This document shows positions 1 to 35,932 of a DNA stretch of 35,932 nucleotides, piece by piece. How positions within the stretch are numbered: position 1 is the first letter of the stretch; each line of letters begins with the position of its first letter. The notes beneath the pieces were generated by a model. The model saw only the letters and a program-made list of their open reading frames with translations, made no database searches and was not told where the DNA came from. The stretch comes from Sedimenticola thiotaurini (GTDB lineage Bacteria; Pseudomonadota; Gammaproteobacteria; Chromatiales; Chromatiaceae). The stretch lies in the NCBI GenBank assembly GCA_011051715.1, contig DRKP01000085.1:1-35932 (forward strand). Direction: 5' to 3'. A program made the position numbers and the translations under genes.

Positions 1-1104
1 AACGCTGGCGACGTTGTACCAGGAGCCGCCGCGCACCACCCGCGGTGCCGGATTGTCGCTCTGCAGGCAGGCGCTGAGCAGCTCCTTGCCGCCATACTCC
101 TCATCGTATTCCGAGGAGCACCACTCCCAGACATTGCCGTGCATGTCGTACAGCCCCCACGGGCTCGGTGCGAACTCGCGGACTGCCGTGGTCATGCCAC
201 GCCTCACCCCCTTCTTTCCACCGCTGTAGAATGACGCATAACTGCCGTCGAAATTCGCCTGGTCGGTGGTGATGGTATCGCCGGTCCAGAACGGGGTGGT
301 GGTACCGGCACGACAGGCATACTCCCATTCGGCCTCGGTTGGCAGCCTCACCTGCCAGCCGGTCTGCTTCTTCAACCACTGGCAGTAACGCACCACGCTC
401 CAGTAGTCCACGTTGATCACCGGCCGGTCACCACGACCCCAGCCCTCGTCGCCGGGTTTGGCCAGATCGCGGATCTCGCAATAGGCGTCGTACATGTCGA
501 AAGTGACCGGTGTGCTAAGCATCTCGAACGAATTCACCTGCACCGGATGCTGGCGCTCGCTGTCGAAGCGCTCCCGTTCACTCTCCGGCGAACCCATCAG
601 GAACTCGCCGCCGTTGATCAGCACCCAGTCGTCGTCGGCGACACCCAGCGGCAGCTGCTGGGTCCGGAAGATCCCGTTGCCGGCATGGGCCTCGGCCATG
701 CGGCGTTCCAGCTCGTCCTGGACCATCGCCTTGAGGCGGCTCTCATCGGTAGCTTCGGCCTCTGTCGACGCCCGGTCGACCGGATGCCGCTCGGCGCACT
801 GGACACAGACCGGCCGATCGCCGGCGCGGTAGCGCTCCAGAAAGACATCGTGGCACACCGAACAGCGGAAATGACGATCACCGGGGAGGATGGCACTACC
901 CGACCCCTTGCAATAGAGTGGCGTCCAGCAGCGCGGCACATCACTGCCGGCGGGGGTGCCGCAGCGACTGCAGAAATGTGCGTTCGGCTCCAGGGTCTTG
1001 CCACAGACGGCGCAGGCATTCTCCCGCTGCAGGCGTTCACCACACCCCGGGCAGAACAGGGCATCCGGATCCTGGATCTGGAAATGACAATGGGGGCAGC
1101 GCAT
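1..1104 (-). CDS. Zinc-ribbon SUMF1/formylglycine-generating-enzyme domain protein (3' end outside window)
   Basis: The 368 visible codons read from an ATG at 1104 to the window edge with no stop, so the C-terminus is missing. Residues 1-50 hold a double zinc ribbon made of four CxxC knuckles (CPHC, CPGC, CAVC, CSRC). Two more Cys pairs follow (CSVC and CVQC) before a charged linker. From about residue 165 the protein matches the FGE-sulfatase/SUMF1 fold: INGGEFLMGS, RLPTEAEWEYACRAG, a GLYDMHGNVWEWC segment and RGGSWYN close to the edge. Family members include formylglycine-generating enzymes, but many bacterial ones are non-catalytic or bind signals; the part that would carry the catalytic cysteines is not fully visible. 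The zinc ribbons suggest a binding or regulatory role. The gene is divergent from the Mrp operon. Family assignment is firm, function open. Confidence 0.88.
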   Translation of the reverse strand, partial: MRCPHCHFQIQDPDALFCPGCGERLQRENACAVCGKTLEPNAHFCSRCGTPAGSDVPRCWTPLYCKGSGSAILPGDRHFRCSVCHDVFLERYRAGDRPVCVQCAERHPVDRASTEAEATDESRLKAMVQDELERRMAEAHAGNGIFRTQQLPLGVADDDWVLINGGEFLMGSPESERERFDSERQHPVQVNSFEMLSTPVTFDMYDAYCEIRDLAKPGDEGWGRGDRPVINVDYWSVVRYCQWLKKQTGWQVRLPTEAEWEYACRAGTTTPFWTGDTITTDQANFDGSYASFYSGGKKGVRRGMTTAVREFAPSPWGLYDMHGNVWEWCSSEYDEEYGGKELLSACLQSDNPAPRVVRGGSWYNVASV

Positions 1105-1234
1105 GGGAACGGGTGGTCGGATCCAGGATGAAGAACAGAATGCCAAACGTGCGATATTAACTCACTGAACCGGGTTCATGACAGGCGATGATCCCCTGTT
1201 CCCTGTCCATCGTCATGTACGAAGGAATATTGTA

Positions 1235-1264
1235 TTAACAGTCCCTCCGATATGTGTTTATATA
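1235..1264 (+). promoter_or_regulatory. Candidate sigma-70 promoter of the Mrp/complex-I-like operon
   Basis: TTAACA (1235-1240) and TATATA (1259-1264) are separated by 18 bases, in the only AT-rich part of the 203-bp intergenic space. The -10 box lies about 44 bases before the mrpE start. Each hexamer differs from consensus at one or two positions. Called by eye. Confidence 0.42.
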
Positions 1265-1307
1265 CGCGGCAGACAGGACCCCACTCTTGAACGGGCAGAA
1301 GGAACCA

Positions 1308-1829
1308 ATGCCGTCCAGCGACTCCCCCCCTCCCGCCCTGCGGCAACATCTGCTGGTCTACCTGTCGGTCTATCTCCTGTGGCTGCTGCTGGCGGAGCGC
1401 ATCGATGGCCAGGAACTGCTGGCCGGGGCCCTCGCGGCGCTGGTGGTGACCATCGCCAGCGCGCCCTACGCCGGACTGTTCTCCGCGCTCCGGCTCACGC
1501 CGGCCGCGCCGCTCCATCTGCTGCGCTATCTCGGTTACTTCTTCGCCGCCCTGATCCGGGCCAACCTGGACGTGGCGCGGCGGGTGCTCTCCCCGACGCT
1601 GCCGATCCGGCCGGCGCTGGTGGAGGTGCAGACCCGTCTCGTTTCGCCCCTCGGTCGCATGCTGCTGGCCAACAGCATCACCCTCACCCCCGGCACCCTG
1701 TCGGTGGACATCGACGACGACCGCATCCTGGTGCACTGGATCGACTGTCCCCCCGGCGCCGATCTGGAGACGGCCACGCAGCGGATCGCCGCAGGCTTCG
1801 AGCGCCACATCCTCGGTTTCCTCGAATGA
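1308..1829 (+). CDS. mrpE: Na+/H+ antiporter subunit E (MrpE/MnhE family)
   Basis: 173 aa. Family traits: an N-terminal hydrophobic block (LLVYLSVYLLWLLLA), a YLGYFFAALIRANLDVARRVL segment typical of MrpE, and a C-terminal globular part with ANSITLTPGTLSVD. MrpE is a small membrane subunit of the Mrp multisubunit cation/proton antiporter; homologous subunits occur in MBH- and MBS-type respiratory complexes. I chose the ATG at 1308 because AGAAGGAA lies just upstream. An in-frame ATG at 1254 lies inside the candidate promoter and has no ribosome site. It is the first gene of the operon and overlaps the next by ATGA. The product probably helps assemble the antiporter module. Confidence 0.9.
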   Translation: MPSSDSPPPALRQHLLVYLSVYLLWLLLAERIDGQELLAGALAALVVTIASAPYAGLFSALRLTPAAPLHLLRYLGYFFAALIRANLDVARRVLSPTLPIRPALVEVQTRLVSPLGRMLLANSITLTPGTLSVDIDDDRILVHWIDCPPGADLETATQRIAAGFERHILGFLE

Positions 1830-2092
1830 TCGCCAACCCGCTGGAACAGGTCGCCCTTCTGCTGCTGGGCTCGGCCCTGCTGCTCGGTCTGCTGCGACTG
1901 CTGCTCGGACCCACGGCGCCTGACCGCATCGTCACCGCCGACACCCTGTCGGTGATCGTCACCGCCGGCCTGGCGGTGGTCGCCCTGCTGCTGCTCAACC
2001 CGGTCTACCTGGACGTGGCGCTGATCTACGGACTGCTCTCGTTCGTCGGCGTGGTCGCCCTGGCCCGGGCCATCGAGGGGGGGCGGCGATGA
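1826..2092 (+). CDS. mrpF: Na+/H+ antiporter subunit F (MrpF/MnhF family)
   Basis: 88 aa with three hydrophobic helices. The hallmark is the LLLGPTAPDRIVTADTLS stretch after the first helix, containing the GPTAPDRI-type signature of MrpF. The start is the ATG inside the ATGA overlap with mrpE; upstream in-frame codons fall inside mrpE and were discarded. It is a small integral membrane subunit of the Mrp-type module and ends in an ATGA overlap with mrpG. Confidence 0.92.
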   Translation: MIANPLEQVALLLLGSALLLGLLRLLLGPTAPDRIVTADTLSVIVTAGLAVVALLLLNPVYLDVALIYGLLSFVGVVALARAIEGGRR

Positions 2093-2403
2093 GACTGGCC
2101 GGGGATATATTCCTGCTGATTGGCGCCCTGTTCTGCCTGCTGGCCACCATCGGCCTGCTGCGCATGCCGGATACCTACAACCGCATCCAGGCCGGCACCA
2201 AGGCCGGCACCCTGGGGGCACTGAGCCTGCTGCTGGGCGTGGCCCTGATCCAGCCGGAATGGTGGGCCAAGCTGCTGACGATCGCCGGCTTCATCCTGTT
2301 CACCAGCCCGGTGGGCTCCTCCACCATCGCCCGGGCCATCCACCTGGTGGGCATCCGGCCGTGGCGCAATCCGCCCATCGAGGCACCGGAGGAGGAGAAA
2401 TGA
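2089..2403 (+). CDS. mrpG: Na+/H+ antiporter subunit G (MrpG/MnhG family)
   Basis: 104 aa, about three transmembrane helices. The family signature LLRMPDTYNRIQAGTKAGTLG at residues 24-44 and the SPVGSSTIARA segment identify MrpG. It has the normal length for the family. It overlaps mrpF upstream and the MbhD-like gene downstream, each by four bases, which suggests translational coupling. E-F-G followed by the D-like and B pieces is the order found in MBH/MBX/MBS-type clusters rather than the A-to-G order of classical Mrp operons. Confidence 0.93.
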   Translation: MRLAGDIFLLIGALFCLLATIGLLRMPDTYNRIQAGTKAGTLGALSLLLGVALIQPEWWAKLLTIAGFILFTSPVGSSTIARAIHLVGIRPWRNPPIEAPEEEK

Positions 2404-2675
2404 TCTGGCTGGTGAGTGTCATCGTGGTACTGATGCTGGGCGCCGCCCTGGCGGTACTGCTGCTGCGCAACCCGGTCGGCGCGGTGGCGGCGGCCTCGGT
2501 GGTATCGCTGGCGCTGTCGGTACTGTTCGTGCTGTTGCGGGCACCGGATGTCGCCATGACCGAGGCGGCGGTGGGCGGTGGCCTGGGCAGCCTGATCCTG
2601 GCCCTCTCCCTGCGCCGGCTCGGGCTGTGGCGGGTCGAGGGGGACAGGGCGGAACAGGAGCGGGACGATGCGTAA
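2400..2675 (+). CDS. MbhD-like membrane subunit (DUF4040, MrpA C-terminal module)
   Basis: 91 aa with three helices. The segment LLRAPDVAMTEAAVGGGLGS around residues 47-66 is the signature of the DUF4040/MbhD domain, which forms the C-terminal part of MrpA in ordinary antiporters. Here it is a free-standing gene, as in membrane-bound hydrogenase clusters. The ATG at 2400 follows GGAGGAG and overlaps the mrpG stop. The acidic C-terminal tail (GDRAEQERDDA) is cytoplasmic by inference. It probably forms part of the ion path between the antiporter and the membrane arm. Confidence 0.85.
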   Translation: MIWLVSVIVVLMLGAALAVLLLRNPVGAVAAASVVSLALSVLFVLLRAPDVAMTEAAVGGGLGSLILALSLRRLGLWRVEGDRAEQERDDA

Positions 2676-3354
2676 CCTGGCCTCCCTGCTGTTCGCCGGC
2701 GGCCTCGCCTTCCTGCTGATGGCCATCGCCGCCCTCCTCCCGTTCGGACACCCACCGGTGCTGGCCGGCGGCGCCATCCTGGAACAGGCGGCCGACCAGG
2801 TGGGGGCGGCCAACATCGTCACCGCCGTGGTACTGGGCTACCGCGGACTCGACACCCTGGGCGAGATCACCATCCTGTTCGCCGCCGCTGCCGGTCTCGG
2901 CCTGGTCCTCGGCCGCCGCCGCGCCGGGGCGCCGCGCGACCCCGACGCCGGCCCGGTCCTGCGCACCGGCGCGGCCCTGATGTTCCCGCTGCTGGTGCTG
3001 GTGGGGTTCCACATCATCCTGCACGGACACCTGACCCCGGGAGGCGGCTTCCAGGGCGGTGTGATCCTGGCCGCCGCCTTCTTCCTGCCCCTGCTGGCCC
3101 GCCCCGGCACCCCGGTGGACCATCCCGGCCTGAGCCTGGTGGAGGGAACCGCCGGTGCGGTCTTCATCGTCACCGGCCTGGTCGCCCTGCTGACCGGCGG
3201 CGAATTCCTGCAGCCGCTGCTCGGCACCGGCACCCTGGGCACCCTGTTCTCCGCCGGTACCCTGCCGATCCTCTACCTCGCCCTCGGACTCAAGGTCGGA
3301 GCCGAGCTGGCCGGCCTGCTGGCACGACTGGCGGACGCGGAGACCGACACATGA
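2668..3354 (+). CDS. mrpB: MbhE-MrpB fusion subunit of the antiporter module
   Basis: 228 aa. Residues 1-80 resemble MbhE/the last helices of MrpA: a first helix, a hydrophilic loop, then NIVTAVVLGYRGLDTLGEITILFAAA, whose YRGxDTLGE core is diagnostic. From about residue 100 the protein is MnhB/MrpB: FHIILHGHLTPGGGFQGGVILAAA with the conserved HGHLTPGGGFQGG core. The two parts are separate genes in many MBH clusters, so this is a fused form. It overlaps its neighbours by 8 bases upstream and 4 downstream. Inferred role: membrane subunit of the cation/proton translocation unit. Confidence 0.9.
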   Translation: MRNLASLLFAGGLAFLLMAIAALLPFGHPPVLAGGAILEQAADQVGAANIVTAVVLGYRGLDTLGEITILFAAAAGLGLVLGRRRAGAPRDPDAGPVLRTGAALMFPLLVLVGFHIILHGHLTPGGGFQGGVILAAAFFLPLLARPGTPVDHPGLSLVEGTAGAVFIVTGLVALLTGGEFLQPLLGTGTLGTLFSAGTLPILYLALGLKVGAELAGLLARLADAETDT

Positions 3355-3824
3355 TGCCCGCCGGTCTGCCGTTCCTCTTCTATGCCGGGGCCATCGGCCT
3401 GCTGGTGATCGGGATCAGCGGCATTGTGCTGTCCCGCAACCTGTTCCGCATCATTCTCGCCCTCGCCCTCGCCGAGGCCGGCGCCAACCTGCTGCTGGTG
3501 CTGGCCGGCTGGCACTGGGGCGGAAGCGCCCCCATCCTGGGGCAGGGCAAGGCGCTGGAGACCATGGTCGACCCGGTTCCCCAGGCCCTGGTGCTCACCG
3601 CCATCGTCATCGGCGTCGGCATCCAGGCCCTGGCCCTGGCCCTGGCGGTTCGGGCCTATCGCGCCTACGGCACCCTGGACATGCGCCGGCTGCGCAACCG
3701 CATGAACCGGGACATCGCGGCGGCCGCCGGCATCCCGGCAGAGAGCAGCCGGGACGCGCCGGCCGGGGGCCGGCCCACCCCGCCGGTACCGGCGGCCCAC
3801 CGCAGCGGCGGAGGGCGGGCATGA
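3351..3824 (+). CDS. mrpC: Na+/H+ antiporter subunit C (MrpC/NuoK-like)
   Basis: 157 aa. Three helices cover residues 5-110, with NuoK-type features: GISGIVLSRNLFRIILALALAEAGANLLL and DPVPQALVLTAIVIGVG, including the PQALVLTAIVIG core of MrpC. The last 50 residues are a hydrophilic Pro/Ala/Arg-rich tail not needed by the family; its base composition is like its surroundings, so it may be a natural extension. MrpC corresponds to complex I NuoK and carries conserved membrane acids in the proton path. It begins with tandem ATG codons and overlaps the next gene by ATGA. Confidence 0.92.
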   Translation: MMPAGLPFLFYAGAIGLLVIGISGIVLSRNLFRIILALALAEAGANLLLVLAGWHWGGSAPILGQGKALETMVDPVPQALVLTAIVIGVGIQALALALAVRAYRAYGTLDMRRLRNRMNRDIAAAAGIPAESSRDAPAGGRPTPPVPAAHRSGGGRA

Positions 3825-5338
3825 GCCAGATCGCCCTCACCATCGCCCTGCCGTTCCTGGCCGCCTTCCTGCTGCCGGTGATCGGGCGGGTGTACGAGGC
3901 GCTGGCGCGCGTCCTCGGGCCGCTGGTGCTGCTCTACTGCCTGTGGCTGGTGCTGCAACTGTGGGGCACCGGCGACGGCCACCCGGTCGCGCTGGCGATG
4001 GGCGGCTTCCGGCCACCCATGGGAATCACCCTCTACGTCGACCGGCTGGCCCTGCTGTTCACCCTGCTGGTCTCCCTGATGACACTGCTGCTGTGGCCCT
4101 GGCAGCGCGCCGCCGACAGCCGGGAATGCGCCCTCACCCTGCTGCTGGCCGGGTCCGCCAGCGGCCTGGCCCTGTCCGGCGATCTGTTCAACATCTACGT
4201 CTTCTACGAGCTGGTCTCAGTAGCCTCCTTCGGCCTGGTCGCGGTCCATCGCAGCGGCGCCGCCTTCGTCGCCACCCTGCGTTACCTGGTGATCAGCGGT
4301 TTCGGCACCGTGCTGGCCCTGACCGGCATCGCCCTGGTCTACAGTCAGACCGGCACTCTCAACCTGGCCCAGCTCGCCCAGCTGGCCCCGGATCTGCTCG
4401 CCGGCCCGGTCGGCCTGGCCGGCTTCCTGTTCATGCTGCTCGGGTTCGGCGTCAAGGGCGAGCTGTTCCCGGTCAACACCTGGGTACCGGAGGTCTACGC
4501 CACCGCGCCGGCCCGTGCCAGCGCCCTGCTGGCGGGGCTGGTCTCCAAACTGTCGCTGCTGGTCGTGCTGCGGCTGCTGGTGCTGCTTTACCAGCAGGAG
4601 CAGGCACTGCAACTGCTGCTGCTCCTCGGGGTACTGGGCGTGATCAGCGGCGAGCTGGCGGCGTGGCGGGCACGGGACCTGAAGCGGATGCTGGCCTTCT
4701 CCTCCATCGGTCAGCTCGGCGCCATGTTCATTGCCTTCTCCATCCCCGGCAATGCCGGGCTGCTGGCCGGGCTGGCACTGGCCCTGCACCACCTGCTGGT
4801 GAAGCCGGCCCTGTTCCTGCTGGCAGCCGGCTGGCCGGGGGCAGTGGAGCGGCTGCGCGGCCTGGCCCGCGGCGGACCGCTGGCGGCCGGCCTGTTCGTG
4901 CTGCTGGCCCTGTCCCTGATCGGGGTGCCACCCCTCCCCGGCTTCTGGGCCAAGATGCTGCTGGTGGTGGGGCTGGCCGGCCAGGAGTCCGGTTACCTGC
5001 TGGCGCTGGCGGTGGTCCTCGGGGCGGCAGTGCTGGAGGCCAGCTACCTGTTCCGGGTGGTGGCACAGCTCTACCACAGGGACGAGGAGGCGGCGCGGCC
5101 GCGGCCCTACCTGCTCGACCTGGGCAGCGCGGCCCTGGCCGGCGCGGTGCTGCTCAGCGCGGTCCCCTTCATCAGTCCCCTCGGCGACTGGCTGGCCGGG
5201 ACCGCGGCCCAGGCGGGGGACCGGGAGGGCTACATCATCACCGTCTTTCCGGCCGCCGGCCGGCCGCTGTACTCCGCCGCCGGCGGCGGGAAACCGGCCC
5301 TGGCGGCCGCCGGCCCACTCCCGGAGCCGAAACCATGA
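3821..5338 (+). CDS. mrpD: MrpD-like proton-translocating antiporter subunit (NuoN/NuoM family)
   Basis: 505 aa, about 14 helices. It carries the proton-translocating quinone oxidoreductase signature: NIYVFYELVSVASFGLVA with the key Glu of helix 5 (FYE), then GVKGELFPVNTWVPEVYATAPARASALLAG with the helix 7 Lys (GVKG) and a following Lys in VSKLS, and RDLKRMLAFSSIGQLG with another Lys. These charged residues form the central hydrophilic axis that moves protons in MrpA/D and NuoL/M/N. The C-terminal tail from about residue 455 is variable. It overlaps both neighbours by four bases. Subunit identity (MrpD) is inferred from the position after mrpC. Confidence 0.9.
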   Translation: MSQIALTIALPFLAAFLLPVIGRVYEALARVLGPLVLLYCLWLVLQLWGTGDGHPVALAMGGFRPPMGITLYVDRLALLFTLLVSLMTLLLWPWQRAADSRECALTLLLAGSASGLALSGDLFNIYVFYELVSVASFGLVAVHRSGAAFVATLRYLVISGFGTVLALTGIALVYSQTGTLNLAQLAQLAPDLLAGPVGLAGFLFMLLGFGVKGELFPVNTWVPEVYATAPARASALLAGLVSKLSLLVVLRLLVLLYQQEQALQLLLLLGVLGVISGELAAWRARDLKRMLAFSSIGQLGAMFIAFSIPGNAGLLAGLALALHHLLVKPALFLLAAGWPGAVERLRGLARGGPLAAGLFVLLALSLIGVPPLPGFWAKMLLVVGLAGQESGYLLALAVVLGAAVLEASYLFRVVAQLYHRDEEAARPRPYLLDLGSAALAGAVLLSAVPFISPLGDWLAGTAAQAGDREGYIITVFPAAGRPLYSAAGGGKPALAAAGPLPEPKP

Positions 5339-7209
5339 CCGCCCTGGACAACCTGCTGCTGCTCGCCCTGCTCACCGTCCTGCTGCTGCTGGCGGGCCGG
5401 CGGCTGTCGTCCCTGGGCTGGTACCTCACCATCCTGTTCGGTGCCCAGTTCGCCGGGCTGCTGATGATGGGGGCGCTGGGCTATGGCGCCCCGCCGGTAC
5501 CCTCCTCGCTGCACATCGGTGTGATGGGGCAGGTCATGCAGTGGCGCTTCGACGCCCTCTCCTGGCTGTTCGCCCTGATCACCGTCGGCGCCGGCCTAAC
5601 CAGCAGCTGGTACCTGGCCGGTGACTGGGGCCGCCACTACCGGCAGCGGGGAGGCAACCTGTGGCTGCTGCAGCTGGCCCTGGCCGTCAACGTATTCAGC
5701 ATGCTGCTGCTGCTTGCCAGCGGCGACCTGCTGTCCCTGTTCATCGGCTGGGAACTGGTGAGCTGGTCCGCCTTCCTGCTGATGGCCCTCAACGGCGCCG
5801 ATGCCATGCGCGCCGCCCTGCGCTACATCACCTACGCCATGGCCGGGGCGATGGCCATGATGGCGGGACTCGGCCTGGTGCTGCATACCGCCGGCTCCCT
5901 GCAGTATGCCGACCTCGCCGCTGCCGTGCCCACCCTCAGCAGTCCCCAGTTGTGGGGCCTGATCCTGCTGTTCGGGATGGGGTTCGGGGTCAAGATGGGA
6001 CTGCTGCCGCTGCACCTGTGGCAGGCGCGGGCCTACTCCGAGACACCCGGCCCCGGGGCCTCCTTCCTCGGCGCGGTCTCCACCCGCATGGGGTTGTGGG
6101 GGCTGATCCTGGTGCTGGTGCAGCTGGTCGGACTGGTGCCGATCGCCGACCTCGCCATCCCCTACACCTTCCTCGATGCCCGCGAACTGCTGATGTGGGT
6201 GGCCGCACTGACCATCATCCTGCCGACCTACACCGCCCTGCGCCAGAACGATGCCCGCATGCTGCTGGCCTGGCACGGCATCGGCCAGGGCGGATACATG
6301 CTGCTCGGGGTGCTGATGGGGGACGCCATGGGCAGCGCCGGCGGCCTGATGCACGCCTTCAACTACGCCACCTACCAGGCCCCTCTGTTCATGGCGGTGT
6401 ACGCGGTCCGCTACCGCACCGGCACCAGCGACCTGAACCGGCTCGGCGGCCTGGTGACGCGCATGCCACTGTCGTTCCTGGTGATGCTGGTCGGCATCAT
6501 CGGCCTGGCCGGCCTGCCGCCGATGAACGGCTTCGTCTCCAAGTGGTTGATCTACCGCGGACTGATCAACGACGGCCAGCCCCTGCTGTTCATCGCCGCC
6601 GTGGTCGGGACCTTCGGTACCATCCTGTCGGTCTACAAGCTGATCCACAACACCTTCCTGGGCCAGCTGCGGCTGGAACACGTGGAGGTGCGCGAGGCAC
6701 CCTGGAGCATGACCGTGCCCATGCTGCTGCTGTCGGCGGTGGTATTCGTCACCGGCTACCTGCCGGGACTGGTGCTGGACTGGGTGGCGGCCGCCCAGCA
6801 GGCCGTCGGCCTGCCGGTACTGGTCCACACCCTGGGCGGCGTCGAATCGCCACTGGGCAGCCTCGACATGATCTGGGTCAGCTCGCTGATGTTCGCCGGC
6901 TTCGGCATCGGCGCCCTGCTGTTCTACGCCGGCGGCAACCGGTCCAAGGCGGTACACCAGCTGGACAACTATGCCGGCGGTCACTTCCTCAGCGCCGACG
7001 TGCGCTACCAGTACAGTGACCATTTCTACGCCGGCCTGATGCGCCACATCGGACCGCTCTACCGCAACAGTTTCCAGTGGCTGGAGGGGGCTCTTGGCAC
7101 CACCGTCGAGACCCTGGGCGCGGCCATGCGGGCCTTCTACCGCCAGCACCACCCGGCCATCTACCTGCTGGCAGTGACCACGGCCGGCCTGATCTGGGTG
7201 ATCCTGTGA
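5335..7209 (+). CDS. NuoL/HyfB-like proton-translocating subunit of the membrane arm
   Basis: 624 aa and about 16 helices. LSLFIGWELVSWSAFLLMAL contains the conserved helix-5 Glu, and GFGVKMGLLPLHLWQARAYS contains the helix-7 Lys. Two later axis positions that are Lys in most relatives appear as Arg: AVSTRMGLW and NDARMLLAWHG. The C-terminal 90 residues hold an amphipathic stretch and a last helix, like the long subunit of membrane-bound hydrogenase and hydrogenase 4 complexes. The start is the ATG overlapping the mrpD stop; the same frame stays open far upstream only because of high GC. As the second large antiporter-like subunit it probably links the Mrp module to the NuoH-like anchor. Confidence 0.88.
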   Translation: MTALDNLLLLALLTVLLLLAGRRLSSLGWYLTILFGAQFAGLLMMGALGYGAPPVPSSLHIGVMGQVMQWRFDALSWLFALITVGAGLTSSWYLAGDWGRHYRQRGGNLWLLQLALAVNVFSMLLLLASGDLLSLFIGWELVSWSAFLLMALNGADAMRAALRYITYAMAGAMAMMAGLGLVLHTAGSLQYADLAAAVPTLSSPQLWGLILLFGMGFGVKMGLLPLHLWQARAYSETPGPGASFLGAVSTRMGLWGLILVLVQLVGLVPIADLAIPYTFLDARELLMWVAALTIILPTYTALRQNDARMLLAWHGIGQGGYMLLGVLMGDAMGSAGGLMHAFNYATYQAPLFMAVYAVRYRTGTSDLNRLGGLVTRMPLSFLVMLVGIIGLAGLPPMNGFVSKWLIYRGLINDGQPLLFIAAVVGTFGTILSVYKLIHNTFLGQLRLEHVEVREAPWSMTVPMLLLSAVVFVTGYLPGLVLDWVAAAQQAVGLPVLVHTLGGVESPLGSLDMIWVSSLMFAGFGIGALLFYAGGNRSKAVHQLDNYAGGHFLSADVRYQYSDHFYAGLMRHIGPLYRNSFQWLEGALGTTVETLGAAMRAFYRQHHPAIYLLAVTTAGLIWVIL

Positions 7210-8108
7210 TGAGTATCGGAACCCTCGCCCTGGAGCTGCTGCTGATGCCGCTGGTCGCCTTCGTCGTCGGCCTGGCCATGGTACTGATGCTGCGCCGCAT
7301 CGGCGCCCGCATCCAGCGCCGGGTGGGGCCGCCCCTGCTGCAGCCGCTGTACGACGTGGTCAAGCTCTATGGCAAGCAGACCCAGATCTCCCACGGCATC
7401 GTCCACGACATCGGCATCGTCATGGCGGTGGGCGGCTACATCGCCGCCGAGACCCTGCTGCCGGTTCCGGGCATGGACGGCATCGCCGCCAAGGGCGGTC
7501 TGATCACCCTGGTCTATGTGCTGATGGTGCCGATGCTGGGGCTGGCGCTCGGTGTCGGCCAGTGCGCCAACCCCAACGGCTCCATCGGCATCTCCCGCGC
7601 CCTCACCGCCATGCTCGCCTACGACATCCCCTTCGTGATCGTCGTCTTCGGCATCAGCTGGCACTACGGCACCACCGACCTGACCCGGATCATCGCCCTG
7701 CAGCAGGCGGCGGGACCGGCCGGCTGGGGCGCGGCGGAGATGCCGCTGCTGGCCATCGCCGGCCTGATCGCCCTGCACGCCTCACTCGGCAAGCAGCCGT
7801 TCGAGATCTACGTGGCGCCGGCCGAGATAGCCACCGGGCCGATGGTGGAGATGGGCGGCAAGTACCTTGGCGGCCTGTTCGTGATGCAGTGTTTCCAGCT
7901 CTATACCGCCAGCGTGCTCTACACCACCCTGTTCCTGGGTGGCGGCGAGAACTGGATCCTGTTCCTGCTGAAGATCTTCGCCGTGGTCGCCATCCCCATG
8001 ACCCTGGCCTACCTGTTCCCGCGCTACCGCACCGAGGACCTGGTGCGGCTGCTGTGGAAGTGGCCGGTGCTCATCGGCCTGGTGGGGCTGGCGCTGGTGA
8101 TGCGGTGA
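7209..8108 (+). CDS. NuoH/EchB-like membrane anchor subunit
   Basis: 299 aa, eight helices. Near the N-terminus it has RIQRRVGPPLLQPLYDVVKLYGKQ, with the RVGPPxLQPxYDxxKL core shared by NuoH and energy-converting hydrogenase anchors. The acidic loop KQPFEIYVAPAEIATGPMVEMGGK matches the FE-x-AEaE region near the quinone or coupling site. NuoH-type subunits join the redox arm to the ion-translocating arm. The short length and the LYGKQ signature are closer to EchB/MbhM/HyfC than to complex I NuoH (about 325 aa). The start ATG shares one base with the preceding stop. A 170-bp gap follows, the largest break before the peripheral subunits. Confidence 0.9.
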   Translation: MSIGTLALELLLMPLVAFVVGLAMVLMLRRIGARIQRRVGPPLLQPLYDVVKLYGKQTQISHGIVHDIGIVMAVGGYIAAETLLPVPGMDGIAAKGGLITLVYVLMVPMLGLALGVGQCANPNGSIGISRALTAMLAYDIPFVIVVFGISWHYGTTDLTRIIALQQAAGPAGWGAAEMPLLAIAGLIALHASLGKQPFEIYVAPAEIATGPMVEMGGKYLGGLFVMQCFQLYTASVLYTTLFLGGGENWILFLLKIFAVVAIPMTLAYLFPRYRTEDLVRLLWKWPVLIGLVGLALVMR

Positions 8109-8278
8109 AACGCTGGTTTTCAGCAAGTGGTTGACTGGCTGCGAATGGACAGGCCCGGACGCGAAACCGGAGTATCGCCCGGTGTAAACCGGCAGCCGCC
8201 CCCTGCCACGGGAGCAGAAGGAGGCGATAATCACGTTCATCCGCATGCATTCGCGGCAACGAACTCAGGACGAAAGGC

Positions 8279-8971
8279 ATGAAGGAACTCGATGTTCGGA
8301 TAGAGACACCGGAACAGAGGCCCCGCAGCAACCCTCTGGCACGGGTGTTCGACGAGCTGGTGCGCTTCTGCCGCTCCCGCTCCATGTTCATGCTGCACTA
8401 CTGCACCGGCTGTGGCGCCATCGAGCTGCCGCCGGCGATGACCTCACGCTTCGACATGGAGCGCCTGGGCATCCAGCCCATGGTGACACCGCGCCAGGCC
8501 GACATCCTGCTGATCACCGGCTACGTCTCGATCAAGACCCTGAAACGGGTGATCCTCACCTACGAACAGATGAGCGCACCCAAGTACGTGATCGGCATCT
8601 GCTCCTGCACCGTCAACGGCGGCATGTACTGGCAGAGCTACGCCACCGCCAAGCGGCTGGACCAGTACCTGCCGGTGGACCTCTACATCGCCGGCTGCAT
8701 GCCGCGGCCGGAGGCGGTGATCACCGGCATGCGCGAGCTGATGGCCAAGATCCGGGACGGCCGCGCCGACTCCTGGCAGGACTACTACCGTCGCTACGAC
8801 TGGTACCTGGGCAACCAGCAGCACCTGTTCGGCGACGACTGGCAGACCCCGACCGACGTGATCGGGGAGGCGGAACACTACCGGCTGACGGGCCCGGAGA
8901 CCCTGGGCGAACACACTGCCCTGCTGCAACAGCACCAGAAGCCGCTGGAACCATTGAAACTGCAACTATGA
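8279..8971 (+). CDS. NuoB/hydrogenase-small-subunit-like Fe-S protein
   Basis: 230 aa. Cluster ligands visible: C42-T-G-C45, C110 in the SCTVNGGMY segment (matching the CxxxGG of NuoB) and C140 in AGCMPRPEA. Complex I NuoB has adjacent cysteines at the first site; here the spacing is CxxC, as in energy-converting hydrogenase small subunits (MbhJ/EchC type). The protein should hold the proximal [4Fe-4S] cluster, equivalent to N2, at the junction of the peripheral and membrane arms. GAAAGG precedes the ATG. The C-terminal 60 residues are a hydrophilic extension. It ends 120 bases before the chosen NuoC-like start. Confidence 0.9.
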   Translation: MKELDVRIETPEQRPRSNPLARVFDELVRFCRSRSMFMLHYCTGCGAIELPPAMTSRFDMERLGIQPMVTPRQADILLITGYVSIKTLKRVILTYEQMSAPKYVIGICSCTVNGGMYWQSYATAKRLDQYLPVDLYIAGCMPRPEAVITGMRELMAKIRDGRADSWQDYYRRYDWYLGNQQHLFGDDWQTPTDVIGEAEHYRLTGPETLGEHTALLQQHQKPLEPLKLQL

Positions 8972-9091
8972 ACGCCCCCTGCAGCAGCGGCATCCCGCCG
9001 CGAACGCATGGCCACGGCCGCCGCCCGTTTCATCCGCAGCGGTGCGCCGCTTCCAGGGGGCCTTCCACCACCTGTACCGGGGACGACCACC

Positions 9092-9646
9092 ATGGCCGCG
9101 ACTGAGATCACCCGCTGGCTCGACAACCTGCTGACCGAGATCGAGGGCGTCCGTATCGAGCGCCGGAACGACAAGCGGTTGCGCGTCGACGTGGCCGCCG
9201 AGGCCCTGCCGGCGTTGCTCGAACTGCTGCGGGGGCGCGCCAGCTACGTCCACCTCTCCGCCATCAGCTGCGTCGACTGGATCGACGACGGCGAGTTCGA
9301 GCTGGTCTACCACCTCTGGTCCTACGAGAGCCAGTCCCTGATCTCGGCCCACATCCGCATCCCGCGCGACCCCGGTGTCTACCTGTCGGTGTTCGACCTG
9401 TACCAGCCCGCCGCCTTCTTCGAGCGCGACATCCACGAGATGTACGGCATCTTCTTCGAGGGCAGCCCCGACATGGAGAAGTTCATTCTCACCGAATGGG
9501 ACGGCCCGCCGCCGATGCGCAAGGAGTTCGACTCCGAGGCCTGGGTCAACGACACCTTCGACTGGCAGGAATACAGGCCGGACTGGCTGCGTGAGATCGA
9601 GGCCCGGGGTGGCGGCATCGAGATTCCGCCGGAGGAGCAGCGGTGA
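9092..9646 (+). CDS. NuoC-like 30-kDa subunit
   Basis: 184 aa. The conserved complex I 30-kDa signature is present at residues 110-150: FERDIHEMYGIFFEG followed by a LTEWDGPPPMRKEFD segment, matching the ErExxDmfGi...R/PPLRKDyP pattern of NuoC and MbhK. NuoC-type proteins have no cofactor and hold the NuoB-NuoD interface together. I chose the ATG at 9092 (GGGGA about nine bases upstream) because the protein then begins directly with the domain; an in-frame ATG at 9008 would add a Pro/Arg-rich leader of 28 residues and cannot be excluded. It overlaps the next gene by GTGA. Confidence 0.88.
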   Translation: MAATEITRWLDNLLTEIEGVRIERRNDKRLRVDVAAEALPALLELLRGRASYVHLSAISCVDWIDDGEFELVYHLWSYESQSLISAHIRIPRDPGVYLSVFDLYQPAAFFERDIHEMYGIFFEGSPDMEKFILTEWDGPPPMRKEFDSEAWVNDTFDWQEYRPDWLREIEARGGGIEIPPEEQR

Positions 9647-10785
9647 GACCGGAGAACTACCAGGCCATCAATCATCCGCCGAGCAACGAGTACGAGCTCA
9701 ACTTCGGCCCCAACCACCCCGGCATCGAGGGCAACTACGCCCTCAAAGTGAAGCTGCAGGGGGACCAGGTGGTGGCCGCCCGGGCCGATGGCGGCTACCT
9801 GCACCGCGGCTTCGAGAAGCTGATGGAGGGGCGGCTGTGGATCCAGAACATCGCCCTGGTGCCACGCATCTGCGTGCCCGATCCGGTGCCGATGGAGGTG
9901 TGCTACTCGCTGGCGATCGAGGAGCTGGGCGGGCTGAAGGTACCGGAACGGGCCCAGTGGATCCGGGTGCTGCAGCTGGAGCTGTCGCGCATCGCCGCCC
10001 ACCTGTTCACCTTCGGCGGCCACGCCGCCACCACCGGCATGTACACCACCCACTACTGGGGCACCGCCGACCGGGACCTGGTCCTGGACCTGTTCGAGGA
10101 GCTCTCCGGCGGCCGCGTCTACCACATCTTCAACATCCCCGGCGGCGTGCGCCGGGAGCTGCCGGACGGCTTCCTGCAGCGGGTCTCCGACACCCTCGAC
10201 TATCTGGAGAGCCGGCTCAGCGACTACGACAACCTGTTCTTCCGCAACCAGGTGTTCGTGCGCCGCTCCAGGGGGGTTGGACAGATGAACCAGCAGCAGG
10301 CCCTGGAGTGGGGCGTCACCGGTCCCAACCTGCGTGCCACCGGCCTCGCCTTCGACGTGCGCCGGGACGACCCCTATCTGGTCTACGACCAGCTCGAATT
10401 CGACATCCCCACCGAGGAGGCGGGCGACGCCTGGGCCCGCACCCTGGTACGGCGCGCCGAGCTGACCCAGAGCCTGCGTATCGTCCGCCAGGTGGTCGAG
10501 GCCCTGCCCGACATCGACGGCCCGGTGCGCTGCCCCATCCCCAACCCCCTGGCCTGGAACCTGCCACCGGGAGAGACCTATACCCGGGTGGAGTCCTCCA
10601 AGGGCGAGCTGGCCTACTACGTGGTCTCCAATGGCGGCGACAAGCCCTACCGGGTGCACGTGCGCGGACCATCGGCGATGCACGCGGTGCGGGTGCTGGA
10701 GCAGCTCTCCATCGGCAACCGGCTGGAGGATGTGGCGCAGGTGATGTTTTCGCTGGATGCCTGTCCGCCGGAGGTGGATCGATGA
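9643..10785 (+). CDS. NuoD / NiFe-hydrogenase-large-subunit-like protein with altered metal motifs
   Basis: 380 aa starting at a GTG preceded by GGAGGAG and overlapping the NuoC-like stop. It is homologous to complex I NuoD and group 4 hydrogenase large subunits (GPNHPGIEG near the start, GGYLHRGFEKL, ALEWGVTGPNLRATGL, PRCPxPN region). In hydrogenases NiFe is held by RxCGxC and DPCxxCxxR. Here the equivalent motifs are R75-I-C77-V-P-D80 and D372-A-C374-P-P-E377-V-D-R380: the first Cys of each pair is kept and the second is acidic. Complex I has lost all four. A normal NiFe site is therefore unlikely, and the partial loss recalls archaeal MBX/MBS subunits. Substrate is unknown; quinone, polysulfide or another acceptor are possibilities. 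Confidence 0.92.
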   Translation: MRPENYQAINHPPSNEYELNFGPNHPGIEGNYALKVKLQGDQVVAARADGGYLHRGFEKLMEGRLWIQNIALVPRICVPDPVPMEVCYSLAIEELGGLKVPERAQWIRVLQLELSRIAAHLFTFGGHAATTGMYTTHYWGTADRDLVLDLFEELSGGRVYHIFNIPGGVRRELPDGFLQRVSDTLDYLESRLSDYDNLFFRNQVFVRRSRGVGQMNQQQALEWGVTGPNLRATGLAFDVRRDDPYLVYDQLEFDIPTEEAGDAWARTLVRRAELTQSLRIVRQVVEALPDIDGPVRCPIPNPLAWNLPPGETYTRVESSKGELAYYVVSNGGDKPYRVHVRGPSAMHAVRVLEQLSIGNRLEDVAQVMFSLDACPPEVDR

Positions 10786-10922
10786 GCGGGATCTTGAGCT
10801 ATATCGTCACAGGCGCTGTCGCCGCTTCGCGGCGGTCTCTTCAGATGCGGGTTCCCGCACCCGCAGGCGGGTCCCTTTCTTTTGCGCGCCCAAAAGAAAG
10901 GGACGAAAGAAAAGGGCGCCCG

Positions 10923-11040
10923 CTGTCACACCCCTTCGGGGTGCCCTGCGATGCTCGGTCCATCCGGCGGGCCCGGAACTCGCTTCGCTCAGACAACCGG
11001 GCCCTTCCCCCGGATGGCCCTGCGCTTCTCGGTGTGACAG
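10923..11040. repeat. Nested stem-loop with 20-nt loop (first of a complementary-loop pair)
   Basis: Outer arms CTGTCACACC (10923-10932) and GGTGTGACAG (11031-11040) are perfectly complementary. Inside, CATCCGG (10961-10967) pairs with CCGGATG (11010-11016), and GGGCCCGG (10969-10976) pairs with CCGGGCCC (10997-11004). The loop at 10977-10996 reads AACTCGCTTCGCTCAGACAA, the exact reverse complement of the loop of the hairpin at 11116-11179. Confidence 0.8.
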
Positions 11041-11115
11041 AGGGGGATGCCCCCCTTCGATCGACCACCTTGGTACAACCGGGGCCTTGCGACTCATGCG
11101 CCACCGAGCAACGCA

Positions 11116-11179
11116 GTAAAACAGGGATCAGGACCGCGGTTGTCTGAGCGAAGCGAGTTCCGCGGTCCCCCTGTTTTAC
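11116..11179. repeat. Long stem-loop whose loop is complementary to the upstream hairpin
   Basis: GTAAAACAGGG (11116-11126) pairs with CCCTGTTTTAC (11169-11179), and GGACCGCGG (11131-11139) pairs with CCGCGGTCC (11160-11168), giving a 20-bp stem with only a 4-base bulge on one side. The loop TTGTCTGAGCGAAGCGAGTT (11140-11159) is the reverse complement of the loop at 10977-10996, so the two loops could pair with each other in RNA. Confidence 0.8.
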
Positions 11180-11357
11180 GAGTAGCGCAGGGCACCCCGC
11201 AGGGGTGGCGCATTGGAGCGAATGGTTTTGGTTACTTTTGCCGAAACAAAAGTAACCCGGCTTGCGGGCCGGGACCCGCATTCAAACAGTTCGTCGCGTA
11301 GCGACACAAAACCGTATCCGCAGGACCACTGAGAGTACGATTCCACAGAGATACCGA

Positions 11358-13229
11358 ATGTCCAACCCAGCCCCCGACCGCAAATCCGCCCCCGTGGCCC
11401 CGCCCATCGACCACGACGACACCGGCTCCCTGCTGGCGCCGCTGAAGGCGCTGCAGTTCTTCGGCCGCCGGCCGGTCACCGAGTCCCTGGAGCCGCGGCC
11501 GGCGTCGCTCAACTACCGCGGTTTCCACCTCAACGACTGGGAGCTGTGCATCGGCTGCGCCACCTGCCAGAAGGTGTGTGACAACGCCGCCATCAGCATG
11601 ATTCGCATACCGGGTCTGAAGGAGGATGCGGTGGCCGGGGTGCGTGCCCTGCGCCCGGCCATCGACTACGGCCGCTGCTGCTGGTGCGGGCTGTGCGTCG
11701 ACATCTGCCCCTCCAGCTCCCTCTCCCTGTCGCGGGAGTACGTGCACACCTGCTACCAGGAGCAGCTGGACAGCTACTTCATCCTGCCCGATCCCAACGG
11801 CATGCATGGCCGCTTCTTCGGCCATGGCTGGACCAAGACGCCGGAATCGGATCTGCTGGAGCTCGAACGCGAACCGATGGCGGAGCTGGAACCGGCCAGC
11901 CGCAGCGACAACTTCGACGAGATCGTGGCCGGCTACACGCCGCAGCAGGCGATCCTCGAGGCCTCCCGCTGCGTGCAGTGCGGCATGTGCCACGACGCCT
12001 GCCCCACCCACATGGATGCACCGGAGTACATCCGCGCCATCTGGCAGGGGGACGCCGAACAGGCGGTGCGGGAGATCTACCGTACCAATCCCTTCTCTCA
12101 CGTCTGTGGCCGGGTCTGCACCCGCCGTTGCGAAACGGCCTGCTCCATCGGCCGCCGCGGCGACCCGGTGGCGATCCGCTGGCTGAAGCGCTTCGCCATG
12201 GATGCGGTGGACCCCGCCCGGGTGAAGGAGATCGCCGCCGAAGGCAGGGCCGACTACCTGAGCGGCCATCGCGTGGCGGTGATCGGGGCCGGGCCGGCCG
12301 GCCTCACCGCCGCCTTCGATCTGGTGAAGAAGGGACACGAAGTGGTGGTGTTCGAGGCCCAGGCGCGGGCCGGGGGCATGACCCGCTACGGCATCCCCGA
12401 GTACCGCATGCCGAGGGAGATGCTGGACCGGGACATCGAGGTGATCACCTCTCTCGGCGTGCAGATCAGGTACGACACCAGGGTGGGGAAAGACGTTCCG
12501 ATGGCGCAGCTGCAGCGGGAATTCGACGCCGTGCTGCTGGCCATCGGCCTGCAGCTGGGCCGCTCCACCCGTATCCCCGGCTCCGATCACCCTGATGTAC
12601 GCAAGGCCGTGGACCTGCTGCGCGACATCTCCGCCGGCGAGCCGCCGGAGGTACCGGAACAGGTGGTGGTGATCGGTGGCGGCAACGTGGCCATGGATAT
12701 CGCCCGCAGCCTGGCGCGACTGCAGCGGCAGCAGCATGGCAAGGTGGGCATCACCGTCATCGCGCTGGAGGACTTTGGCCATTTCCTGGCCGATCCGGTG
12801 GAGGTGAAGGAGGCGCACGAGGAGGGCATCGTCATCCTCGACAGCCGGGGACCCCAGCAGTGCGTCATCGACGACGAGGGCAGACTGCAGGGCCTGCGCA
12901 CCTGGAAGGTGCTCTCCATCTTCGATGAGCAGCACCGCTTCGCCCCCCGCTACGACGACAAGGACGAACAGCTCCATCCGGGACAGATGATCGTGGAGGC
13001 GATCGGCCAGATGTCCGATGTCGGCCTGCTCGGCGAGGCCCTGACCGAGGAGCTGGAGTGGAACCGGGGCCGGCTGCAGGTGGACGACGAGGGACGCACC
13101 TCGGTGGAGTGGCTCTGGTCCGCCGGTGACTGCGTCCACGGACCCGACGTGGTGCATGCGGTGGCCGACGGCCACCGGGTCGCGGCCAGTATCGATGCCT
13201 GGATATCCCGGGAGGAGGCAAGCGCATGA
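11358..13229 (+). CDS. NuoI-type ferredoxin fused to GltD-type FAD/NAD(P)H oxidoreductase
   Basis: 623 aa. Residues 1-60 are a linker with a NuoI-like N-terminus. Two [4Fe-4S] motifs follow: C64xxC67xxC70xxxC74 and C107xxC110xxC113xxxC117P. A second Fe-S domain of the GltD/DPYD type has C205xxC208xxxxxxC215 and C250xxxC254xxxC258xxxC262. The flavoprotein part has the FAD Rossmann motif VIGAGPAGLTAA near 308 and a nucleotide-binding motif VVVIGGGNVAMDIARS near 455, with a C-terminal SAGDCVHGPDVVHAVADG signature. It should carry electrons between NAD(P)H and the Fe-S chain of the NuoB/C/D-like arm, in place of the complex I NADH module. Start chosen at 11358 after weak AGAG; frames upstream run through palindromes. 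It overlaps the next gene by ATGA. Confidence 0.9.
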   Translation: MSNPAPDRKSAPVAPPIDHDDTGSLLAPLKALQFFGRRPVTESLEPRPASLNYRGFHLNDWELCIGCATCQKVCDNAAISMIRIPGLKEDAVAGVRALRPAIDYGRCCWCGLCVDICPSSSLSLSREYVHTCYQEQLDSYFILPDPNGMHGRFFGHGWTKTPESDLLELEREPMAELEPASRSDNFDEIVAGYTPQQAILEASRCVQCGMCHDACPTHMDAPEYIRAIWQGDAEQAVREIYRTNPFSHVCGRVCTRRCETACSIGRRGDPVAIRWLKRFAMDAVDPARVKEIAAEGRADYLSGHRVAVIGAGPAGLTAAFDLVKKGHEVVVFEAQARAGGMTRYGIPEYRMPREMLDRDIEVITSLGVQIRYDTRVGKDVPMAQLQREFDAVLLAIGLQLGRSTRIPGSDHPDVRKAVDLLRDISAGEPPEVPEQVVVIGGGNVAMDIARSLARLQRQQHGKVGITVIALEDFGHFLADPVEVKEAHEEGIVILDSRGPQQCVIDDEGRLQGLRTWKVLSIFDEQHRFAPRYDDKDEQLHPGQMIVEAIGQMSDVGLLGEALTEELEWNRGRLQVDDEGRTSVEWLWSAGDCVHGPDVVHAVADGHRVAASIDAWISREEASA

Positions 13230-13729
13230 GCGAAGGCAACCGCAGCAGTTACGACCGGCTGAAACAGAAGACCAGCCTGAAGGAGATCCTGGCGGTCGCC
13301 ACCGAGTTCGAGCGCACCGCCCGCGACTTCTACACCGACCTGGCGCCAAAGGTGAGCAAGAACATCCGCTACCTGGTGGAGGAGCTGGCAGAGGAGGAAC
13401 AGCAGCACTACGACCTGTTCACCCGGCTGGCCCAGAACCCGGACATCATGGAGTTGATCCAGGCCGAGGTGGAGACACCGGCCAGCAACGGCCGTTTCTC
13501 CGACTGCATCCTGCTGCCGGACCTGGGCGACCAGCCGGACGACCAGGCGGTGCTGCAGTATGCCCTCGCCCGTGAGCACGCCGCCATGGAACAGTACCAG
13601 GCCCTGGCCGACAGCACCGCCCCCGGCCCGATCCGGGATCTGTTCCGCTTCCTCGCCAACGAGGAGACCAAGCACAAGAACGAGCTGGAGCGGATCTACT
13701 ACGAGACGGTCCACAGCGGCGGCGTCTGA
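13226..13729 (+). CDS. Ferritin-like / rubrerythrin-type diiron protein
   Basis: 167 aa. Four-helix ferritin-like arrangement: EFERTARDFYTDLA (helix 1, Glu ligand), EELAEEEQQHYDLF (helix 2, ExxxH), REHAAMEQYQALAD (helix 3) and FLANEETKHKNELERIY (helix 4, ExxKH). The spaced Glu and ExxH motifs fit a diiron carboxylate site as in rubrerythrin; there is no C-terminal rubredoxin CxxC domain. It is translationally coupled to the GltD fusion and is the last gene of the operon, so it probably serves the complex, for example peroxide or oxygen protection or iron handling. The role is inference. Confidence 0.85.
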   Translation: MSEGNRSSYDRLKQKTSLKEILAVATEFERTARDFYTDLAPKVSKNIRYLVEELAEEEQQHYDLFTRLAQNPDIMELIQAEVETPASNGRFSDCILLPDLGDQPDDQAVLQYALAREHAAMEQYQALADSTAPGPIRDLFRFLANEETKHKNELERIYYETVHSGGV

Positions 13730-13790
13730 TCCGGCGGCCGCGGAACCGGGTTGCCGCACGGTGTTGCGATGGCCGGGTACGCCCGGCCCC

Positions 13791-13865
13791 CTTCACCCCC
13801 GCACAGGCGGGAATCCAGTCCCCCCGCCACTCCGTTCCGTCAGTCCCGCGCTGGCGGAAATCCAG
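13791..13865. repeat. Two degenerate copies of a short dispersed palindromic repeat
   Basis: Copies at 13791-13818 and 13838-13865 both follow the pattern cgtca-tcccgcg-aggcgggaatccag, with a CCCGC...GCGGG inner palindrome in the first. This resembles a dispersed intergenic repeat common in GC-rich proteobacteria (recalled, not searched). They lie between convergent genes. A GGCCGGG/CCCGGCC hairpin at 13771-13788 just before them may help end transcription of the Mrp operon, though no T run follows. Confidence 0.6.
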
Positions 13866-13886
13866 GGCCGTCGCGCAAGCGCCGGC

Positions 13887-15356
13887 TCAGGATGAACAGG
13901 ACTTCGGCTCGCCATCGCAGAGTCGTTCCCTGGCCTGTTCACGCCGTTTCGACTGCTCCTCCAGCATACGGTAGGCGACGTAGTACTTGAGGATGTTGCG
14001 CACGTATCGCACCGTCTCCTGCCCCACCAGCTTCAGTGCCGCGATCTCAACGTTGTCGAACCAGCGGTCCGGGTCCAGCCCCATCTGCTTCGCCAGGCTG
14101 CGCATCCGCCGTACCCTGGCCGGGCCGGCGTTGTAGGCGGCGAAGGAGAAGTAGGCCCGGTCGGCGGCCGGCATCCCCGGATCGGAGAAGTAGCGGTCAC
14201 GCAGATAGGCCAGGTACTTCACCCCGGCGTGGATATTGTTCTCCAGCCGGTCGATGTTCCCGATCTCCACCGGCTTGCCGGCGGCGGTGGAGGGCTTGAT
14301 CTGCATGATACCGACCGCACCCGAGGGGTTGCGCCTGGACTGGTCCAGCCCCGATTCCTGGTAGCCGATGGCCGCAATCATCAGCCAGTCGAAGCCATAC
14401 TGCCGGGCGTACTTCTGCAACAGGGGTTCCACCTCCCGCAACCGCTGCCGCTCGCGCCTGCCCACCGGGTTGGTGATCCAGCGGGTGTTCCGGTAGTAGC
14501 GCCGGAACAGGATGTTGCCCAGCAGGGAGCCCTTGCGATGGTTCTTCAGGAAGCGGTTGAGACTCGCCAGCAGTTGCGGGCTGTTCCTGCGCACCGCCCA
14601 GGCGATGCGTCCATCCCGGTTGATACTCACCTCAGGCAGCAGGCGGATACCGGGCAGCACCTCCCGCCACAGGCCGGCGATGTGATCGTCGGCGAAGGTA
14701 TAGTCGAACACCCCTGCATTCACCAGCTCCAGCAGATCTTCGGTCTGCAGGTGGATATCCACCTCCTCCACCTTCACCGGCCCGATCCCCTGGCTGCGCC
14801 AGCGCCGGTTCAGGCGCTGCAGGTGCTGGGCATAGCTGCTCCCCGCCAGCACGAACACCCGGCGTCCCGACAGATCCTCGATCCGCTTCACTTCCGGTGC
14901 ATCCGCCGCCGCCACCAGGATCTCCTTCACTCCGGTGATGTAGGGATCGGTGAAGTCCACCTGCCGCTGCCGTTCCGGGGTGACGGTGACCCCGGCGGCC
15001 ACCAGGTCGCCCCGGCCGGCCACGAGGGCGGGCAGCAGGTCTCCGAAGGGCTGGGGCAGATAGATCAGGTCGGTGCGGATCTTCGAACCACCCGTATCGC
15101 GGTTGAGGAAGGCCTCGTAGGCCTGGGTGAGCTCGTATTCGAAGCCGGCTTTCCTGGCGCCTGCGAGGAAGTAGTTGGTGCGGCTGGGGGCCACCAGGAC
15201 CCGGATGAAGCCGCGCTTGCGCAGCGCCGGCAGATCGCCGCTGAAGGGCTCGCCCAGATCGTCCGGCAGGATCTCCGGCTGGGGTGCCGTCTCCGCGGCA
15301 GCGCCACCCCCGGCCCAGCCGAGCAGCCCCCAGAGCAGCCATGGCAGCAGCCTCAC
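13887..15356 (-). CDS. mltF: Membrane-bound lytic murein transglycosylase F
   Basis: 489 aa. A signal sequence (RLLPWLLWGLLGWAGGGAAA) precedes a family-3 solute-binding-like domain at residues 40-290 (GFIRVLVAPSRTNYFL, VDFTDPYITGVKEILVA). An SLT lysozyme-like domain follows from about 310: IGYQESGLDQSRRNP with the catalytic Glu of the ES motif near residue 330, then GAVGIMQIKPSTA and AAYNAGPARV. This order and length match MltF, which cleaves peptidoglycan at the outer membrane. The start is a GTG overlapping the stop of the LplT-like gene; upstream codons in this frame lie inside that gene. No lipobox cysteine is obvious. It ends convergently with the Mrp operon. Confidence 0.92.
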   Translation of the reverse strand: MRLLPWLLWGLLGWAGGGAAAETAPQPEILPDDLGEPFSGDLPALRKRGFIRVLVAPSRTNYFLAGARKAGFEYELTQAYEAFLNRDTGGSKIRTDLIYLPQPFGDLLPALVAGRGDLVAAGVTVTPERQRQVDFTDPYITGVKEILVAAADAPEVKRIEDLSGRRVFVLAGSSYAQHLQRLNRRWRSQGIGPVKVEEVDIHLQTEDLLELVNAGVFDYTFADDHIAGLWREVLPGIRLLPEVSINRDGRIAWAVRRNSPQLLASLNRFLKNHRKGSLLGNILFRRYYRNTRWITNPVGRRERQRLREVEPLLQKYARQYGFDWLMIAAIGYQESGLDQSRRNPSGAVGIMQIKPSTAAGKPVEIGNIDRLENNIHAGVKYLAYLRDRYFSDPGMPAADRAYFSFAAYNAGPARVRRMRSLAKQMGLDPDRWFDNVEIAALKLVGQETVRYVRNILKYYVAYRMLEEQSKRREQARERLCDGEPKSCSS

Positions 15357-16642
15357 GCCGATACCCGCCGGTAATAGAGGTAGGCGTAGACCGTCACCCC
15401 CAGATTGAGCACGCCCAGGGCCAGGAACAGGCCGGGAATGGTCATCCCGGCGGCCAGGGCGATCCCGGAAAGGAGGGCCGACACCACCATGAACAGGCTG
15501 TTCATGATATTCAGGGCGGCGATGTTGCGGGCCAGATGACTGTGGGGGCTGCGCGCCTGGATCATGGCATTCAACGGCACCACGTAGATGCCGCCGGCCA
15601 CCGCGATCAGCAGGACATCCAGCAGCACGCGCCACCCCCCGGGCTGGCCGATGAACTCTGCGGCCCCGATCAGTCTACCCGCCGGGGCATCGAGTCCATT
15701 GCTGGCCAGGTACAGGTCCAGGGTGAACAGGCTGATACCAAGGGCACCGAATGGCGCCAGGCGGCCACTGACCTCGCCGCGCAGCAGCCGCTCGCAGACC
15801 AGGGAGCCGATACCGATACCGACGGAGAAGGCCAACAGCAGCAGCGTCACCACGCCCTCGTCACCGCCCAGGTGCAGCTTGCCGTAGGTGGGGACCTGGG
15901 CGAGAAAGGTGGCGCCCACCAGCCAGAACCAGGAGACACCCAGCACCGGAACGAAGATCTCCCTGCTGGCGGCACTGTAGACCAGGATGCGCCAGGTCTG
16001 GCGCAGGAAGTTGGGATCGATGGCGAGATCCGGCGCCGCCGGCGGCGTCGGCGGGATGAAGCGGGCAGCGAACCAGCCGGCGGCGGCGATGGCCACGATG
16101 GTGCCGGAGATGATGACGATGCCCCCGTCGGCCATCACCAGCAGGCCGCCCACCAGGGTGCCGAGGAGGATGGCGAGGAAGGTGGCGGCCTGGATCAGGC
16201 CATTGCCGCCGACCAGCTCCCGCTGCTGCAGCTGCTCCGGCAGGATTCCATACTTGAGTGGGCCGAACAGGGCCGACTGGCTGCCCATCAGGAACAGCAC
16301 CAGCATCAGCCAGGTGACGTCACGCAGCCAGAAACCCGCCGCCGCAGCCAGCATCAGTACCAGCTCCAGCAGCTTGACCCGGCGGATCAGCATCGCCTTG
16401 TCGTAGCGATCCGCCAGCTGGCCGGCGGTGGCGGAGAAGAGAAAAAAGGGAAGGATGAAGATGCCGGCCGCAGCGGTCACCATCAGGCGGCCGTCCATCC
16501 CCGCCCGCTCCGCCAGCACGTAGGTGATCAGGATCACCAGGGCGTTCTTGAACACGTTGTCGTTGAACGCCCCCAGGGCCTGGGCGATGAACAGGGGCAG
16601 GAAGCGCCGGCTGGCCAGCAGGGAGAACTGCCGCGTGGCCAT
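15353..16642 (-). CDS. LplT-like MFS transporter
   Basis: 429 aa, 12 hydrophobic helices. The N-terminal sequence FLPLFIAQALGAFNDNVFKNAL, with its AFNDN motif, is characteristic of the LplT lysophospholipid transporter subfamily, as is QSALFGPLKYGILPEQL. In E. coli LplT flips lysophospholipids inward for re-acylation by Aas; the acyltransferase part is absent here, so the substrate is inferred from family only. The ATG at 16642 follows GGAGGGGG; longer in-frame starts up to 16696 would overlap the permease gene. Coupled by GTGA overlap to mltF, suggesting an envelope-maintenance pair. Confidence 0.85.
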   Translation of the reverse strand: MATRQFSLLASRRFLPLFIAQALGAFNDNVFKNALVILITYVLAERAGMDGRLMVTAAAGIFILPFFLFSATAGQLADRYDKAMLIRRVKLLELVLMLAAAAGFWLRDVTWLMLVLFLMGSQSALFGPLKYGILPEQLQQRELVGGNGLIQAATFLAILLGTLVGGLLVMADGGIVIISGTIVAIAAAGWFAARFIPPTPPAAPDLAIDPNFLRQTWRILVYSAASREIFVPVLGVSWFWLVGATFLAQVPTYGKLHLGGDEGVVTLLLLAFSVGIGIGSLVCERLLRGEVSGRLAPFGALGISLFTLDLYLASNGLDAPAGRLIGAAEFIGQPGGWRVLLDVLLIAVAGGIYVVPLNAMIQARSPHSHLARNIAALNIMNSLFMVVSALLSGIALAAGMTIPGLFLALGVLNLGVTVYAYLYYRRVSA

Positions 16643-16676
16643 CAGCCCCCCTCCGCCCGGGTCGGCAGCGGACACA

Positions 16677-17795
16677 TCAGCCGCAGCAACTGCCATCCTC
16701 GCCCGCCTTGCCGTGCACCAGGTAACGTCGAAACGGCCGTACCGCCGCCACTACCAGGACCAGCAGGCTCAGCACCGTCACCACCGCCGGCAGATCCTGC
16801 TCTCCGCTGCCGGGCCGGGCCATTCCGGCCAGCACGTCGAGGCCGAGCACGGCGACGGCGTGGTCGAGACCCAGCCCCAGCAGCAGGGCCATGCCGGCGA
16901 CACCGGCCAGGTAGGCTGCCAGGGCGCGGCCGCCCAGCTCCCGGCGAACCAGGGCCAGGCTGGCCAGGTTGCTGGCCGGACCGGCGAGCAGGAACACCAG
17001 CACCGTCCCGGGTGACACACCGGCCAGCAGCATGGCGGCGGCCAGCGGGGTGCTGGCGGTGGCGCAGACGTACATGGGCACCGAGATGGCCAGGACCAGC
17101 AGCATGGCCCAGAATCCGCTGCCCCAGCCGGCCAGCAGATCCGGCGGTGCCAGGGTCACCACCAGGCCGGCGGCGGCGATGCCGACCATCAGCCACAGGG
17201 CGAGATCGTCGAGCAGATCGGTGAAGGCATAGCCCAGACCATCCCGGGTCCGGCGCCAGAACCCGCCTCCGCCACTGTCGGCGGCGGCCGGGGCCGCACC
17301 GCAACACCCACCGTGGCAACTGCCGGCCGTGGTATCGGGGACGGTGCCAGGTGGCGGCACCGGTGACCGGCCATCGCCCCCGGCACTCTCCGTATCGGTG
17401 CGCCCGACCAGCATTCCGGCGGTGATGGCGGAGAGGATCGCGGCACAGGGGCGGAACAGGGCCAGGAAGGGTCCCAGCAGGGCCCAGGAGAGGGCAACCG
17501 AGTCCACCCCCGTCTCCGGTGTGGCGATCAGGAACGAGGTGGTGGCGGCCCGGGAGGCCCCGGAGCGGTGCAGGGAGATGGCTGCCGGCAGGGTGCCGCA
17601 GGAACAGAGCGGCAGCGGGGCGCCGATCAGGGCAGCGCGGGTCACCGCGGCGACGCCGTGACCGCCCAGGGAGCGGCCCACCAGCCGCATCGGCACCCAG
17701 GCCCGGATCAACCCAGCCATCACCAGCCCCAGCAGCAGCCAGGGGGCCGAGATCAGCGCCATCTCCAGGGTGTTTCTGAGGAACGCCTCGAACAT
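16677..17795 (-). CDS. SO_0444-type Cu/Zn efflux permease (DUF318/ArsP-like)
   Basis: 372 aa from ATG 17795. Two blocks of four helices are separated by a Gly/Cys/His-rich cytoplasmic loop (SCHGGCCG). The first block has GAPLPLCSCGTLPAA with the CSC motif typical of this permease family, and the second has a matching VPMYVCATASTPLAAAMLLAG. The protein ends in DGSCCG, another possible metal site. The family has been annotated as copper/zinc efflux. Position 68 bp after yidD in a Zur-headed operon supports zinc or copper homeostasis. An upstream ATG at 17813 adds six residues; the family usually begins as chosen here. Neither start has a strong ribosome site. Confidence 0.85.
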   Translation of the reverse strand: MFEAFLRNTLEMALISAPWLLLGLVMAGLIRAWVPMRLVGRSLGGHGVAAVTRAALIGAPLPLCSCGTLPAAISLHRSGASRAATTSFLIATPETGVDSVALSWALLGPFLALFRPCAAILSAITAGMLVGRTDTESAGGDGRSPVPPPGTVPDTTAGSCHGGCCGAAPAAADSGGGGFWRRTRDGLGYAFTDLLDDLALWLMVGIAAAGLVVTLAPPDLLAGWGSGFWAMLLVLAISVPMYVCATASTPLAAAMLLAGVSPGTVLVFLLAGPASNLASLALVRRELGGRALAAYLAGVAGMALLLGLGLDHAVAVLGLDVLAGMARPGSGEQDLPAVVTVLSLLVLVVAAVRPFRRYLVHGKAGEDGSCCG

Positions 17796-17863
17796 GGGAG
17801 CAGGGTATCCCATCCGGGGGAAAAATCCAGCCGGGCCAACCGCGGCCCAGGGGGCCTCTCCCC

Positions 17864-18115
17864 CTACCTCTTCCCGTCGTGGTCGTGGTCACAACCGCGG
17901 GGATCGTCCGGCACCGGGTCGTAACCGCCCTCGTGGAAGGGATGGCAGCGGGAGATCCGCCTGATTCCCAGCCACAGGCCCCGCAGCGCCCCAAAACGCT
18001 CGATCGCCTCCCGGGTATAGTCCGAGCAGCTCGGATAGTAGCGACAGTTGTTGCCGAGGAGAGGGCTGATCAGGTAACCATAACCCCGGATCAACCACAG
18101 CAGCAGGCGCTTCAC
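17864..18115 (-). CDS. yidD: Membrane protein insertion efficiency factor YidD
   Basis: 83 aa. Near-complete match to the YidD signature: [20 protein letters not shown], then [18 protein letters not shown] and [14 protein letters not shown], including the three conserved cysteines. YidD assists YidC in inserting membrane proteins. It is usually found next to rnpA and yidC; here it follows zur, an unusual location. The GTG start lies in a GTGA overlap with zur and is preceded by GGAGGGAGG. The His/Asp-rich tail (CDHDHDGKR) could bind metal, which may or may not matter. Confidence 0.93.
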
Positions 18116-18588
18116 CGCCTCCCTCCGGTACAGTCGGAACAGCGGCCGAGCAGCTCCACCACCCGCAGGTCGGGCTGGAAGCCGGAGGCCCGTGCCATCC
18201 GTCCCAGGTCCCGTTCCACGCCGGCGTCCTCCAGTTCCTGCACCCGGCCGCAGCGACGGCAGATGAGGAACTGTCCCAGGTGGGGATGTTCCGGATGCAG
18301 GCAACCGAGAAAGGCGTTGAGGGACTCGATACGGTGGACCAGCCCCTGCTCCTGCAGGAAGGCGAGCGCCCGGTAGACGGTGGTCGGCCGGGCCCCGGCG
18401 GTATCCTGCTGCAGCCGGTCCAGGATCTCGTAGGCACCCAGGGGGCGACGGCTGCGGCACAGGATCTCCAGTACCCGGCGCCGCTGCACCGTCAGCCGCG
18501 CCCCGCGACTGCGACACAGCTGCTCCGCCCGGACCAGGGCAGCGTCGCAGGCAGCCTGGTCGATACTGCTGCCGCCCTGTCCGCTCAT
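18112..18588 (-). CDS. zur: Fur-family zinc uptake regulator Zur
   Basis: 158 aa. N-terminal winged-helix domain ([46 protein letters not shown]) then a metal-binding dimerisation domain: [22 protein letters not shown] with a CxxC, and a second pair in RCSDC. The TVYRAL helix is the Fur-family recognition helix, and [14 protein letters not shown] is closer to Zur than to Fur. Being encoded with znuACB under a Zur-box palindrome fits an autoregulated zinc repressor. ATG start after GGAGG, overlapping znuB by four bases. Confidence 0.92.
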
Positions 18589-19430
18589 GCCCGCCTCCAG
18601 CGCCCCGGGCGCCGGCCGGCGATGGCCCCGCGCAGCAGCAGGGAGAGAACGTAACTGCAGCCCGCCACCAGGATGATGGTGGCCCCGGAGGGCAGATCCG
18701 GTTCATAGGAGAGGGCCAGCCCCGCCACCGTGAACAGCATCCCCAGCAGGGTGGCAAGCAGCATCATCCGCCCCAGGCTGTGCACATAGTGGGCGGCGAT
18801 CGCCGCCGGCAGGGTGAGCAGGGCGATCACCAGGATCAGGCCGACCACCTGGATCAGCAGCACCACCGTGACCGCCACCAGGCACAGCAGCAGCAGGTAG
18901 AAGAAGGCCACCGGCACACCGCGCAGGCGGGCGAACTCCTCGTCGAAGGAGACCGCCAGGAAGAGGCGGTAGCAGAGCGCCACCGTCACCAGCACCACCA
19001 GGTCCAGGCCGGCCATCAGCCACAGGCTCCGGTCGGTCACCATCAGGATATTACCGAACAGGTAGCTCATCAGATTGACGTTGTAGCCGGGGGTGCGGCT
19101 GATGAAGAGGATGCCGATCGCCATGCCCACCGCCCACACCACCCCGATCAGGGTATCCTCCTGCTGGCGCCAGCGCAGTCGCACACCACCGATCAGCAGC
19201 GCCGCCACCAGGGCCGCCACCAGGGCCCCGCCGAGGGGGGCAAGGCCGAGGAACAGGGCGATGCCCATTCCCCCCAGCACCGTGTGGGCGATGCCACCGG
19301 CCATGTAGCCGATCCGCTTCACCACCACGTAGCTGCCCATCAGGCCACAGCCGATGCTGGCCAGCAGGCCGCCGAGCAGTGCCTTCTGCAGGAAGTCGTA
19401 CTGCAGCAGGGCGTCGAGGAACGCGCTCAC
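18585..19430 (-). CDS. znuB: Zinc ABC transporter permease ZnuB
   Basis: 281 aa with about nine helices. Family-3 metal permease features: [34 protein letters not shown] near the start, in which the conserved SHxxLGG-type segment appears as AHTVLGG, and [18 protein letters not shown] later. It forms the membrane channel of the ZnuABC importer that brings zinc from the periplasm to the cytoplasm. The start is GTG, 10 bases after the znuC stop, and the stop overlaps zur. Confidence 0.92.
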
Positions 19431-19439
19431 GACCGGCCC

Positions 19440-20174
19440 TCAATGGTGCACATGCTCGACCATCCTCACCTCCGAATCATACAGATCCCTGATCACCCGG
19501 CCGTCGATATCCGCGGTGTGGTGGGTCATCAGGGTGCGGTTGACGCAGGCCACCCGCCCGACATAGCGGGAGATGAAACCGATATCATGGGACACCACGA
19601 TGATGGTCATGCGCCGGTTGAGCCGGCGCAGCAGATCGAAGATATCGGTCTCGATGCGCAGATCGATATTGGCGGTGGGTTCGTCCAGGATCAGGATCCG
19701 GGGCTCGCAGGCCAGGGCCCGGGCCAGCATCACCCGCTGCAGCTGTCCCCCCGAGAGGGTGGCCAGCTGGCGTTCTGCCAGGGGCTCCACCGCAGTCTCC
19801 ACCATCACCCGCCGGACCACCTCCCGGTCCCCGCGGCGCCAGCCACCGTACAGGGAACCGGTGCCAAGCCGGCCCATCAGTACCGTCTGTTCCACGTCGA
19901 TAGGGAAGTCGCGGCGGAAGCTGGGGTACTGGGCGACGTAACCGAGCTGGCGGCGCGCCGCTTCCGGTGAACGCCCCAGCACCTCGATCCGGCCGCGCCG
20001 CGGCTGCAGCAATCCCAGGATCAGTTTCAGCAGGGTGCTCTTGCCACCTGCATTGGGTCCGACCACGCCGAGGAACTCCCCATCCTGCACCTCCAGGTCC
20101 ACCCCCTCCAGGACCGGCGGGCCATCATAGGAGTAGTCCACCCCCTGCAGGCGGATGACCGGTTCACCGGCCAT
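19440..20174 (-). CDS. znuC: Zinc ABC transporter ATP-binding protein ZnuC
   Basis: 244 aa. Walker A GPNAGGKST near residue 38, Q-loop in YVAQYPSF, ABC signature LSGGQLQRV, Walker B ILILDEPTA, and the switch His in VVSHD. The ADIDGRVIRDLY and C-terminal EHVHH segments fit metal-type ATPases. It powers zinc import with ZnuB and ZnuA. The ATG at 20174 overlaps the znuA stop by 11 bases and follows GGGGGCG; longer in-frame starts fall inside znuA. Confidence 0.93.
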   Translation of the reverse strand: MAGEPVIRLQGVDYSYDGPPVLEGVDLEVQDGEFLGVVGPNAGGKSTLLKLILGLLQPRRGRIEVLGRSPEAARRQLGYVAQYPSFRRDFPIDVEQTVLMGRLGTGSLYGGWRRGDREVVRRVMVETAVEPLAERQLATLSGGQLQRVMLARALACEPRILILDEPTANIDLRIETDIFDLLRRLNRRMTIIVVSHDIGFISRYVGRVACVNRTLMTHHTADIDGRVIRDLYDSEVRMVEHVHH

Positions 20175-21039
20175 CGGCGCCCCCGGCGATGGCATCCGCC
20201 ACCCGCTGCAGGTTGTCGATACAGTCTCCGGCCAGGGCATCGATGGTCACCAGCCGGGCGCCGATGGCACGCGCCACCGCCCGCGCCCGGGTCTGGTCGA
20301 ACTGGGGCTGCACGAAGATCACCCGGATCCCCTGCTGCCGCGCCAGCCCGGTCAAACGGGCCAGGGTGGCCGCGCCCGGCGCCTTGCCCTCGCTCTCGAT
20401 CGGGATCTGGCGCAGCCCGAACTCGTCGGCGAAATAGCCCCAGGAGGGGTGGAACACCATGAAGCTGCGTTGCTTCAGCCCGGCGAGGCGCTGCCGGATC
20501 CGCTGTTGCAGATCGTCGAGGTCGGCGATGAAGGCGGCGGTATTGGCCCGATAGTCGGCGGCATGGGCCGGATCCAGCTCGATCAGGCGGTCGCGCAGAC
20601 GGGCCGCCATGGCCTTCAGCCGCTCCGGGCTGAGCCAGATGTGGGGATCGTCGCGGGGGGCATCCCGGTCGCCATGATGGCTGCCGGGCGCAGCGTCGAT
20701 CCGGCGCAACGCAATCCCGTCACGGGCATCGAGAATGGAGAGATGGGGGTTGGCGGCACGGATGCGCTCCATCCACACCGACTCGAACGGCACACCGATG
20801 CGATAGTAGAGACGCGCCCGCGCCAGGGCGGCCATCTGCCGCGGGCGTGGTTCGAAGGTGGCGGGACTCTGGCCCGGCCCCACCAGCACCGAGACGCGGA
20901 CGTGGTCGCCACCGACCCGCTCGACCACGCACTTCTGCGGCAGGATGCTTACGAATACCGGCAGCGGTGCCGCCGCGGCGGGGTAAAGCGGCGCCAGCAG
21001 CAGACCACAGGCCAGGAACCATCGAAACCAGTGGATCAC
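20164..21039 (-). CDS. znuA: Zinc ABC transporter substrate-binding protein ZnuA
   Basis: 291 aa from a GTG. Signal peptide FLACGLLLAPLYPAAAA, then a cluster-9 metal-binding fold: VFVSILPQKCVVERVGGDHV, DPHIWLSP with a ligand His, and VFHPSWGYFADEFGL with another. A short His/Asp stretch (SHHGDRDAPRDDPH) stands where ZnuA has its His-rich loop. The first ligand His of the usual DPHxYEP motif is replaced: the sequence is SPATFEPRP, so that position is Ala. The final acidic ligand region reads VQPQFDQ. Zinc is the likely substrate from the Zur context, with an incomplete classical ligand set. First gene of the znu operon. Confidence 0.9.
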   Translation of the reverse strand: MIHWFRWFLACGLLLAPLYPAAAAPLPVFVSILPQKCVVERVGGDHVRVSVLVGPGQSPATFEPRPRQMAALARARLYYRIGVPFESVWMERIRAANPHLSILDARDGIALRRIDAAPGSHHGDRDAPRDDPHIWLSPERLKAMAARLRDRLIELDPAHAADYRANTAAFIADLDDLQQRIRQRLAGLKQRSFMVFHPSWGYFADEFGLRQIPIESEGKAPGAATLARLTGLARQQGIRVIFVQPQFDQTRARAVARAIGARLVTIDALAGDCIDNLQRVADAIAGGADGR

Positions 21040-21065
21040 GATCGGATGCAGCCCTTTGGGGAAAA

Positions 21066-21087
21066 ATGTTATGTTATCACATTACAT
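21066..21087. promoter_or_regulatory. Zur-box palindrome between znuA and a divergent gene
   Basis: A 22-bp AT-rich palindrome in otherwise GC-rich DNA, of the form ATGTnATGTnATnACATnACAT; outside the central bases the two halves mismatch only at the n positions. It fits the known proteobacterial Zur consensus built on TGTTATA/TATAACA half-sites. It lies 26 bases upstream of the znuA start (minus) and 25 bases upstream of the gene at 21113 (plus), so one site could control both. Confidence 0.82.
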
Positions 21088-21112
21088 CCAGGCACAGAGT
21101 CACCACGAAAGC

Positions 21113-21673
21113 ATGTCCCATGGATCCCTGATCTTCACCCCCGGGCCGGGAGAGCCGCCGCCCCTGCCGCCGCTGATCGAGCGCCTGCGCGGGATCGGGT
21201 TCCTGGGGGCACCGCTGGAGCAGGGGGGATTCCTGGTGGGGGAGCGCTTCATGCAGCTGGTGAGTTTCATGGGCTGTTCCCCGTTCCTGCAGCTGGAACC
21301 ACCCGCCGACGGCAGCGACCGCTTCTGCCGGATCCTGTTCGACGGCCCCCTGCCCCGCCCCCGGGTCCACCCGGACCGTTCCGGGCGTCCGCCACGCTGT
21401 CCCCATTGCCGCGGCGCGGTCAGCGAATGGCGGGAACGGTTCAAGGGGGAGGGAGAGATCGCCTGCCGCCACTGTGGTGGCGTCCAGACCCTGGATTCCC
21501 TCGACTGGGGCCGGTATGCCGGTGCAGGCCGCCTGTTCATGGAGGTGCGGGAGATCTATCCCGGGGACGGGACGCCATCGGACACCCTGCTCGCCTGCCT
21601 GCAGGATGCAGGAACCGGCTGGCACTGGTTCTGGCACGGTGGAGGGTCGCCCAGCGCCATCGACCGCCTGTAA
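21113..21673 (+). CDS. Uncharacterised zinc-ribbon protein, divergent from znuA
   Basis: 186 aa, not recognised as a named family. It has no signal peptide or membrane segment. The N-terminal part is Pro/Gly-rich (LIFTPGPGEPPPLPPLIERL). A single zinc ribbon lies at residues 100-130: CPHC, then 20-odd residues, then CRHCGG. The C-terminal half has an aromatic run (GWHWFWHGGG). The ATG at 21113 is preceded only by a weak GAAAG; an in-frame ATG at 21056 would put the start upstream of the Zur box. Its promoter region shares the Zur palindrome with znuA, so it is probably induced on zinc starvation or tied to zinc handling. The conserved look suggests a real gene. Confidence 0.75.
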   Translation: MSHGSLIFTPGPGEPPPLPPLIERLRGIGFLGAPLEQGGFLVGERFMQLVSFMGCSPFLQLEPPADGSDRFCRILFDGPLPRPRVHPDRSGRPPRCPHCRGAVSEWRERFKGEGEIACRHCGGVQTLDSLDWGRYAGAGRLFMEVREIYPGDGTPSDTLLACLQDAGTGWHWFWHGGGSPSAIDRL

Positions 21674-21699
21674 CCTCCGGCCTCCGCCGAAGCGGGGCG

Positions 21700-22467
21700 T
21701 CAGGCCGCCAGTTCGAGATCCTCGGGAATCAGGATATCGATGCCGATCGGCAGGTGGTCGGAGAGGGGATAGTCCAGCACCCGGGCGTTCTCCACCACCA
21801 GGGTGTTGGAGACCAGGATGTGGTCGATCTTGCGCATCGGTCGCCAGCTGGGGAAGGTGCTCTGATCGCAGGCCGACTCACGCAGATTCAGCCGCTCCCG
21901 CAGCAGCCGCATCTCCGGCGAGTCGCAGTCGCAGTTGAGATCACCCATCATCACCAGGTAGGGCCGGTCGGCGACCAGTTCACTGATATAGGCCACCTGC
22001 CGCAGCCGCGCCCGCCGCCCCAGGGCCAGATGCATGATGCAGATGGTGAGCCCACCGGTTCCACCGAACCGGCACAGCATGGCACCCCGTCCGGGCAGTC
22101 CGGGCAGGCGGTGTTCGGTCACCGACGTCGGCTTGATGCGGCTCAACAGCCCGTTGCTGTGCTGCGCCAGCTTGCCCAGGCTGCGATTGACCTGCTTGTA
22201 CCAGAACGGAAAGCCGGCGCGCTGGGCGAGGTATTCGGTCTGGTCCACGAAGCCGCTGCGGAGGCTGCCCGAATCCACCTCCTGCAGCCCGACCACGTCG
22301 TAGCGGCTGAGCATGGCGGCGATCCGGTTCAGGTTCATCAGCCGCTCCCGGTGAGGCAGCACGTGCTTCCAGCCCTGGGTCACATACTGGCGATAGCGCT
22401 GGGTGTCGACTCCGGCCTGGATGTTGTAACTGAGCAGCCTGAGGCGCTGACTGTCGTTCTCTTCCAC
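21700..22467 (-). CDS. Endonuclease/exonuclease/phosphatase (EEP) family protein
   Basis: 255 aa from a GTG. EEP-fold motifs in order: LRLLSYNIQAG (metal-binding Asn), VVGLQEVDSGS (catalytic Glu), MHLALG, MMGDLNCDCDSPE (Asp/Asn) and YPLSDHLPI (final DH pair). These proteins hydrolyse phosphodiesters with Mg2+; the substrate (DNA, RNA, lipid or inositol phosphate) cannot be told from sequence. A TTG at 22521 would add 18 residues; the GTG at 22467 after GGGGAAGCAGGA places the protein start next to the domain. Gene order cytochrome c4-dsbA-EEP is conserved in pseudomonads, supporting a real operon. Confidence 0.87.
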   Translation of the reverse strand: MEENDSQRLRLLSYNIQAGVDTQRYRQYVTQGWKHVLPHRERLMNLNRIAAMLSRYDVVGLQEVDSGSLRSGFVDQTEYLAQRAGFPFWYKQVNRSLGKLAQHSNGLLSRIKPTSVTEHRLPGLPGRGAMLCRFGGTGGLTICIMHLALGRRARLRQVAYISELVADRPYLVMMGDLNCDCDSPEMRLLRERLNLRESACDQSTFPSWRPMRKIDHILVSNTLVVENARVLDYPLSDHLPIGIDILIPEDLELAA

Positions 22468-22527
22468 CGTCCTGCTTCCCCTGACCCGACGAAACCCCGT
22501 ATCACGCCCATCATAGCCCAACCGGGC

Positions 22528-23196
22528 TCACTCCGTCGCGGCGCCCTGCCCGGCCTTCATCGCCGCTGCCTTCTCCCTGCGCACCTTCTCCACCAGGAAA
22601 TCGGTCACCTGCATCAGTACGCCCGCCTCCAGGCCACCGGTACGGTACTTGCCGTCCACCACCATCGCCGGCACCCCACGAACGTCGAAGCGTTCCGCCA
22701 GCACCGCCGCCCGGCGCGCCTGGGTCTGCACCGCAAACGACTTCATCGCCTTGCGGTAGGCATCCAGATCGACCCCCTGTTCACCCAGGAACTCCTCCAT
22801 CTCTGCCTGGGTCCCGAGTCTCCTGCGCTGCTTGTGGATGGCATCGAAGATCCTGGCGTGCAGATCGCCCTCCACCCCCATCAGGCGCAGGGCGTAATAG
22901 GTCTTGGCGTGCAGCACCACGTCAGGACGATTGAACATGGCCGGTATGCGGTCGAACTCGACATATTCCGGCTTGCGCTTCAGCCAGGCGTCCAGATCGG
23001 GCTCCAGCCGGTAGCAGTGGGGGCAGGCGTACCAGAAGAACTCGACAACCTGGACCTTGTCACCCTCGGCACCCGGTTGCTCGGGGATCACCGAGAAATA
23101 GTGGAGGTCCTCCTCGAAGGTCGGGGCCGCCTGCAGTGTCCCGATCGTCATGGTTGCCAGCAGCAGGCCCAGTGCGGCGATTATCTTGTTCATCAT
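22528..23196 (-). CDS. dsbA: Periplasmic thiol:disulfide interchange protein DsbA
   Basis: 222 aa. Signal peptide IIAALGLLLATMTIGTLQAA, then a thioredoxin fold with the active-site CPHC in FFWYACPHCYRLEP near residue 60 and the cis-Pro segment FDVRGVPAMVVDGKY. CPHC is the DsbA active site. It oxidises cysteines of exported proteins and is re-oxidised by DsbB. Tandem ATG codons at 23196/23193 follow AAGGAG. The 270-bp space upstream holds the cytochrome c4 terminator and no other visible signal. Confidence 0.94.
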   Translation of the reverse strand: MMNKIIAALGLLLATMTIGTLQAAPTFEEDLHYFSVIPEQPGAEGDKVQVVEFFWYACPHCYRLEPDLDAWLKRKPEYVEFDRIPAMFNRPDVVLHAKTYYALRLMGVEGDLHARIFDAIHKQRRRLGTQAEMEEFLGEQGVDLDAYRKAMKSFAVQTQARRAAVLAERFDVRGVPAMVVDGKYRTGGLEAGVLMQVTDFLVEKVRREKAAAMKAGQGAATE

Positions 23197-23407
23197 CTCT
23201 CCTTCGACAATTCTTGCTGATACCGGTCCGGCTCCACGGGACCGGGGCGGGGGGCGAGCACCCCGCGTCGACGGTACTCCGGCGTCCAGACTCGCCCCTT
23301 CGCCGGAGCGACGGGAAGAGGCCCGTTCGGATACTCCCCGACGCTCAAAGACGGTCTCTCATCGGACCGGCAAGCGGGCGCAGGGTTCAACACCATGGCC
23401 AAATACA

Positions 23408-23435
23408 GAGGGGCGGCACCACTGTGCCGCCCCTC
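23408..23435 (-). terminator. Hairpin terminator after cytochrome c4
   Basis: GAGGGGCGGCAC (23408-23419) pairs perfectly with GTGCCGCCCCTC (23424-23435) across a 4-base loop, giving a 12-bp GC-rich stem 32 bases after the cytochrome c4 stop. On the minus strand it is followed by TGTATTTGG, a weak T tract. Confidence 0.65.
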
Positions 23436-23466
23436 GGGTTTCCCGGGCCGCTCCCCAGGTGATGGG

Positions 23467-24075
23467 TCAGCGCAGTCCCTGCACGTACTGCGCCACCGCT
23501 GCGATCTCGTCGTCGGTCATCCTGGCGGCCACGCCGCGCATCATGCCGTTGAGATCGTTGCTGCGGGTACCGGCGCGGAAGTCCTTCAGCGCCTTCTCCA
23601 CGTAGGGCGCGTGCTGGCCGCTGATGCGCGGAAACCGGGCCGGGGCGTTGCCGATGCCGGTGGGGCCATGACAGGCCATGCAGGCGGCCACACCGGAGTT
23701 CTTGTTGCCGGCGCGGTAGATCTTCTCGCCCAGGGCGACCTTGTCGGCCGCCGCGGTACCGGGCTTCTGGGTCTGGCCACTGAAATAGGCCACCAGGTCC
23801 TGCATGTCCTGCTCGCTCAGGGGCGCGGCCATAGGCGACATGGTCTGATCCTTGCGCGCCCCCGACTTCAGATCGTTCAGCTGCTTCAGCAGGTACGAGG
23901 AGTGCTGACCGGCCAGTTTCGGCCACAGGGGATTGGCCGGGCTGTTGCCGTCGGGGCCGTGGCAGGCCGCGCAGACGGCCGCCTTGGTCTTGCCCGCAGC
24001 CGCATCACCGGCAGCCTGCGCACCCGCCGTACCCAAAGCCAACACAACTGAGATCGATACTAGCCATCTGTTCAT
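23467..24075 (-). CDS. Cytochrome c4 (diheme)
   Basis: 202 aa. Signal peptide WLVSISVVLALGTAGAQA, then two cytochrome c domains each with a heme site: VCAACHG near residue 35 and CMACHG near residue 130. Axial Met candidates lie in DQTMSPMAAPL and GMMRGVAARM. Length, internal duplication and LWPKLAGQHSSYLLKQL agree with cytochrome c4, a periplasmic electron carrier to terminal oxidases. ATG at 24075 gives the signal peptide directly; the frame stays open upstream without a good start. Synteny with dsbA and the EEP gene supports the call. Confidence 0.93.
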   Translation of the reverse strand: MNRWLVSISVVLALGTAGAQAAGDAAAGKTKAAVCAACHGPDGNSPANPLWPKLAGQHSSYLLKQLNDLKSGARKDQTMSPMAAPLSEQDMQDLVAYFSGQTQKPGTAAADKVALGEKIYRAGNKNSGVAACMACHGPTGIGNAPARFPRISGQHAPYVEKALKDFRAGTRSNDLNGMMRGVAARMTDDEIAAVAQYVQGLR

Positions 24076-24279
24076 GGTCTGAAACCCGCCTGTCTGATTC
24101 GGCAAACTGCCGGCAAATCGACCCTGGGTGGAGAAGCCCGGCCACCCCGGGAGCCAACCCACCCCGCACGGGCCGGGGTAGCGAAAAAAGCCGTGCATGT
24201 ATACCAGATCCCCGCCAGCAGGGTCAAATCAGCCCTCTTTATAGAGGTGTAATCCGGCCGCCCGCCGCAACCATCCCCG

Positions 24280-27200
24280 TCACTCCGTTTCGCGGCCTCC
24301 GCTGCCCCTGCCGTTACCCAGGTCGATATCAGGATCCACCGAACGCAGGTGCAGATCCCGCTGCGGGAACGGGATCTCGATTCCGGCCTCGGCCAGCGCC
24401 CGGTCCAGTGCCATATGGATATCGTGGGTCAACGGCATCCGCTTGAGCCGCTCGGAGACGAATACCCGCACCTCGAACTCCAGTGCGCTGTCACCGAAGG
24501 CGGTGAAGAAGACGGTCGGCCGCGGCTCCTCCATCACGTCCGGGTGGGAGCGAACCACGTCCATCATCACCCGGTGAGCGAGGGCGGTGTCGGAGCCGTA
24601 GGCGATCCCGACCGGAATGACGATGCGGGTGATCGGATCGGACAGGGTCCAGTTGATGAGGGGATCGGTGACGAAGGCCTTGTTGGGGATGATCAGCTCC
24701 TTGTTGTCCCAGTCGGTGATGGTGGTGGCGCGCATGCGCATCCTGGAGACGGTGCCGCTGACCTCGCCGATGGTGACGGTATCGCCGATCCGGATCGGGC
24801 GCTCGAACAGGATGATCAGCCCCGAGACGAGATTGGCGAAGATCTCCTGCAGACCGAAACCGAGGCCGACACCCATCGCCGCCACCAGCCACTGGATGTC
24901 GCCCCAGCCGATCCCCATCACCCGGAATGCCAGCACCGTTCCGACCGTGTAGATCAGGTAGCTGACCAGCTTGCTGATGGCATAGCGGCTGCCGCGTCCC
25001 ATCTTCAGCGGTTCCAGGATCGCGATCTCCAGCAGTCCCGGGAGGTTACGCGCCGCCGCCACCATCAGCACCAGCAACAGCAGATTGAGGGCCAGGTCCC
25101 AGAGGGAGACCGGCACAAGCTGCTCCTTGGTGCCGACGGAGACGGTGTGCTGCCACAACACGATCTCGTCCATCCAGGTCACCAGCGGGGTCAGCTGGGA
25201 CCAGATCGGGAACAGGGCCGCGATCATCAACAGCCCGGCCGCCAGGCGCAGCAGGCGACGGGTCTGTCCACTGATGGTGGAGAGGTTGATCTCCTCCAGC
25301 TCGGGCACCTCGTGAATACTCTCGCCCGCCGCGTCCGCTGCCTCCTTGGTGGCACGTGCCTCGATCAGGGCCTGGCGCTTCTCACGGGCGCGGACCAGCG
25401 CCATGCGCCGTTCCGCCACCAGCAGCCAGCGTACCGCCAGGTTGTAGAACAGCAGGACCAGCAGAGCCACCCAGAGGGTATCGACGAGCACGATCACGAG
25501 CCGGAACACGGTGTAGCGGTAGCCCTCGATCTCCAGCACGATCAACAGCAGAAACAGCACCATGACCGCCAGGTAGACGACGAAGCGCCAGCAGAAGACG
25601 GCATCCCTGAAGCGGGGCCGCGCCGTCACGCCGATCCCGGACCAGGGGTTGAGCAGCAGGTGGGACAGCAGCCACAATCCCGCCAGCCAGGCCATCGAGA
25701 CGATCCGGCCGACGTTGTCGCGCAGCAGGGGATCGTCCTCCATGTGCACCAGAATGGTCATCGCCCCGACCAGCACGGAATAGGCCACGAACCAGGCCAT
25801 GTGCCGACGCACGGGAACCACCAGCGCAGCCGGCCAGCGAAAATGGACTTCCGCCAGCCCATGGCGCACGAACAGCCAGCGGATCGTCTGGATCAGGGAG
25901 AAGTAGAGCGCCAGGTAGAGCAGCCCCTTCCCCAGCCCTTCGCCGATGGGGGGAGGCTCGGACTTCAGGATCTCGCCCAACCCGGCCAGCAGCACCACCC
26001 ATGGCATGGCCAGGATCAGGGTACCGAACAGGGCCTCGAGGGTGAGTGAAAAGCGGTCCCGGCTGACGTTCCCCACCCGCTCCACCATCGCCTCCATGCC
26101 GCGCCGTATCCGCGGCCGCAGCGCCAGCATCAGCAATACCAGCAGCAGCAGGGAGGCGGCCTTCAGGCGTTCGGCCCGGAGAGCGGACAGGCTGCCGTCG
26201 AGGACCTGACGCAACCGCTCCGGCGCCAGCAGGCGGGACAGGTGGGCGCGAATTTCTGCGAGCTGCTGCCAGTCGATGGGCTTGGTGCTGGGAATCCAGA
26301 TCAGGTTCCGGTCCAGCAGGTCGTTGTAGGCCTCCACCCGGGCCAGTTGACGCTGCTGCTCCGACTCCAGATCGGAGAGGATCTTCTCCAGCCGGCCGTA
26401 GGTCTCCTGCAGGCGGTTCAACAGGTCGAGCCGGTCCCGGTCGAGCTTGGTCAGCTCCGCCTCCAACCCGGCCCACTCGGCGTCACTCAGTCCCGGCGGG
26501 CGCTCGCGGGCGTCACTGACATAACCGGCCAGGCGATCCAGCAGCTGTTGCCGGCGATCGTCCACCTGGAACTGTTTCAGCCGCACCTCGGACATCTTCT
26601 GGCGGGTCTGGTCCAGGCGTTTCTGCAGCCGGCGCCGGTCGGGAAGGGACTGCTGGTACCGCCGCAGCATGGTGCCGAAGGCGTCGTCGAAGCGCAGCAC
26701 ATCGAGCTGCTGACGGGCACGCTCCAGCTTGCGCTCTATGCTCTCGAGGGCTTCGGCGCTGCGCTGCCGGTCCCGCACCGCCTGGTCCAGTTGTGAGGTC
26801 AGCTGTCCCAGCCGGTCTCCCAGCTCGGCGTTGATCCCGGCGGCCGCCTTGATCAGGGGGTGTTTGTTCAGCGCCTCCCGCCGGGCCTGTTCCGCCTCCT
26901 CCAGCGCCTGCTCCGCCTGCCGCTTGCGCTTGTCGCTGATCAGTGCCTGAAGGCGCTGAATGCGCCCGTCCAGCTGCTTGATCTGCTCCCGGTAGAGATC
27001 CGCCTGCAGGCGCATCCGTTCCAGCCGCGGCGAGCTGCTCAGCCGTTCCAGCTGCAGCCGGTTGAGGCGGCTGCCAAGGGCCTTCTGGGTGGCCATCAGC
27101 TCGATACGCCGGGCCGACGCAAGGGGATCGGTCGCCCCCTCCCTGGCCAGCCGCGCCAGATCGCGATCGACACCGTTGAGCTCCTGCTTGATGGCGGAGA

Positions 27201-27759
27201 TCTCACCACCGATCTGTTCCGGTCGCTTCTGCTCGTTGGTGATCTGGCTCTCCAGGTCGGCCAGCTTCCCTTCCAGCACCTTGGACTCCGCCTGCGCCTG
27301 GTCGAGGCGCTGCTCCAGGGTATCCAGATCGAGCACCGCCTCCACGTTGGGCCGTACGGTCTGCACCGACTGCAGCCGCCCGAGCCGGGTGCGAAGATCG
27401 CCCAGGACATCGCCCGCCCGGTCGATCACCTCCTTGTAGTGTGCCGATGCCTGGCTGTCCCGGCCGGCCTGCTTCAGCAGCTTCAGCGCCGACTGCAGCT
27501 GCGCCAGGATCTTCTTCTCCTCCTTGCCGAGGCCGGCAGGATCCCCCATGTCGGCGATCCGCGCCTCCAGCGCCGCCTCGGAGAGCTGCTTGACGACGCC
27601 GTTTCCCGGCGGAGGAACCGGTTCCTCCGCTGTGGTCCCGGTCGCCCCGACCACGGAGAGCGGCAGCAGCAGAAGCAGCCACAGGCAGTGGAAAAGACGC
27701 CGGACACCGCCGTGTCCGCCCTCCGCCCCGTGATCCGATCTGTCCGTTTGCGCCGCCAT
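24280..27759 (-). CDS. Large MscK/MscM-type mechanosensitive channel
   Basis: 1159 aa. Signal-like segment near residues 20-45 (FHCLWLLLLLPLSVVGATG), then a 450-residue Gln/Glu/Arg-rich coiled-coil periplasmic region, about ten helices between residues 550 and 930, and a C-terminal MscS domain: GLGFGLQEIFANLVSGLIILFERP, RIGDTVTIGEVSGTV near 985, DWDNKELIIPNKAF. Size and layout match E. coli MscK and MscM (about 1,100 aa). It should release solutes on osmotic downshock. No RCK or nucleotide domain is seen. ATG 27759 has a poor ribosome site; a TTG at 27843 is less likely. Confidence 0.9.
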   Translation of the reverse strand: MAAQTDRSDHGAEGGHGGVRRLFHCLWLLLLLPLSVVGATGTTAEEPVPPPGNGVVKQLSEAALEARIADMGDPAGLGKEEKKILAQLQSALKLLKQAGRDSQASAHYKEVIDRAGDVLGDLRTRLGRLQSVQTVRPNVEAVLDLDTLEQRLDQAQAESKVLEGKLADLESQITNEQKRPEQIGGEISAIKQELNGVDRDLARLAREGATDPLASARRIELMATQKALGSRLNRLQLERLSSSPRLERMRLQADLYREQIKQLDGRIQRLQALISDKRKRQAEQALEEAEQARREALNKHPLIKAAAGINAELGDRLGQLTSQLDQAVRDRQRSAEALESIERKLERARQQLDVLRFDDAFGTMLRRYQQSLPDRRRLQKRLDQTRQKMSEVRLKQFQVDDRRQQLLDRLAGYVSDARERPPGLSDAEWAGLEAELTKLDRDRLDLLNRLQETYGRLEKILSDLESEQQRQLARVEAYNDLLDRNLIWIPSTKPIDWQQLAEIRAHLSRLLAPERLRQVLDGSLSALRAERLKAASLLLLVLLMLALRPRIRRGMEAMVERVGNVSRDRFSLTLEALFGTLILAMPWVVLLAGLGEILKSEPPPIGEGLGKGLLYLALYFSLIQTIRWLFVRHGLAEVHFRWPAALVVPVRRHMAWFVAYSVLVGAMTILVHMEDDPLLRDNVGRIVSMAWLAGLWLLSHLLLNPWSGIGVTARPRFRDAVFCWRFVVYLAVMVLFLLLIVLEIEGYRYTVFRLVIVLVDTLWVALLVLLFYNLAVRWLLVAERRMALVRAREKRQALIEARATKEAADAAGESIHEVPELEEINLSTISGQTRRLLRLAAGLLMIAALFPIWSQLTPLVTWMDEIVLWQHTVSVGTKEQLVPVSLWDLALNLLLLVLMVAAARNLPGLLEIAILEPLKMGRGSRYAISKLVSYLIYTVGTVLAFRVMGIGWGDIQWLVAAMGVGLGFGLQEIFANLVSGLIILFERPIRIGDTVTIGEVSGTVSRMRMRATTITDWDNKELIIPNKAFVTDPLINWTLSDPITRIVIPVGIAYGSDTALAHRVMMDVVRSHPDVMEEPRPTVFFTAFGDSALEFEVRVFVSERLKRMPLTHDIHMALDRALAEAGIEIPFPQRDLHLRSVDPDIDLGNGRGSGGRETE

Positions 27760-27806
27760 GGCGCCCAAGCATAGCAAACATGGACCCCATTGCGGCTCAG
27801 ATTGGG

Positions 27807-27974
27807 CTAGGAGCCTGTCGGGCTTGATGCGGTTTGGCAGCAAATCCCTGGATGGCGATCAACTCAGCTTATCGAATTCGTTAAATAGCCCTGTTATTCT
27901 CCTCATTCGATCAACCGATTTGATTCGCCCCCAGTGATTTTCGCTTCAAACGATCAAGTCCGACAGGCTCCTAG
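27807..27974. mobile_element. MITE-like element with 22-bp terminal inverted repeats
   Basis: The ends 27807-27828 and 27953-27974 are inverted copies with one mismatch, starting CTAGGAGCCTGTCGG. The 124-bp interior is clearly AT-richer than the surroundings and has no coding frame. CTAG at both tips may be a 4-bp target duplication or part of the repeat. It lies between the divergent channel gene and menA, filling most of that 302-bp gap, and may affect their promoters. No transposase is present, so movement would need a helper. The parent insertion sequence family was not identified. Confidence 0.75.
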
Positions 27975-28061
27975 AATCCGCGAACCGCTCCGGCAACGCC
28001 GGCATCCACCACCGATCGAGACACCTCCGTTGCACCCCTGCCCGCCGAAACCGCCCCGACC

Positions 28062-28949
28062 ATGAAGCAACTCCGCGCCTGGTTTCTCGCCATCCGGCCC
28101 AAGACCCTGGGCATCGCCGTGGTGCCGGTGGTGCTCGGCAGCGCCCTGGCCTGGTCCGAAGGAGCGGCCGTGAACGGGCCGGTGGCACTTGCCGCCCTGG
28201 TCGCATCACTGCTGATCCAGATCGGCACCAACCTGTACAACGACGCGGCCGACCACGAGCGGGGTGCCGATACGCCGGACCGGCTGGGACCGCCGCGGGC
28301 GACGGCCCAGGGCTGGTTCTCCGCCGCCGAGGTGAAGCTGGCTGCCTGGATCAGCTTCGGCCTGGCGTTCCTGCTCGGGATCTTCCTGTCCTGGGTCGGG
28401 GGCTGGCCCATCGTCGTCATCGGCCTGCTGTCGCTGACGGCAGGCTGGGCCTATACCGGCGGCCCGCGCCCGATCGCCTATACCGCCTTCGGCGAACTGT
28501 TCGTATTCATCTTCTTCGGACTCGTGGGGGTCCTCGGCAGCTACTATCTGCAGCGCGGTGACTGGTCCGGGGACGCAGTGCTGGTGGCGGCCGCGGTCGG
28601 GATGCTTGCGGCCGCCGTCCTGCTGGTGAACAACTACCGCGACCTGGACACCGACGAGCGGGCCCGCAAACTGACCCTGGCCCACTACCTGGGGCCGGCC
28701 GGTTCATCCCTGTTCTATGGCGGGCTGCTGCTGCTCCCTTTCACCCTGCCACTGTGGATGCGTGACAGCGGGCACGCCGTCTGGCTGGTGGTCGCCGCCC
28801 TGCCGATGGCCCTGTACCTGTGGCGCCGCTTCAGCCGCGAGCCGAGGGGACCGGCATTCAACCGGATCCTTGCCCGCACTGCCCAGCTGCAACTGCTGTT
28901 CGGGGCACTGCTGACCGCCGCCCTCTGCATCGATATCCCGCCCTCCTAG
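28062..28949 (+). CDS. menA: 1,4-dihydroxy-2-naphthoate polyprenyltransferase
   Basis: 295 aa, eight or nine helices. UbiA superfamily: first Asp-rich motif in NLYNDAADHERGADTPDRLG near residue 64, second in NNYRDLDTDE near residue 190. The FLAIRPKTLGIAVVPVVLGS start and the GPPRATAQGWFS segment are those of MenA rather than UbiA. It attaches the prenyl tail to DHNA in menaquinone synthesis at the inner membrane. No other men genes are in the window. It lies 128 bp before the cytochrome c gene. Menaquinone would fit anaerobic respiration. Confidence 0.9.
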   Translation: MKQLRAWFLAIRPKTLGIAVVPVVLGSALAWSEGAAVNGPVALAALVASLLIQIGTNLYNDAADHERGADTPDRLGPPRATAQGWFSAAEVKLAAWISFGLAFLLGIFLSWVGGWPIVVIGLLSLTAGWAYTGGPRPIAYTAFGELFVFIFFGLVGVLGSYYLQRGDWSGDAVLVAAAVGMLAAAVLLVNNYRDLDTDERARKLTLAHYLGPAGSSLFYGGLLLLPFTLPLWMRDSGHAVWLVVAALPMALYLWRRFSREPRGPAFNRILARTAQLQLLFGALLTAALCIDIPPS

Positions 28950-28994
28950 TCGTCCGGCATTCTGGTAGAATGTGCCGCCTGCCAGGATGGCGAT

Positions 28995-29008
28995 TTGATC
29001 AGAAACAG
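28995..29008 (+). promoter_or_regulatory. Weak FNR/DNR-like site upstream of the cytochrome c gene
   Basis: TTGATCAGAAACAG has a perfect left half (TTGAT) and a 3/5 right half against TTGAT-N4-ATCAA. It lies about 70 bases upstream of the cytochrome start. A single degenerate match could be chance. Confidence 0.22.
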
Positions 29009-29077
29009 GGCCCGCATCCGGAGGGAGGGTATCGATGCGGCCATTGCCCCCTGCAACCGACCGAAACCGATTTGCCG

Positions 29078-29755
29078 ATGGCCAGATTCACACACTTCCG
29101 CTTTCTTCTCCCCCTGCTGCTGATCTCCCTGCCGGCCCTGGGGTTCGAATACGACCCGGAACTGGGCGAAGAGATCAACGAGGTCTGCGCCGGCTGCCAC
29201 GGCGAATTCGGCCAGGGCGGCAAGGACGGCGAATACCCGCGCCTGGCCGGGATGCCGGCGGAGTTCATCGCCCGACAGCTGCATCTGTTCCGCGACCGTA
29301 AGCGCCCCAACCTGGCGATGGTCGAGTATGTCGACGAGCGACAGATGCCGGACGAGGACATTTTCAACGTCTCCGAATACCTGGCGCGGATCAAGCTGAA
29401 GACCAAGCTGCCCCCGGCGAACGAGAACGATCCCGGCTTCGATGCCTATGAACGGCTGCTGGAGTCGAAGAAACTGATGCAGATCCCGCGTGCGGAAGGC
29501 GACACGGAGAAGGGGCGCAAGCTGTACCGCAAGGAGTGCGCCTCCTGCCATGGCAAGAAAGGCGAAGGCGATCTGAAGGACGCCGTCCCCATGCTCGCCG
29601 GCCAGTACACCAGGTACCTGTGGCGCCAGGTGAAGAAACTGCGGGACCGCATCCGCATCCATGACCCGGAAGAGCCGGACGAGGAGATCCTGGACGAGTT
29701 CAGCGACGACCAGATCCGGGACATCTTCGCCTACCTCTCCATCCTCGACGACTGA
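29078..29755 (+). CDS. Periplasmic diheme cytochrome c (c4/c553-like)
   Basis: 225 aa. Signal peptide (FLLPLLLISLPALG), then two heme sites: VCAGCHGEFGQGG near residue 38 and ECASCHGKKGEGD near residue 155. The PRLAGMPAEFIARQLHLFRD and MLAGQYTRYLWRQVKKLRD segments after each site show an internal duplication as in cytochrome c4. The C-terminal half is very charged. It probably passes electrons to the enzyme served by the NosL cluster. ATG 29078 is chosen because it starts the signal peptide; the frame is open further upstream only by chance. Confidence 0.88.
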   Translation: MARFTHFRFLLPLLLISLPALGFEYDPELGEEINEVCAGCHGEFGQGGKDGEYPRLAGMPAEFIARQLHLFRDRKRPNLAMVEYVDERQMPDEDIFNVSEYLARIKLKTKLPPANENDPGFDAYERLLESKKLMQIPRAEGDTEKGRKLYRKECASCHGKKGEGDLKDAVPMLAGQYTRYLWRQVKKLRDRIRIHDPEEPDEEILDEFSDDQIRDIFAYLSILDD

Positions 29756-29774
29756 CCCTGTACGCAGTTTCTGC

Positions 29775-29815
29775 GGCATATCCCGCAGCGCGGCCACGCG
29801 ATCGCGGGATATGCC
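29775..29815. repeat. 12-bp perfect inverted repeat after the cytochrome gene
   Basis: GGCATATCCCGC (29775-29786) and GCGGGATATGCC (29804-29815) are exact inverted copies separated by 17 bases, 19 bases after the cytochrome stop. No T run follows. It could be a regulator site, an mRNA hairpin or a weak terminator. Confidence 0.55.
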
Positions 29816-29854
29816 ATCACCCACTCCCCCACCCGGCCCGCCATCGCCTTCCAA

Positions 29855-29868
29855 TTGCGTTTCGTCAA
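29855..29868 (+). promoter_or_regulatory. Possible FNR/DNR-family site before the NosL operon
   Basis: TTGCGTTTCGTCAA keeps the TTG-N8-CAA core of CRP/FNR-family sites; the right half GTCAA is perfect for TTGAC-N4-GTCAA and the left matches 3 of 5. It is 71 bases upstream of the NosL-like start. By-eye call. Confidence 0.28.
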
Positions 29869-29938
29869 TGGCCCTCTCCCGGACCTGATCGACCATGGGA
29901 TCACCATCCCGATCGGCTGAAGACAAGAGGAGAGACCG

Positions 29939-30622
29939 ATGACGCAGAAAACCAACCAGGGCCGGCGCCGGGCGATGCAGCTGCTGGCCGGAGCCGCCGG
30001 CCTGGCCGGATTCGGCCGCCTGGCACAGGGCAGCGGGCATGGGGCCACCGGGGCGCTCATTCCCGGCAGGGGCTGGGTCACCAGCAGTGGCCAGAAGTGC
30101 GAGGGGGACGGCACGCCGCTGCAGTTCATCCCCAGGACACCGCCCGACGACGAGCCGCTGAAGAACGAGCTGGAGAAGTACCCGCGCTGCCCCTACTGCG
30201 GCATGAGCCGCCGCAAGTGGCATCACAGCCGCCACCTGGTGCAGTACGACGACGGCCTGGTGGACGGCACCTGCTCGATCCACTGTCTGGCCATCAGCCT
30301 TTCGCTCAACATCGACCGTGGCCCGAAGGCGATCTACGCCGCCGACTACGGCTCCGCCGACAGGATCAAGCCGCTGATGAAGGTGGACGATGCGACCTAC
30401 CTGGTCGGTTCCAGCCTGCGCGGCACCATGACCGCCAACAGCAAGATGGCGTTCGCCTCGGAGCGGGCGGCGCGGCTGTTCCAGTCGGAGAAGGGCGGCG
30501 ACCTGACCGATTTCGACCATGCCCTGACCCTGGCCTACGTCGGCATGGCCAAGGACACCATCGCCATCCGCAAGCGGCGCGCCGAGCGGCGCCGCCGGAT
30601 GATGATGAAGAAGAAGGGCTGA
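29939..30622 (+). CDS. NosL-family copper-binding accessory protein, Tat-type signal
   Basis: 227 aa. The N-terminus has a twin-arginine-like leader (GRRRAMQLLAGAAGLAG). The NosL core CPYCGMSRRKWHHSRHLVQYDDG is near residue 82, with CPxCGM being the family metal motif; an extra CSIHC pair follows near 112. NosL proteins bind Cu(I) in the periplasm and deliver it to nitrous oxide reductase. Most NosL proteins are lipoproteins; here the lipobox is missing and a Tat leader stands instead, so it may be exported folded. The C-terminus is very basic (KRRAERRRRMMMKKKG). AGGAGAG precedes the ATG. Eight bases separate it from the second NosL gene. Confidence 0.82.
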   Translation: MTQKTNQGRRRAMQLLAGAAGLAGFGRLAQGSGHGATGALIPGRGWVTSSGQKCEGDGTPLQFIPRTPPDDEPLKNELEKYPRCPYCGMSRRKWHHSRHLVQYDDGLVDGTCSIHCLAISLSLNIDRGPKAIYAADYGSADRIKPLMKVDDATYLVGSSLRGTMTANSKMAFASERAARLFQSEKGGDLTDFDHALTLAYVGMAKDTIAIRKRRAERRRRMMMKKKG

Positions 30623-30629
30623 TCCCGCG

Positions 30630-31148
30630 GTGAGCACGACAAGGAGGCAATGGCGGACCGGAACCGGGGCGCTCCTGTCCCTGTTTCTGCTGCTCGCCCC
30701 GACCCTGCTGCCGGCAGCTCCGCTGGAGCTGCCGCGGCCGGGACCCCGTGACACCTGCCCGGTCTGCGGCATGTTCGTCGCCAAGTACCCCGAGTGGGTG
30801 GCGACAGTGGTCTACGAAGACGGCCACGCCGACCATTTCGACGGCGCCAAGGACATGTTCAAGTACCTGGCGGATATGAAGAAATGGGCACCGGGACGAC
30901 ATGCAGAGCAGATCCGGGCCATCGCCGTCACCGAGTACTACGGACTGGAGCGGGTCGACGCCCGCAGCGCCTGGTACGTGGTCGGCTCCGATGTGCTCGG
31001 CCCCATGGGTCACGAGCTGGTCCCGCTGGCGACCCGGGAGGATGCGGAGGAGTTCATGCGCGACCATTCCGGCCGGCGTATCCTGCGCTTCGACCAGGTG
31101 ACGCCAAAGCTGCTCCGGGCGCTGGACGACGGCCGCTTCCAGCCATGA
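30630..31148 (+). CDS. Second NosL-family copper chaperone
   Basis: 172 aa from a GTG. Sec signal (LLSLFLLLAPTLLPAAP), then the NosL motif CPVCGMFVAKYPEWVATVVYEDG near residue 43 and the conserved ADHFDGAKDMFKYL segment. GSDVLGPMGHELVPL with Met and His fits the second half of the NosL fold. There is no lipobox. AAGAAGGG lies upstream of the start. Two adjacent, different NosL proteins suggest successive copper handover or two metal sites. An ATG at 30650 is in another frame. Confidence 0.88.
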   Translation: MSTTRRQWRTGTGALLSLFLLLAPTLLPAAPLELPRPGPRDTCPVCGMFVAKYPEWVATVVYEDGHADHFDGAKDMFKYLADMKKWAPGRHAEQIRAIAVTEYYGLERVDARSAWYVVGSDVLGPMGHELVPLATREDAEEFMRDHSGRRILRFDQVTPKLLRALDDGRFQP

Positions 31149-31247
31149 CCCCGGCATTGCCTCCCGCCGTTGCAGGGTCCCGGGCGCCGGGCACGCTCCC
31201 CCGGGTCGGCACCGCGCCGGCAGCCGGACGGGAGAGGGGGTGAGCCG

Positions 31248-31544
31248 GTGCGACCCTCCGCCCGCTTCGCCCTGTTCATCGGTCTGCTCACGACCCTGCT
31301 GTCGCTGAGCCTGCTGGATGCGGGCCTGCGCGGCGGCGACGCTGGCGACCGCATCGCCCGCATGCGCCGTCAGGTGGAGGCCCTGGAGCTGACCGATCTG
31401 GCCCTCTTCACCGAGGCGCGCTACACCCGCAACCCGACCCAGGCCGACTGGTTCACCCCGTTCCAGGACCACCCCATGGCGCTGGAACACTTCCCCAGCG
31501 GCTCGCTGCTGCAGCCGCCCGCGCTGCTGCGGAGGCCACGATGA
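31248..31544 (+). CDS. Small single-helix protein of the NosL/ABC operon, function unknown
   Basis: 98 aa from a GTG preceded by GGAGAGGGGG. One N-terminal helix (FALFIGLLTTLLSLSLLDAGL), then a charged helix (RIARMRRQVEALELTDLALF) and a distinctive RNPTQADWFTPFQDHPMALEHFPSG tail. It has no cysteines. It overlaps the ABC permease by ATGA, so translation is coupled. Probably anchored in the inner membrane with a periplasmic tail and a partner of the ABC transporter. I do not recognise the family. Confidence 0.7.
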   Translation: MRPSARFALFIGLLTTLLSLSLLDAGLRGGDAGDRIARMRRQVEALELTDLALFTEARYTRNPTQADWFTPFQDHPMALEHFPSGSLLQPPALLRRPR

Positions 31545-32674
31545 AACGCCTTCTCCGGCGCCAGGCCTGCCTGCTCGACTTCACCCTCTCCTCCCTGGCC
31601 CGCCGGCCGGGGAAGAACCTGGGGCTGCTGCTGGTCTACGGCCTGATCGTATTCCTGCTCGCCTCGGTGATGCTGTTCACCGACGCCCTGCGCAGCGAGG
31701 CACGGCAGGTGCTGGCCCGCTCCCCCGAGATCATCCTGCAGCGCGTCGTCGCCGGCCGCCACGCCCTGATACCGGCCGGTTACCTGGAGCGGATGGGGCG
31801 CATCCGCGGCGTCACCGCTCGCCACGGTCGCCTGTGGGGCTATTTCTACGACCCCGCGGTGCAGGCCAACTACACCCTGCTGGTGCCTCGAAACCGGCGC
31901 ATCGCCGACGGCGAGATCGTCGTCGGCGCGGGCATCGCCCGCACCCGGGGGCTGGACAGGGGCGACTTCCTCACCCTGCGCGGCAGCGACGGCACAGCCC
32001 GGTCGTTCCGGGTCGCAGAGCGCCTGGAGGGCGAATCGGAGCTGGTCAGCAGCGACCTGATCCTGCTCTCCGAGGCCGACTTCCGCGCCTTCTTCGGCGT
32101 TCCGGAGGGGCTCTACACCGACCTGGTGCTGACGGTGCGCAATCCGCGCGAGCTGCGCAAGGTGGCGGAAAAGCTGACCCTGCGCCTGCCCGATACCCGG
32201 CCCATCCTGCGCGACGAGATCCTGCGCACCTACGATGCCATCTTCGGCTGGCGCCAGGGCATCGTCTTCGTGCTGCTGGCGGGCGCGATCCTGGCCTTCG
32301 TCATCTTCGCCTGGGACAAGGCCTCAGGCCTGAGCGCGGAGGAACGGCGCGAGATCGGCATCCTCAAGGCGGTGGGCTGGGAGACCAGCGACGTGATCCG
32401 GATGAAGTTCTGGGAAGGGGCGGTGATCTCCCTGAGCGCCTTCCTGCTCGGCTACCTGGCCGCCTACGCCCATGTCTTCTATACCTCCGCCGCCCTGTTC
32501 GAGCCGGTGCTCAAGGGCTGGGCGGTGCTCTACCCCGAGTTCCGGCCACTGCCACGGGTGGACGGACTGCAACTGGCCACTCTCTTCTTCTTCACCGTGT
32601 TTCCCTACACCCTGGCCACCATCGTGCCGATCTGGCGCGCCGCCACCACCGACCCGGACCAGGTGATGCGATGA
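31541..32674 (+). CDS. FtsX/MacB-type ABC transporter permease
   Basis: 377 aa. One helix near residue 30, a periplasmic MacB-like domain to about 230, then three helices with the FtsX-domain core KASGLSAEERREIGILKAVGWETSDVIRMKFWEG. That RReIGiLkAlGw pattern is diagnostic. The C-terminus VPIWRAATTDPDQVMR fits. Such proteins do not transport through the membrane but move periplasmic or lipid substrates mechanically. The pairing with NosL instead of NosFY is unusual. It overlaps both neighbours by four bases. Confidence 0.9.
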   Translation: MKRLLRRQACLLDFTLSSLARRPGKNLGLLLVYGLIVFLLASVMLFTDALRSEARQVLARSPEIILQRVVAGRHALIPAGYLERMGRIRGVTARHGRLWGYFYDPAVQANYTLLVPRNRRIADGEIVVGAGIARTRGLDRGDFLTLRGSDGTARSFRVAERLEGESELVSSDLILLSEADFRAFFGVPEGLYTDLVLTVRNPRELRKVAEKLTLRLPDTRPILRDEILRTYDAIFGWRQGIVFVLLAGAILAFVIFAWDKASGLSAEERREIGILKAVGWETSDVIRMKFWEGAVISLSAFLLGYLAAYAHVFYTSAALFEPVLKGWAVLYPEFRPLPRVDGLQLATLFFFTVFPYTLATIVPIWRAATTDPDQVMR

Positions 32675-33366
32675 ACGGGGCGCCGGCGATGGAGGTGATC
32701 CGCCTGCAGCAGGTGAAGAAGGCGTTCAACCAGGGCCGGCCCAACGAGTTCTGGGCCATCCGCGGGGTGGACCTGGAACTGGAGCCGGGCCGCATCACGG
32801 TGCTGAAGGGGCCCAGCGGCTCCGGCAAGACCACCCTGCTCTCCATGATCGGCTGCCTCTCCCGTCCCACATCCGGCCGTATCCTGCTCGGCGACCGCAT
32901 CCTCTCCGGGCTGCCGGAACGGTTCATGACCGAGGAGCGGCGCCGCACCTTCGGCTTCATCTTTCAGCAGTTCAACCTGATCAAGGGCCTGACCGCCCTG
33001 GACAACGTGATGCTGCCCGGCTGTCCCCTCGGTGGCGACCACCGGGCCCTGCGGCAGCGGGCGCGGGAGCTGCTGGGCCGGTTCGGCCTGGAGGACCGGG
33101 CCGCATCCCGGGTGGAGTGGCTCTCCGGCGGCGAGGCCCAGCGCACCGCCATCGCCCGCGCCCTGATCAACCAGCCCCGCTGCCTGATCGCCGACGAACC
33201 CACCGCCAACCTGGACAGCCGGCTGTCCGAGGCCTTCATGGAGATCGTCGCCGGCCTGCGGGAGCAGGGGATGACGGTGCTGCTCACCAGCCACGATCCC
33301 CTGGTCTACGACGCCCCCGTGGTCGACCGGGTGGTGGCGATGCACGACGGCCGGGTGGTGGACTGA
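32671..33366 (+). CDS. MacB/LolD-type ABC transporter ATPase
   Basis: 231 aa. Walker A GPSGSGKTTLL, FIFQQFNLIKGLTALDNVMLP (Q-loop and the LolD/MacB signature), ABC signature LSGGEAQRTAIARAL, Walker B CLIADEPTANLDS and switch His TSHDP. The MxxxR-F-G-F-Q-N style belongs to the FtsE/MacB/LolD group. It powers the adjacent FtsX-type permease. ATG start in a four-base overlap with the permease stop. Confidence 0.93.
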   Translation: MNGAPAMEVIRLQQVKKAFNQGRPNEFWAIRGVDLELEPGRITVLKGPSGSGKTTLLSMIGCLSRPTSGRILLGDRILSGLPERFMTEERRRTFGFIFQQFNLIKGLTALDNVMLPGCPLGGDHRALRQRARELLGRFGLEDRAASRVEWLSGGEAQRTAIARALINQPRCLIADEPTANLDSRLSEAFMEIVAGLREQGMTVLLTSHDPLVYDAPVVDRVVAMHDGRVVD

Positions 33367-33367
33367 A

Positions 33368-34375
33368 ATGCTGCTCGATCCCTCCATCCTGGCGCTGCTG
33401 ATCGTCTCGTCGATGGTCTCGCTGATGATGTCGATGGCGGCCGTTTTCGGGGTGCAGGTGATGCGCCACTGGGACATCCACAGTGGCAGCGAACGGCAGT
33501 TGCGGCTGGAGCGGCGCACCTACCTGATCTCCACCCTGGTCGCGTTCAGTTTCATCGCCGAGCTGATCTCCCTGCTGCTCTACGTCTACAACGCCGAGCA
33601 GATGTCGGGCCGCTTCGTCGGCGCCATGTGCGCCACCGGCGTGCTGAACGTGGATCCCTGGGGCTGGCCCACCCTCTACCTGAAGATCGCCATCTTCTTC
33701 GCCGGCGCCGCCTGGCTCACCCTCAACCGGGTGGACAACCGGGCGCCGGACTATCCCCTGGTGCGGATCAAGTACGGCCTGCTGCTGCTGATCCTGCCGC
33801 TGGTACTGGCCGAGAGCGTCACCCAGGCCCTGTTCTTCCTGCAGATGGACCCGGATGTGATCACCTCCTGCTGCGGCTCCCTGTTCTCGCCGGAGGGCAA
33901 GGGGGTGGCGGCGGAACTCTCCGGCATCGAGCCCGGCACCGCGATGGCGCTGCTGGCGCTGGCGGGGCTGGCCACCCTGCTGACCGGAGTCTGGTACCTG
34001 TGGCGCCGGCGCGGCGGCCTGGCGTTCGCCGTCAGCGGCCTGGCGACATTCCTGCTGGCACTGGTGGCGATCGTCTCCTGCATCGCCCTCTACATCTACG
34101 AACATCCCCACCACCACTGCCCGTTCTGCATCCTCAAGAGCGGTCACGACTTCCTGGGCTACTGGCTCTACATCCCCCTGTTCATCGCCACCGCCCTGGC
34201 CATGGGGGTCGGCGCCATCGCCCCGTTCGCCCGTCGCCCGAGCCTGCGCCAGGTGATCCCCGCCGAGGGCCGGCGCTTCGTGCTGCTGGCACTGGTCTTC
34301 CTCAGCCTGTTCTACCTGATCGCCGGATACGCCATCGCCCGCTCCAGCCTCACCATGGTGGGGGTCTGGTGGTGA
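33368..34375 (+). CDS. Eight-helix membrane protein with Cys/His motifs, function unknown
   Basis: 335 aa with eight predicted helices. Three soluble-loop motifs stand out: MCATGVLNVDPWGWP near residue 87, SCCGSLFSPEGKG near 168, and HPHHHCPFCILKSGHD near 248. CC and HHHCPFC could bind copper or form redox disulfides; CPFC recurs in the TlpA-like neighbour. I do not recognise a named family. It starts one base after the ATPase stop and lies before a TlpA-like reductase and a SafE permease, so a part in copper-site assembly or thiol electron transfer is likely but inferred. Confidence 0.78.
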   Translation: MLLDPSILALLIVSSMVSLMMSMAAVFGVQVMRHWDIHSGSERQLRLERRTYLISTLVAFSFIAELISLLLYVYNAEQMSGRFVGAMCATGVLNVDPWGWPTLYLKIAIFFAGAAWLTLNRVDNRAPDYPLVRIKYGLLLLILPLVLAESVTQALFFLQMDPDVITSCCGSLFSPEGKGVAAELSGIEPGTAMALLALAGLATLLTGVWYLWRRRGGLAFAVSGLATFLLALVAIVSCIALYIYEHPHHHCPFCILKSGHDFLGYWLYIPLFIATALAMGVGAIAPFARRPSLRQVIPAEGRRFVLLALVFLSLFYLIAGYAIARSSLTMVGVWW

Positions 34376-34394
34376 ACCGGCCGGAGATGCCCCG

Positions 34395-34901
34395 ATGTCG
34401 CCCGTCCTGTCCACCGCATTCGTCCTGACCCTGGTCCTGCTGCTGTCCGGCTGCTCCGAGCAGACCGCGCAACTGGAGAACGGCCGCCCGGCGCCGGCCT
34501 TCGAGCTGCCGGATCTGTCCGGAAGGCCGGTCCGCTTTCCGGACGACCTGAAGGGGAAGATCACCGCCATCCGCTTCTGGGCCGACTGGTGTCCCTTCTG
34601 CAGGCAGGAGATGGCGGATCTGGAACCGGTGTACCGGAAATACCGTGACCGGGGGCTGCGGATCCTGGCGGTCAACGTACGCCAGGAGCGCGACACGGCC
34701 GCCCGCTTCGTGGCCGGGCTGGGAGTCAGCTACGACACCCTGCTCGATGGGGAGGGGGAAGTGGCCCGGAGCTACGGGGTGACCGGACTGCCGACCACCT
34801 ACTTCATCGACCCGCAAGGCATCCTGCGGGCCAGGATCCTGGGCGAATCGACGCCGCAGGTGTTCGAACGGATCGTGCGGGAGATCCTGGACGGGGAGTA
34901 G
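34395..34901 (+). CDS. TlpA/ResA-like thioredoxin lipoprotein
   Basis: 168 aa. Lipoprotein signal with LLLSGC (Cys19 expected to be lipidated), then an AhpC/TSA-type thioredoxin fold: RPAPAFELPDLSGRPV, active site WADWCPFCRQEM near residue 62, cis-Pro in VTGLPTTYFIDPQG. TlpA/ScoI-like proteins keep cysteines of copper-binding apoproteins reduced so that copper can be inserted. CPFC instead of CxPC is shared with the preceding membrane protein. It is two bases from the SafE gene. Confidence 0.9.
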   Translation: MSPVLSTAFVLTLVLLLSGCSEQTAQLENGRPAPAFELPDLSGRPVRFPDDLKGKITAIRFWADWCPFCRQEMADLEPVYRKYRDRGLRILAVNVRQERDTAARFVAGLGVSYDTLLDGEGEVARSYGVTGLPTTYFIDPQGILRARILGESTPQVFERIVREILDGE

Positions 34902-34903
34902 CC

Positions 34904-35581
34904 ATGCAACCCGAATTCGGCCTCCTGCTCGCCTTTGCCACCGGCCTGACCGGTGCCTTCCACTGCCTCGGCATGTGCGGCAGCTTCGCCGGCGGCTACT
35001 TCATCGGTCATGGCCGGGGACTGCTGCCCCAGATCGGCTACCACGGTGCCCGCATCCTCACCTACGTGGTGCTGGGGACCACCGGGGCCCTGATCGGACG
35101 GGTGGTGGCCCAGAGCGGGATCGTCGGCAAGGGGCAGGGGTTGCTGATGATCCTGGCCGGTCTGCTGATCCTGCTCCTGGGCCTCGGGCTCACCGGCCTG
35201 GTCCCCGGTCTGATGCGTCCGCGCCGCTGTCCCCGGGGAGGCTGCCCGGTGGTCCAGTTCGGACGACAGCCGCGGGTGTCGCGCCTGCTGCCCCTGGTGG
35301 CCGGCCTGTTCAACGGGCTGGTCCCCTGCAGCCTGGTATTCAGCGTCGCGATCAAGGCGGCAGCCACCGGCGAACCACTGCGGGCTGGCCTGCTCATGCT
35401 CGTCTTCGGCGCCGGCACCCTGCCGGCCATGGGGCTGGCCACCACCGCCGCCGCCCTCGTTGGGGGGCCGGGGCTGCGACGGGCGCAGCGGCTGACCGGC
35501 GTCGCGGTGATGCTGCTGGGAAGCTGGACCCTCTACCAGGGGATCACCTTCCACCACATCATGAGCGGCCTGGCCGGATGA
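34904..35581 (+). CDS. SafE/TauE-type permease (HCxGMCG subfamily)
   Basis: 225 aa, six helices. The N-terminal motif GAFHCLGMCGSFAGGY is the HC(I/L)GMCG signature of the COG2836 type, whose members are often found with copper-oxidase genes. A second Cys pair is in RRCPRGGCPVVQ, and LFNGLVPCSLVFS repeats the PC feature of helix 4. These proteins resemble DsbD membrane domains and are thought to move metal or reducing power; sulfite export is only a historical name. GGGGAG precedes the ATG, which follows the TlpA-like stop by two bases. Confidence 0.85.
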   Translation: MQPEFGLLLAFATGLTGAFHCLGMCGSFAGGYFIGHGRGLLPQIGYHGARILTYVVLGTTGALIGRVVAQSGIVGKGQGLLMILAGLLILLLGLGLTGLVPGLMRPRRCPRGGCPVVQFGRQPRVSRLLPLVAGLFNGLVPCSLVFSVAIKAAATGEPLRAGLLMLVFGAGTLPAMGLATTAAALVGGPGLRRAQRLTGVAVMLLGSWTLYQGITFHHIMSGLAG

Positions 35582-35639
35582 ACCAGGGCTACGGATCTCT
35601 GGTAGGATAGGCGCGTCAGCGACTCCCCTCCCGAGACCG

Positions 35640-35897
35640 ATGCGCATCTACATGCAGACCCAGTATTCACCGGACCAGCCGATCCGTTTCTACCACCTGC
35701 ACCTGCAGCCCGACCTGCTGGGCGGCTGGAAGCTGATTCGCGAGTCCGGAGTACAGGGCCAGCGCGGGAAGGTGACCCAGGAGTATTTCCAGGACTGGGA
35801 CGAGGCCCAGAACAGCCTCATCCGCCGCCGCGACATGCAGTTGCGGCGCGGTTACCGGGTGGTGTTCAAGGAGGGATCACCACACCAGCCACAGTAG
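35640..35897 (+). CDS. WGR-domain protein
   Basis: 85 aa. It is essentially a single WGR domain: FYHLHLQPDLLGGWKLIRESGVQGQRGKV with the WxLxRxxGxxGxxG pattern (here GGWKLIRESG and GQRGKV), then the DWDEAQNSL helix. WGR domains occur in PARP and bacterial small proteins and may bind nucleic acid; no enzyme part is present. A candidate extended -10 box (TGGTAGGAT, 35600-35608) lies about 30 bases upstream, so it may have its own promoter. Confidence 0.85.
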   Translation: MRIYMQTQYSPDQPIRFYHLHLQPDLLGGWKLIRESGVQGQRGKVTQEYFQDWDEAQNSLIRRRDMQLRRGYRVVFKEGSPHQPQ

Positions 35898-35932
35898 GGG
35901 CAGGCAGCGGTTTACTTCTGGATCGCCTCGAC

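Follow-up and report, generated by a model that had tools for sequence, protein, structure and literature searches.

The window, i.e. the whole stretch of 35,932 nt analysed here, carries at positions 1308-13729 of the + strand a single operon of 14 open frames; judged from its sequence, it encodes a bacterial member of an already known class of enzymes, the MBX (MBS-type) complexes, and not a complex I. Its unusual part, as far as sequence comparison can define it, is the electron-input subunit, in which MbsN is fused to a flavoprotein of the GltD/NfnB type. We give about even chances to the proposal that this bacterial MBX with its own NADH module would act as a reversible, ion-translocating NADH:sulfane-sulfur oxidoreductase.

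Operon organization

A first-pass annotation of this DNA had described thirteen contiguous and mostly overlapping genes; the operon has 14. Ten of the 13 junctions do overlap, and the remaining three are gaps of 170, 120 and 572 bp, the second of which shrinks to 36 bp if nuoC begins at its earlier start. A family match was obtained for every one of the 14 proteins, ten of them having one in Pfam and ten in NCBIfam. The features, all on the + strand except the gap, are as follows.

1308..1829 (alternative GTG start 1254), +, mnhE / MbsA-type antiporter subunit (PF01899, 3.7e-39)
1826..2092, +, mnhF / MbsB (PF04066, 1.2e-15)
2089..2403, +, mnhG / MbsC (PF03334, 1.3e-25)
2400..2675, +, mbhD / MbsD (PF13244, 3.6e-17)
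2668..3354, +, mbhE-mnhB fusion / MbsE (PF04039, 2.7e-20; PF20501, 1.5e-6)
3351..3824, +, mnhC / MbsG (PF00420, 1.8e-23)
3821..5338, +, mnhD / MbsH, H+-pump-like subunit (best solved relative 6u8y_H, 228 bits, then 7qru_D, 162)
5335..7209, +, nuoL-like / MbsH', second pump-like subunit (6u8y_X, 170 bits, the sole PDB match below 1e-40)
7209..8108, +, nuoH-like / MbsM membrane anchor (6u8y_M, 188 bits, versus MBH 6cfw_M, 74)
8279..8971, +, nuoB-like / MbsJ (6u8y_J, 224 bits, versus NdhK, 118)
9092..9646 (alternative start 9008), +, nuoC-like / MbsK (PF00329, 2e-26)
9643..10785, +, nuoD-like / MbsL (6u8y_L, 417 bits over residues 14-380, versus T. thermophilus Nqo4, 262; tree)
10786..11357, no strand, intra-operon gap of 572 bp (71-nt inverted-repeat arms at 10929-10999 and 11137-11207)
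11358..13229, +, MbsN-GltD fusion, 623 aa (6u8y_N at the N-terminus, NfnB/GltD on the rest; fold search; NF010590 over most of the length)
12768..12770, +, Glu codon at the place of the second Arg in the YRR loop of NADP type (alignment)
13226..13729, +, rubrerythrin-like di-iron protein (PF02915, 6e-13)

The start of the fusion was set by us at ATG 11358, its frame opening earlier at TTG 11262, and the 572-bp gap matched nothing besides itself when searched against its own genome. All 13 core genes occur in 55 of the 93 loci examined (window included) and in the same order in 54 of these 55, a conservation of gene set and order that is far beyond chance; the 93 rows count sequences rather than events and include duplicate genomes (at least L037/L066 and L039/L078 are identical). 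L045, which ends at a contig edge, was excluded from the alignments.

Assignment to the MBX/MBS family

The Mrp-type membrane arm together with the NuoB-, C-, D-, H- and I-like subunits makes up the 13 subunits by which MBX/MBS complexes are recognised, and their order is identical to that of the Pyrococcus furiosus mbx operon, PF1453-PF1441 (PMC2678158, Table 4). Chains from the PDB were compared for NuoD, NuoB, NuoH, NuoL, MnhD and the fusion, the small Mrp subunits and NuoC being assigned by family match; for the first five, the best solved relative is the counterpart in P. furiosus MBS (membrane-bound sulfane reductase, formerly MBX, PDB 6u8y). In the final tree, computed on a smaller set after a motif filter had removed several complex I rows, that of the window genome included, as well as the hydrogenase-like rows L152 and L153, the window NuoD lies inside MBX/MBS, split from complex I at 100/100 (30 rows versus 8). 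This was the check proposed in the first-pass annotation, and its outcome, with NuoD placed outside true complex I, agrees with the view taken there of an Mrp- and complex-I-like oxidoreductase with a fused flavoprotein that is not complex I. The window genome's own complex I NuoD (L001) sits among other complex I rows in the first tree only, which contained mis-framed minus-strand complex I rows (L131, L132 and L138) and left out L135.

The window NuoD retains C77 and C374, equivalent to MbsL C85 and C385, i.e. two of the four NiFe cysteines, and the site had rightly been called incomplete. These two positions are occupied by Cys in 90 and 88 of the 93 rows, respectively, with a Tyr at the second in three gammaproteobacterial relatives (L033, L043 and L044); the partner NiFe positions of the large subunit are Cys in 0/93. 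The two CxxC motifs being thus incomplete, identity as a group 4 NiFe hydrogenase was set aside, as was identity as complex I, on account of the tree placement and of the absence of the quinone-site residues, the positions of His38 and Tyr87 being His/Tyr in none of the 93 NuoD sequences. In the window NuoB, sequence predicts C45, C110 and C140 as ligands of the proximal [4Fe-4S] cluster, with C42 as a spare, and the CTGC motif aligns without gap with that of MbsJ (short CxxC loop). The MbsJ ligand positions are Cys in 85-86 of 86 rows and the spare C25 is Gly in 29, which fits its description as a non-ligand in MBS (PMC7684303).

The assignment to a bacterial MBX (MBS-type) complex is drawn from the best matches to MBS, the gene order, the tree, the retained MbsL cysteines, the absence of the quinone His/Tyr and the three NuoB ligands. 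The operon has in common with P. furiosus MBS the 13 matching subunits, the MbsL cysteine pattern, the three-ligand motif and the missing quinone site, but in the archaeon MbsN is a separate subunit fed by ferredoxin, whereas that of the window is fused to a flavoprotein, in a bacterial system with a rubrerythrin-like gene after the fusion. Since MbsN is joined to GltD, the operon was filed as a bacterial variant rather than as the archaeal form. With respiratory complex I it shares the NuoB/C/D/H/I core; it differs in the quinone residues, in its separate clade and in the lack of any nuoE, nuoF or nuoG match among the 14 genes (Pfam, NCBIfam).

Descriptions of bacterial MBX/MBS complexes have been published before (PMC9431562, PMC10356935, PMC11636981), which qualifies the earlier suggestion of an uncharacterised enzyme. 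The complexes of Thermotoga maritima and strain 3DAC are likewise bacterial and Mrp-coupled, are reported to be up with sulfur and are modelled with ferredoxin (PMC9431562, PMC10356935). Two Thermotogota relatives (L113 and L116; T. maritima's own operon is not among them) carry a GltD fusion as the window does, but one in which the NADP-type YRRR loop is kept. No activity is known for any of the GltD-fused MBX complexes found, and searches of the open-licence literature gave no description of a GltD-fused or NADH-type MBX; a subscription review on MBX evolution may describe the fusion.

The MbsN-GltD fusion and its cofactor loop

Towards its N-terminus the fusion matches MbsN (6u8y_N, 71 bits), and Foldseek relates the protein to 5jca_L (E 3.6e-45); its sequence has cysteines for two [4Fe-4S] clusters in the MbsN part and for two in the GltD part, as well as FAD and NAD(H) domains. 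No ferredoxin-type match was obtained among the other 13 genes (Pfam, NCBIfam), which leaves the fusion as the one candidate in the operon for the place of MbsN. Such fusions are not confined to the window genome, full-length ones numbering 73 among the 93 loci, in many phyla (82 matches, rows shorter than 550 aa being excluded from the count). All 16 Fe-S cysteines are conserved in 73/73, and the fusion lies less than 200 bp from nuoD in 77 of the 82 loci with a match. At the four Beggiatoaceae-type loci with room for it behind nuoD (L072, L073, L074 and L079) nuoD has no adjoining fusion, although these genomes do hold one.

The NADP-type YRRR loop is retained in 30/73 fusions and gone in 43/73, including that of the window, where the loop reads A-L-E and lacks the two Arg (YRR) of NADPH-type GltD. 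The YRRR-less fusions carry Glu in 42 of 43 cases and Gln in one (L063, Parasulfuritortus cantonensis), and the 18 that were sampled form one clade (100/100). Strain-named relatives are Rectinema subterraneum SURF-ANA1, with an acidic loop, and P. cantonensis LSR1, with the Gln variant. As a rule of thumb, an acidic residue at this loop would point to NADH. From the alignment, we take the YRR pair to be the phosphate-binding arginines of NfnB. NfnB uses two arginines to bind NADP by its extra phosphate (PMC6405883). The acidic clade is consistent, by its sequence, with a switch from NADPH to NADH, and this short loop, which would predict the cofactor, narrows the NAD(P)H link of the first-pass annotation to a probable NADH link in the window clade.

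With NfnB/NfnL, GltD and StnC the fusion shares its fold, two [4Fe-4S] clusters and FAD. Unlike NfnB/NfnL, it has replaced the NADP-type arginines and stands in an operon where no NfnA-like match occurs among the 14 genes (Pfam, NCBIfam), and the loop holding the NfnB Glu ligand is shorter, with three residues in 73/73 as in NfnABC (9bov) versus five in NfnL (5vj7). Because of this shortening, bifurcation by GltD was judged unlikely; StnC provides a precedent for GltD as a non-bifurcating electron entry (PMC10482914).

Distribution

Hosts of YRRR-less fusions are sulfur-oxidising Pseudomonadota, Spirochaetota (4/4 full-length fusions of the same GltD type as the window) and one WOR-3 genome. 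Among the relatives that bear a name are Beggiatoaceae, Chromatiaceae, and symbionts of tubeworms and lucinids; the fusion was found in 8/8 Beggiatoaceae-type genomes, and the Lamellibrachia and Escarpia symbionts have the same operon (NuoD identity 85%). Genomes with the operon carry dsrA in 14/14 cases, versus 9/39 of the others taken systematically and 13/40 of those picked by hand, RuBisCO in 12/14 and a complex I NuoD in 14/14. The occurrence of dsrA in 9/39 operon-lacking genomes indicates that sulfur oxidation does not require the complex.

Proposed reaction and rival explanations

Electrons would pass from NADH to the FAD of the GltD part, through its two [4Fe-4S] clusters and the two of the MbsN part, to the proximal [4Fe-4S] cluster of NuoB, in which one iron would have no cysteine ligand. 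By analogy with P. furiosus MBS, for which such cleavage has been shown, this three-ligand cluster would split the S-S bond of a polysulfide-like sulfane sulfur, and coupling via NuoH and the two pump-like subunits would lead to H+ or Na+ movement by the Mrp module. In the forward direction, NADH would reduce stored or cytoplasmic sulfane sulfur when oxygen or nitrate, as well as sulfide, are scarce; in reverse, the ion gradient would drive NAD+ reduction at high sulfide and with an energised membrane. The NADH-to-sulfur yield, estimated from redox potentials, is about 1.1-1.5 ions per two electrons with sulfide at 1 mM and 2.1-2.5 with sulfide at 1 uM, a small yield that would make forward pumping marginal. 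Sulfur globules are periplasmic in many such bacteria, so that a cytoplasmic sulfane carrier would be required. The operon may thus encode an enzyme for respiring stored sulfur or for making NADH from sulfide. To our knowledge, the anoxic reduction of stored sulfur in Beggiatoa, purple sulfur bacteria and tubeworm or clam symbionts and the loading of NAD from sulfide in lithoautotrophs are open mechanistic questions, and a conserved NADH-type MBS is a named candidate for both; if true, it would be an NADH-fed form of MBS with a flavoprotein different from that of complex I. Stored-sulfur respiration has been reported in Beggiatoaceae (PMC4959497). A bolder reading, which we regard as possible but doubtful, is that a whole branch of sulfur bacteria made the archaeal sulfur reductase NADH-coupled and reversible, linking sulfide/polysulfide directly to the NAD pool via the ion gradient and bypassing quinones; the complex would then be the enzyme so far missing from the respiration of stored sulfur, and would also give CO2 fixation a second path of reverse electron transport.

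Mainly backward operation in lithoautotrophs, with the ion gradient driving electrons from sulfide/polysulfide to NAD+ as a quinone-free shortcut, is a possible but doubtful alternative. It would suit hosts that carry dsrA and mostly RuBisCO, the change from NADPH to NADH type within the clade, and a NADH-sulfur span that is small for two pump-like subunits; against it, the complex I of all 14 operon genomes could perform reverse electron transport, and the Spirochaetota share the GltD type. A "putative Mrp-Mbx" named in the Riftia symbiont, in a passage that does not describe fusion or cofactor (PMC11636981), is probably an ortholog, by analogy with the Lamellibrachia and Escarpia symbionts. 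According to that study, its expression follows that of the rTCA cycle and the hydrogenases and not that of the CBB cycle, with which most sulfur-oxidation genes go (PMC11636981); this argues against sulfide oxidation as its main role. The same rTCA co-expression, and the use of ferredoxin by archaeal MBS (PMC7684303), would favour a ferredoxin-NADH converter, in which sulfur or ion energy reduces a ferredoxin that docks on the MbsN part and supplies the rTCA cycle or nitrogen fixation; we regard this as unlikely, the electron entry being probably occupied by the fused GltD and the shortened Glu-ligand loop disfavouring bifurcation.

A second complex I, i.e. an alternative NADH:quinone oxidoreductase, would perform the energetically easiest forward reaction and could draw on the NuoB/C/D/H homology, NuoD and NuoB passing the general NCBIfam cut-offs (PRK06075, 442 versus 360 bits; PRK06411, 189 versus 116); it is nevertheless very unlikely given the tree, the quinone positions and the lack of a nuoE/F/G match among the 14 genes. 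The first-pass annotation had offered sulfur compounds or quinone as partner, of which sulfur is the likeliest and quinone is weakened; its interpretation stands for the type of oxidoreductase and changes in that the complex is of MBX/MBS type, with the subunits and order of P. furiosus mbx. It is highly improbable that the fusion and the rubrerythrin constitute a soluble enzyme of their own, a NADH-peroxide or sulfur reductase, that only lies next to an MBX operon, as the four Beggiatoaceae-type loci and the 572-bp gap could suggest, since the fusion holds the operon's only MbsN-like domain, keeps its 16 cysteines throughout and in most loci lies close to nuoD.

The rubrerythrin-like gene

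In the main clade of Pseudomonadota, to which the tally applies (the scattered Beggiatoaceae-type fusions being outside its scope), the rubrerythrin-like gene comes next after the fusion in 34/34 testable loci. Its product keeps the di-iron ligands in 36/36 aligned relatives and probably serves to shield the oxygen-labile cluster. Pfam detected no ferritin domain in L083 and L085, the long fusions of Spirochaetota; our own ferritin profile nonetheless matched L083 at 1e-9.

Organisation and affiliation of the operon

An open-frame survey of the window places 14 frames on one strand at 1308-13729, with overlaps at 10 of the 13 gene junctions and gaps of 170, 120 and 572 bp at the remaining three:

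1308-13729 (+): operon of 14 frames
11358-13229 (+): gltD fusion (MbsN joined to a GltD/NfnB-like flavoprotein), starting with ATG at 11358; 11361 is no start codon
13226-13729 (+): rubrerythrin-like gene

The gene assignments of the first-pass annotation match the Pfam and NCBIfam results, each covering ten proteins and together all 14. In NCBIfam, NF010590 ("putative oxidoreductase") spans almost the whole fusion with 797 bits, below its cut-off of 946. Two further genes lie on the opposite strand: one (13887-15635) codes for a lytic transglycosylase that carries a solute-binding domain, the other, further downstream (24280-27843), for a large mechanosensitive channel with MscS porin and transmembrane domains.

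When compared with all PDB sequences, the NuoD protein best matched MbsL of the Pyrococcus furiosus sulfane reductase MBS (6u8y_L; 417 bits, residues 14-380), with complex I (262 bits) and the archaeal hydrogenase MBH (144.5 bits) far below. The search also covered NuoB, NuoH, NuoL and MnhD, whose best matches were likewise 6u8y chains, and the fusion, the N-terminal part of which matched MbsN. The genes follow the order listed for the P. furiosus mbx operon (PF1453-PF1441) in a table of PMC2678158. In a maximum-likelihood NuoD tree, 8 complex I rows split with 100/100 support from 30 MBX/MBS rows, which comprise MbsL, the window and 28 further loci out of 92; long branches were flagged for MbsL, Nqo4, L123 and cI_L139. 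The window thus falls on the MBX/MBS side and not within complex I. The NuoD of a Sulfurovum-titled record (L104) was placed among Bacteroidota, pointing to a binning error or a transfer.

Bacterial MBX/MBS complexes have already been published (PMC9431562, PMC10356935), and the window complex is, as judged from its sequence, a variant of these with a putative reaction. In the passages of the open-access literature consulted, neither the GltD fusion nor its NADH-type clade was found described.

Active site and pump-like subunits

In MBS, polysulfide is reported to be reduced at the proximal [4Fe-4S] cluster, which has only three Cys ligands (MbsJ C28, C93 and C123), MbsJ C25 and MbsL C85/C385 being dispensable and His38 and Tyr87 of complex I missing (PMC7684303). 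In the 86 aligned NuoB rows, Cys occupies the C28, C93 and C123 positions in 85, 86 and 85 cases, respectively, whereas at the C25 position 56 rows have Cys and 29 have Gly. In the 93 NuoD rows, Cys is found at the C85 position in 90 (Ala in 2, Asn in 1) and at the C385 position in 88 (Tyr in 3, Val in 1, a gap in 1); the partner of C85 is never Cys, with Asp in 54 and Glu in 39. The complex I quinone His and Tyr each occur in 0 of 93 rows at the aligned positions. An MBS-type site is thus predicted to be retained in these complexes.

Most charged residues named by PMC7684303 in MbsH, MbsH' and MbsM are kept in the window (alignments by eye). Departures are Lys for MbsH E219 and Arg for MbsH' K248 in the pump-like subunits, and Glu for D196, Gln for E193 and Val for E104 in NuoH relative to MbsM.

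The GltD fusion and its putative cofactor loop

Sixteen Fe-S cysteines, sufficient for four [4Fe-4S] clusters, are invariant in all 73 full-length fusions. The AlphaFold model (mean pLDDT 82.9; residues 1-51 mostly below 50) predicts an NfnB-like fold for the GltD part, with 5jca_L as best Foldseek match (E 3.6e-45). Two arginines of NfnB hold the extra phosphate of NADP (PMC6405883). A YRRR loop occurs in 30 of the 73 fusions, carried by Bacteroidota, Calditrichota, Thermotogota, two of three WOR-3, the divergent gammaproteobacterial loci L043 and L044, and others. On the basis of the alignment, we take the NfnB arginines to be those of the YRR loop. A longer stretch replaces YRRR in the other 43, including the window, and ends in ALE (35), SLE (4), AME (2), CLE (1) or ALQ (1); an acidic residue at this position usually denotes NADH use. 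The 18 replaced-loop fusions sampled in a GltD tree of 36 rows form a single clade (100/100).

In locus L033 (11634-14499), the GltD is of the acidic type but the NuoD is divergent, with Tyr at the second MbsL cysteine; its sisters L043 and L044 retain YRRR. L033 is therefore a mosaic operon, the product of module exchange.

Distribution

A full-length fusion was found in 13 of 274 Gammaproteobacteria genomes, the window's own included, with a contig-end fragment in one more; the 12 others also have the remaining operon. All 13 core genes are seen in 55 of 93 loci, in the same order in 54, the exception (L044) having a weak mbhD match ahead of mnhG; the L033 and L043 operons are cut by contig ends. 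The best 80 of at least 564 relatives in named genomes comprise tubeworm and lucinid symbionts, Sedimenticola, Parasulfuritortus, Thiohalocapsa, Lamprocystis and Thiomargarita/Beggiatoa, followed by Spirochaetota, WOR-3, Bacteroidota, Calditrichota and Thermotogota.

A gltD match is present in 82 of the 93 loci, less than 200 bp behind nuoD in 77 of them versus 572 bp in the window. The window's gap (10786-11357) holds a long imperfect inverted repeat with 71-nt arms (80%) and matches nothing but itself in its own genome. Among the 11 loci lacking a gltD match, seven have less than 600 bp of sequence behind nuoD and four, all Beggiatoaceae-type (L072, L073, L074 and L079), have more than 3 kb. 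The fusion is present in 8/8 Beggiatoaceae-type genomes (59-62% identity, three matches running across a stop codon); in these four loci the operon is broken up, with the fusion elsewhere in the genome. In a DHVE2 archaeon, an unfused 253-aa MbsN-type frame lies behind nuoD and a search for a full-length fusion found none.

Rubrerythrin-like gene

Wherever a main-clade Pseudomonadota locus has a full-length fusion and room for 700 bp or more, a rubrerythrin-like gene follows gltD (34 of 34). The gene also lies behind gltD in one of two divergent gammaproteobacteria and, among 20 loci from other phyla, in one (L091); in Thermotogota L113 a rubrerythrin directly precedes mnhE. All 36 aligned proteins retain the di-iron ligands (E, ExxH, E, ExxH). 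All four Spirochaetota fusions (L082 to L085; ca. 750 aa each) carry a helical-looking C-terminal extension, matched by a ferritin profile in L083 only, and Pfam detected no ferritin domain in the L083 and L085 fusions. This extension may represent a degenerate ferritin-like domain, a hint that rubrerythrin and GltD act together. The rubrerythrin-like protein probably protects an oxygen-labile cluster.

Sulfur metabolism and energetics

All 14 operon genomes have dsrA; in 11 the match exceeds the cut-off, and in three (the window's own genome, G264 and G208) it is partial and falls short of it, at 307-378 bits. Among operon-lacking genomes, dsrA occurs in 13 of 40 hand-picked and in 9 of 39 sampled systematically (every seventh genome); the Fisher test of 14/14 versus 9/39 gives p 3e-7, relatedness being ignored. 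RuBisCO is found in 12 of the 14 operon genomes and complex I NuoD, distinguished by score, in all 14.

With textbook potentials and a 180 mV gradient, electron transfer from NADH to sulfur would pay for an estimated 1.1-1.5 ions per electron pair when sulfide is at 1 mM and for 2.1-2.5 when it is at 1 uM, the lower figures corresponding to NADH at -280 mV. A complex with two pump-like subunits would be close to equilibrium, and sulfide level and gradient could therefore set either direction. Beggiatoaceae are reported to respire stored sulfur (PMC4959497), and PMC11636981 describes Mrp-Mbx of the Riftia symbiont as co-expressed with hydrogenases and the rTCA cycle.
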